Source: Planctomycetota bacterium | GTDB lineage: Bacteria; Planctomycetota; Phycisphaerae; Phycisphaerales; SM1A02 | Direction: 5' to 3' | DNA: 42,264 nucleotides | Assembly: GCA_022563315.1 (NCBI GenBank) | Contig: JADFNO010000010.1 | Coordinates: 1 to 42,264 of the forward strand | Part shown: positions 1 to 42,264 of the stretch, in pieces | How positions within the stretch are numbered: the first letter of the stretch is position 1 | Layout of the letters: every line of letters starts with the position of its first letter | Notes under the pieces: generated by a model | Told to the model about the DNA's origin: nothing | Seen by the model: only the letters and a program-made list of their open reading frames with translations | Databases searched by the model: none | Position numbers and translations under genes: made by a program

Positions 1-2
1 CC

Positions 3-959
3 GCTTCTTCAGGCATTCTCGACGCCCTCAACGTCCCCCCCGATGGCTCAATCATTCGGGCCGGCGGCATCGACACGTTCGGCCAGCCCGGGTGGGTGCG
101 TGCCTACGACACTGCCGACGGAGCGTTCCTGTGGCAACTCGATCTCCCCACCGAAGCCGGGATCGAGCAGTACGTCTGTTCGCAGCAGCCGACGTTCACA
201 CCCGACAGCCAGACTGCCTACGTCACCACATGTTTCCTGGGCAACGTGAACAGCTACGTTTACGCCATCGACCTTTCCCTCGACCTAGATAGTGACGGCG
301 ACGGCATTCCCGACATCAAGGACAACTGTCCGAATGTGTTCAATCCCGACCAAGCCGACGGCGACGGCGACGGAATAGGCGACGCCTGCGACGATATTTC
401 CGATTCCTGTACCGCAGCCATCGGACTCTGCCCGGGCACCGTTATGGGAACCACCCTTGGTGCGACCAATGATGGATCATCCAGCTGCAACGACTTCCCG
501 AACTTGAATAAGGATGTCTGGTACGCCTATACACCAGCCACCGACGGCATCGTGACCATCGACACCTGCGACACGCCCGGACTCAGCACGATCGTGTCTG
601 TTCACACCGGATGCCCCGGCACGATCGAGAACGAGGTGGTCTGTGACGGCACCACTTGCTCAGGCACCTGGGGCGTGGTTTCGTTCAATGCCACCGCCGG
701 CCAAACCTATCTGATCCGCTTGACCGGATGGTCCTCCAGCGAAGGCGATTTCACGCTTACGCTGGAGGGGCCGGAGTGCGACACCGGAGGGATCCCCGGC
801 GATCTGGACGGCGACGGACACGTCGGCGTGAAAGACCTGCTGATTCTGCTCGGCGACTGGGGACCGTGCCCACCCAAAGGTGATTGTCCAGCCGATCTGG
901 ACGGTGACGGCTCCGTCGGCGTGAAAGACCTGCTCATTCTGCTTGGGAACTGGGGCTGA
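3..959 (+). CDS. Exported PQQ-like/TSP3/dockerin-like repeat protein (5' end outside window)
   Basis: The reading frame is open from the left edge, so the N-terminus is missing. The first ~90 residues look like blades of a PQQ-type beta-propeller ([29 protein letters not shown]). A calcium-binding thrombospondin type 3 stretch follows, with [29 protein letters not shown] and DACD. Next comes a ~120-residue beta-rich domain with paired Cys ([29 protein letters not shown]) that resembles a pre-peptidase C-terminal or jelly-roll fold. The last 53 residues are a double dockerin-like module ([24 protein letters not shown]). These parts indicate a secreted or surface protein, with the module probably serving in attachment or sorting. 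The substrate is unknown. Two more proteins downstream carry the same tail. Confidence 0.8.
798..959 (+). repeat. Dockerin-like C-terminal module, copy 1
   Basis: This 162-bp 3' end encodes 53 residues plus stop. It contains two Ca-loop motifs of the form DxDGDGxVGVKD, each followed by LLILLGxWG, joined by a linker with two Cys (PCPPKGDCP). It is nearly identical at DNA and protein level to 3636-3797 and 5895-6056. Dockerin-like tails are common on exported planctomycete proteins. Confidence 0.85.
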
Positions 960-1027
960 GTGATCGAATCTTGTGATCTCCCTTATGAAGAAAAGCAGTC
1001 GTCTTCAGCTCTCTTGGAGGAATCGAA

Positions 1028-1199
1028 ATGTCATATAGGGCGAGTCGTCGAACGACTATCACACTCTGCGGATTGCTTCTCGCCTTGATCAACTTGGGCA
1101 GCGCTACCGCGCAGACGCAAGGTACTGAACGAGTACGGTGGCAATTCCAGATGGATTCGGACTTTGCCGGCTGGTTCATCACCGTGGCCCCCGACACAA
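1028..1199 (+). pseudogene. Truncated 5' remnant of an exported PQQ-like protein gene
   Basis: An ATG at 1028 follows a strong ribosome-binding site (TTGGAGGA, 7-10 nt upstream). It opens a good signal peptide (MSYRASRRTTITLCGLLLAL, then INLGSATAQ). The mature start, VRWQFQMDSDFAGWFITVAP, is what a PQQ/beta-propeller protein would be expected to begin with. After about residue 57 the frame loses that character and runs into the start of the next gene, ending at 1462 inside its coding sequence. The next gene has its own ribosome-binding site. I read this as the leader and first blade of a paralogue of the partial gene at 3-959 whose body has been deleted. A short expressed peptide cannot be excluded. 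The end coordinate is where recognisable sequence fades, not an exact breakpoint. Confidence 0.55.
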
Positions 1200-1283
1200 C
1201 TTGGAGACCACTGCTGGATGTGAACCGTAACGAACGATTTCCCGCGCGCCCGTCACGCGGCGCACAGTCAAAGGAGTTCAACG

Positions 1284-3797
1284 ATGTTTCTTCGGATCAA
1301 CACAATAATCTTTTCGTTACTGGCCATGACGGCATTCAATGGGGCAATAGCGCTTGCCCAGGAAAACGACCCGCTCTTCGATGCCGCCTGGCGGTCGTTC
1401 GACACGGGCGACTTTCCCACGTATCTCCCCGAGTTCTTCGACGTGGGCGACATCGACGATGACGGCGATCTCGACGTCGTTGCTTCCCGTTACATGTTCA
1501 GTGGGGCGGGAATCTCCGTCTTGCGAAGCAATGGCGACGGCACGTTTGCCCAGGAGGAGATCTACGAACTCAGCTGGGACAATTCTATGGGCGAGGTCGT
1601 GCTCGCTGATTTCGACATGGATGGCGACCTCGATGCGATCGGCTCCGTCGTTGGGAATGCCGGAACCGGAACGAGAATCGCGGTGTGGCGCAACAACGGC
1701 GACGGCACCTACGCGCCTCACATCTTCTTCACGACAGGTGAAGGACCGATCGGTCTTGTTGTCGGCGACTTCACCGGCGATGGTTTCCTCGATGTTGTCA
1801 CGGCAAACCTCGGGCTCTGGACGGGAGACTCGGTCTCGCTGCTCAGGCACAACGGGCAGACCGGCAATCAGGCAGGGTTCCTCGCCCCGGTTCTCACTGA
1901 CGTGGGCGAAAATCCACAGCGCCTCGCCGCAGGGGATATCGACGGCGACGGCGATCTCGATCTCGTCGTCGGTCGTGCCGCTATAGGTGGTGTTGGAGCC
2001 AACGGGATAAACATCCTCACCAACGACGGTTCGGGGAATTTCTCGGTCGGAGCGCCATTCGTGGCCGTTCCCGGCGCGTTTCGCGCCTCTTCAGCGGTCG
2101 TGCTTGCAGATCTCGACAATGACGGCGATCTTGATCTGATCACCGGCGGGGCTGATGACGACAATTCCATTGACGTCGGCCAGATTGCAATTCGTCGCAA
2201 CGACGGCGCGGGAACGTTCGGAGTGCCGGAGGTGCTCGATCTCGTCGAAAGGACGTGGACTCCTCACTCAATCAACGTGGCTGATCTGAACGAGGATGGT
2301 TGGCTGGACATCTTCGTTTCCAATCCGACCGGCAGGAATTTCGACGGGTGGAGCGTCCTCATGTCCGACTCAATTGGCGGATACCAGGCGCCACTGTTCT
2401 TCGATGGCGCCAAAAAGACGTCCGATCTCGCCGCGTTCGACGTGGACGCCGACGGCGATCTCGACGTCGTCACTGTCGGCAAAGATTCGTCGGTCATCAC
2501 GGTGCATAAGAACCTGGGCGGGGGCGCGTTCTTCGTTCCCACGGTCTGGCACCTCGACCCGATGATTACTGACATGGACTACGGCGACCTCGACAACGAC
2601 GGCGATATCGACCTGGTCGCGACGAACGGCCAGATATTCACCTTGCTGAACAACGGCGACGGGACGTTCCCACCGCCCGTCTGGTACTCCCCGCCGATGT
2701 GTATAGGCGAGATCAGGCTGCGCGACATGAACAACGATGGATTCCCCGATCTGCTGATGGCAAGTGCCCCCATGTGTCCGCCTTACAATTTTGCGGTGAG
2801 TCTGAGCAACGGCGACGGCACGTTTGCGCCAGGCGTCATTACATTCGTCGGCGCCTGCCAGGGTGGTCAGATTGACGCGTTCGACCTCGACAACGACGGC
2901 GATCTCGACGTCGTGCTGACCGAACCGGCCGATTGCGCCGGGGGAACCGGCCGCCGCATCTTTATTGCTCGCAACAACGGGAATGGGACTTCGTTCACAC
3001 TCGTGACGCCGATCCGACCAGATGGACTCCCATGGCGCATTGGCGGTGCGGACCTCGACCACGATGGCAACATCGATCTCGTTACCATAGCCTCGGTCGG
3101 AATGACGGTCTTTGCGGGCAACGGCAACCTGTCGTTCGCAGCGCCCTTAGTGGTGGGCGAAGGCGGCGTGTTCGATTTCGTTCTCGCCGATCTCAATCTT
3201 GATGGAAACCAGGATCTCTGCCTGCTCCTACAGGAGATGAATGGCTTCCACCAAACTGTCTTCGTAGGCACGCAGCTCGGCAACGGCGATCTGTCGTTTG
3301 GATCCAGGAATGTCTATGCCGGTCCAAACGGCGCCGAGACGGCTTTTCGAATTTCCAACGAGATCGAGGCCGCCGACGTCAACGGCGACGGGTTTGCCGA
3401 CATTATCCTGAGCAACAACGCGTCCAAGGACGTGTCGATCTTCCTCGGCAACAATGACGGCACGCTCCAGCCGCAGGACCGCTACGGCATGGGCTGGCGG
3501 ACGTCTAATGCCCTCGCCGCCGACTTTACCGGCGACGGGATCGTGGACATCGCCGCTGTGGTCGGTCTGCCCCCCTCCAATCTTAGCGACGGGGTGGTCG
3601 TGATCGCGGGTCGGCAGGGATCGGACGGCATCCCCGGCGATCTGGACGGTGATGGACACGTCGGCGTGAAAGACCTGCTGATTCTGCTCGGCGCCTGGGG
3701 ACCATGCCCGCCGAAGGGTGATTGTCCTGCCGATTTGGACGGTGACGGCTCCGTCGGCGTGAAAGACCTGCTCATTCTTCTCGGCAACTGGGGGTGA
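1284..3797 (+). CDS. Exported FG-GAP/VCBS repeat protein with dockerin-like tail
   Basis: The start ATG at 1284 follows AAAGGAG with 8-nt spacing. Residues 1-25 are a signal peptide (MFLRINTIIFSLLAMTAFNG, cleavage near ALAQ). The body consists of about ten FG-GAP/VCBS units. Each has a calcium-loop motif such as DIDDDGDLDVV, DFDMDGDLDAI, DIDGDGDLDLV or DLDNDGDIDLV, followed by a short NNGDGTF strand, and together they should form integrin-like beta-propellers. Such proteins are extracellular and bind Ca; ligands are usually unknown. The last 53 residues are the double dockerin-like module shared with both neighbours. Its 5' end overlaps the out-of-frame tail of the remnant at 1028. The three + strand genes look like a family of co-sorted surface proteins, not a metabolic operon. 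Confidence 0.85.
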   Translation: MFLRINTIIFSLLAMTAFNGAIALAQENDPLFDAAWRSFDTGDFPTYLPEFFDVGDIDDDGDLDVVASRYMFSGAGISVLRSNGDGTFAQEEIYELSWDNSMGEVVLADFDMDGDLDAIGSVVGNAGTGTRIAVWRNNGDGTYAPHIFFTTGEGPIGLVVGDFTGDGFLDVVTANLGLWTGDSVSLLRHNGQTGNQAGFLAPVLTDVGENPQRLAAGDIDGDGDLDLVVGRAAIGGVGANGINILTNDGSGNFSVGAPFVAVPGAFRASSAVVLADLDNDGDLDLITGGADDDNSIDVGQIAIRRNDGAGTFGVPEVLDLVERTWTPHSINVADLNEDGWLDIFVSNPTGRNFDGWSVLMSDSIGGYQAPLFFDGAKKTSDLAAFDVDADGDLDVVTVGKDSSVITVHKNLGGGAFFVPTVWHLDPMITDMDYGDLDNDGDIDLVATNGQIFTLLNNGDGTFPPPVWYSPPMCIGEIRLRDMNNDGFPDLLMASAPMCPPYNFAVSLSNGDGTFAPGVITFVGACQGGQIDAFDLDNDGDLDVVLTEPADCAGGTGRRIFIARNNGNGTSFTLVTPIRPDGLPWRIGGADLDHDGNIDLVTIASVGMTVFAGNGNLSFAAPLVVGEGGVFDFVLADLNLDGNQDLCLLLQEMNGFHQTVFVGTQLGNGDLSFGSRNVYAGPNGAETAFRISNEIEAADVNGDGFADIILSNNASKDVSIFLGNNDGTLQPQDRYGMGWRTSNALAADFTGDGIVDIAAVVGLPPSNLSDGVVVIAGRQGSDGIPGDLDGDGHVGVKDLLILLGAWGPCPPKGDCPADLDGDGSVGVKDLLILLGNWG
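3636..3797 (+). repeat. Dockerin-like C-terminal module, copy 2
   Basis: Second copy of the 162-bp module. Compared with copy 1 it has GAW in place of GDW after the first loop, plus a handful of mostly synonymous base changes. It includes both Ca-loop motifs and the PCPPKGDCP linker. Confidence 0.85.
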
Positions 3798-3896
3798 TTC
3801 ACGAAATCATGAACCCGATGCGCATGATCGCGCTCAACCACCTTGACCACACTGGCCAGAAACACGGCCTCCGATTCCAAAATGAGAAACTGCGAA

Positions 3897-6056
3897 ATGA
3901 ATACCACCCCCAATAATCTGAAGTTGACTCTTCCGCTAGCCGCCCTCTCACTGGTTGCGGTGATCAGCATTGCCCATGCCGAAGGCGACTGGGTACGACA
4001 GAGTCCCGTCCCTTACGCGTTCAGTGAGATGCAAACCTTCGAGTCGGTCGCATTCTTCACGCCGGACCGCGGTTTCATCTCCGGCTCGCAGAGTTTCCTG
4101 CTCGAGACGAACGATGGCGGGGAGACCTGGAGCCGCCACGACATTCCAAGCAGCTTTGACCTGAGCAAGCTGTTCTTCTTTGATGACATACACGGATGGA
4201 TCATCGGTTCGGGCGGCGACGGATTTACCGGAAACTACCGCACAATCAACGGCGGGCAGACCTGGCAGCCCATGACCGACCTCATCGGGACGTTCGACCA
4301 AATCGAGTTTCTCACGCCGACGTTCGGATGGACGCAGAGCAACGGCTCGGCTGCGGCAACGACCGACGGTGGACAGAGTTGGAATTACTTCTTCCTGACC
4401 GATCCGCCGGTGTGGAACGACGCCATCGCTGAAGTCCACTTCGCCAATGAGCAGCTCGGACTCGGCGTGCATTTCGACAATACCGAGCTGTACCGAACAA
4501 CCAACGGCGGGCAGACGTGGAATGTGGTCACGACCGGCGGCGACCTCCGCCAGCCCCTGTTCCTCACTGAATCCGTCGCGCTGGTAACGAACCTGCTCGG
4601 TCAGCTCCAGCGCTCGACGGACGGCGGGCAGACCTGGAGCGACGTGAAAGGCCCGGCGTTCGGCTTTGAGGAGCTGCTCGCATTTACCGACCAGGTTGCG
4701 ATCGCCTGGAACACCAGCAGTGTCATTCGGACCGTCGACGGCGGCGTGAACTGGCAGCCCGTCGACTTTCCCTTCACTTTCATCTGGGACGTTCAGCAGC
4801 TCGACGACACGACGGCCGTTATACAGCTGCACCCCCTTGTATTCGCGGTCCCCTGGGCGGTGATCGTCACCACCGATGCGGGCGCGACCTGGAACAGCGC
4901 GTTCACTAGTGCTACGAATACCTTGGATTTCGTTCTAAGCGATGGGATGACGGGGTACGGCGTCGGCGCTTCCGGCCAGATTCTCAAAACTACCGACGGC
5001 GGTTCGAGTTGGGATTACCACTCGAGCGGCCTCAACCGGGACCTCGAAGACATCCACATGATCGACGAGCACCGCGGGGTCGCTGTCGGCGAGTCGATTC
5101 TCTACACCGAGGACGGGGAGAAGTGGATTCCGGCCGAGATACACGGGCCCGGCTCCACCCTGCGTGCGGTCACGCATTTCGGCGACACGTTCTACGCCGT
5201 GGGTGAGTTCGCGCTGTTCCAGAAGTCGACCGACGGCGGTCGCACCTGGTCGAGCGAGAACCTCTTTGGTGGCTTCTGGGACAACCTCTGGGACATCCAA
5301 TTCATCTCGGAGAACGAAGCCTGGTCCGTCGCAGTACCCGCGCGCATCATTCATACCACAGACGGCGGCGAGAACTGGGACCTTCAATTTGCGGATAACG
5401 GGTTTGGGCTGAGTTGTGTTCATTTCATCGACGACCAGCGCGGCTGGGTTGGCGGTCCCTCGGACGCCATCATGCGCACAACCGACGGTGGATTGTCGTG
5501 GACGGTTCACAACATTCCGAATCCACCGAACGGCCCCGACTCCAAGTGGGACATTCACTTCGTCGATGAGAATCTGGGATACCTTGTCGGTAACTTCGGC
5601 TACGTCGCCAAGACGCTCGACGGCGGCCTGAACTGGTTCAACGTTGATCTGCCCGTGGCCGACCACATCTCGGAGATGTATGTGCTCTCCGCCGACGAAC
5701 TGATCATCTCGTGCTTCAATGGAACCATTTATCGCACGCAAAACGGCGGAAAGACCTGGCAGCAGATCGTCACGGGATTCGAGAACGAGGATGTGTTTGT
5801 TTCCTTCTACGGTCTGGCTCGAACGCCGTCCGGACGGCTGTATGTCGCAGGCGACCGCGGGCACCTCTTCGCTCAGTCCGCGCCGCAGATTCTCGGGGAC
5901 CTCGACGGCGATGGCGTCGTCGGCGTCAAGGACCTGCTTATCCTTCTGGGTGACTGGGGACCGTGCCCGCCGAAGGAAGATTGTCCAGCCGATCTGGACG
6001 GTGACGGCTCCGTCGGTGTCAAGGACCTGCTCATTCTCCTCGGCAACTGGGGATAA
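3897..6056 (+). CDS. Exported YCF48/BNR-repeat protein with dockerin-like tail
   Basis: In-frame starts exist at 3843 (TTG), 3882 and 3897. I chose 3897 because it gives a clean signal peptide: MNTTPNNLKLTLPLAALSLV, then AVISIAHA, then EGDW. The protein is then ~719 aa. The body repeats the YCF48/BNR motif T-x-DGG-x-T/S-W more than ten times (TNDGGETWSR, TTDGGQSWNY, TTNGGQTWNV, STDGGQTWSD, TLDGGLNWFN and others). Interspersed strands of the type HFIDDQRGWVGG complete what should be one or two beta-propellers. YCF48 (Hcf136) assists photosystem II assembly in phototrophs, but in heterotrophic planctomycetes the fold is used in diverse exported proteins, so no photosynthetic role is implied. 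It ends in the dockerin-like double repeat. Confidence 0.82.
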   Translation: MNTTPNNLKLTLPLAALSLVAVISIAHAEGDWVRQSPVPYAFSEMQTFESVAFFTPDRGFISGSQSFLLETNDGGETWSRHDIPSSFDLSKLFFFDDIHGWIIGSGGDGFTGNYRTINGGQTWQPMTDLIGTFDQIEFLTPTFGWTQSNGSAAATTDGGQSWNYFFLTDPPVWNDAIAEVHFANEQLGLGVHFDNTELYRTTNGGQTWNVVTTGGDLRQPLFLTESVALVTNLLGQLQRSTDGGQTWSDVKGPAFGFEELLAFTDQVAIAWNTSSVIRTVDGGVNWQPVDFPFTFIWDVQQLDDTTAVIQLHPLVFAVPWAVIVTTDAGATWNSAFTSATNTLDFVLSDGMTGYGVGASGQILKTTDGGSSWDYHSSGLNRDLEDIHMIDEHRGVAVGESILYTEDGEKWIPAEIHGPGSTLRAVTHFGDTFYAVGEFALFQKSTDGGRTWSSENLFGGFWDNLWDIQFISENEAWSVAVPARIIHTTDGGENWDLQFADNGFGLSCVHFIDDQRGWVGGPSDAIMRTTDGGLSWTVHNIPNPPNGPDSKWDIHFVDENLGYLVGNFGYVAKTLDGGLNWFNVDLPVADHISEMYVLSADELIISCFNGTIYRTQNGGKTWQQIVTGFENEDVFVSFYGLARTPSGRLYVAGDRGHLFAQSAPQILGDLDGDGVVGVKDLLILLGDWGPCPPKEDCPADLDGDGSVGVKDLLILLGNWG
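5895..6056 (+). repeat. Dockerin-like C-terminal module, copy 3
   Basis: Third copy of the module. Its first half differs most (DLDGDGVVGVKD, and PPKEDCP in the linker). The second half matches copies 1 and 2 except for a few synonymous changes. Confidence 0.85.
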
Positions 6057-6074
6057 GTACGGATCGAGTCGTTC

Positions 6075-6719
6075 TTAGCCCGTAAACTTCTCGATGAACC
6101 ATGTGCCGGCTTCCTGGGCGACCTGCTCCAGTGTGCCGGGCTCTTCGAACAGGTGGGTTGCACCGTCTACGACCACAAGCCGGCTTTGACAGGTCAACTT
6201 GCGCTGAGCGCCGCGATTGAGGTCAAGCACCGCGGAATCGAGTGATCCGACGATCAGCAGCGTCGGCGCGGTGACCTGCGGCAGCGCCGCGCCGGCCAGG
6301 TCCGGTCGTCCGCCGCGTGACACCACGGCGGCCACGGTGTCGCGGAGTTGGGCCGCGGCAACGAGCGCGGCGGCTGCACCCGTGCTCGCCCCGAAATAGC
6401 CGATCGGAAGCTCGCGCGCGTCATCTTGGAGCTTCAGCCATTGCGTCGCGCTAACGACACGACTCCCCAGCAACTCGATATCAAAGACGTTGCCTCGGTC
6501 CGCCGCTTCAGCGTCAGTCAGCAGATCAAAGAGCAACGTGCCGCAGCCGTGATCGACCAAGGCGTTCGCCACCGCGACATTGCGCGGACTGAGCCGGCTG
6601 CTGCCGCTGCCGTGGGCGAATACAACGACCCCTTTGCAGTTTTCGCCGATGGTGAGCGTTCCTGACAGGCTGAAATCGTCGATGGGAACAGACACCTCGG
6701 CGCCTGATGTGCTGCTCAT
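6075..6719 (-). CDS. Dienelactone-hydrolase-like alpha/beta hydrolase
   Basis: The start ATG (6717-6719) has AAAGGAG 8-9 nt upstream; the frame stays open further upstream but only as a shadow of rtcB. The product is 214 aa, of usual size for this family. Visible features are the oxyanion-region HGSGSSRLSPRN (~36-47), the nucleophile elbow GASTG with Ser112, a probable Asp161 in IVGSLDSAV, and His189 in GATHLF, so the Ser-Asp-His triad is complete. There is no signal peptide, so it should be cytoplasmic. It lies 58 nt downstream of rtcB on the same strand. Homologues are often found fused to or beside phosphoribosyltransferases, and in some genomes near rtcB/archease genes. That link is from general knowledge, and the substrate is unknown. 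Confidence 0.75.
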   Translation of the reverse strand: MSSTSGAEVSVPIDDFSLSGTLTIGENCKGVVVFAHGSGSSRLSPRNVAVANALVDHGCGTLLFDLLTDAEAADRGNVFDIELLGSRVVSATQWLKLQDDARELPIGYFGASTGAAAALVAAAQLRDTVAAVVSRGGRPDLAGAALPQVTAPTLLIVGSLDSAVLDLNRGAQRKLTCQSRLVVVDGATHLFEEPGTLEQVAQEAGTWFIEKFTG

Positions 6720-6777
6720 CGATTCTTCTCCTTTGTAACTTGATCGATCAAATGAGGCCGCAAGTGCAGCCGAGCGC

Positions 6778-8241
6778 TTAGCCCTTGATGACCCCGATCG
6801 GCCGGAGGCGCGCAACCTTCGTGGACAATCCGGCCTTGTGCACGACGTCAACGACGAGGTCAACATCCTTGTACGCTTTGGGCTGCTCCTCGGCCAGCCC
6901 CTTCCAGCTTCGCGCGCGGACCACAATACCCTTCGCGAGCAGCTCCTGGTCGATGCGGCGTCCGCGTGCGTCCTTGGCGGCAGCGGTGCGGCTCATGGCT
7001 CGGCCGGCCCCGTGGCAGGTCGTCCCGAAGCTCCGCTCCATACTCCCGGGCGCGCCGGCCAAAATCCAACTCGCTCGCCCCATGTCGCCGGGAATGATCA
7101 CGGGCTGGCCGATCTCGCGGTACCGCTGGGGCAGCTCCGGGTGGCCGGGGGGAAAGGCCCGAGTGGCGCCCTTGCGATGCACGCAGACGGTCTTGACTTT
7201 CCCATCCACGCGATGTTGCTCGAACTTCGCGATGTTGTGGGCAATGTCGTACACCAATTGCATGTCCATATCCGACCACGATCGGCCGAAGACATCTTGG
7301 AATACTTCGCGCGTCTGCCACATCAGCAGTTGCCGATTGCAGAAGGCGAAGTTCGCCGCCGCCCGCATCGAACCAATGTAATGCTGACCCTCGGGACTGT
7401 TGATCGGAGCACAGGCGAGCTGACGATCAGGCAGCTCGATGCCGTGTACGGCCGGGACTGATCGGAACATCCGCAAGGCGTCGTCGCAAACCTGGTACCC
7501 GAGTCCGCGCGAGCCGGAATGGATAAGCACGCAGACCATGTCCTTCTCCAGCTCCATGGCGGCGGCGGCCCGCTCGTCGACGATCTGATCGACGACCTGA
7601 ACCTCCAGGAAATGGTTGCCGGCGCCGAGCGTTCCGCACTGATTCGCGCCTCGTTCCAATGCGCGATCGCTGACATTGGTTGGCAGAGCCTCGTCGATGC
7701 ACCCCCGCGCCTCGGTGCAATCCACATCGCGCTCGGTCGCCAGACCGCGCTGGTAAAGGAACCCCACGCCCTCGGCCAGTAGTTGTTGCAACTCACTCGG
7801 ACCGAAGTGGTACTTCCCCGAGCGTCCCACCCCGGTCGGGATGCGGCGAAACAGCGTCTCGACCAGGGTTTTGAGACGTGGTTGAACTTCATCAACGCGC
7901 AGATTGGTCCGCATCAGCCGCACACCACAGTTGATGTCGTACCCAACGCCCCCGGGCGAAACGACGCCGTCCTCCTCCGGATCAGTTGCGCAGACCCCGC
8001 CGATGCAGAACCCATACCCCCAGTGGATATCCGGCATGGCGAAGCTCGCCGTCTGGATACCCGGTAAAAAGGCCACGTTGGCGACTTGCTCCAGCGCTTG
8101 ATCACCCTTGATCTGCTCAATGAGCCGGTCGTCGGCGAATATCAGGCCGTCCACGCGCATGCCGGGCTTGTAGCGCTTGGGGATTCGCCAGCAGCAAGCA
8201 TCGACTTGTTCGAGCGGAATCGTGTTGGCAGCCGCCGGCAT
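6778..8241 (-). CDS. rtcB: RNA-splicing ligase RtcB
   Basis: RtcB joins RNA 2',3'-cyclic phosphate or 3'-phosphate ends to 5'-OH ends, using GTP and Mn, in tRNA splicing or RNA repair. I chose ATG 8241 (AGGAAG about 9 nt upstream), giving 487 aa, the usual family length. A TTG at 8277 directly after the archease stop would add 12 residues. Metal and catalytic motifs are intact: YDINCG (Asp102, Cys105), GAGNHFLEVQ, HSGSRGLGYQ, YDIAHNIAKFEQH, and CHGAGRAMSR carrying the guanylylated His. The C-terminus, KVARLRPIGVIKG, is typical. It follows archease closely on the same strand, so the two are probably co-transcribed and translationally linked. Confidence 0.95.
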   Translation of the reverse strand: MPAAANTIPLEQVDACCWRIPKRYKPGMRVDGLIFADDRLIEQIKGDQALEQVANVAFLPGIQTASFAMPDIHWGYGFCIGGVCATDPEEDGVVSPGGVGYDINCGVRLMRTNLRVDEVQPRLKTLVETLFRRIPTGVGRSGKYHFGPSELQQLLAEGVGFLYQRGLATERDVDCTEARGCIDEALPTNVSDRALERGANQCGTLGAGNHFLEVQVVDQIVDERAAAAMELEKDMVCVLIHSGSRGLGYQVCDDALRMFRSVPAVHGIELPDRQLACAPINSPEGQHYIGSMRAAANFAFCNRQLLMWQTREVFQDVFGRSWSDMDMQLVYDIAHNIAKFEQHRVDGKVKTVCVHRKGATRAFPPGHPELPQRYREIGQPVIIPGDMGRASWILAGAPGSMERSFGTTCHGAGRAMSRTAAAKDARGRRIDQELLAKGIVVRARSWKGLAEEQPKAYKDVDLVVDVVHKAGLSTKVARLRPIGVIKG

Positions 8242-8277
8242 GGTGTCTGACTTCCTATGGTTGCCCGCCGTGGTCAA

Positions 8278-8691
8278 TCAAATATCAACGATCACTTCGG
8301 CCATCCACCCGGGCCCGTCTCGATGAACCGTCAACCCATGATAGGTGATCGCTTTGACTTCGTGTTCGAGCCGATGCCTCGTCTCATCGACCGTCTCACC
8401 GCGTGCCGTCGCTTCCAGCTTGTGCTCGGCGTCGATCCGCACGTCAAACTCAACAAACAGAAGATGCTTTGTCTCGAAGACGAACAGCAATTCCGCGAGC
8501 CAGTCGACCAATAATTCGGTCGGGTTGTCCGCCTCCAGGCAGAAGGTGCATTGACGCCCCGGCCGAACGTCGTCCATATTCTCGACGATCAGAGAGAAGA
8601 GTCCTCGGGCGGCCTCCGCAAAGAGCCCGTTGAGATCAGCGGCTCTGATCCGCAGTCCGACGTCAGCAGTGTGATCGAACAACTCGAACAT
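8278..8691 (-). CDS. Archease, RtcB activator
   Basis: Archease is a small Ca/metal-binding chaperone that speeds RtcB guanylylation and allows multiple turnover. The chosen ATG at 8691 gives 137 aa, the normal size, beginning FELFDHTADVGLRIRA, the archease N-terminal signature; a GGGGAGAG-like ribosome-binding site lies just upstream. Also visible are the central LLVDWLAELLFVFETK and the C-terminal KAITYHGLTV and WMAEVIVDI, whose acidic residues form the metal site in the family. The frame extends upstream to 8835 without family similarity. The gene immediately precedes rtcB, a classic pairing. Confidence 0.93.
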   Translation of the reverse strand: MFELFDHTADVGLRIRAADLNGLFAEAARGLFSLIVENMDDVRPGRQCTFCLEADNPTELLVDWLAELLFVFETKHLLFVEFDVRIDAEHKLEATARGETVDETRHRLEHEVKAITYHGLTVHRDGPGWMAEVIVDI

Positions 8692-8977
8692 CAGGCGTTC
8701 TCTCCCCGCTACAGCGTAGACCGACGGCAGCCCGGTGTACACGGGCGCCGCCAAGGAGCATCTTTGCCGTCCTGAAGACGAACGCCACATCTTGGGAAGC
8801 GAGGTTTGCACCGATCGATACACGGGACAGGTCAATTGAGACCAGATCAGTACCCACCGTTCTCGCGGACTGGGTGAACGGTCGCTCTCGTCGTACTTCG
8901 TCAGGGGGCAGGGATACCGGCTTCGTGATGGGTAACTGTCACTCGTTATTCAGGGTCGAGGTGCGAGACACCGCAGA

Positions 8978-11116
8978 TCAGTCGCCATCGGGGCCGGAGA
9001 TCGGCACTGAGTCGGGTAGGAACGACGCAAACCGTGGATCAAGCTCTGCGGCGCGGCGCAGATGACGCTGGGCCTCAGCGGCGAGGCCGAGCTGCAGTAG
9101 AACACGTGCAAGGTTGAAGTGCGGCTCGGCGTATGTCGGCCGGAGCTTGATGGCGTGCTGGAAAGACTCACGCGCGGCGTCGTGCTCACCGCGCTTGGCC
9201 AGCAGAAACCCGAGGTTGTTGTGACTTTCTGGATCGCGCGGATCGAGACGGATCGCCTCGCGATATTGCTCGATCGCCTCCCCCTCGTGTCCCATGACCG
9301 CCAACATCACGCCAAGATTGTAATGGGCCGGCGCGGAGCTTGGATCAATCTCGAGCGCGGTGCGCAGCTGCGCCGCCGCTTGTTCCAGATCACCTCCGGA
9401 CGCGAAGACCTCCGACAGCGCGAGATGAATGCCGGCAGCATCGGGTCGTTCTCCAAGCGCAGCACGATATTCGGTTACCGCAAGAGCGCGATCACCCACG
9501 GTCAGAGCGATTCCAGCCAGAACCTGGTGCGCTTCCGCCCGCACATGACTTAGTTTCACATGACCCTCGTCCGCACCTGTGGCCGAAGCGACGATCGAAA
9601 GCTCACGACGTGCCTCTTCGATCCGTCCGCAGCGGGCCAGAACGCGCGCCAGCTGAAGACGCGATTCATAGTCACGCGCATCGCGCGCCAGGATGCGCCG
9701 ATAGTACGGCTCAGCCGGCGTCGGCGGAGTGGAAAACGAATACAACGACGCCAGCCGGTGGTCCAGCCGAGGTGACTTGAAGAGCCCCCACCGCTCGCAC
9801 GATTTGAAGTGTCCCAAAGAGGCGGCCACCAACGTCATCGGCGGGTTCGTGCCCTCGTGATCGAGATACCACGCGATGCGATCGAATCCGCGGCCGCCTT
9901 GAAACTCGTGGTATCGAATGAAAGCACTGTGAATGACAAACGCTCCAAGGACGGTCATCAACACCGCGAAGCGGATACCCGAGGCGGTGACGCGGTCTGA
10001 GCGTTTGAGCTGGAATTGATTGAGGCGAACGTGCGGTCGGGTAGCGAGCCTCAACGTCAACACGGCCAGGTAGGCGAAGATGCCACCGAGTCCGAGCGTC
10101 ATGAGGAACGGCACGAGGTCGTACAACCCACGGAAGATCAGCAGTGTCGCTACCCAGACGACCGCCATCAGCACGTCCTCTGACAATGTGAAGTCGTAGG
10201 GAAGGCGTCGGCGACCAACGCGACTGAACGAGCGCAGCAAGGACGGCCGGGTAAACCCGTACGCAAGCACCTGATTCGGACAGGCGCTGACGCAGTCCAA
10301 GTCCTTTAGGCAGGCCGGATCAACGACCATGCCGTATTCGGCGATTTCCTCGTGGATGCGAACGTGTGATTGACATACGGCCGTGCAATGCCCGCACTGT
10401 TCGCATGATCCTTTGGCGATGATGCGACCCGGCGCGATGCGATCGGCCAGGGCGAAGACGACGCCATACGGACATCCGTATAAACAGAACGATCGTGACC
10501 CGAGCACATAGATGATCGCGAAGCCGCAGATGAGGAAGGTGACGACGGCGATCCCCGGTCCGGGCAGATTGCGCCAGAAGTCAGTGGTGACGAATGACGC
10601 CCAGCCTTGGGCATCGGAGAGGATTCTGATTTGGGGCATCGGGTCGCCGCGCAACAAGCGGGCAATTTGCGGCCAGATGAACATGTAAAAGAGCGCGCCG
10701 GGCGGAACGAGCAGCAGCATGCGGGAGCGCACAGGCTTGGGTCGGATGCCTACTTTGCCCAACAGCCAGGCACAAAGATCTTCCAAGGCCAGAATATGGC
10801 AACCCCATGAGCAGAAGAAGCGCCCGAAGATCGCAGCCGAGAGGAACGCCGCGACCATGAAGAGAAACCCGGCGGTGACGATGCCGAGCTCGAGCGTGTA
10901 CATGACCTCGTTCAGTTCCAACGGTGCGAGCGTCTTGCCGGCAATCTTCCAGTGGGCGATGTGCAGTGCGAAGAGGACGTACACGCCGGCCAGTGTCGCC
11001 GCCCGCCAGCGCCCGTAGCGTGAAGGCCGCTTGGACGGGATATCCTGCGGCTCGGTCGGCGCAGGCGGACTCGTCTTCGACGCGGACCGAGTTGACTCAA
11101 TCACGCCCAGTTTCAT
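8978..11116 (-). CDS. NapH/CcoG-like membrane polyferredoxin fused to C-terminal TPRs
   Basis: The protein is 712 aa. Several membrane helices (around 41-57, 75-97, 133-150, 188-206 and two to three more at ~305-400) carry the NapH/NosR/CcoG-type motifs CSWGC (102-106) and CLYGCP (211-216). A ferredoxin domain follows with CEQCGHCTAVC (238-248) and C269-x2-D272-x2-C275-x3-C279P. The second site has Asp where the second Cys is expected. Residues ~490-700 are TPRs (AHYNLGVMLAVMGHEGEAIE, SHNNLGFLLAKRGEHDAA). The family passes electrons across or along the inner membrane, while the TPR part probably docks a partner on one face. It lies 18 nt downstream of a cupredoxin gene on the same strand, so the two likely act together. 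The precise role is unknown. Confidence 0.85.
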   Translation of the reverse strand: MKLGVIESTRSASKTSPPAPTEPQDIPSKRPSRYGRWRAATLAGVYVLFALHIAHWKIAGKTLAPLELNEVMYTLELGIVTAGFLFMVAAFLSAAIFGRFFCSWGCHILALEDLCAWLLGKVGIRPKPVRSRMLLLVPPGALFYMFIWPQIARLLRGDPMPQIRILSDAQGWASFVTTDFWRNLPGPGIAVVTFLICGFAIIYVLGSRSFCLYGCPYGVVFALADRIAPGRIIAKGSCEQCGHCTAVCQSHVRIHEEIAEYGMVVDPACLKDLDCVSACPNQVLAYGFTRPSLLRSFSRVGRRRLPYDFTLSEDVLMAVVWVATLLIFRGLYDLVPFLMTLGLGGIFAYLAVLTLRLATRPHVRLNQFQLKRSDRVTASGIRFAVLMTVLGAFVIHSAFIRYHEFQGGRGFDRIAWYLDHEGTNPPMTLVAASLGHFKSCERWGLFKSPRLDHRLASLYSFSTPPTPAEPYYRRILARDARDYESRLQLARVLARCGRIEEARRELSIVASATGADEGHVKLSHVRAEAHQVLAGIALTVGDRALAVTEYRAALGERPDAAGIHLALSEVFASGGDLEQAAAQLRTALEIDPSSAPAHYNLGVMLAVMGHEGEAIEQYREAIRLDPRDPESHNNLGFLLAKRGEHDAARESFQHAIKLRPTYAEPHFNLARVLLQLGLAAEAQRHLRRAAELDPRFASFLPDSVPISGPDGD

Positions 11117-11134
11117 GGCGTGTCGCAGCCCTCG

Positions 11135-11590
11135 CTATGTTGGGCGTCGTCGTCGACGAGGACCACACAGCAGTCCACCCGCAACGAGCATCCCAACGCT
11201 GCCGGGCGCGGGGATCACGGTCACGAATGAGATCATGCCGAAGTCTCCATGCGGATGGCAGTGATAGCCAAAGACGCCCGGCTCAAGAAAGGTGAACTCG
11301 AAGATCGTCCCCGGTTCGCCGATGGGCGGACCGCTGAGGAACAATTCCCCCTCATTCCCATCGCCGGGGAATCCGGAAACGACGTTATGGAAGCCCTCGA
11401 CCCACAACCAGCGGACCGTGTCGCCGGGGCTGATGGTCAGCTCGATGTCCATGTTTTGCTGACCGTCGTACGAGAACCAGAACCCCTGGAGCGTGACCTC
11501 GAAGACCTCGGCCTGGGCCCCAGGCGAGGCAAAGAGCAGGATTGTGATCGGCACGGCGGCGAGGAATCCAGTCGACTTGCACAGCTGCAT
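11135..11590 (-). CDS. Exported plastocyanin-like cupredoxin with PEP-CTERM-type tail
   Basis: The protein has 151 aa. Residues 1-27 form a signal peptide ending ...ASPGAQA. The single cupredoxin domain shows a type 1 copper site: His68 in GFHNVV, then Cys111, His114 and Met119 in YHCHPHGDFGM. This matches the plastocyanin/pseudoazurin C-x-P-H-x4-M loop, so it should be a one-electron carrier. The C-terminus is VIPAPGSVGMLVAGGLL followed by an Arg-rich end, a variant PEP-CTERM sorting tail, which suggests membrane retention or processing by an exosortase. AGGAAA lies 7 nt before the ATG. The downstream neighbour, 18 nt away, is the polyferredoxin-TPR protein, a plausible redox partner. Confidence 0.85.
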   Translation of the reverse strand: MQLCKSTGFLAAVPITILLFASPGAQAEVFEVTLQGFWFSYDGQQNMDIELTISPGDTVRWLWVEGFHNVVSGFPGDGNEGELFLSGPPIGEPGTIFEFTFLEPGVFGYHCHPHGDFGMISFVTVIPAPGSVGMLVAGGLLCGPRRRRRPT

Positions 11591-11940
11591 TATCTATTTC
11601 CTACCTCAAGTGAATCGCCGGAAGGCCCAGGGCGGGCTCCGGCTCGGGCCATAGACACTATTTCGAGACAAATATATCACCTTTTGAGCCGAGGGCAACC
11701 ATATTCTCCAGGCCAGCCCCTGATAGGCCGCGGTAGAACCGGCACAGACGCACCCACCCCCCCGATACGGCCAACGGCTCTACGTGCGGCCGCGAGCGGG
11801 GACCGGCCACGACCCGAGACGACACGCAAGCGTTACCGGTCCTACCGCGGCTATCCTTATGTGTGCAGCGGGCGCCGCCGCTGCCCAGGTCGATGGGCGG
11901 TAACGCGACGGATCGCACATGCATGAAAAGGAGGCGCCTC
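11591..11940. other. Divergent intergenic region (cupredoxin / methyltransferase)
   Basis: This 350-nt gap between divergent genes must hold both promoters. On the minus strand there is a plausible sigma70-type promoter at 11671-11698. Just before the + strand gene is AAAAGGAGG with a 6-nt spacer to ATG 11941. I see no RNA gene, repeat or small ORF with a credible start. Confidence 0.5.
11671..11698 (-). promoter_or_regulatory. Predicted sigma70-like promoter of the cupredoxin operon
   Basis: Read on the minus strand, TTGCCC (11693-11698) and TATATT (11671-11676) are separated by 16 nt. These match the -35 box at 4 of 6 and the -10 box at 5 of 6 positions. The site lies ~80 nt upstream of the cupredoxin start. 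It is also the most A+T-rich spot in the gap. Pattern match only. Confidence 0.4.
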
Positions 11941-12771
11941 ATGCGGTATTTGTTTTCCGTCGCGAGTGTGGTGTTGCTGATCGCAATGGCTTTGACGGCT
12001 GTGATCACTGCGCAGAGCAAGCCGCAATCCGACACGGCCCAGGAGGCCGAGGCGAACGAGACGCAGGAGAAGGACCAAGCGTCGTCGTTTGAACCTCCTT
12101 CGCCGCCGGCGTCGGGGCAACGAACCGAAGAGCGGCGCCGCATGGTCGAGACTCAGATTGCTTCTTCGCGCAACGGCCGGTTGCGCATCCGGGACGAGCG
12201 AGTGCTCGCGGCAATGCGCACAGCGCCGCGCCATATCTTCGTACCTGAAAAGATTCGATCACGCGCGTATGACGACACACCACTGCCGATCGGATACGGG
12301 CAGACAATCTCACAGCCGTACATTGTCGCCCTGATGACGGAGCTGTTGGAGCTGACACCGGAGTCGAGAGTTCTCGAGATCGGCACCGGCTCGGCGTATC
12401 AGGCGGCGGTGCTTGCGCAGTGCACGCCCTACGTCTACACGATCGAGATCATTGAGCCGCTTGCCGAGCGGGCGGAGACTGTGCTGCGCAGCCAAGGCTA
12501 CGACACGGTCGCCACGCGGCAGGCCGACGGCTACCACGGCTGGCCGGAAGCCGCCCCCTTTGACGGGATTATCGTGACCTGTGCGTCCGGCCATCTGCCT
12601 CCTCCTTTGTGGGAGCAGTTGAAGCCGGGAGGGCGCATCGTCATCCCCATCGGCGGACCGTATGAGCTGCAGCGACTCATCGTGATGACGAAAAACCAAG
12701 ATGGGACTCGCCGGTCTCGCACCGTCATCAGCGTTCGCTTCGTTCCCATGACGCGCAAGGAGTCGTCGTGA
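11941..12771 (+). CDS. Exported protein-L-isoaspartate O-methyltransferase
   Basis: PCMT methylates L-isoaspartyl residues in aged proteins using S-adenosylmethionine. ATG 11941 is chosen because AAGGAGG sits 6 nt upstream. This start also yields a signal peptide or anchor (MRYLFSVASVVLLIAMALTA, then VITAQSK) and a 276-aa product. A charged Glu/Gln-rich linker (30-65) precedes the catalytic domain. Diagnostic motifs are RMVETQI, the active-site loop GQTISQPYIVALM (Ser124), SAM motif I VLEIGTGSAYQAAVLA (144-159), and the late VTCASGHLPPPLWEQLKPGG. Most PCMTs are cytoplasmic, so the leader implies periplasmic repair, although SAM supply there is unclear. Its stop overlaps the start of the next gene (GTGA), so translation is coupled. 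Confidence 0.88.
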   Translation: MRYLFSVASVVLLIAMALTAVITAQSKPQSDTAQEAEANETQEKDQASSFEPPSPPASGQRTEERRRMVETQIASSRNGRLRIRDERVLAAMRTAPRHIFVPEKIRSRAYDDTPLPIGYGQTISQPYIVALMTELLELTPESRVLEIGTGSAYQAAVLAQCTPYVYTIEIIEPLAERAETVLRSQGYDTVATRQADGYHGWPEAAPFDGIIVTCASGHLPPPLWEQLKPGGRIVIPIGGPYELQRLIVMTKNQDGTRRSRTVISVRFVPMTRKESS

Positions 12772-15209
12772 CGCCAGTGGCGCAGCGGGACGGATCCTTT
12801 CGCTTGGCGTGGCTGGTCTTCTGGTTGTCGGCAGCCGTTCTCGGGTTCGAGATCGTGCTCATGCGGCTGCTGCTCGTGTCCAGTTGGAATCACTTCGCGT
12901 TCGTGGTGATCAGTGTCGTCCTTCTCGGCTTCGGGGCCAGCGGAACCGCCCTCACGGTGGCCCGGGCGTGGGTCCTGCCTCGGAGCAACTGGCTTGTGTT
13001 TGTGCTGTCACTGCTCACGGCCGGCACAATGCCGATTTGTGCCGTGCTCGCACAACACGTTCCAATCGAGGCGCGCTTCGTGCCGGCCCTACTGGCAGAA
13101 CACGCGGCGAGGTGGGTGCTGTACTGGGCAATACTCACGATCCCGTTCTTCTTTGGAGCAGCGGGGATCGGTTTAGCGCTGATGTCAGCGAAAGGCCGCA
13201 TCGCCGGAATCTACGCCTCGAACCTCCTCGGAAGCGGCGCCGGGGCATTGCTCGCACCGGTGCTGATGACGGTCGCACCGCCACAATGGCTGCCGCTGCT
13301 CCTTGCCGGCCCGGCCGTGGTCGGCGGACTGGCCCTGGCGCCTCGACGACCGAGCATTCGATACACGGCTTGGACGGTCCTGTTTGTCGCCGTCACCGCG
13401 TTTCTCGTTCTCGATCCGCCGCATCTGCGGTTGGATTCATCAAAATACGCGGCGCAGATTCAACAGTGGGCGCCGCCGTTTACGCCGCAGCGTATTGCAC
13501 GCGCGTACGGTCCACGGGCGACGGTCGAGGCGTACCAAAGCGAGGCCATGCACGATCTGCCGTTCCTTGGCCTCGGCGAGTCACCTCCACCGATCACTGC
13601 GATTGTCATTGACGGCCACCGAGCCGGCTCCGTCTTGAACGTTGCCAGCGCTGCCGAAGCGAGCGTGGTCGACCAAACACTGATGGCCGCGCCCTACGCC
13701 TTCGCCCCGGACCACCCGCGCGTCGCCCTGCTGGGGGAAATCGGTGGGTCGAACGCCTGGCTTGCCGTGCGCCGCGGCGCCGCCAGCATCGACGTCGTAC
13801 AACCGTACCCAGCCGTGTTCGAAATTCTGCGTGGACCGCTGCGCGAAGACGGCGGGGCAGTGCTTGCGCATCCGCTGGTCCATCCCATCTGCGCCGAACC
13901 CAGACACTTCATCGAACACACACCGAATCAATACGATCTCATCCAGGTGGTCGCCTTGGAATCATCGGCGGCGGGATCGGGCGGCGTGGCCGGGCTCGGC
14001 CAGGATTTTCTCATGACCGAGCAGGGCATCACGGCCTGCCTGAAAACGTTGCGCGGCGACGGGCTGCTCTTCGCGTGTCGCGGCATTCAGACCCCGCCCC
14101 GCGACAACCTGAAGGTTCTGGCGACATTCATTCGCGCTCTGGCCGGAATCGGCGTCACTGAACCGGACCGACACATCGTCATCGTGCGCGACTTTCTCGC
14201 CGTGTGTACCATCGTCAAAGTATCGCCGTGGACGTCTGACGAGATCGACCGCTTGCGGGAGCTTTGCCGCCGGCGCCAGCTCACACCGGTCTGGTTTCAA
14301 GGCATTCGAGACGACGAGCTCAATCAACCCGACGCGCTTGAGTCGCCTCCGGACGGCGTCGGCGACTGGTATCACTATGCGGCGCGCAATCTCTTCTCGT
14401 CGAACGCAGACCAGTTCATCGACGACTGGAAATTCGACATTCGACCCGCCACTGACGATCGACCCTTCTTCTACGATTACTTCAAGCTTCGATCATTGCG
14501 GGCACTCAAGGATGCGTACGGCGAGCTGTGGTTAACACGAACGGAGCTGGCCTTTCTCTTCATCATGGCCGCGGCAATCATTGTTTCCGTGGTCGGCGCG
14601 GCGCTGATTCTGGCCCCTCTTGCCGTTCTGCGCGGCGCGAGGTTGGGATCCCGTCGCTTCGCTACCTTGTCGTACTTCGCCGCTATCGGACTGGCCTACT
14701 TGCTGCTCGAAATGGCGTTGCTGTCGGCGTTGACGCGCGCGATCGGCGACCCGGTCTTGAGCGCGGCGGTGACGATCGCAGGCTTTCTCATCTTTTCCGG
14801 GATGGGGAGCCTGACGGCCCAGCGGCTCACCCCCGCAAGCACGCGGACCGTCGCTCGCTTGTTCGTCTTACTTCTCGTTATCTGCTGCTTGACGCTTCTT
14901 GCACTCGATCCGTTGACGTCGCTGATCAGCGGTTTTCCGGAACCGCTCCGCTTGCTTCTGGCGCCACTGGCGATCGCTCCGCTGGGTTACATGATGGGTT
15001 TCCCAATGCCGCTTGCCTTGGCCCAGCTCGAACGGGCGGCGCCGTCCGTGATCCCGTGGGCTTGGGGCATCAACGGCTTTGCCTCGGTCGTCGCAACACC
15101 TCTGGCGATGATGGTTGGAATGACGTGGGGATTCACCTGGGCAGGGATCGCAGCGATCGGACTCTACGGCACTGCCGCCTTGGTCTTCACCAAGCTTTCC
15201 CGCCGGTGA
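12768..15209 (+). CDS. Polytopic membrane protein with spermidine-synthase-like domain
   Basis: The protein has 813 aa. The GTG start overlaps the PCMT stop by 4 nt. About six N-terminal helices (from ~14 to ~215, beginning LAWLVFWLSAAVLGFEIVLM) precede a soluble ~300-residue region. That region resembles the Rossmann/SpeE fold of membrane spermidine-synthase-like proteins: RVALLGEIGGSNAW as the motif I-like turn, then VVQPYPAVFEILR and DLIQVVALESSAAG. A further set of C-terminal helices starts with ELAFLFIMAAAIIVSVVGAA and ends with AIGLYGTAALVF. Family members are widespread in planctomycetes, but few have been assayed and true spermidine synthase activity is not established. The canonical SAM motif is weak (GEIGG). 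Coupling to a methyltransferase gene suggests a joint task. Confidence 0.75.
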   Translation: MTPVAQRDGSFRLAWLVFWLSAAVLGFEIVLMRLLLVSSWNHFAFVVISVVLLGFGASGTALTVARAWVLPRSNWLVFVLSLLTAGTMPICAVLAQHVPIEARFVPALLAEHAARWVLYWAILTIPFFFGAAGIGLALMSAKGRIAGIYASNLLGSGAGALLAPVLMTVAPPQWLPLLLAGPAVVGGLALAPRRPSIRYTAWTVLFVAVTAFLVLDPPHLRLDSSKYAAQIQQWAPPFTPQRIARAYGPRATVEAYQSEAMHDLPFLGLGESPPPITAIVIDGHRAGSVLNVASAAEASVVDQTLMAAPYAFAPDHPRVALLGEIGGSNAWLAVRRGAASIDVVQPYPAVFEILRGPLREDGGAVLAHPLVHPICAEPRHFIEHTPNQYDLIQVVALESSAAGSGGVAGLGQDFLMTEQGITACLKTLRGDGLLFACRGIQTPPRDNLKVLATFIRALAGIGVTEPDRHIVIVRDFLAVCTIVKVSPWTSDEIDRLRELCRRRQLTPVWFQGIRDDELNQPDALESPPDGVGDWYHYAARNLFSSNADQFIDDWKFDIRPATDDRPFFYDYFKLRSLRALKDAYGELWLTRTELAFLFIMAAAIIVSVVGAALILAPLAVLRGARLGSRRFATLSYFAAIGLAYLLLEMALLSALTRAIGDPVLSAAVTIAGFLIFSGMGSLTAQRLTPASTRTVARLFVLLLVICCLTLLALDPLTSLISGFPEPLRLLLAPLAIAPLGYMMGFPMPLALAQLERAAPSVIPWAWGINGFASVVATPLAMMVGMTWGFTWAGIAAIGLYGTAALVFTKLSRR

Positions 15210-15271
15210 CGCGAACAAACCAGGCGCCTGCAAACGCCGGCGCCGTCGTCGCTCGCACCGATGCGTGACCA

Positions 15272-16015
15272 CTACAGTGCCAGCACCTCTCCTTCGCGAA
15301 GCGGGCGCAACGCCGTCTGGGAATCATCGAAATCATCAGGCAAATGGACGAGCCTGATCTTGGCCCGCAACGCCTTCGGCAAGGCGTTGAGTTGCTCGAT
15401 CGGCGTGTGAGCCGGAGCCGAGCCGGATTCATGCACAATGACATCAGCTTGGCTGAGCCATTCGATGTGTTCCTGTTCAAACGGCGTGTCGCCCGACCAG
15501 CCGAGCGTCGTTCGCCCGTCGCTGATCAACAAGCCGATGGTCGGGATCGGATGGCGCGTGCAACGACACTGTACGGTGAGCCCCAACACCTCGGCCTTGG
15601 CGCCCGGTTCAAGAATGTGCATGTCGAAATAATCGTGCAGGGTTGCGAGGGGTTTGGCCGTGCCGGCGCGATCCATGGCCGGGGCCAAGCGCTCCCACAT
15701 TCGCTCGGCGGACGCACGGCTTGTGTGAATCCTCGGTCGAGCGCAGGTTCCATCGCATTGTCGAACGTGTGCCTGCCAGAAGCCGAACGCTTCGAGTCCC
15801 CCGCAATGATCGCCGTGCAGATGCGTGATAATGATGTCCTGAATATCGTCGAGTTGGACGTCCCACCCGGCCCGTCCGGTTGATTCACGAAGCACGCGGT
15901 GAATCAAAGCTGGGCAGTCCAAAAGCACATAGCCTTGCGGGGCCTGGATCAGCGCACTCGTGTTGAAATGCGAGCGCGTGAAGGCGTCGCCGATTCCCAG
16001 GATCAGCACTCGCAT
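15272..16015 (-). CDS. Metallo-beta-lactamase-fold hydrolase, RNase Z-like
   Basis: The protein is 247 aa. GGAGGG lies ~8 nt before ATG 16015. The zinc motif HLHGDH (65-70) is intact, as are SGDTPFEQEHIEWL (the Asp ligand region), RHPIPTIG (a probable His ligand), and a late LVHLPDDFDD His. The N-terminal MRVLILGIGDAFTRSHFNTS and the overall layout match RNase Z-type/lactonase MBL proteins. There is no signal peptide, so it is cytoplasmic. It lies 76 nt downstream of the ten-haem cytochrome on the same strand and may be the last gene of the electron-transfer operon, or an independent gene. Substrate unknown. Confidence 0.8.
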   Translation of the reverse strand: MRVLILGIGDAFTRSHFNTSALIQAPQGYVLLDCPALIHRVLRESTGRAGWDVQLDDIQDIIITHLHGDHCGGLEAFGFWQAHVRQCDGTCARPRIHTSRASAERMWERLAPAMDRAGTAKPLATLHDYFDMHILEPGAKAEVLGLTVQCRCTRHPIPTIGLLISDGRTTLGWSGDTPFEQEHIEWLSQADVIVHESGSAPAHTPIEQLNALPKALRAKIRLVHLPDDFDDSQTALRPLREGEVLAL

Positions 16016-16091
16016 CGTCCACCCTCCGTCTCAATGGGCTCGCCGCGGCTCACGCCGGTCTCGAAATCCTGGCGCATCTGTCCTTGAGCGG

Positions 16092-18518
16092 TCATGGTGT
16101 AGGACCACCGCCGGTGTTTGAGAACGACAATGAAGCGGTCGACTCGAACGAGCCGACATGATAGTTGTGACACGTCAGGCAGCCGTCGCCGACGCCGCTC
16201 GGCGTATGGCAGCCGGCGCACTGAGCCAATGACATCGAATCGAAGCTCGCTGCGTACGAGTTGGGGTTCGCGCCGGCATACGTCCGCTTCCAATCCCCCA
16301 CGGCTCCGCTATCGATCGTGCGAATCGAATGGCACGCGGTGCAATCACGGAACTGCTGGAAGTTGAAGTGCGGACGATGAGCGAACGTAGTAAAGGGGCG
16401 CTGGCCGAGCGCGGGTCGCGCGCCATGCCAGTTCACACGAAAACCTGCGGATTGACTGTCGTCAATTGCATCGACGCTATGGCAGCGTACGCAGCGCCCC
16501 GGCGCTTTATCCCGGCGCAATGTGTCAAAGACAGCATGCATCGCCGAAGCATCGATTGACGACGGCGGTGCTGAAGTAACGTCAAGCCAGGCTCGGAGGA
16601 ACGGATCGGCGTGTCCAATCGGGCGATACCGGACCGCAAAGTTCGCTTCATCCAGAAACCATCCGCCGGATTCGCCCAGGCTGAGCCGAAGGGCCTCGAG
16701 TTGCCTTTGCGCCTCGGCCGCTCCCGGATGGGCCGGATCGTCCGTCAGCTGCGTCGGCTCCTCTTGCCCTGAATCACCGAGCAGATCGTCTTCATCCCCG
16801 AACAGATCGTCGTCCTGACCCGATTGTTCGTCTCCATCGCCGCCGAGGAGATCGTCTTCGTCACCCAGGAGATCATCGCCCTCGTCCTCGCCAAATAGAT
16901 CATCGTCGGCCGGCCTGTCTTGCGCCGGCGTAGCGGTTCCTTCGCTCGACGGTGACTGGGCCGCTGGCGCAAGAGGCAATCGACCGCTGTAAAGAAGGTC
17001 CGGGTTCGCGCGGTACTGCGGCGCCTCGTCCGGTAGATCGCCGAGCCACGTTTCTTGCAGCCGATGCAAATTATGCCGCCACGTCTGATGATCACCGTAA
17101 GAGATATCAGCGGGCTGACCGGTCAGCGCCGCAAGCTGAGCGTCAGGCACCTCCGAACTGAAGGCGGCGTTCAGTCGCTGCGCCAGCGCGGCGCCGTCGT
17201 CAGCCAACAGATCATGGATGAGGATTTTGATCGCCCAGACAAGCCGTCCCGCCGCTTCGATCGCACGATCATCGGCGTCTGACAGATCCAACAGAGACGC
17301 GTTCGTCTCATCGAGCAGCGCTAAGTCCCGGGCCACGGCGGGTTCGCTCGAGAGCAGTAACCGCATGAACGGCGAGAGCGGCATCTCATCGCCGATGTTG
17401 GCATCCGCCGGCCAAGGGGCGTCTCCGATCCAAAGGCCATGTGCATCCAGCGTCTCGAGGTCCACGGCTGGAATCCCAAAGACGAGTACGCTCGGCTCAC
17501 TGAGACCGGCCCCGGCGATCTGCCGGCGATGATGATGACAACTTCCGCACGACGTCTCGAACCCACCGAGCACCATTCGCACTCCGTTGGAATCGGGCTG
17601 GTGGCAGCTCAGGCAATCGCCGGCCCAACCCTCGTCTTGGAAGTGCAGGGAATAGTGCGTCGAATGATTGAATGCGATCCGCGTTCGGCGTGTCGTCGGA
17701 TACTCGGCTGAGAACTGGGGGTGACCGCGCGAGAACGAATGGAAGTTCTGCTGATGACAGCTCTGACACGACATTGAATCCATGCGCTTCAGATCGAAAC
17801 GCCGGCCTTGATGCTCAGCATGGCAGACAGCGCAAGCGATCTCATCGGACCGGGCGAGATTCGGCGCCACCGCAGCCGCGAGCGAGGCGCGAAGTGGCAT
17901 TGATGGCGGCTGTTCACGGCCATGAGCCTTCTCCACAAGCACATCAAGCGCGTGTCGAGGAAGGCTGTGGGGCGAGCCGTACGAGGCGCCGATATTATGA
18001 CATTGCAGGCAGTTGCCGCTTTCTGTTGTCGCCGCCGGCGGCTGAAGCGACGCACGCAGCACACCGACGAGCCCGGCATCGGCGGCACTATGACATCGAC
18101 TACAGTCGTCATCAAGTTGTGCGTGGCTCGTCGAGAGCTGACCAGGCGAGACGAAAGCGCCTCGCCATGGCCCACCGATCAACACCACGAGAAAACCGAT
18201 CGTGAGGACGGCGAACCCGCTGACCATCGCGCCCCGCTTGCTGCGAACGCTGCGCACCGGCTGGCACTTGAGAATCGCGCGGCAGCATGTTCCGTCCGGC
18301 AACGGCCCAGCCTCGCATCGGCCGCCCGCAATCGTCGGCCGGGTGCACATCCAACGGTCGCCCTTGCGCACCGGTTGACATTCGTGCGTGGTCCGGCACC
18401 GACCGTGTACATCGGGACCGAGCCGACACCCGCCGCCGTCCGCCGCCCAGCCGCAGATCCATTTCTGGTTCGGTCGATCGTAGGCGCTGCGATCGTGCTC
18501 GAAGTTCTGCACGGTCAT
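16092..18518 (-). CDS. Membrane-anchored ten-haem cytochrome c with Cys-rich N-terminal doublet
   Basis: ATG 18518 is 2 nt after the stop of the cytochrome b gene, with GGAGG upstream, giving 808 aa. Residues 20-90 hold nine Cys in two copies of a motif GG-x-C-x3-GP-x4-G-x-C...CQPVR. A helix at 97-116 then anchors the protein, putting this domain in the cytoplasm and the rest in the periplasm. CxxCH sites: 139, 170, 229, 251, 302, 324, then 676, 726, 767 and 780, i.e. six plus four haems. Between them are an alpha-helical region and a very acidic stretch at 538-582 with repeated DDLLG/DDLFG units. The layout suggests a cytochrome c3-type wire attached to the b cytochrome encoded just upstream. 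The first gene of the operon has the same acidic repeat. Confidence 0.88.
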   Translation of the reverse strand: MTVQNFEHDRSAYDRPNQKWICGWAADGGGCRLGPDVHGRCRTTHECQPVRKGDRWMCTRPTIAGGRCEAGPLPDGTCCRAILKCQPVRSVRSKRGAMVSGFAVLTIGFLVVLIGGPWRGAFVSPGQLSTSHAQLDDDCSRCHSAADAGLVGVLRASLQPPAATTESGNCLQCHNIGASYGSPHSLPRHALDVLVEKAHGREQPPSMPLRASLAAAVAPNLARSDEIACAVCHAEHQGRRFDLKRMDSMSCQSCHQQNFHSFSRGHPQFSAEYPTTRRTRIAFNHSTHYSLHFQDEGWAGDCLSCHQPDSNGVRMVLGGFETSCGSCHHHRRQIAGAGLSEPSVLVFGIPAVDLETLDAHGLWIGDAPWPADANIGDEMPLSPFMRLLLSSEPAVARDLALLDETNASLLDLSDADDRAIEAAGRLVWAIKILIHDLLADDGAALAQRLNAAFSSEVPDAQLAALTGQPADISYGDHQTWRHNLHRLQETWLGDLPDEAPQYRANPDLLYSGRLPLAPAAQSPSSEGTATPAQDRPADDDLFGEDEGDDLLGDEDDLLGGDGDEQSGQDDDLFGDEDDLLGDSGQEEPTQLTDDPAHPGAAEAQRQLEALRLSLGESGGWFLDEANFAVRYRPIGHADPFLRAWLDVTSAPPSSIDASAMHAVFDTLRRDKAPGRCVRCHSVDAIDDSQSAGFRVNWHGARPALGQRPFTTFAHRPHFNFQQFRDCTACHSIRTIDSGAVGDWKRTYAGANPNSYAASFDSMSLAQCAGCHTPSGVGDGCLTCHNYHVGSFESTASLSFSNTGGGPTP
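16773..16907 (-). repeat. Acidic DDLFG/DDLLG coding repeat in the ten-haem cytochrome
   Basis: About 45 codons encode four to five units of the type DDLFGDE or DDLLGDE, with Gly/Ser/Gln spacers. The unit recurs in a different protein of the same operon (26848-26913) and nowhere else in the window that I noticed. Confidence 0.8.
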
Positions 18519-18520
18519 AC

Positions 18521-19345
18521 CTATCTCGCGCCTCCGGAGAATGCGTAGACCACCACGACGTGTACAACCATCACCATCAGCAAACCGTACGTCAAGGGAA
18601 TGTGTACAAACAACCAGCCCTTCAATGCACATTGGCAAGCGTATCGATAATCCAGATCGTCCTTGAGGCACACGAGTTCGGCGATTTGGGTCAGGCTTTC
18701 ACGATCGCTCTCCTTGACGTACCGCCTCAGCGCGTCGATCTCGTCGAGCAACGCCTGTCGTTGTCGTGTCGATTGGCCGAGATGGCTCCAAAGATTCTGC
18801 GGCCCGGCGAAGAACCGCACCAATCGGTCCTGATAGAGCTGAGAGATCGCGGTTACGTTCCCGGCATTGACAGATTCGAGGGCGAGCATCTCGGCCCGCT
18901 CGCGCAGCTGTCGGCGAATGGGGCCGATGCGCTCAAAGATTACATTTTCACCACGGCTATTGATTCGAGGCGGCAGCGTCCTCGTCAGCACAAGGCCGAC
19001 CAGCCCACTCGCCGCGACTCCCACATATAAGGCCCCAAGCAGGATCTCCAGCCCGCCGTTCGGCATCACGTATCCAATGTGGACGACAAACACCACGACG
19101 CTCACGACGCCCGCATACACATGCACCTGCAACCACGCCGAGGATGAAAACAGCGGGATAACGGACAACTTCTTCCGCACGTTGTAGGCCGCGAGCAAAA
19201 ACATGAGCACGAGCATCGCCCATCCGCTGATGTAGGCTGTCTGCATGAGCGCACCGCGCGCGATCCAATCACCCGCGATGATCAGCATGCCTCCGATCAA
19301 GGCGAGGGTCAGGTTGCGCAGCCGGCGTCGAGCGAACGTCATCAT
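18521..19345 (-). CDS. Compact membrane cytochrome b-like protein with two His-x13-His pairs
   Basis: The protein has 274 aa with about five membrane helices. Two N-terminal helices (~11-28, ~40-54) are followed by a helix with His75 and His89 (HVYAGVVSVVVFVVHIGYV), one at ~98-120, and a last helix with His248 and His262 (HIPLTYGLLMVMVVHVVVVY). Each pair is 14 residues apart, the spacing of the bis-His haem ligands in cytochrome b of bc1 complexes. Two stacked b haems spanning the membrane are therefore plausible. A charged helical loop (~125-235) with a CLKDD and CQC stretch lies between the helix groups. The start overlaps the stop of the cNMP-ferredoxin gene (ATGA), and the stop lies 2 nt before the ten-haem cytochrome. 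It probably acts as a quinol/quinone-reactive membrane subunit. Confidence 0.75.
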   Translation of the reverse strand: MMTFARRRLRNLTLALIGGMLIIAGDWIARGALMQTAYISGWAMLVLMFLLAAYNVRKKLSVIPLFSSSAWLQVHVYAGVVSVVVFVVHIGYVMPNGGLEILLGALYVGVAASGLVGLVLTRTLPPRINSRGENVIFERIGPIRRQLRERAEMLALESVNAGNVTAISQLYQDRLVRFFAGPQNLWSHLGQSTRQRQALLDEIDALRRYVKESDRESLTQIAELVCLKDDLDYRYACQCALKGWLFVHIPLTYGLLMVMVVHVVVVYAFSGGAR

Positions 19346-21057
19346 CGATTCAGAAACCTCTCCACGGCCCGCGTGTCCATCATGTCCAGGCGAACGAGGG
19401 CATCATGCGGACAAGCTCGCTGACACGGAGGATCGCCGGGCTGATCGACGGACAGATCGCACTTGGTCGCTTTGAGAATCGGTGTCTGTGAATGTTCGTC
19501 CAGGACGAAGTCGCCGGTCTCGTCGCGGATCTCCACCATGCGGATATTGTGATACGGGCAACTGTTGGCGCAGGTAGCGCAGCCGATGCAGGTCAGATCG
19601 TTGATCACGACCTCGCCACCCTGCAAATCGCGGTGGATCGCCCCGGTCGGGCAACCGATCATGCAAACAGGGTCGGCGCAATGCATACACGCATTCGCCA
19701 CCAGATAGTGGTCGAACTGTTTGCCGTGTCGAATGAAACGCGGATTCCCATCATGCGCTTCCGCACACGCGCGCACGCAATCGTCGCAACCGGTGCATCG
19801 GTTCAGGTCGATCAGCATCGTAGAAGCGCCGTTGATAAACCGGTTCTCGACAAGGAACTCGAGCATGCCGGTCTCGATTCGTGCCGGCGACTGGTCCCAG
19901 CGGCGGTCAGCGTCATGGGGCGAGCGCTCTGTTTTGCTCGGAACCTTAGAACTGCGCCTGGACAGGATATATTTCTCGACAATCACGGTGGGCACACGCA
20001 GGATGTCCACATAACCCAAAGCACGAATCGTCCGCTTGAACGGCACCGCGCGATCCCTCTGGAACGCCTCGGCCAACTCCTCGAATCCGTAGCTCTGGCC
20101 TCGGCCGAGATAGCTGATCGTCCGCTCACCGTCGCCGTATTTGCAACTGACGCGGGCGAATCCGGCACGGATCAGGATCAACCCGTCGGGATAGTGGCCT
20201 TGCTCAGCGATGATCGGCTCATGCGCCAGGCGGCGAGCCGGATCCTGAGCGGGCAGGCGCTTGAACGAACCGTACCAGTCGAACTCGCCGAACGTCTCGA
20301 AGGTGATCTGGTCTGCGACCTCGTCGAGCTCGGCTTCGCTGAGGTCACGGAACATATCTGTGGCTAGCAACTGGCTCTTGAGGCTCCGCTCTCGATAGAG
20401 TTGATCAACGTGATCGCGGATGGCCTCGGATCGGCGCCGGATGTCGCGGAATCCCTGCCAGCGCATCTCCAGCAATTCGCAGTCAGTCTCGGCGAAGACG
20501 GTGGCGGTGCGCGGGATGCGCGCCAGCGCCGCTAGTTCGCCAAAGAACGAACCCTCGGAAATCGTGGCGGTGCGGTGCTCGTCCAGCACGGTCGGAACAT
20601 CCTGGAGGAAGATGCGGGCCTGCTCACCCTCGCCTCGTTGAGCAGCGCCCGATCCGTGCGCGACATACCCTTGAACGTCGCGGTATTCGGTCGTGCGGTG
20701 ATTCGTCCAGAGCTGGGCGATGGTGCGGAGCAGGCCCTTGCGCGCCGGTTCACGTCGTCCAAGCATACGCGCAGGCATCGAGTCGATGGCAACCCGAACC
20801 GTGCCCGCCATGATGAAGAACAGCGAGCTGCCGTAATCACCCTCACGCACAATGATGTCCCCGGGGCGGGCGCGAACGATTCGGCAGTCGTTGAGAATCA
20901 ATTTGTGCAACGGCAATGCCGTGGGGAACCGTTCGGGGTCGATCTGGGAGAACGGCTCAATCGACAGCACGCGATCGACATCGGCCTCCGCCATATCCGG
21001 ATCAAAGGGAGTATCCCACCGCTGGGGCCTGGAAATGACAGCGGATCGCTGCGCCAT
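19342..21057 (-). CDS. Double cyclic-nucleotide-binding domain fused to a polyferredoxin
   Basis: ATG 21057 is chosen (GAAGGAA, 7 nt spacing), giving 571 aa. Residues ~35-210 are a CNMP/Crp-type beta-roll with an intact phosphate-binding cassette, FFGELAALARIPRTATV (Glu174, Arg183), interrupted by a ~60-residue insert after the GTVRVAI strand. Residues ~230-370 are a second, degenerate roll (DGLILIRAGFARVSC, SYGFEEL) without the Arg-Thr-Ala signature. Residues 400-571 form an HybA/NrfC/DmsB-type ferredoxin with Cys groups 421/424/427/431, 457/460/465/469, 490/493/496/500 and 533/545/549. In the last group Ser536 occupies a usual Cys position. There is no helix-turn-helix, so this is not a Crp-type DNA-binding regulator. 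It probably passes electrons between the reductase and the membrane subunits under nucleotide control. Confidence 0.88.
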   Translation of the reverse strand: MAQRSAVISRPQRWDTPFDPDMAEADVDRVLSIEPFSQIDPERFPTALPLHKLILNDCRIVRARPGDIIVREGDYGSSLFFIMAGTVRVAIDSMPARMLGRREPARKGLLRTIAQLWTNHRTTEYRDVQGYVAHGSGAAQRGEGEQARIFLQDVPTVLDEHRTATISEGSFFGELAALARIPRTATVFAETDCELLEMRWQGFRDIRRRSEAIRDHVDQLYRERSLKSQLLATDMFRDLSEAELDEVADQITFETFGEFDWYGSFKRLPAQDPARRLAHEPIIAEQGHYPDGLILIRAGFARVSCKYGDGERTISYLGRGQSYGFEELAEAFQRDRAVPFKRTIRALGYVDILRVPTVIVEKYILSRRSSKVPSKTERSPHDADRRWDQSPARIETGMLEFLVENRFINGASTMLIDLNRCTGCDDCVRACAEAHDGNPRFIRHGKQFDHYLVANACMHCADPVCMIGCPTGAIHRDLQGGEVVINDLTCIGCATCANSCPYHNIRMVEIRDETGDFVLDEHSQTPILKATKCDLSVDQPGDPPCQRACPHDALVRLDMMDTRAVERFLNR

Positions 21058-21091
21058 GCGGGTTCCTTCACCGCCGCCGGCGGCATTCCTA

Positions 21092-22219
21092 TTAGGGCTG
21101 CGCCGTCCCGTGATACTTCTCCGGGCCGGGAATGAGCGCGTCCAGCGGCGGTCGCGGTCCCAGATTCGATCCGTCGTGTGTGTTGACAAACTGCTCGGAC
21201 AGTGCAGCCAACTGATCCGGCAGTTCGTTCAGCAACGCCTGATTGATCTTGACACGTCCCTTTTCATCCCGCTCAAGCGAGGACATGAGGCACTGAATCT
21301 CTGGAAGTGAGACGCGGCTGAGAATCTCGTCAATACGCTTAACCGCACGGTTCTTACGCTTTATCATCGCATCGCGATAGGCCCCGCGTTCAGTGATTTT
21401 GGACATCCCTCGAAGGGCGTACTCCAAGTCGGTCAACGCCCCAACAACATATAAGACGCGCTTCCGCTCCACCGAAGCCTCGCGGTTGCCCTGATCGGGA
21501 TTCTGGAAATAGTTGTGGCGAACCTCACCCTGGGACCAGGAGACCAGCTCGAAGTCGCTGCCGGCGGGGTGGCCGCCGACGTTGACTAGCTTCTCGTTCG
21601 GGACCGAGTGGCACGAGTAGCAATTCCGGGCGACGAGATACACGTTGGCCGGCCGGAGCATGCCGGACGCGTCACAGGCCTTCAGACGCATCGCCCGGTG
21701 CTCAGGCGTTTCTGTTTCCTTGGTTTTGTTCGCGCCATAGTCATTGTGTACGTTGATCCAATCGGCGGCGGCGCCGTGGCACGATTCGCAGGAGACGCCG
21801 CTCACCGGCTTGGGTTTCTCATCCACGACCCTTGCGGTGTAATGGCAGTTGACGCATAGGTCGTTGCGTTTGATTCCGCCTTTAATTTCGAGCGCCGAAG
21901 CGATCTCCCGCGCTCTGGGCTTGCGGTGCATGGTGGTCCAAGTCGCAAAGTGCGTGGATCGCTTCCACGCCTCCATCTCACGGGTGTGACATTCGCCGCA
22001 GGCATCCGCGCCCTGCACCTTCGCCAGATCAAGCTCCGGCGGGAAGGCCGCGAGGCTCATCGGCGCTATGGCAGACGACACCTGCACGAACGATGTGGGA
22101 GTCGTTGCGATGTGCGGATTACTTCGCGCTGCGACTCCGTACGACGCGCCCAAACCGAGCGCCCCAAGCACGAGTATGACTGGCACGAGCCATCCTCTAC
22201 GGTGAACAACGGCCTGCAT
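21092..22219 (-). CDS. Membrane-anchored tetrahaem cytochrome c, c554-like
   Basis: ATG 22219 has AAAAGGAG 7 nt upstream and gives 375 aa; an ATG at 22237 overlaps that site and is less likely. Residues 10-30 form one N-terminal helix serving as signal-anchor. CxxCH sites lie at 74 (CGECH), 122 (CVNCH), 144 (CESCH) and 200 (CYSCH). The surrounding text (CHTREMEAWKRSTHFATW, VSCESCHGAAADWINVH) is that of the cytochrome c554/multihaem family found in NrfA-, HAO- and c554-related proteins. The C-terminal third is helical and haem-free. It lies in the middle of the operon, 34 nt before the cNMP-ferredoxin start. Likely role: a periplasmic electron relay. No catalytic substrate is evident. Confidence 0.87.
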   Translation of the reverse strand: MQAVVHRRGWLVPVILVLGALGLGASYGVAARSNPHIATTPTSFVQVSSAIAPMSLAAFPPELDLAKVQGADACGECHTREMEAWKRSTHFATWTTMHRKPRAREIASALEIKGGIKRNDLCVNCHYTARVVDEKPKPVSGVSCESCHGAAADWINVHNDYGANKTKETETPEHRAMRLKACDASGMLRPANVYLVARNCYSCHSVPNEKLVNVGGHPAGSDFELVSWSQGEVRHNYFQNPDQGNREASVERKRVLYVVGALTDLEYALRGMSKITERGAYRDAMIKRKNRAVKRIDEILSRVSLPEIQCLMSSLERDEKGRVKINQALLNELPDQLAALSEQFVNTHDGSNLGPRPPLDALIPGPEKYHGTAQP

Positions 22220-22261
22220 GGAATCACTCCTTTTCATTCTCGCTGAACGTGCAACGAGCTC

Positions 22262-23527
22262 CTACGCATCGAGCACGAGCGGTCCTTTGGGTTTACAGAC
22301 ACACGTGAGGCAGGATCCGGCCTCGGGTTCGACCCCCGTCTCAGTAGCGTACACTACCTCGCCTGATTTGATCGCGGTCAGGCAGGTTCCGCAGTTGCCG
22401 GCCCGGCAGCCGGAGTCGATTTCGATGCCATGATCCTCGGCGAATTCTAGCAGCGAATCGTAGCTGGGGTCCCAGGCTAGCGTCTTTCCCGACTTGCTGA
22501 ACGTGACCTGAGCCGCGGGAGCATCCGCTGCCGCCGACGGATCGGCCTTGGGCGCTGTCTGTTTCACCGTGGCGGGACCGAACGCCTCGAAGTGGATACG
22601 GCTCTTGGGGACGCCCCACTCCTGCAGCCCGGTCGTGAGCGATTGCATCATCGGCGGGGGACCGCAGATATAGAAGTCGTAGTTGTTCGAGGGCAGCCGT
22701 CGCTTGAACAGCTCGATACTCACCCGCTCGGCATCGTCATAGTGCTCGCCCTCGGCATCGTTGGGGCCGGGATCGCTGTAGCAAATGTTCAGATGAATGT
22801 GGTCGTGTTGGGCCGCGATACTGCGGAAGTGATCGCTCAAGATGTGCTCGGAACTGTTGCGGACGCCGTAGAAGAACCAGGTCTCGCGCTTGGAGGCGTC
22901 GGCCACGACGGCGTTGAGCATGCTCAGCACCGGGGTCACGCCGACCCCCCCGCCCACAAGCACGATCGGGTCTTGCTTGGAGAGGTCGAGAAAGAAGTGC
23001 CCGGTCGGGGCCTTGACATCGAGGATGTCGCCTTGCTGTACCTGGTCGTGGAAATAGTTGGAGGCCAAACCCGACGGCGCACCCGGCTTGTCCCGCGGCG
23101 GCCCAAGGCGCTTGATCGATAGTCGGTAATACGAAGTACCCGGCGCATCGGACAACGAGTAACAGCGGACGGTCGGCTTGTCCCGGCCGGGGATGTCAAG
23201 CTTGAAGGTGAGGTACTGGCCGGGGCTGAATCCAGGCAGGTGCTTGCGATCGTGCGGGACGAGATAAAAGGAGCAGATATCGCCGCCTTCGTCCACTTTG
23301 CGCTGCACCTCGAATTTGCGATACCCGGTCCAGGCCGAGGTCGCCTGTTCCCGTTGGGCGCGGAGCGCTCGAGCGGCGGCGACGCGATGCTCGAACAATT
23401 GGATCTCCATCCCGCGCCGAGCTTGTTCGTGCCCAAGGCGGCGGATTGAGCCCGTGAGCGCCACCAGCATCTGCACGACAATCAGCCCGAGGATCGCGGC
23501 CCCGATGATCCAGACACTATCGGCCAT
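22262..23527 (-). CDS. Membrane-anchored NAD(P)H:2Fe-2S flavin reductase, NqrF-like
   Basis: The protein is 421 aa from ATG 23527. Residues 5-25 are one membrane helix. Then come an FAD-binding domain with RCYSLS (121-126), an NAD(P)-binding domain with GGGVGVTP (192-199) and CGPPPMM (288-294), and a C-terminal plant-type 2Fe-2S domain (340-421) with ligands Cys374, Cys379, Cys382 and probably Cys409. Na+-NQR subunit F has the anchor and 2Fe-2S domain first, whereas here the 2Fe-2S domain is last, as in phenol-hydroxylase-unlike FNR fusions and flavodoxin-reductase/ferredoxin proteins. It would take electrons from NAD(P)H in the cytoplasm and pass them singly to the operon's Fe-S or haem partners, or run in reverse. 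It lies 42 nt upstream of the tetrahaem gene. Confidence 0.9.
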   Translation of the reverse strand: MADSVWIIGAAILGLIVVQMLVALTGSIRRLGHEQARRGMEIQLFEHRVAAARALRAQREQATSAWTGYRKFEVQRKVDEGGDICSFYLVPHDRKHLPGFSPGQYLTFKLDIPGRDKPTVRCYSLSDAPGTSYYRLSIKRLGPPRDKPGAPSGLASNYFHDQVQQGDILDVKAPTGHFFLDLSKQDPIVLVGGGVGVTPVLSMLNAVVADASKRETWFFYGVRNSSEHILSDHFRSIAAQHDHIHLNICYSDPGPNDAEGEHYDDAERVSIELFKRRLPSNNYDFYICGPPPMMQSLTTGLQEWGVPKSRIHFEAFGPATVKQTAPKADPSAAADAPAAQVTFSKSGKTLAWDPSYDSLLEFAEDHGIEIDSGCRAGNCGTCLTAIKSGEVVYATETGVEPEAGSCLTCVCKPKGPLVLDA

Positions 23528-23625
23528 GGGCGATCTCACCGCACCGTTGAACGTCGTGCACGTGCTCGTTCAGGTCATCGGTTGGCGTTCGAACCGCCAC
23601 GGTGGGGCCTGAGATCGAGCCTCGC

Positions 23626-25056
23626 TTAGAACTTGAACTGGAGCTCAACACGCGCGCCATAGGCCTCGTCGCCCTCCTCGGGAATCGCTCCGAAGACATC
23701 GAAACGCAGGATCGTATGTTGCCCGATCGCCTGTTGATAGCGAGCGCCGAGCGCGAAGATCGAGGCTCCATCGCCCTTAGTGCCGGTACGTCCGCCGGCT
23801 TCGAGAATCAACTGCTTACGGGTCTCGTCGAAGAACATCTGGTATCCAATGGCTCCGCCGACGGCGTTGTCGGCGCGATTCCCCAGGGCAGCGCCATAGT
23901 TGCCCAGCCCGACAGCGGCAAACAGAACGCCAGTGCGGCCGAGCGGGCCGCCGGTCGCCGGGCCGCGAGCCGCCGAGGCGAACTCGTCGATTCCCCAGAA
24001 GCCGTTGACGTATACCAGGTTGTTGGTGTGGTGCGGGGTCCACGACACCTCGGAGAACAGCAGGTGGCCGGTGCTCACGGCAGCGCTTTCATCATCCAGG
24101 GCGTACGAACCGAGCACCCGAAAGGCCGTGTTGAAATGGCGGAGTCTCTGGATCGCCCCGGCGCCCCAGTAGAAGCCATCGGCGCGACCCTCATCATCAT
24201 GGATGTAGACGGCGTCGAACTGATAGGTGCTGGATGGGAAATCCGACTCCGTGAACAGCGCGAACATATTCGTCCCGCCGGTCTCTTCATTATTGTCCCG
24301 GTGGATGTTGTCCCAACCGTAGAAGAAGGTCAGCCTCAAATCCGATCCACCCTTGGGCGTAAGCGTATCGCGCACGAGGGCCACGCCGTCGATTGTGTCG
24401 TTGATCAGCAGGCCCTCCTGAAACACCAACGGCTGTCGACCGACCGAAAATCCCCAGTCGTTGGTTCCAAAATCTGACCGATCGAGGTTGGGCAGCAATT
24501 CGCCGATGTCGCCCTCAAAGAAGAACGTTGTAAGCCGCCCGTTGAACTCGTCGAGCCAGCCGTCCGCCTCGCCGCCCGGTTCCAAGGCGTAGCCGGTGAA
24601 TCGCCCGTCCTGATCCAGCGGTCTCATCCCAACGAGAATTCGCTCCGTGCTCGTCAGTTGAAGATTACCGAACAGGTCGAGGCGGTTGACCCATTCGGTG
24701 AACTTGTCCGTGCCATCGTCGAAGGTCTGGAACGCCGTGCGGTACGTTCCGTAGATAAGCAGCGCCGGCTGCCACACCGCGCCGCCGGGCACTTCAAACC
24801 CGGGATCCAGCGTACCTGTCCCGAGGAACCGCGGGCCGAGCTCCAGAATCGGTTTCGGCCGTTGGGGAAATCCCTCGAGCTTCAGCGGGATCGGTTCATC
24901 GGGGAATCGCGCGGCGCTTTCCTGTTCGTGCGATTGCTCTTGACTGTGGTGAGCGGCGTCCTGCCCAAACGCAACCGGCGTCAGGCATCCAAAAACGAGC
25001 CCGTACGCCGCACCGCGTTGCCGCCATCTTGATGTGCCGTTGTTGAACATGCTCAT
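23626..25056 (-). CDS. Outer-membrane beta-barrel protein (porin-like)
   Basis: The chosen ATG 25056 gives ~476 aa; GTG 25071 or ATG 25050 are alternatives, since none has a strong ribosome-binding site. The signal peptide ends near LTPVAFGQ. The mature N-terminus is His/Gln/Glu-rich (DAAHHSQEQSHEQES). The rest is alternating amphipathic strands typical of a barrel (YGTYRTAFQTF, LRLTFFYGWDNIH, FNTAFRVLGSYAL, TILRFDVFGAIPE), ending in Phe (ARVELQFKF), the BAM recognition signal. It lies 24 nt downstream of the five-haem cytochrome gene. A barrel next to multihaem cytochromes recalls porin-cytochrome conduits, but the predicted haem protein must physically fit the pore, which cannot be judged here. 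Other roles (solute porin, metal uptake) remain possible. Confidence 0.78.
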   Translation of the reverse strand: MSMFNNGTSRWRQRGAAYGLVFGCLTPVAFGQDAAHHSQEQSHEQESAARFPDEPIPLKLEGFPQRPKPILELGPRFLGTGTLDPGFEVPGGAVWQPALLIYGTYRTAFQTFDDGTDKFTEWVNRLDLFGNLQLTSTERILVGMRPLDQDGRFTGYALEPGGEADGWLDEFNGRLTTFFFEGDIGELLPNLDRSDFGTNDWGFSVGRQPLVFQEGLLINDTIDGVALVRDTLTPKGGSDLRLTFFYGWDNIHRDNNEETGGTNMFALFTESDFPSSTYQFDAVYIHDDEGRADGFYWGAGAIQRLRHFNTAFRVLGSYALDDESAAVSTGHLLFSEVSWTPHHTNNLVYVNGFWGIDEFASAARGPATGGPLGRTGVLFAAVGLGNYGAALGNRADNAVGGAIGYQMFFDETRKQLILEAGGRTGTKGDGASIFALGARYQQAIGQHTILRFDVFGAIPEEGDEAYGARVELQFKF

Positions 25057-25080
25057 CGGGCCGTGACTCACTGCTGCTTG

Positions 25081-27093
25081 TTATCCGGTCGGCCCCGCCT
25101 TGGCGCCCGCCGCGCCGTCGGCATGAACATCGAAGGTGACTTCCTTTTCCCATAAGACAATGTGACCGTCTCGGATACCGTCCGCCAGCTCGCGCGGCGT
25201 CATGTCGTAGTCGATTCCCGCCAGGATGATCTCACTGAGCAGGTTGACGGGGACCATCGCCGCGATGAGTTTGATATTGGCCGCGTACGGACCATTGCCG
25301 GTCAGTTTCGACTTGTCCACTTCGTAGTGCCCCCAGCGCTCTTGAAGCGGCGGAATGGTCTTCCGGTGCTTGCGCGCTCCGGCGGGGCGGCCGTAGATGA
25401 TCGTCGGCCTGGATTCCGGTCGGATAAACGGCAGCGGATCGATCGAGTAATTGATGGGCAAGACCTGCTCTCGTTCACCACCACGGAGATTGCGGGTGAT
25501 GAACTTCGATTGCAGGCTGAACAACTGTTCATCCAACGGCAGCTCACCGTCATGCACGTACAACGAGTGCAGGTCGCGCACGTCGCCGTTCGGATCCAGA
25601 TCGCCCGATTGCATCACGACCCGGCCGGCGCGATCGGTTACCGTAACGCGCAGAAACACCAGACGCTCGGCATCGAAACCGGTTGGTACTTCGTGGCCGT
25701 CGGTCCCGTTGCGCACTTGCACCTTGAACTTGATCCCGGTCTCGTCAGCCTTTTGCGTAACGATCTCACCCAGGACGTAACCCACACGGAGAATCGCCTC
25801 GCGCTGGTCTTGCCCCCAAGCCAGCAACTCGAGGTTCTCCTGGATGATGTCGCGCGCATCGTATCGGTCGTCGATCGAGTCCCAACGAACGGGAAATTCG
25901 TAGTCTTGCGGTACGTTGTCTTCGAAATCATCGGTCCCCCACCCTGCCTTGTGATCGAAGGTCAACCATTCGCGGATCGTGGCAAGTCCTTCGGCCGTGG
26001 GATCGTCCTTCTCAGACTCCTCCTTCACGGCCTTGGCGTTCAAGGGGAAGATGCCGGGATGAATGATCGGATAATCCGGGCCCGCAAAGTAGTGATTGGT
26101 GATCTTGCGATCACGGGTGGGCACACCGCCGACGATAGCGGCCGGCCCCGTCGCATACCCCGAAACAACGCCGGGCTTCACGCCCATGTGACAGTCCTGG
26201 CAGCTCACGCCTCGCTTGGCGGCTGGTGATTGCTTGTAGGAGCTGAACGCCTCCTCCAAACGAAAGCCGTTGACCAGCGTGACGTCGTGGCATGTTCCGC
26301 AGAAACCCGACTTGTCGATCTGGAAGAACTTGACGACTTCGGTGTGAATCTTGCGACCCGGTTCGTTGGTCGTCACCACACGATACTTATCCGGGTTGGC
26401 CAGCACCCGAGCCAATTCGTCGTTGCCGGTTGGGCCGTACACCGGCGAGAGAATATCACCCTCGATAATGGCCAACCGTCCGCTGATCTTTCCGTACGCC
26501 TTGTTGACGCGGTGACAGGCGATGCAGGTCACGCCTTCACGCGACGTCGGATGACGATCGATGTTGCTCATGAACTCCGGCTCGCCGAGGTTCATCCCGA
26601 CCGGTGAATGGCAGCGAATGCAAAAGTCGCCGTTGGTCCCGTTGGTCAGCATGAGAATGGTCCCGTGCATCGCGTTGAAGACGGGGCTCATTTGCGCGTA
26701 GGCGTGCTGTGACACCGACCACTCGCGATAGTGCTTGGGATGGCATGTCGCGCACGCCGTCGCCGGGGGGAATCGATCCGCCAGGAAGACTTGTTCATGG
26801 GCGATATCAGCCGATGGTTGTATCGCCGCGGTGTCGTTCGCAGGCTTGGGCTCGTCCAGCAGGTCGTCCTCCTCGCCAAACAGATCGTCCTGCTCGCCCA
26901 GCAGATCATCCTCGTCGCGATCAGGAGGCTGCGTGTCATCTTGGGCAAGGAGCGCCCGATTCAAAGGAGGGCGACTTGCGTCGGCTGGACCTGACTGCGC
27001 TGTCGGGAGTCCAGGAGTAACCGCCAGTTGGGCCAGCGCCAATGCGACCCAGAGCGGTTTCGATCCGATCACCAGCGCATGCAGTCGTACCAC
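25081..27093 (-). CDS. Exported five-haem cytochrome c with acidic N-terminal repeat
   Basis: The GTG at 27093 follows GAGGAG with 7-nt spacing; the product is 670 aa. The signal peptide is at 1-33 (VALALAQLAVTPGLPTAQ). Residues 61-82 hold three acidic units (DDLLGEQ, DDLFGEE, DDLLDEP). CxxCH sites lie at 114, 158, 190, 265 and 298. The stretch CATCHPKHYREWSVSQHAYA and the spacing fit the cytochrome c554 family. The C-terminal ~330 residues are haem-free and contain a beta-sandwich-like region with GTDGHEVPTGFDAERLVFLR, seen in several multihaem proteins of this family. It is the first gene of the operon, followed 24 nt later by the barrel protein. Probably a periplasmic or outer-membrane-associated electron carrier, possibly an oxidoreductase. 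Confidence 0.87.
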   Translation of the reverse strand: MVRLHALVIGSKPLWVALALAQLAVTPGLPTAQSGPADASRPPLNRALLAQDDTQPPDRDEDDLLGEQDDLFGEEDDLLDEPKPANDTAAIQPSADIAHEQVFLADRFPPATACATCHPKHYREWSVSQHAYAQMSPVFNAMHGTILMLTNGTNGDFCIRCHSPVGMNLGEPEFMSNIDRHPTSREGVTCIACHRVNKAYGKISGRLAIIEGDILSPVYGPTGNDELARVLANPDKYRVVTTNEPGRKIHTEVVKFFQIDKSGFCGTCHDVTLVNGFRLEEAFSSYKQSPAAKRGVSCQDCHMGVKPGVVSGYATGPAAIVGGVPTRDRKITNHYFAGPDYPIIHPGIFPLNAKAVKEESEKDDPTAEGLATIREWLTFDHKAGWGTDDFEDNVPQDYEFPVRWDSIDDRYDARDIIQENLELLAWGQDQREAILRVGYVLGEIVTQKADETGIKFKVQVRNGTDGHEVPTGFDAERLVFLRVTVTDRAGRVVMQSGDLDPNGDVRDLHSLYVHDGELPLDEQLFSLQSKFITRNLRGGEREQVLPINYSIDPLPFIRPESRPTIIYGRPAGARKHRKTIPPLQERWGHYEVDKSKLTGNGPYAANIKLIAAMVPVNLLSEIILAGIDYDMTPRELADGIRDGHIVLWEKEVTFDVHADGAAGAKAGPTG
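26848..26913 (-). repeat. Acidic DDLLG/DDLFG coding repeat in the five-haem cytochrome
   Basis: Twenty-two codons encode three consecutive acidic units with the core DDL(L/F)(G/D). The same unit occurs in the ten-haem cytochrome at the other end of the operon (16773-16907). Confidence 0.8.
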
Positions 27094-27468
27094 GGTGCTT
27101 CTCCTCGCCGTTACACCTTACCGGTTGGTACCGTGAGGGCATGGTACCGATCACGAGGGCCGTTGGGTGAGAACGAAAACCGAAACGAGACCCTTGCCGC
27201 AGCCAATCACGCTAGGGCCTTGATCCCAGAGAGGGAAGCAGCGGGTTGGCCTCGAAAACGGCAGTTTTTCCTTGCCAGAGGGTGTGCCCAAGTGGTAGGT
27301 TAGAGGGGCGGCAGCGCGGCCTGACAGCGAGGGCAGCCCTGGCCGGGCCAGAGCCTTACGCGGTCTGTTCTCATTGACCAACTGAGGCCGAGCGGACCGC
27401 CGCGTGCCGAGACCCGCTTGCCGGGGATCGCCCGGCCATCGATGGGTTTCACTATGTGGAGGAGTGTG
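27094..27468. other. Divergent intergenic region upstream of the electron-transfer operon
   Basis: This 375-nt gap must contain promoters for both the minus-strand cytochrome operon and the + strand PEP-CTERM gene. It holds two GGTACC hexamers 16 bp apart (27127-27132, 27143-27148). They overlap an imperfect dyad CGTGA-N14-TCACG (27132-27155). Near the + strand gene there is a short hairpin, GCCGGG/CCCGGC (27420-27436). No convincing -35/-10 pair, tRNA or small gene was found. Confidence 0.45.
27132..27155. promoter_or_regulatory. Candidate regulator-binding dyad upstream of the cytochrome operon
   Basis: CGTGA and TCACG arms are separated by 14 bp, 39 bp upstream of the GTG start of the first cytochrome gene. 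The half-sites resemble Crp-family half-sites, but the spacing is larger than the usual 6-8 bp. Treat it as a weak candidate. Confidence 0.25.
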
Positions 27469-28200
27469 ATGAAGAAGCTTTTTAGCGCAGGATTCGTGGG
27501 CGTGGTGGCGATCACGCTGACAGCAACGGCGACGGCCTCCGGGCCGAAGTGGCAGGAAATGGGTGACGCGGGCTCGGGCCCCGGCGGAGCCCAAATTACC
27601 ATAGGCAACGGCACGCTGGGGTTTATCAACGGCGGCCTGGGCATGTCAGCGCTATTCGGCGGGATGGTCGATTTCGAGGACATGTTCCTGATCAATATCG
27701 TCAATCCGACGATCTTCCGCGCCACCACCGATCCCCTAGATGGTGAACTAGGCAACGCCTTTGCGGATTTCAATACCCAACTGTGGCTCTTCCAGCCCAT
27801 GATGGGGGCCCCCCTCGATGCCCTGGGGATTGTCGGGAACGACGATCACCCTGTTACGTTTTCACAATTCTCTTTGCTCCTGCCTGATCCGACGGATGGC
27901 TTTAAGGGCGGCGGCGTCGTCACGCCCGGGCTCTACTACATCGCGATCACTCGTTTCGATAACGACCCGGTCAGCATGAGTGGCGAGATCTTCGACCAAG
28001 TCTTACCGACGGAGATCTCCGGCCCCGACGGGCTCGGTGGCGGTGACCCCATCAGCGGATGGACCGGCGACGAGGGCACGTTCAAAGGTGCCTACCGAAT
28101 CGCCCTGCAAGGCGTGGAGTTTGCGGAGATCCCGGCGCCGGGCGCCCTGAGCCTCCTGGCCCTGGCTAGTTTCACCATGAGGCGTCGGCGCCGCCGATGA
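27469..28200 (+). CDS. Exported PEP-CTERM-type protein of unknown function
   Basis: ATG 27469 (GGAGG, 6 nt upstream) gives 243 aa. The signal peptide is MKKLFSAGFVGVVAITLTA, cleaved near ATAS. The mature protein is Gly- and Asp-rich with beta-strand character (GPKWQEMGDAGSGPGGAQ, GLYYIAITRFDNDPVSM), which may mark a pre-peptidase-like or adhesin-like domain. The C-terminus is EIPAPGALSLLALASFTM plus six to seven Arg, a PEP-CTERM tail variant. I do not recognise the central domain. The gene is divergent from the cytochrome operon and convergent with the kinase gene, so it is probably monocistronic. Confidence 0.75.
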   Translation: MKKLFSAGFVGVVAITLTATATASGPKWQEMGDAGSGPGGAQITIGNGTLGFINGGLGMSALFGGMVDFEDMFLINIVNPTIFRATTDPLDGELGNAFADFNTQLWLFQPMMGAPLDALGIVGNDDHPVTFSQFSLLLPDPTDGFKGGGVVTPGLYYIAITRFDNDPVSMSGEIFDQVLPTEISGPDGLGGGDPISGWTGDEGTFKGAYRIALQGVEFAEIPAPGALSLLALASFTMRRRRRR

Positions 28201-28371
28201 CCGGCGGTCGGTCGCAACCGCTCGCTGATATGAATCCCAAGTGATTCTCGTGCGTCTGGCGGGTCCCCTACGTCATCCGGGCGGTTATTGAAGCCTGCTT
28301 TGACCGGTCGGGACGAAGCATGGCGCCCGCCCGCAGATCGATGGCACTGCCTTTGACAGGTTGGCGTCAGC

Positions 28372-31038
28372 CTAGGGCTTCGTGCTTTGGGCCCGAAGTG
28401 CGCGGTATTGAGCCGCCTTCTGAGGCTTGTCCCACGCCTCGTAGAGGCTGATGGTGCGGTCCAACGCCCTCAGCGTGTGCTGCTGCTGCTCGCCCCAACG
28501 ATCGCGAATGATCGGCAAGCTCTCAACCAGCAGCGGCTCCGCCTGTTCATAGCGGCCCAAACCGACCAGACACTCACCCAGTGCGCTTTGGGTCTCGGCG
28601 ATTCGTGACGGAACCGGAGGGGATTCATGCTCCCGGATGGCAAGGGCCTTGCGCAGTTGGACCTCGGCCTCACCAAACTCACCGCGCTTCACGTGAATCT
28701 CACCGAGCAACTGCAAGGAGTCCGCAATATCCGGGTGCTGTGCGCGCAGTAACGTTACTTGCAGTTCAAGGGCCTCGTGGCACCATCGTCGCGCCTGCTC
28801 CAAATCGCCCTGGTTGAACATCAACTGGGCGAGCGCATGGCGGGTCTTGGCAACCGACGAATGCTCGTTACCGAACTCCGCTTCCTTCAACGCCAGGGAC
28901 TCAAGGAATTGTCGCTCGGCCTTGACGTACTCACCCCGTGCTGCCAGGCACATGGCCAGCTTGTCCAGGAGCCGGGCATAGTAGAAGGGCTGACTGTGGT
29001 CCAGACCGAGCTTTTGGCTCAAGTCTAAACATTCGTCCAAAAGCGGTTCGGCCTCAGCATACCTCTCCTGATCCAGAAAACATAACGCGAGATTGTTCAG
29101 ACTCTGGGCAATCAATTCCCGATTCTCGCCGATCGCCAGCCGACGTCGAATGTCGAGTGCCAGGCGGTTTTTCTCCTCGGCCTCGGCGAACTTTGCCCTG
29201 AGCCTTAGGCATGCCCCCAGATTGTTCAAGACCTCAGCTACTTTCAGCGAGTCATCGCCGGACTCTTGACGGTAGTACTTCAGCGCCTCCCGATAGTGAA
29301 CCTCGGCGCCTTCAATGTCGCCATCAAGCCACAATTTGTCACCAAACCGAAGTTCGGCTCTTTGCCATTGTTCCGTGATCTGCCGGCGGAGGTTGCGCTC
29401 GTGGAGTAAAAGCCCTCCCGTAATCGCCAGGAGAACCGCGAGCACGATCGCCGCAATGGCGCCGAGGCGAGAGAGGCGCTTGCGCCAGGCGGCGCGTCGG
29501 CGCTGGGGCAACGTCTCTAACCGCTTGGCCAATCCCTGGGCGCTGCCCATGCGCTGCTCTTCATCACCTTCGACGCACACAGCGATGTCTTCACGCAGGA
29601 CGGGGTCGGTGATGTCACGTTCCCACCCTTGCGCCAACGGGCGCTCCAGATCCCCCACCGCCATCTGATACAGGAACACGCCCAGCGCGTAGATATCGCC
29701 GAGCACGGTGAACGGCCGGCCCGCCAGCAACTCCGGCGGCGCATACATGCGGGTCGTCGCTAAGCTGGAATCATCCGTAGTATGATCGGACGTGAACCCA
29801 GCCATTGTGATGTTGCGATCCGTCAGTTGATCATGATCAGTAAGTGTCCCAATACCGAAATCCGCCAAGCGCGGTCGCGGCTGACCGTCCTCATTCTCGT
29901 AAATCAGGATGTTTCCCGGCTTGATGTCCTTGTGCAGAATCCCGACTGAATGAGCCGCAGCAACGGCCCGCGCCGTCTGTGACACTAAATCCAGCCGCGT
30001 CTGTAGCGGCACCCGATCGATTCCGCCCTGGTCCTGGGCCCAGTCGATCAGACTTCCACCGGACGTAAACTCACTTTCCAGGAAGAACGGCGGCTCTTCG
30101 AGCTGCACTTCGAACAGCCGAGCGATGTCCTTGCGATCACCCAGCGCATCACGCAGCAAACGAAACAGCGTCAGCTCGCGCTTCAACGAGCGCAACCGAT
30201 CAGCGTTGAAACAGAATTTGAAGACACGGCGTCCTTTGGTTCGTTTGTGTTCAGCCAGCCAGACTTCGCCGAAGCCGCCTTCGCCGAGCTTGCGCGCGAG
30301 AATCCAGCCTTTCCGCTGAGGGACGGGCAGTCCACCGGCAGGTCGCCAGCCGAGCGTTTCCTCGTCTCCAGCGGCGACGGAGCGACGAGCCTTGGCCGAA
30401 TCCGGCGGCGCGCACAGCGGCGCCGCCTCAGCAACGCCGACCTCGAAGATCTCGACCGGCTCGTCGCATCCTTTGAGCACGTAGGGCCCGTGGGCCATCC
30501 ACTTCGTGTTATCCGGCGCATCGTCGCTGCCCACCACCCCCCGGCGCGCCAGATCAAAGGCGCTGCGCGTGATCAATGTCTGACCGCCCATTGCCAGCGA
30601 CATGATGCGAGCAGCCATCGGCTTGGCAAGCCCCTCCACCTCTACCGGTTTCGCGCCGCGAGCTACATCTTCCGGAGCGTTGCGTTGAACGATCAGTTCC
30701 CCAAGATGGATGCCCGTTCGAACCTGAAGCGTCGTACCCAGTTCGGCTGAGAGTTTGGCCAAGCCCTCGTGGTAGGCAAGCGCATACAGAACAGCATCAA
30801 CCGGCCGGGCGAACAGCATCAGGAACCCGTCCGTCTTGTCGATCTCCTGGCCGCCATAGGTTTTGAGTAAATCGCGGGCCAACCGATCCTGTTGGCCGAA
30901 GATCGCGGCCGCCTTGGTGTCACCAAGCCGATCGACCAGGCTTGTGGAGTCCACAAGGTCGGTCAGCAGCAATGTGGTGACAACGGTCTTGGCGGCAAGC
31001 TCGGGCTGATCCGAAGCGACGTCCATACACGACCCCAT
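28372..31038 (-). CDS. Class III cyclase-like / Ser-Thr protein kinase / TPR fusion
   Basis: The protein is 888 aa. Residues ~18-200 are a class III nucleotide-cyclase domain with LLTDLVDST (Asp27), KTDGF (Lys68, Asp70), VRTGIHLGEL, and PMAARIM (Arg144). The catalytic Asn normally just before the AAR motif is Pro140 here, so cyclase activity is uncertain. Residues ~244-510 are a Hanks-type kinase with GEGGFGEV (252-259), Lys274, HKDIKPGN (369-376), DFG (393-395) and a TR-MYAPPE activation segment, all intact. A helix at 526-546 anchors it. Residues 560-880 hold about seven TPRs of the NB-ARC/kinesin-light-chain type on the outside. The start is uncertain (ATG 31038 or 31026, no clear ribosome-binding site). 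It is likely a membrane signalling protein. Confidence 0.88.
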   Translation of the reverse strand: MGSCMDVASDQPELAAKTVVTTLLLTDLVDSTSLVDRLGDTKAAAIFGQQDRLARDLLKTYGGQEIDKTDGFLMLFARPVDAVLYALAYHEGLAKLSAELGTTLQVRTGIHLGELIVQRNAPEDVARGAKPVEVEGLAKPMAARIMSLAMGGQTLITRSAFDLARRGVVGSDDAPDNTKWMAHGPYVLKGCDEPVEIFEVGVAEAAPLCAPPDSAKARRSVAAGDEETLGWRPAGGLPVPQRKGWILARKLGEGGFGEVWLAEHKRTKGRRVFKFCFNADRLRSLKRELTLFRLLRDALGDRKDIARLFEVQLEEPPFFLESEFTSGGSLIDWAQDQGGIDRVPLQTRLDLVSQTARAVAAAHSVGILHKDIKPGNILIYENEDGQPRPRLADFGIGTLTDHDQLTDRNITMAGFTSDHTTDDSSLATTRMYAPPELLAGRPFTVLGDIYALGVFLYQMAVGDLERPLAQGWERDITDPVLREDIAVCVEGDEEQRMGSAQGLAKRLETLPQRRRAAWRKRLSRLGAIAAIVLAVLLAITGGLLLHERNLRRQITEQWQRAELRFGDKLWLDGDIEGAEVHYREALKYYRQESGDDSLKVAEVLNNLGACLRLRAKFAEAEEKNRLALDIRRRLAIGENRELIAQSLNNLALCFLDQERYAEAEPLLDECLDLSQKLGLDHSQPFYYARLLDKLAMCLAARGEYVKAERQFLESLALKEAEFGNEHSSVAKTRHALAQLMFNQGDLEQARRWCHEALELQVTLLRAQHPDIADSLQLLGEIHVKRGEFGEAEVQLRKALAIREHESPPVPSRIAETQSALGECLVGLGRYEQAEPLLVESLPIIRDRWGEQQQHTLRALDRTISLYEAWDKPQKAAQYRALRAQSTKP

Positions 31039-31192
31039 TCCACACTGTGCGCTATATCTACAGACCGCTGCCAGTGTGGGGCATTAAGTGTACCGGAGCG
31101 GCATGGTTTCGAGCGAGTGGGATGGGAAGTACAGATTCAGCGATCTACTCGCTCCGGGGGCCGGGGGCCGAGGGCTGGGGGTCATCGCTCTC

Positions 31193-32734
31193 TCAGTTGT
31201 CATCCGCGGTCGAACAGCAGGCTTGCAGCCGCTGGAGGAGTTCATTGAGGCTCGGTAGCCCTCCGTCGGCGTAGATCCGGCAGCGCAGCGCCGGCCGATC
31301 CGACGGGCTCCGCCCCATCAGGTCAACTCCGTTGACCAGAACTGTGGGCGATCCATAACACAGCCGCGGATCGTCCTTTGCCAACTCCAACAAGTTGACC
31401 TCCGTGACCTTGAGATCAATCCCAAGCTCCGCCAGCGCCTTGGTCAGCCGTTGACGCAGTTGCGGCGTGTTGGGGCAAGAGGGAAATGATAGGAATTGGA
31501 GATTGACCGCCTGCCGGTTCTCCAGAAGATAGGCGTCGCGTTTTTCCTTTGGCCACGATAAGAACGCCGTTTCACAGCCGGCGCAGCAGATGCCGATGGT
31601 CCGGCCTTGGTAGGAAAAGGTTGGAGCATCCGCACCGAGCAGCGCACCAGAGATTGGACATGTTGCATTGAGTCGAGCCGCCGGACGCGAGGTTGCTCCG
31701 GCTGGTCGGGTCGCGGCGCCGTTGCGGTCAGTTTGTGTGGACACGATGGCGGCGTCGAACCCGGCCTTCTTCACGGCATCGACGAGTGTATTGTTGCTCA
31801 CCGCATTGGGCGAATCGAGCACCACCCAGGCCAGTTTGCTCTGAAGATTCACCTCGACCTCACTCACGCCGTCAAGCGCTGCGATCGCCTTCGTCACGGA
31901 ATCAACGCATCCCTGGCACATCATGCCGTTGACCTGCAGCATTGTCCGATCGTCCGTCGCCACTGGCGCTGGGGCGTCTTTGAGCGTCCCGTCGGTAGCC
32001 GACTTCTCCCCCGAAAGTATCTTGCCGGTGGATTCCCGCAAAGCGTCAACGAGTCGCTGACCCGGGCGAAAACGCGCTGCGTCCGCGCGCCGACCGCCAC
32101 CGAGTTGATGCACCCAATCGACCGGCTTCGGCGGCGCATCGGTCCATTGCGCATCCTTGTCGTAGTACAAATAGATATCCCACGCTGGCCCGGCATTCTC
32201 GTAAAGCAAGTCCTTCGCAATGGCGTAACCGGACTTGCGATCCGGGTCGTAGAACTGTTTCACTCTCGGATCATCGAAGATCGCTGCTGATTTTGTAGCA
32301 GCCGCTGCATTATCGCTCGGCAACATGTCGATCCACACGATGCTGACATGAATATCCGCATTTGGGTAGGCGTTCAACACGGAATCGCGAACAGCTTTTG
32401 CGCCGAACACACAGGCCGGGCACGTTGAAGAAAGCAGCGCTACGAATCTCGGCTTGCCTCGGCCACGGTTGAAATAATCGATCAACGGATGAAGTGAACT
32501 CTTCAACGAGATAGGTTCAGCTTGAGCTTCCTGCGAGATCATGGTTGGCGAAACCTCCGACAGCGGCTCGCCGGGGCCGACTGGACAGCGGTCCTTGCGT
32601 ACCAAATCACATGTCAACGGACAAATGATCTTGCCGGGACAATCCGGGCGATCTTGGGCCCTCGCCTCTGCTGGCGCAAGGCCTATGGCGGCGAGACAAG
32701 TCATCAGTTCGATCGACATAGGAGCATTAGACAT
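31193..32734 (-). CDS. Exported Trx / HMA / TRASH-like / Trx-like multidomain protein
   Basis: ATG 32734 follows AGGAG with 7-nt spacing, giving 513 aa; the frame is open to 32806. A weak signal peptide ends near APAEARAQ. The domains in order are: a thioredoxin-like fold with CPAC (105-108) in LLSSTCPACVFGAKAV; a heavy-metal-associated domain with NGMMCQGCVDSV (Cys273, Cys276); a TRASH/YHS-like metal-binding segment with CPISG (Cys359) and GICCAGCETAF (Cys383, 384, 387); and a C-terminal thioredoxin-like domain with SCPNTPQ (Cys420) and GSPTVLVNGVDLMG, as seen near mercury and thiol-stress genes. It should bind soft metals and/or exchange disulfides in the periplasm. It lies 98 nt downstream of a CsoR-family repressor gene, likely under its control. 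Target metal unknown. Confidence 0.8.
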   Translation of the reverse strand: MSNAPMSIELMTCLAAIGLAPAEARAQDRPDCPGKIICPLTCDLVRKDRCPVGPGEPLSEVSPTMISQEAQAEPISLKSSLHPLIDYFNRGRGKPRFVALLSSTCPACVFGAKAVRDSVLNAYPNADIHVSIVWIDMLPSDNAAAATKSAAIFDDPRVKQFYDPDRKSGYAIAKDLLYENAGPAWDIYLYYDKDAQWTDAPPKPVDWVHQLGGGRRADAARFRPGQRLVDALRESTGKILSGEKSATDGTLKDAPAPVATDDRTMLQVNGMMCQGCVDSVTKAIAALDGVSEVEVNLQSKLAWVVLDSPNAVSNNTLVDAVKKAGFDAAIVSTQTDRNGAATRPAGATSRPAARLNATCPISGALLGADAPTFSYQGRTIGICCAGCETAFLSWPKEKRDAYLLENRQAVNLQFLSFPSCPNTPQLRQRLTKALAELGIDLKVTEVNLLELAKDDPRLCYGSPTVLVNGVDLMGRSPSDRPALRCRIYADGGLPSLNELLQRLQACCSTADDN

Positions 32735-32832
32735 TGTGAATCTCCTGGAACGCAGAGTCATGGCCGTTGGGAATGTGGGGCTGAGCCGCTTGTTCGTATT
32801 GATCACGCCAATCGTTCATACCGCCGCCATCG

Positions 32833-33132
32833 TTAGTGCTTGAGCATCGAGCTGAGCGCCTGCATGGCTGAGGTCATGCGCTTTTCGGCTTCGAGTTGAC
32901 CGCAACTTGTCAGACAGTTGAGCAACTCTTCCTCAATGAGCTTGACGGTTATGCGATTCAGAGCCGCCTTGACGGCCGCAGTCTGCATCAGAATCTCATC
33001 GCAGCATCGCCGTTCCTGGACCATTCGCTTGACGGCGCCAACGTGGCCCTCGATCCGGCTCAGGCCGTTGGAAAGGGCCTTGATGGTCTCATCCGACAAG
33101 TACGTCTTTTTCGTCGTTTCGGTATCAGGCAT
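32833..33132 (-). CDS. CsoR/RcnR-family transcriptional repressor
   Basis: ATG 33132 (GGAG 7 nt upstream) is preferred over ATG 33144, giving 99 aa. The all-helical DUF156 fold is clear: GLSRIEGHVGAVKRMVQE, RRCCDEILMQTAAVKAALNR, VKLIEEELLNCL. CsoR copper sensors ligate Cu(I) by Cys-His-Cys. Here Cys44 and Cys73 are kept, but the His four residues before the second Cys is Glu69. Loss of that His is the pattern expected of CstR-type persulfide sensors or a different metal specificity. A strong palindrome of the CsoR operator type lies 22-42 bp upstream of the start codon, indicating autoregulation. The Trx/HMA/TRASH gene follows on the same strand. Confidence 0.9.
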   Translation of the reverse strand: MPDTETTKKTYLSDETIKALSNGLSRIEGHVGAVKRMVQERRCCDEILMQTAAVKAALNRITVKLIEEELLNCLTSCGQLEAEKRMTSAMQALSSMLKH

Positions 33133-33153
33133 GGGTATCTCCATCTACCTACA

Positions 33154-33174
33154 ATATCCCCCCGGGGGGGATAT
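33154..33174. promoter_or_regulatory. CsoR-family operator palindrome
   Basis: The sequence is ATAT, six C, seven G, ATAT: a near-perfect inverted repeat of the A/T-flanked C-run/G-run type bound by CsoR, CstR and related tetramers. It lies upstream of the repressor start on the minus strand and would overlap its promoter. Confidence 0.75.
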
Positions 33175-33362
33175 GTTCCCGCCGAAGACCGAAAAGCCGG
33201 ATTTTCTTGGGTTCAGCCCCGCCAGGGCCTCAGGAGGGCGGTTTCGCGGCCCCCTCGCGGTAGTTTGGCCGGTGGATGAAGGCTGCTACCTCGTCCCCGG
33301 CGAGCCCATCGCACCCGTCGAGAAAGGATTGATCGACGAGCGCACAGACTACGAGTCGAGCG

Positions 33363-33574
33363 ATGATCAAGGGAGGCAGCGCGACGACCTTCGTAACGGA
33401 CATGGCCACAGCGGCGGCGTTCTACACCGAAATCCTCGGGCTCCGCCTTCAGTACCGGGCTGGAAGGATCATTTCGCAATGATCGACGTGGGCGACGGCG
33501 CCGTCAAGCTCGCGTTCCTTAGCGATCCTGACGGCACCGGCCTGTACCTCTGTGAAGCGGCGCAGCCGCTGTAG
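33363..33574 (+). pseudogene. Decayed VOC (glyoxalase/bleomycin-resistance fold) gene
   Basis: From ATG 33363 the frame reads MIKGGSATTFVTDMATAAAF then YTEILGLRLQYRAG, the standard first strand-helix-strand of a VOC protein, but stops at 33480-33482. The expected continuation, KDHFAMIDVGDG, is in another frame starting at 33464 (a one-base shift). It joins directly to AVKLAFLSDPDGTGLYLCEA, which is the C-terminal strand of the same fold, ending at a TAG at 33572-33574. About 55 middle residues are missing. The piece is therefore frameshifted and internally deleted, and not likely functional. It lies between the CsoR operator region and the repeat protein, on the opposite strand to both. Confidence 0.7.
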
Positions 33575-33661
33575 GGCGCCAACCCGCGCACACCATCGGC
33601 TCCCGAACCTCGCCGGTCATTCGTCGCGAGGCACAAGCCCGTCACGCTGCGCAGCTCAAGC

Positions 33662-34324
33662 TCAGTCGAAGTGCTTGTCCAGTAGTTTCGCCAGCGACGA
33701 GCCGCCGCGCAACGTGCGGAACCCGCCTTTGAGGGCCGCGTCGATCGTGCCCCAGCGCTCGTTCTTGGTCCCGGTGATCCGGCCGGCGTCTTTGGTCGGC
33801 CAATATCCGGTTCGACGATGGTGGGACTTCGCCCAAGCCAGGACCTGTTTGATCTTGAGGGGCCCACCCTTTTTTCGATACGGCCGATCGCGGTGCGTGG
33901 ACAAGAGCTTGGCCAACGACGATCCGCCGCGGTGCCCACGACGACCATGCCGCAGTGATTCGTGTACCGCCGACCAGTTTTCGCCTTTTGCCCCGGGGAT
34001 CGTGCCGGACTCGCGCGTGGGCCACTTGCCCGTTCGCCGCTTGTGAGCATCGGCCCATTTGAGAATCTTCTTGACCGGCAGCGACGGCTGGGCGAGACGA
34101 TTGCGCACGCCTCGGCTTTTATCCAGAAGCCTGGGCAAGGATGAATCGTCCGGAAGTCCACGGCTCCCGGTTCGGAGTGCGGCGTTGAGTGCCGACCAAG
34201 TCTCGCCGGCCGCGGCGCGCACCCGCCCGGAGGTTGCCGTGGGCCATTTTCCTGTGCGACGACGGTGCGCGTCGGCCCATACGAGTATCTTCTTCGTCGT
34301 CAGTTTCGTTTGTTTCTTCGGCAT
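33662..34324 (-). CDS. Basic protein of three 74-residue repeats, unknown function
   Basis: ATG 34324 has AAAAGGAG 6 nt upstream and gives 220 aa. It is almost wholly three repeats at residues 11-70, 85-144 and 158-217. Each has a helix ILxWADAHxRRTGxWPT, a Gly-rich turn, a segment G-E-x-W-S-A-(L/V), a short helix ALRxG, and GGSSLAKLL. The protein is rich in Lys/Arg and Trp, with no signal peptide. The pattern of helix, G-x-WPT, W, and AL-x-x-G loosely recalls the HNH/homing-endonuclease-associated repeat, a DNA-binding-type helical unit. Similar repeats are, to my knowledge, common in planctomycetes. A nucleic-acid-binding role is a guess. Confidence 0.7.
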   Translation of the reverse strand: MPKKQTKLTTKKILVWADAHRRRTGKWPTATSGRVRAAAGETWSALNAALRTGSRGLPDDSSLPRLLDKSRGVRNRLAQPSLPVKKILKWADAHKRRTGKWPTRESGTIPGAKGENWSAVHESLRHGRRGHRGGSSLAKLLSTHRDRPYRKKGGPLKIKQVLAWAKSHHRRTGYWPTKDAGRITGTKNERWGTIDAALKGGFRTLRGGSSLAKLLDKHFD

Positions 34325-34539
34325 TGCCTTCTCCTTTTCTAACCCATAGTTGCGCAGACATTTCCACAGACCCGGCGTGCCCCCTTCCAACGAATGACAT
34401 CCCCCATCTTGCCGATGGTAAACTCATCGGCCACAATCCGCAAGCGAGCGCGTCCGTCATCGGCGGTCGGTCGGCCTACGCCACCGTGCTTCCACCTCGG
34501 CTCACCGGCGATTGGGGCGGATGGTGTACCGCGCCGCGC

Positions 34540-36594
34540 TCATTCTTTCAACCCCAAATGGGCAAGATACGCAGAAAGATCAGGCTCCCGGGCCAAATAG
34601 TCGCGGACGAGGTCCAGCCCGTCGACGGCGCCGCCCCGAGCCAGGATCGTGCGGCGGTAGTATCGTCCCGCCTGCGGATCGAGCAAGCCCAGCTCCTTGA
34701 ACCGCTGAAACATGTCCGAAGCGTACACCAGCGACCATTGATACCCGTAGTACCCGGCCTGATAGCCCGTCAGGTGGCCGAAGGCGGCCTGAAAATGCGT
34801 TGACGGCACCTGGTCGTACAGCTCGACCTCGCTGAAAAGGCTGATCCCGATCTCGGTGGTGAACCCCGGCTCTCCCGGCTCGGCCGTGTGGTAGGCCATA
34901 TCCACCAGCCCGTAGTAAAACTGATGTTCCGCCAACATCCCCGAACCCAGGTGCCGGGCACGAATCATGCCCTCCACGAGCCGGCTGGGGATTGGCTGGT
35001 CCGTCTCGTAATGACGGGCGAAGGTCTTGAGCACCTCAGTGTCCCATATCCAGTTCTCGAACATCTGAGACGGCGCCTCGACGAAGTCCCGCTCCACGCC
35101 GGTCCCCGCGAACCGCCAGTAGTTCGCCTCGCTCAAGATTGTGTGAAGACAATGGCCGAACTCATGGAAGAAGGTCTCCACTTCATCGTGGGTCAGGAGC
35201 GAAGGCTTGTCCAAGGTCGGCTTGGAGAAATTACAGACCAGCGCCGCCAATGGCTTGGTGACGCGGCCGTCCGACCAGACCTTGTGCTGCGCCAGACCCC
35301 ACTGTGCCGCATGGCCGTATTTATTGTCGCGCGGATGAAGGTCGAGGTAGAAGTCGCCCAGCCGCTCGCCCGTTGCGGTGTCGTACACCTCGAAGAGGCG
35401 CACATCGTCGTGCCAGAGCGGCCGGCCGGCATCGCCCGCGGTGGCCGTCACTTCCTTGTACTCCAGGCCGTACAACAACTGCGTGATGCTGAACAACCCT
35501 TCGATCACGCGCTTCAGGGGGAAGTACTCGCGGACCTGCTGCGAGTCCACCGCATATTCCGTCTTCTTGAGCCGGTTCTGATAGAAGGACATATCCCATG
35601 GAAACAGCTTGGCATTTGAGTTGCCGGTATACCCGCGCTTGGCGGCGACGAACTGTTGGTAATCCCGCTCAGCCTTGACACGCACAAGCGGACGAAGCTT
35701 CTCATAGAAATCCATGACGGTCGCGGCGTTCTTGCTCATCCGGACTTCGGTTTCGTAATCGGCTGGATGGGCATACCCCAGCAGCTCGGCCGCCTGATGA
35801 CGAAGCCGGATGATCTGTTCGATCACGGCGACGTTCTTCTGCCCGGCCCGCCGCTTGTACGCCAGCCAAACCTTCTTCCGCGTCGTTTCATTCTCGCAAT
35901 AGTCCATGATCGGCAGGAACTGGGGATACGACATGCCGACCAGATAGATATCGCCTGATCGTTTCAGACTTTCGTTGTCGAAGAACGAATCGGGCAGACC
36001 GCTGAGCTCTTCGCGGGTCAGCGGAACCATTGTCTCGTCATCATTGATGTTCTGGTCGAACGCAATGCTGAGGCGAGAGATCTCCTTTTGGATCTGTGTA
36101 AGCTCGTCGCGCTTGTCCGGGGTGAGTTGCATGCCGGCGCGGCGATAGTCCCGCATCGTGTAGGCCAGCAGTCGCTCCTGTTCGCCGTAGAGCTTCGGAT
36201 TGCCGGCGGCGTACGCCTTGACCGCGTGGTACAGATCCTCACGCTTGGACAGGTCGATGAGCCATGCTTCGACATCCTGCGTGGCCTGGCGGCCTTGTTC
36301 ACGTTCAATCCTGTCGGTCGACACGTACGCTAGGAACTGCACCATGTTCGTGTCGAGTTCCAGCTGAGCCTGGATGTCGTCGAGCGCCCCGATCGTGTTG
36401 TCGAACGTTCGCTGATCGGCGGAGATTTCCACGATGTCGACTACGCTGGCCTCAGCTCGCCGTAATGCCTCAGCGACGGGCGAACCCTCGGGGATGTCGG
36501 CAAGGGCGGACGCGGCGACTAGCCCCACCGCCAACAGAGCGACAGCCGGTCGGCGGAGTCGGTTGGAAAAATCTCGTTTCACTTGTGTATCCAT
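34540..36594 (-). CDS. Exported M3-family zinc metallopeptidase (oligopeptidase)
   Basis: ATG 36594 (AAGGA ~9 nt upstream) gives 684 aa. It opens a signal peptide, MDTQVKRDFSNRLRRPAVAL then LAVGLVAASALA. The catalytic zinc motif HEFGH is at 477-481, with the downstream Glu in DFVEAPSQMFENW, the signature of M3A thimet-like peptidases and Dcp. Other family marks are GDFYLDLHPRDNKYGHA upstream of the active site and GYYGYQWSLVYASDMF near the end. Enzymes of this family cut short peptides; the leader places this one in the periplasm or outside the cell, whereas most bacterial relatives are cytoplasmic. It is transcribed divergently from the CocE-like gene. No operon partner is evident. Confidence 0.9.
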   Translation of the reverse strand: MDTQVKRDFSNRLRRPAVALLAVGLVAASALADIPEGSPVAEALRRAEASVVDIVEISADQRTFDNTIGALDDIQAQLELDTNMVQFLAYVSTDRIEREQGRQATQDVEAWLIDLSKREDLYHAVKAYAAGNPKLYGEQERLLAYTMRDYRRAGMQLTPDKRDELTQIQKEISRLSIAFDQNINDDETMVPLTREELSGLPDSFFDNESLKRSGDIYLVGMSYPQFLPIMDYCENETTRKKVWLAYKRRAGQKNVAVIEQIIRLRHQAAELLGYAHPADYETEVRMSKNAATVMDFYEKLRPLVRVKAERDYQQFVAAKRGYTGNSNAKLFPWDMSFYQNRLKKTEYAVDSQQVREYFPLKRVIEGLFSITQLLYGLEYKEVTATAGDAGRPLWHDDVRLFEVYDTATGERLGDFYLDLHPRDNKYGHAAQWGLAQHKVWSDGRVTKPLAALVCNFSKPTLDKPSLLTHDEVETFFHEFGHCLHTILSEANYWRFAGTGVERDFVEAPSQMFENWIWDTEVLKTFARHYETDQPIPSRLVEGMIRARHLGSGMLAEHQFYYGLVDMAYHTAEPGEPGFTTEIGISLFSEVELYDQVPSTHFQAAFGHLTGYQAGYYGYQWSLVYASDMFQRFKELGLLDPQAGRYYRRTILARGGAVDGLDLVRDYLAREPDLSAYLAHLGLKE

Positions 36595-36882
36595 TGGATG
36601 AATCCTTATTTCGTGATCGACAAGCCCCTCCCGATCGAGGGGCCATACCGGTGGCCCGAGGTCAGCAGCATACCTTGACGACGCCTGCACGTCAGTGCCC
36701 TCGCCGCAGAATACCGTCCCCAATTGGCATCGCCCAAGGCCAATTTCAATCGGCAGCCGGGCACGGCTCTGTTAGTATCTCCGGTCGAGGAGAATCGACC
36801 GCCGACCCCATGGGCCAGCGCCTGGCGGAACTGATCTTGTGATCGCAGTGAAGCCGGCCAGCCTGAGCAGGAGTCCACCACC

Positions 36883-38877
36883 ATGCTGAGCACGTTCAAA
36901 CAGCGATGTCTGCCTCACGTTCTCGTTGGAATGGCGCTTGTGATCGCCCAAATGAGCGGCTGCAAGGGCCTCACACGGGCTTCTGGGCCGGCCCAGGTAC
37001 CCGTCCACGCCGCAGCGAGCTCCGCCGCCACCCCGACCCGTGCCGCCGCTCGTAGTGAGAACGACCCACGCCGATTCACGCAGAATCACTACACCAAGCA
37101 CGAGTTTCAAGTTCCCATGCGCGACGGCGTGAAGCTCTTCACTTCGGTCTACGCGCCGAAGGACACCACCGAACACTACCCGATCCTCCTGCTGCGAACG
37201 CCATACAGCGTCGGACCCTACGGCCAGGACAAATACCGCCGCCGCTCACTCGGCCCGAGCCGACACTTCGACGAAGAGGGATACATTTTCGTCTATCAGG
37301 ACGTTCGCGGGCGCTTCATGTCCGAAGGTGAATTCGTCAACATGAGACCTCACCTTGACGACAAGCCCAGCCCCTACGATATCGACGAGGCCTCTGACAC
37401 CTACGACACGATCGAATGGCTCATACACAACATTCCCAACAACAACGGCAAGGTTGGAATGTGGGGAATCTCCTATCCGGGGTTCTATGCCGCAGCCGGG
37501 ATGATTGATGCTCACCCCGCACTGATAGCCGTCTCGCCCCAAGCTCCCATCGCCGACTGGTTCTTTGATGACTTTCATCATCATGGGGCGTTTTTCCTTC
37601 CCCATGCGTTCAACTTTCTTGCGTCATTCGGCCGGGCGCGACCCGAACCGACCACCGAATGGGGGAAGCGCTTTGATCATGGCACGCCGGATGGATATCA
37701 GTTCTTCTTCGATCTTGGCCCACTGAAGAACGCTAATGATCGCTACTTCAAGGGGGAGATCGCGTTCTGGAACAAGATCGTCGAGCACCCCAACTATGAT
37801 GAGTTCTGGCAGGCGCGAAACCTGCTGCCGCATCTTTACAACGTACCGCCCGCCGTGATGACCGTGGGCGGGTGGTTCGACGCTGAGGACCTCTACGGCC
37901 CGCTGAAGATCTACCGCGCCGTCGAGCGGAACAATCCCGGCGTCTTCAACATCCTCGTGATGGGCCCTTGGCCCCACGGCGGGTGGAACCGGATCGACGG
38001 GGACAAGCTGGGCTCCGTCCATTTCGGCGACAAGCACTCGGTTTTCTTCCGAGAGCAGATCCAACTGCCGTTCTTCAACTACTACCTCAAGGGCAAAGGA
38101 GCCTTGAATCTGCCTGAGGCCTACGCCTTCGAAACCGGAACGAATCAATGGCGGACCTTCGATCAGTGGCCCCCACGCGAAATTGAGCAACGTCAGTTGT
38201 ATTTCCACGAAGCTGGGCGGCTGTCGTTCGAACCCCCAGCGACCCAAGACGACGCCTACGACGAATACGTCAGCGATCCCGCCAAGCCGGTTCCGTTCAC
38301 CGAAGACATCGCAACGGGGATGACCCGCAACTACATGACGGACGATCAACGCTTCGCCGCTCGACGCAATGACGTGCTCGCCTATCAAACAGACGTGTTG
38401 GACGAGGACATCACACTCGCCGGTCCGATTCTTGCCGACCTGTGGGTTTCCACCTCAGGTACGGCTGGGGACTGGATCGTCAAGCTGATCGATGTGTTTC
38501 CCGACGACGCACCGGACTACGACGATACGCCGCCCGGCCGGCACATGGGCGGCTACCAGATGATGGTCCGCAGCGAGGTCATTCGAGGGCGGTTCCGCAA
38601 TAGCTACGAGCACCCAGAGCCGTTTGTACCCAACGAGCCGACCAACGTCACGCTCGAATTGCTCGACGTGTTGCACACGTTCAAGCGAGGCCACCGCATC
38701 ATGGTGCAGATCCAGAGCACGTGGTTCCCGCTGGTGGACCGCAATCCGCAGAAGTACGTCCCGAACATATTTCTCGCGGACGACGACGACTTCATAAAGA
38801 CGACGAACCGCGTCTACCGCGCGCAGGATCACGCCACGCGACTTCGAGTCGGCGTTCTGACCGCACCCGCCCCGTAA
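36883..38877 (+). CDS. CocE/NonD-family hydrolase, lipoprotein
   Basis: ATG 36883 has CAGGAG ~9 nt upstream. The 664-aa protein has a lipoprotein leader with lipobox MSGC (Cys27), then an Ala/Pro-rich linker. The X-Pro dipeptidyl-peptidase/cocaine-esterase-type alpha/beta hydrolase follows: VPMRDGVKLFTSVYAP near 77, VYQDVRGRFMSEGEF, nucleophile GISYPG (Ser197), and the C-terminal jelly-roll-like domain (DLWVSTSGTAGDWIVKLIDV, GHRIMVQIQSTWFPLVDRNP). Family members hydrolyse esters, amides or acyl groups (cocaine esterase, glutaryl-cephalosporin acylase, Xaa-Pro peptidase). The natural substrate here is unknown. The neighbouring divergent peptidase gene would fit peptide scavenging. Confidence 0.9.
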   Translation: MLSTFKQRCLPHVLVGMALVIAQMSGCKGLTRASGPAQVPVHAAASSAATPTRAAARSENDPRRFTQNHYTKHEFQVPMRDGVKLFTSVYAPKDTTEHYPILLLRTPYSVGPYGQDKYRRRSLGPSRHFDEEGYIFVYQDVRGRFMSEGEFVNMRPHLDDKPSPYDIDEASDTYDTIEWLIHNIPNNNGKVGMWGISYPGFYAAAGMIDAHPALIAVSPQAPIADWFFDDFHHHGAFFLPHAFNFLASFGRARPEPTTEWGKRFDHGTPDGYQFFFDLGPLKNANDRYFKGEIAFWNKIVEHPNYDEFWQARNLLPHLYNVPPAVMTVGGWFDAEDLYGPLKIYRAVERNNPGVFNILVMGPWPHGGWNRIDGDKLGSVHFGDKHSVFFREQIQLPFFNYYLKGKGALNLPEAYAFETGTNQWRTFDQWPPREIEQRQLYFHEAGRLSFEPPATQDDAYDEYVSDPAKPVPFTEDIATGMTRNYMTDDQRFAARRNDVLAYQTDVLDEDITLAGPILADLWVSTSGTAGDWIVKLIDVFPDDAPDYDDTPPGRHMGGYQMMVRSEVIRGRFRNSYEHPEPFVPNEPTNVTLELLDVLHTFKRGHRIMVQIQSTWFPLVDRNPQKYVPNIFLADDDDFIKTTNRVYRAQDHATRLRVGVLTAPAP

Positions 38878-38880
38878 GCT

Positions 38881-41800
38881 TTACCGCTTGAGCAGAATCC
38901 GCACGTTGACGAACTCGAAGTCGTCCAGGTCGCCGCCGCGTACGCTCTTGATTCGCAGCGTATTAGCGCCTTCGTGCAGCCAATCGGCCGGGAACTCAGC
39001 CAAGAATTCGCCGAAGCTTCCATCTCGCGGCGCCGTATCGAGGAATCGCTCAAGAAGGTTGCCGTTGATCCGAATCTCGTTGCGAACTTGCGCGCCCTTG
39101 ACCATCAGCACGATCTGGGCCCGTTGAACGTACGGCGGAAGCTGATCCGCGGCCAACTCGAACTGAGCACGATAGATCGTTCCTTCGGCCTTTCTCTGGA
39201 ATCGACTGTTGATGCGACCATCGAAGCGATCGTTCCCCAGATGATGGACTTCCGGGACCGCCTCGATCGCAATCACATCGTCGCGCATCGGATCGAGATG
39301 GAAGTCCCTCGTTACGGTCCCTCGACCTAACTCGTCCGATGCGACGTTGACGGCGTCCGGCACGTAGCCGTCGTGTGACACCGAGACCGCAAAGAAATCA
39401 GGAAGATCGGGCGTGATGAGCACGTACCGGCCGGACGCATTGGCCGTGGCCGTGAGCGGCAGGCCTTCAGTTCGATCCACGCGAATCACGGCACCGGGCA
39501 GCGGTGCGCCGCTCGTCGCATCCGTGACTACGCCGCGGATCATGTTCGGAACCTCCGCGGTTTCAGCGCTCAGGAAGCTCGGCAGATATCGGTAGTACAC
39601 CTCGAGCGTCAGCGCGCAGATGGCGGTCTGGTAGACACGGCCCCCCACTTCGGCCCATTGACCATCAGGGTTCCAGCTTCCCGCGGCAAGGCCATCGGTC
39701 CGCTGATGGGCCACAAGCTGATCCTTGACGCGCTCGTTCCAGCGCTCCCACGCGGCGCCCTGGTGTTGGAACAAGGCGAGGGTGGCGTAGTACCAATAGT
39801 ACGTGTTCAGGTCGTTGTTCCAATCCGGTGGATAGCGCAGCAAGTAGTCGGCCGACGCCTGCATGTGCTGATCGCGGCGGGTACGGCCGAGCAGTTGGTG
39901 AACGAACATCGCCTCGGCGGTCATGGCCGGCGTCACTTCGCGGTCAGGCTGATACGCGAACAGCCCGGGTCGATCGGGACCGGTGACCAGCTCCAGCCAG
40001 TCGCCCGCAACGTCAAACGCCTCGCCGGGAACGTCCAAGCCGCAGCGCCGTGCACTGGTCAGGGCCATCATCTGCCACCCCAGCACGGAGGTGTCACCGA
40101 CCTGCCCCGGTGCGTACCGCCAACCGCCAACGCTCGTGTTTCGCGCCGCGTAGATGAAACGGACCGCCGACTCGACCGGCTCGACCAGGGTCGGATCGCC
40201 CGTCATGCCGAACGCCTCCGCCAAGGCGATCGTCGCGATTCCGTGGCTGTACATCGATTCCTCACCCATCAAATCGCCGCCGGCCCGCTGCTGTTTCACA
40301 AGCCAGCTCAGACCGCGATCCACCACTTCCTGGTATGGACCTTCGTTGAAATGCGTGTGATCGGCGCCCAGGAAACAGAGCAGGGCCAGACCCGTGAGCG
40401 CGATGTCGACATCCACGCGCGTTGGGCCGTTACACGCCCCGCAACGATCGTCGAAGCCTGCGCCGTCCCATCGTCCATCCGCGCTCTGGTGCCGAGCCAG
40501 CCACTGCAACGCCTGCGCGACGGCTCGTTCCGTCTCTACGCTGCCGCCCATTTGCTGTACAAGCGCCTGACGCTGCTGCGGGGCGCGCTGCTTATAGATA
40601 TCCGGCGACAGGGCGGTTCGAGTCGGGAGCTTCAGATCAAGTTCAAACGATTCAGCCGCCAGAAACTGCTCAACGTCCGGTTCGGCAACGTTCACAGTAT
40701 TGCCGACCGGGGTCGAACCAATCCGATGCTGCGGCGCCTCGACGATGCTGTCATCGATCGGTGAACCAACCGGCGACAAATCGAGAACAACCTGATCAGG
40801 TTCGATCCATTGATCCGGCTGAATCTCGAATCGAGAGGTGGCGACCCTCGCGGGCGCTTCTTGTCGTGGCGGTAACTCCTGGTGCGTTTCGTCCGCTGTC
40901 TCGGCGCTGAACTCGTCGAGAAGCGCAAGCTCAATCAGAATCGGCCGGACCTGTACTGCCTGGTCGGCCGGCTGGATTTCCCGCGGCCAGACGACTTGGG
41001 CGGTCGCGGCCTGAGCCTCGTAGGGTGCTGTTACCGCCGAGGTAGTTGGGGCGATCTTCGGCTCGCCGAGAACCGTCGGCGCCACGAGAACGACTCGTGT
41101 CTCTGGCGCCGCCGCCGTCGCCGGAACATGAGGCAAATCCGCCCGCTCAGTGATCGTATCGCGGCGCGGCGAGGCCTCTGCCGTCATCGCTTCGGTCTGT
41201 TTGGGTTCGACCACTTCAGCGAACCGCTCGGTGCGCAACGATGGAAGTCTCACATCAACTGGATTAGCTTTGTCGAACGCCGTCGGTATCGCCGCGGTGT
41301 GAGTCAGGTCCGAGGCGGCGGCCGGTCGGCTGTCGTTGACAAACACCTGCGCCAAGCTGCTTAGTTGTGCGCCGGCGGCTCTAGCTGCCTCCGGAGTTAG
41401 CGCGACGGTCGCGGTTGCCACAGCTTCCCGCATCACGCGAGCGCTGCGGGAAGAACGCGCATTAGGAGCAACCGGTAGACCCGATTCGATCACTGGTTCG
41501 CCAAGCCGCGCCGAGCGTAGCGAAGGCAGCGCCACGTCGACCGGGGCGGACACGTCAAATGTTGATGCGATCTCAACCGCGACCGGCGAATCGGAAGCGG
41601 CCGCCGGCGAACTGTCGGTGATCAGAGGCTGCGCGAAGCTGTCTAGTTCCAAGCCAGTTGGGATACGTACATCCGGAGCCAGCGCGACGACCGCGGTTGA
41701 TGCCGCCCCAGTACTACTCGGAGCGTCGTTGGAAGTACGTGCGCTTCGGCCAACCGGCAAATCAGCGCCCGTCGCAACCTCAGCGACCGCCCCGCCACGA

Positions 41801-42264
41801 ACGTTCGCCGGTTGCGCCACCTCGATGTTCAGTGCTCGCTCTACATCGACCGAGTTTGGGGCATCGATACTCACATCAGCCAACTGCGGTTGGGCCGGCG
41901 CCGCTCGGTTCACCACGGCCGCGAGACTGCGCCCCACCGGCTCGTAGGTCGACCCGTCCGGAGTCACGGCAATCGCGGGTACGGGTGCCATGTCCGGCGC
42001 CCCACTTGCGACGGCGGCGTGTCGAGGTAGCTCGGCCGTTTCTGCCACGATCGTGCGCGCCGTTTCCGCCACGCGCTCAGCCGGCGGTCCTTTGGCAATC
42101 GACACATCAACGTCAACCGACGCCAGCGCGCGGGTGATCGTGGGTCCGGCGTCTGTCGACGGCAGTTGTGTCGCCACCGCTTGAACGGGCTGGGCGTCCA
42201 TACGATGTTCGCGCTCCGCGACTTCAGCCGGTATATCAACCGTCCGAGGCGCTACAGCAACGGC
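38881..42264 (-). CDS. Large protein with Ala/Val-rich repeats, terpene-cyclase-like barrel and regulatory-like domain (N-terminus outside window)
   Basis: The frame is open to the right edge, so the start is not in the window. At least 1127 residues are present. The first ~450 are low-complexity Ala/Val/Pro/Thr-rich and include a duplicated ~92-residue unit. Next, around residues 590-920 of the visible part, is a prenyltransferase/squalene-oxidase-repeat alpha barrel: ALQWLARHQSADGRWDG, GLSWLVKQQRAGGD, GGWRYAPGQVGDTSVLGWQ, and QWAEVGGRVYQTAICAL. Proteins of this type in planctomycetes are usually non-terpenoid and of unknown role. A carboxypeptidase-regulatory-like beta domain follows (GVVTDATSGAPLPGAVIRVD, ASGRYVLITP). 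The end, VNVRILLKR, closes a beta-sandwich. Its stop is 3 bp from the stop of the convergent CocE-like gene. Confidence 0.8.
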   Translation of the reverse strand, partial: AVAVAPRTVDIPAEVAEREHRMDAQPVQAVATQLPSTDAGPTITRALASVDVDVSIAKGPPAERVAETARTIVAETAELPRHAAVASGAPDMAPVPAIAVTPDGSTYEPVGRSLAAVVNRAAPAQPQLADVSIDAPNSVDVERALNIEVAQPANVRGGAVAEVATGADLPVGRSARTSNDAPSSTGAASTAVVALAPDVRIPTGLELDSFAQPLITDSSPAAASDSPVAVEIASTFDVSAPVDVALPSLRSARLGEPVIESGLPVAPNARSSRSARVMREAVATATVALTPEAARAAGAQLSSLAQVFVNDSRPAAASDLTHTAAIPTAFDKANPVDVRLPSLRTERFAEVVEPKQTEAMTAEASPRRDTITERADLPHVPATAAAPETRVVLVAPTVLGEPKIAPTTSAVTAPYEAQAATAQVVWPREIQPADQAVQVRPILIELALLDEFSAETADETHQELPPRQEAPARVATSRFEIQPDQWIEPDQVVLDLSPVGSPIDDSIVEAPQHRIGSTPVGNTVNVAEPDVEQFLAAESFELDLKLPTRTALSPDIYKQRAPQQRQALVQQMGGSVETERAVAQALQWLARHQSADGRWDGAGFDDRCGACNGPTRVDVDIALTGLALLCFLGADHTHFNEGPYQEVVDRGLSWLVKQQRAGGDLMGEESMYSHGIATIALAEAFGMTGDPTLVEPVESAVRFIYAARNTSVGGWRYAPGQVGDTSVLGWQMMALTSARRCGLDVPGEAFDVAGDWLELVTGPDRPGLFAYQPDREVTPAMTAEAMFVHQLLGRTRRDQHMQASADYLLRYPPDWNNDLNTYYWYYATLALFQHQGAAWERWNERVKDQLVAHQRTDGLAAGSWNPDGQWAEVGGRVYQTAICALTLEVYYRYLPSFLSAETAEVPNMIRGVVTDATSGAPLPGAVIRVDRTEGLPLTATANASGRYVLITPDLPDFFAVSVSHDGYVPDAVNVASDELGRGTVTRDFHLDPMRDDVIAIEAVPEVHHLGNDRFDGRINSRFQRKAEGTIYRAQFELAADQLPPYVQRAQIVLMVKGAQVRNEIRINGNLLERFLDTAPRDGSFGEFLAEFPADWLHEGANTLRIKSVRGGDLDDFEFVNVRILLKR
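41205..41478 (-). repeat. 92-residue tandem unit B in the large repeat protein
   Basis: Encodes a unit starting LPVAPNARSS and containing VALTPEAARAAG, SRPAAASD, VDVRLPSLRTERF. It aligns end to end with unit A just upstream. Boundaries are approximate. Confidence 0.7.
41484..41760 (-). repeat. 92-residue tandem unit A in the large repeat protein
   Basis: Encodes a unit starting LPVGRSARTS and containing VVALAPDVRIPTG, SSPAAASD, VDVALPSLRSARL. Copies A and B share the PAAASD and LPSLR cores. Boundaries are approximate. Confidence 0.7.

Follow-up and report, generated by a model that had tools for sequence, protein, structure and literature searches.

A PCC4 subgroup II electron-transfer cluster from Planctomycetota and its putative control by cyclic nucleotides

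Introduction

Seven consecutive minus-strand genes in a planctomycete genome constitute a porin- and multihaem cytochrome-containing cluster of the type known as PCC4 subgroup II, and the domains and genomic neighbors of its ferredoxin suggest that PCC4 is under the control of a cyclic-nucleotide signal, for example cAMP. Named in 2017 and tied to iron oxidation (He et al., 2017; PMC5566968), PCC4 is recast here as a system widespread across many phyla, linked to NAD(P)H, and probably under cyclic-nucleotide control. If this is true, PCC4 would represent an electron conduit of respiratory type under direct gating by a second messenger, and the cyclases of Planctomycetota and Verrucomicrobiota would acquire a concrete role. 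Relatives that lack the ferredoxin reveal which parts of the machinery belong to its cytosolic entry. New with respect to earlier work are the phosphate-binding cassette of the nucleotide-binding domain, the linkage to cyclase genes, an 8-Cys domain in the decahaem cytochrome, and the loss of a cytosol-side haem ligand in certain relatives.

As described by He et al. (2017; PMC5566968), PCC4 comprises a porin, multihaem cytochromes with 4, 5, and 10 haem sites, an inner-membrane protein, and other redox genes. The inner-membrane protein has five transmembrane (TM) segments, two WX3HX13H motifs (TM3 and TM5), and SGXXG on TM4; in subgroup II, which includes Planctomycetes, an Fe-S gene of pfam13247 lies upstream of it. 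Iron-oxidising Zetaproteobacteria and water-filter bacteria were among the organisms in which the clusters were discovered, and the working hypothesis was inward electron flow to quinone. In the literature found, a function in extracellular electron transfer has been shown for no PCC4. The cluster analysed here lies in a stretch of 42,264 nucleotides, hereafter the window, from a 3.76-Mb MAG that is 96% complete.

Gene content and identity of the locus

Seven or eight consecutive minus-strand genes had been listed in a preliminary description made from the sequence, and all eight open reading frames (ORFs) lie where it placed them, transcribed in the order C5, BAR, RED, C4, CNF, CYB, C10, and MBL. 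C5 (25081–27093) encodes a pentahaem cytochrome c with five CxxCH motifs (PF13435, 41.2 bits), BAR (23626–25071) an outer-membrane β-barrel with 18 strands in its model (AF2 pLDDT 82.8), and RED (22262–23539) an NAD(P)H:FAD reductase that is anchored in the membrane at its N-terminus and ends in a 2Fe-2S ferredoxin domain (PF00970, PF00175, PF00111). Downstream are C4 (21092–22237), a c554-like tetrahaem cytochrome c with four CxxCH motifs (PF13435, 57 bits), and CNF (19342–21057), in which two cNMP-binding domains (CNBDs) accompany a polyferredoxin (PF00027 at 82 bits, PF12838, PF13247). CYB (18521–19345) is a five-helix di-haem cytochrome b with WX3HX13H in TM3 and TM5 and SGXXG in TM4, and C10 (16092–18518) a decahaem cytochrome c with ten CxxCH motifs, an 8-Cys domain, and a TM anchor. 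The last gene, MBL (15272–16015), is a local addition with an Apyc1-like MBL fold (PF23023, 54.1 bits against a cut-off of 50). The haem counts of 5, 4, and 10, the flavin, Fe-S, and cNMP content (Pfam FAD_binding_6, NAD_binding_1, and Fer2 in RED; cNMP_binding and 4Fe-4S domains in CNF), and the His pairs of the cytochrome b (CYB motifs 91–100% conserved in 78 homologues) all agree with the preliminary description. Pfam and NCBIfam back every gene assignment save those of CYB and BAR, for which they hold no family.

The spacings from C5 through MBL are +9, +86, +24, +34, −4 (an overlap), +2, and +76 nt, and this tightness makes the cluster operon-like. They were computed with homologue-supported starts for CNF (21057) and C10 (18518), which correspond to M45 and M52 of the longest ORFs, reaching 21189 and 18671, respectively. 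In a consensus scan of the locus, sites resembling promoters or terminators were not clearly more frequent than in shuffled sequence.

The locus matches the published type in every genomic feature compared and is thus a PCC4 subgroup II cluster. BAR is homologous to the barrel of a cluster in a Mariprofundus MAG (L037), and the complement of 4, 5, and 10 CxxCH motifs is kept in the respective protein families. CYB carries W71/H75/H89, S113-G114-G117, and W244/H248/H262, with five TM helices in its model. CNF matches PF13247 (E = 3.4e-9) and overlaps the start of CYB by 4 nt, while RED, with its FAD, NAD, and 2Fe-2S domains, lies 24 nt upstream of C4. The earlier view that no known system has this set of genes is thus superseded, as the set is that of PCC4 subgroup II, for which Planctomycetes hosts were already reported (PMC5566968).

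Conservation and modular evolution

Relatives were gathered through a CYB search of related genomes, followed by a scan in which a CNF alignment was run against 84,980 species genomes. These CNF and CYB searches yielded 549 relatives, from which the best 80 loci were analysed. These loci were chosen on CNF alone; as they were ranked by similarity to the window, long-type CNFs are over-represented among them. Their hosts include Planctomycetota, Verrucomicrobiota, Alphaproteobacteria, Nitrospinota, SAR324, and Mariprofundus and, by record label, Poribacteria, Omnitrophota, Armatimonadetes, and others. One host, Hwanghaeella grinnelliae (L048), is available in culture.

Although the loci were selected only for CNF, CYB directly follows it in all 74 testable loci, counting 15 in which the CYB ORF failed a strict filter solely through an upstream in-frame start, and C10 comes next in 61/61. 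Where wide flanks were available (39 loci), RED is present in 38, C4 in 36, and C5 and BAR together in 22; C5 and BAR are either both present or both absent in all 39, and their pairing was counted in 37 of 38 loci. That unrelated redox genes came to share one operon by chance is a reading to which we assign a vanishingly small probability: the MBL gene is one such neighbor, but the order of CYB and C10 behind CNF in many phyla, together with co-evolution inside modules (below), speaks against it for the remainder, and on sequence evidence synteny already refutes it. The synteny search proposed at the outset therefore bears out a single conserved system. MBL, originally counted as a member, is ruled out as an eighth subunit, as none of the 80 related loci contains a homologue, so that the conserved unit is the seven genes at 16092–27093.

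An all-against-all comparison of neighboring ORFs, as a search for a further conserved subunit, returned mainly antisense shadow ORFs of the cluster genes, plus cyclases. No CYB-RED or CNF-CYB fusion occurs in the 80 loci as evidence of linkage; a CYB-RED fusion suspected in one of them (L020) proved not to be one.

Pairwise-distance correlations reveal how the genes have travelled together. Among CNF, CYB, C10, and C4 they range from rho 0.54 to 0.73, and RED tracks CNF (rho 0.62); C5 and BAR correlate at rho 0.89, and between the two groups the values are 0.12–0.19. By this measure the cluster is built of two modules, CNF/CYB/C10/C4 and C5/BAR, which evolve separately. Within Planctomycetota, CNF occurs sporadically, in 78 of 392 genomes and in none of the nine further members listed for the window's own family, which suggests horizontal movement or repeated loss. 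Searches for plasmid carriage gave partial matches only, below 60% identity, and no plasmid with a full-length CNF.

Probable electron entry on the cytosolic side

The RCYSLSD and GGGxGxTP motifs of RED and the Cys residues of its 2Fe-2S centre are highly conserved (68 sequences). RED is present in all but one of the wide-flank loci, and NAD(P)H is, as first proposed, a likely partner of the system. CYB has no match in Pfam, including PF01794, the domain of NADPH oxidases and ferric reductases (NOX/FRD). Its confident model (AF2 pLDDT 93) contains five TM helices, with a helical domain inserted on the cytosolic side, between TM4 and TM5. The best matches in a fold search with this model are chemoreceptor-type helical bundles, and the matches to SpNOX (Z 8.6) and b6f (Z 9.3) fall within the range of common helical bundles, not above noise.

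C10 consists of an N-terminal 8-Cys domain (18231–18518), a TM anchor, and a periplasmic part with the ten haems. The 8-Cys domain, which has no match in Pfam or the PDB, is placed in the cytosol because basic residues precede the TM helix, and it stands before that helix in 65 of 68 C10 homologues. Its occurrence follows that of CNF: 65 of the 67 C10s beside a CNF carry it, as do two more, the exceptions being L057 and L101, where CNF is present and the domain absent. All four C10s without an adjacent CNF lack it. In one locus with tandem C10s (L137), the first copy, beside CNF, has the domain and the second does not.

Losses elsewhere point in the same direction. In two loci of one clade (L015 and L136), CNF and RED are both missing, and Gln takes the place of the first His of the TM3 motif of CYB, a position at which all 78 CYBs of the main alignment have His. 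With TM1 running from inside to outside, as the basic N-terminus suggests, this His would be the more cytosolic of the ligands. A third locus (L139) has RED and no CNF and keeps all four CYB His. CNF is thus dispensable there, and may regulate the pathway or feed it from an alternative donor rather than act as a relay. Conversely, RED is missing near CNF in L117–L123. In the more distant L019, the gene order is a NuoE/NuoF-like NADH dehydrogenase, a CNF homologue with a NuoG-type N-terminus fused to it, and CYB. The correlated gain and loss of the 8-Cys domain and the TM3 His, with the L019 fusion, lead us to place both CNF and RED where electrons would enter CYB from the cytosol. Electron transfer from the inner membrane to the periplasm, as initially envisaged, is supported, the cytosolic entry being deduced from sequence.

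A probable cyclic-nucleotide link

The polyferredoxin of CNF has a 16-Cys pattern with four 4Fe-4S sites; one ligand position is Ser580 in the window and Cys in 80 of 83 homologues. Its first CNBD retains the phosphate-binding cassette FGE-x8-R-x-[AS], spaced as in the regulatory subunits of protein kinase A, in 77 of 83 homologues; the cassette Arg of the window protein is Arg227. In nearly all CNFs of the long type, the second CNBD no longer has the cassette.

Class III cyclase genes are present in 19 of the 80 loci. PF00211 counts were made for the genomes of 36 loci, and nine of these loci lie no more than 2 kb from a cyclase, where 0.3 would be expected (P ~3e-12, which, like the P value below, is indicative only, since the loci share ancestry and independence is overstated), and in the subset with at most three cyclases per genome the linkage is 5/18 against 0.03 expected. 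A fresh set of 18 Planctomycetota genomes, fetched as a test, had a cyclase near 8 loci (0.15 expected), or 2 of 12 when one genome per genus was kept (P = 0.007). In seven genomes (species) of one genus, each with two cyclases, one cyclase lies beside C4-CNF-CYB-C10; in six of these it stands between that operon and C5-BAR, on the C5-BAR strand. The cyclases inspected near the loci retain the metal-binding Asp and the N..R motif, and their arrangements vary between phyla, so that several origins are likely.

In the window genome itself, 96% complete, no canonical class III cyclase (PF00211) was matched. The only candidate there lies upstream of the cluster, on the same strand: a gene at 28372–31038 encodes a diverged class III cyclase-like domain, without the N of the N..R motif, together with a Ser/Thr kinase and TPR (TIGR04510, 232.7 bits against a cut-off of 400); its product is a possible signalling partner. 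The MBL protein, at the other end, is a possible cyclic-nucleotide phosphodiesterase of the Apyc1 type, that is, a degrading enzyme. The nucleotide gating proposed earlier thus gains support from the intact cassette and from cyclase genes beside or inside homologous clusters. The searchable literature, which mostly excludes subscription journals, contains no report of a cyclic-nucleotide-binding ferredoxin linked to a multihaem conduit, or of cyclic-nucleotide control of any such conduit.

Periplasmic cytochromes and the outer membrane

In C4 the distal His residues H96, H164, H223, and H241 are conserved in at least 98% of sequences. The number of conserved His outside CxxCH motifs equals that of the haems in C4 (4/4) and C10 (10/10), and this correspondence suggests that the haems form bis-His wires and not active sites; in C5 there are six such His and five haems. 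C5, conserved across 41 sequences, has a signal-type N-terminus, a Cytochrome_C554 domain, and a conserved C-terminal domain of ~350 residues without haem. It matches ExtKL-type cytochromes weakly (NCBIfam) and, over its full length, no known reductase family in Pfam or NCBIfam.

The structural neighbors of the BAR model are porins of the OccK, OprD, MOMP, and AlgE types (VIA Z 24–27; Foldseek E down to 3e-11), and MtrB is not among the matches listed for the fold searches. The model, an 18-strand OprD/Occ/AlgE-type barrel and not an MtrB-type sheath, could accordingly depict a solute channel rather than a casing for a cytochrome, and no extracellular cytochrome is evident at the locus. With a barrel that resembles a solute porin, electron exit through the outer membrane is hypothetical. 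In an alternative scheme, BAR would admit a soluble acceptor, which C5 (or C4) would reduce in the periplasm at the expense of NAD(P)H; no electrons would cross the outer membrane. The modelled porin fold agrees with this, as do the tight co-evolution and joint presence or absence of C5 and BAR, and the weak ExtKL likeness and large haem-free domain of C5. We nonetheless regard it as unlikely, as the count of distal His leaves no obviously open haem site in C4, C10, or C5, and C5 resembles no known reductase over its length. Its inner-membrane part is the same as that of the exporter set out below.

A model for gated electron export

From the gene set, synteny, conserved motifs, nucleotide-binding cassette, cyclase linkage, and correlated losses read in the sequences, we infer an electron order, an outward direction, gating, and a terminal acceptor as follows. 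RED would oxidise NAD(P)H in the cytosol and pass electrons from its 2Fe-2S centre through the [4Fe-4S] chain of CNF to the cytosol-side haem of CYB. From there they would move to the periplasm-side haem, along the bis-His haem wire of C10, and on to C4, with the separately evolving C5-BAR module as the outer-membrane end. Electron entry would be opened, closed, or biased when the first CNBD of CNF binds cAMP or cGMP. Such a cNMP-controlled, NAD(P)H-driven transmembrane exporter with C5-BAR at its outer end has, in our estimation, about an even chance of being correct; the lack of PF00211 in the window genome, a cyclase linkage that is not universal (19/80 loci), and the lost cassette of the second CNBD count against it. 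For the more specific proposal of a second-messenger-gated device, in which a cAMP/cGMP domain, often served by a dedicated cyclase, switches NAD(P)H electrons post-translationally toward periplasmic or extracellular acceptors, our confidence falls slightly short of even.

Electrons start from NAD(P)H at a low potential, and their outward passage is favoured by the membrane potential, just as it is in NADPH oxidases. On these grounds the outward direction is preferred over the inward one proposed for PCC4, in which extracellular Fe(II) or Mn(II) would be oxidised at the outer membrane and electrons would pass through C5, C4, and C10 to CYB and the quinone pool, with RED and CNF as the connection between NAD(P) and the level of quinone or haem b. 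The iron-oxidising Zetaproteobacteria and water-filter bacteria known to harbour PCC4 (He et al., 2017), and the Mariprofundus MAG recovered here, are consistent with such import, and the CYB of relatives without CNF and RED must have another partner, plausibly quinone. Among the hosts of the best 80 loci, however, most have no known capacity for iron oxidation. An NAD(P)H reductase is encoded in 38 of 39 wide loci, and moving imported electrons onto NAD(P)+ would be an uphill step against the membrane potential. Neither a quinone site nor an extracellular cytochrome was identified, and we consider inward conduction improbable.

Comparison with known systems

The locus is identical in gene composition to PCC4 subgroup II as published, which likewise lacks an extracellular cytochrome; the main text of that article (PMC5566968) mentions no cyclic-nucleotide domain and no cyclase, and its account of PCC4 does not describe the 8-Cys domain of C10. 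Conduits of the MtrCAB type also combine a porin and multihaem cytochromes within one cluster. There, a porin of some 26–28 strands (28 TM in MtrB; PMC5566968) sheathes a decahaem cytochrome, whereas BAR has 18 strands and an OprD-like model, C10 bears an N-terminal inner-membrane anchor and a cytosolic domain, and an extracellular cytochrome is absent. Porin–multihaem clusters of bog Verrucomicrobia (PMC5615132) are likewise porin–cytochrome clusters of PVC bacteria with possible extracellular electron transfer; their periplasmic cytochromes are octahaem proteins, and their porins have 20 or more TM motifs. Kinship with Na+-NQR is not indicated, RED scoring 107 bits against the NqrF model TIGR01941 (cut-off 295) in a locus without nqr genes. 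NADPH oxidases and ferric reductases resemble CYB in their two HX13H pairs, which hold two haems b across the membrane, and resemble the locus in having an FAD/NAD(P)H reductase on the cytosolic side. In the PCC4 cluster, by comparison, the reductase RED is a separate anchored protein with a 2Fe-2S centre, and a cNMP-binding polyferredoxin and multihaem c-type acceptors are added.

Genes flanking the locus

Immediately 3′ of the cNMP-binding redox operon lies a minus-strand gene for an MBL-fold protein (15272-16015), which matches Pfam Apyc1 above cut-off; Apyc1 is a family of phage proteins that degrade cyclic nucleotides. No homologue of this gene was found in the related loci, the best 80 from 549 relatives, chosen on CNF (cNMP-binding domains plus polyferredoxin) alone. 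Upstream of the locus and on the same strand, a single gene (28372-31038, minus strand) fuses a diverged class III cyclase-like domain with a Ser/Thr kinase and TPR repeats, the cyclase-like portion resembling TIGR04510, 'peptide modification system cyclase', at a score below the family cut-off. The gene convergent with the locus (12768-15209, plus strand) encodes an 813-aa membrane protein with weak likeness, far under cut-off, to polyamine aminopropyltransferase NF002956.

Unusual residues and variant loci

Residue 580 of CNF (window ~19450), a ligand position of the fourth 4Fe-4S site, is cysteine in 80 of 83 homologues but serine in this locus and in L024, a close relative. Similar acidic low-complexity repeats (DDLFGED/DDLLGDE) occur in the pentahaem C5 (26800-26950) and decahaem C10 (16700-16900); most homologues of these cytochromes lack repeats of this type.

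In the related locus L137 (1-7653), CNF, the cytochrome b CYB and C10 are followed in tandem by a second CYB-C10 pair, whose C10 is devoid of the cytosolic 8-Cys domain and whose CYB is missing the TM5 WX3HX13H motif. In L016, a divergent CNF-CYB-C10 cluster adjoins a gene for a type II NADH dehydrogenase-like protein (13009-14655, plus strand) bearing a C-terminal cNMP-binding domain. L019 (8674-13902, minus strand) combines a NuoE/NuoF-like protein, a NuoG-type protein fused to CNF, and CYB; this set, in which a multihaem cytochrome is absent, is apparently a cNMP-linked NADH dehydrogenase with a cytochrome b.
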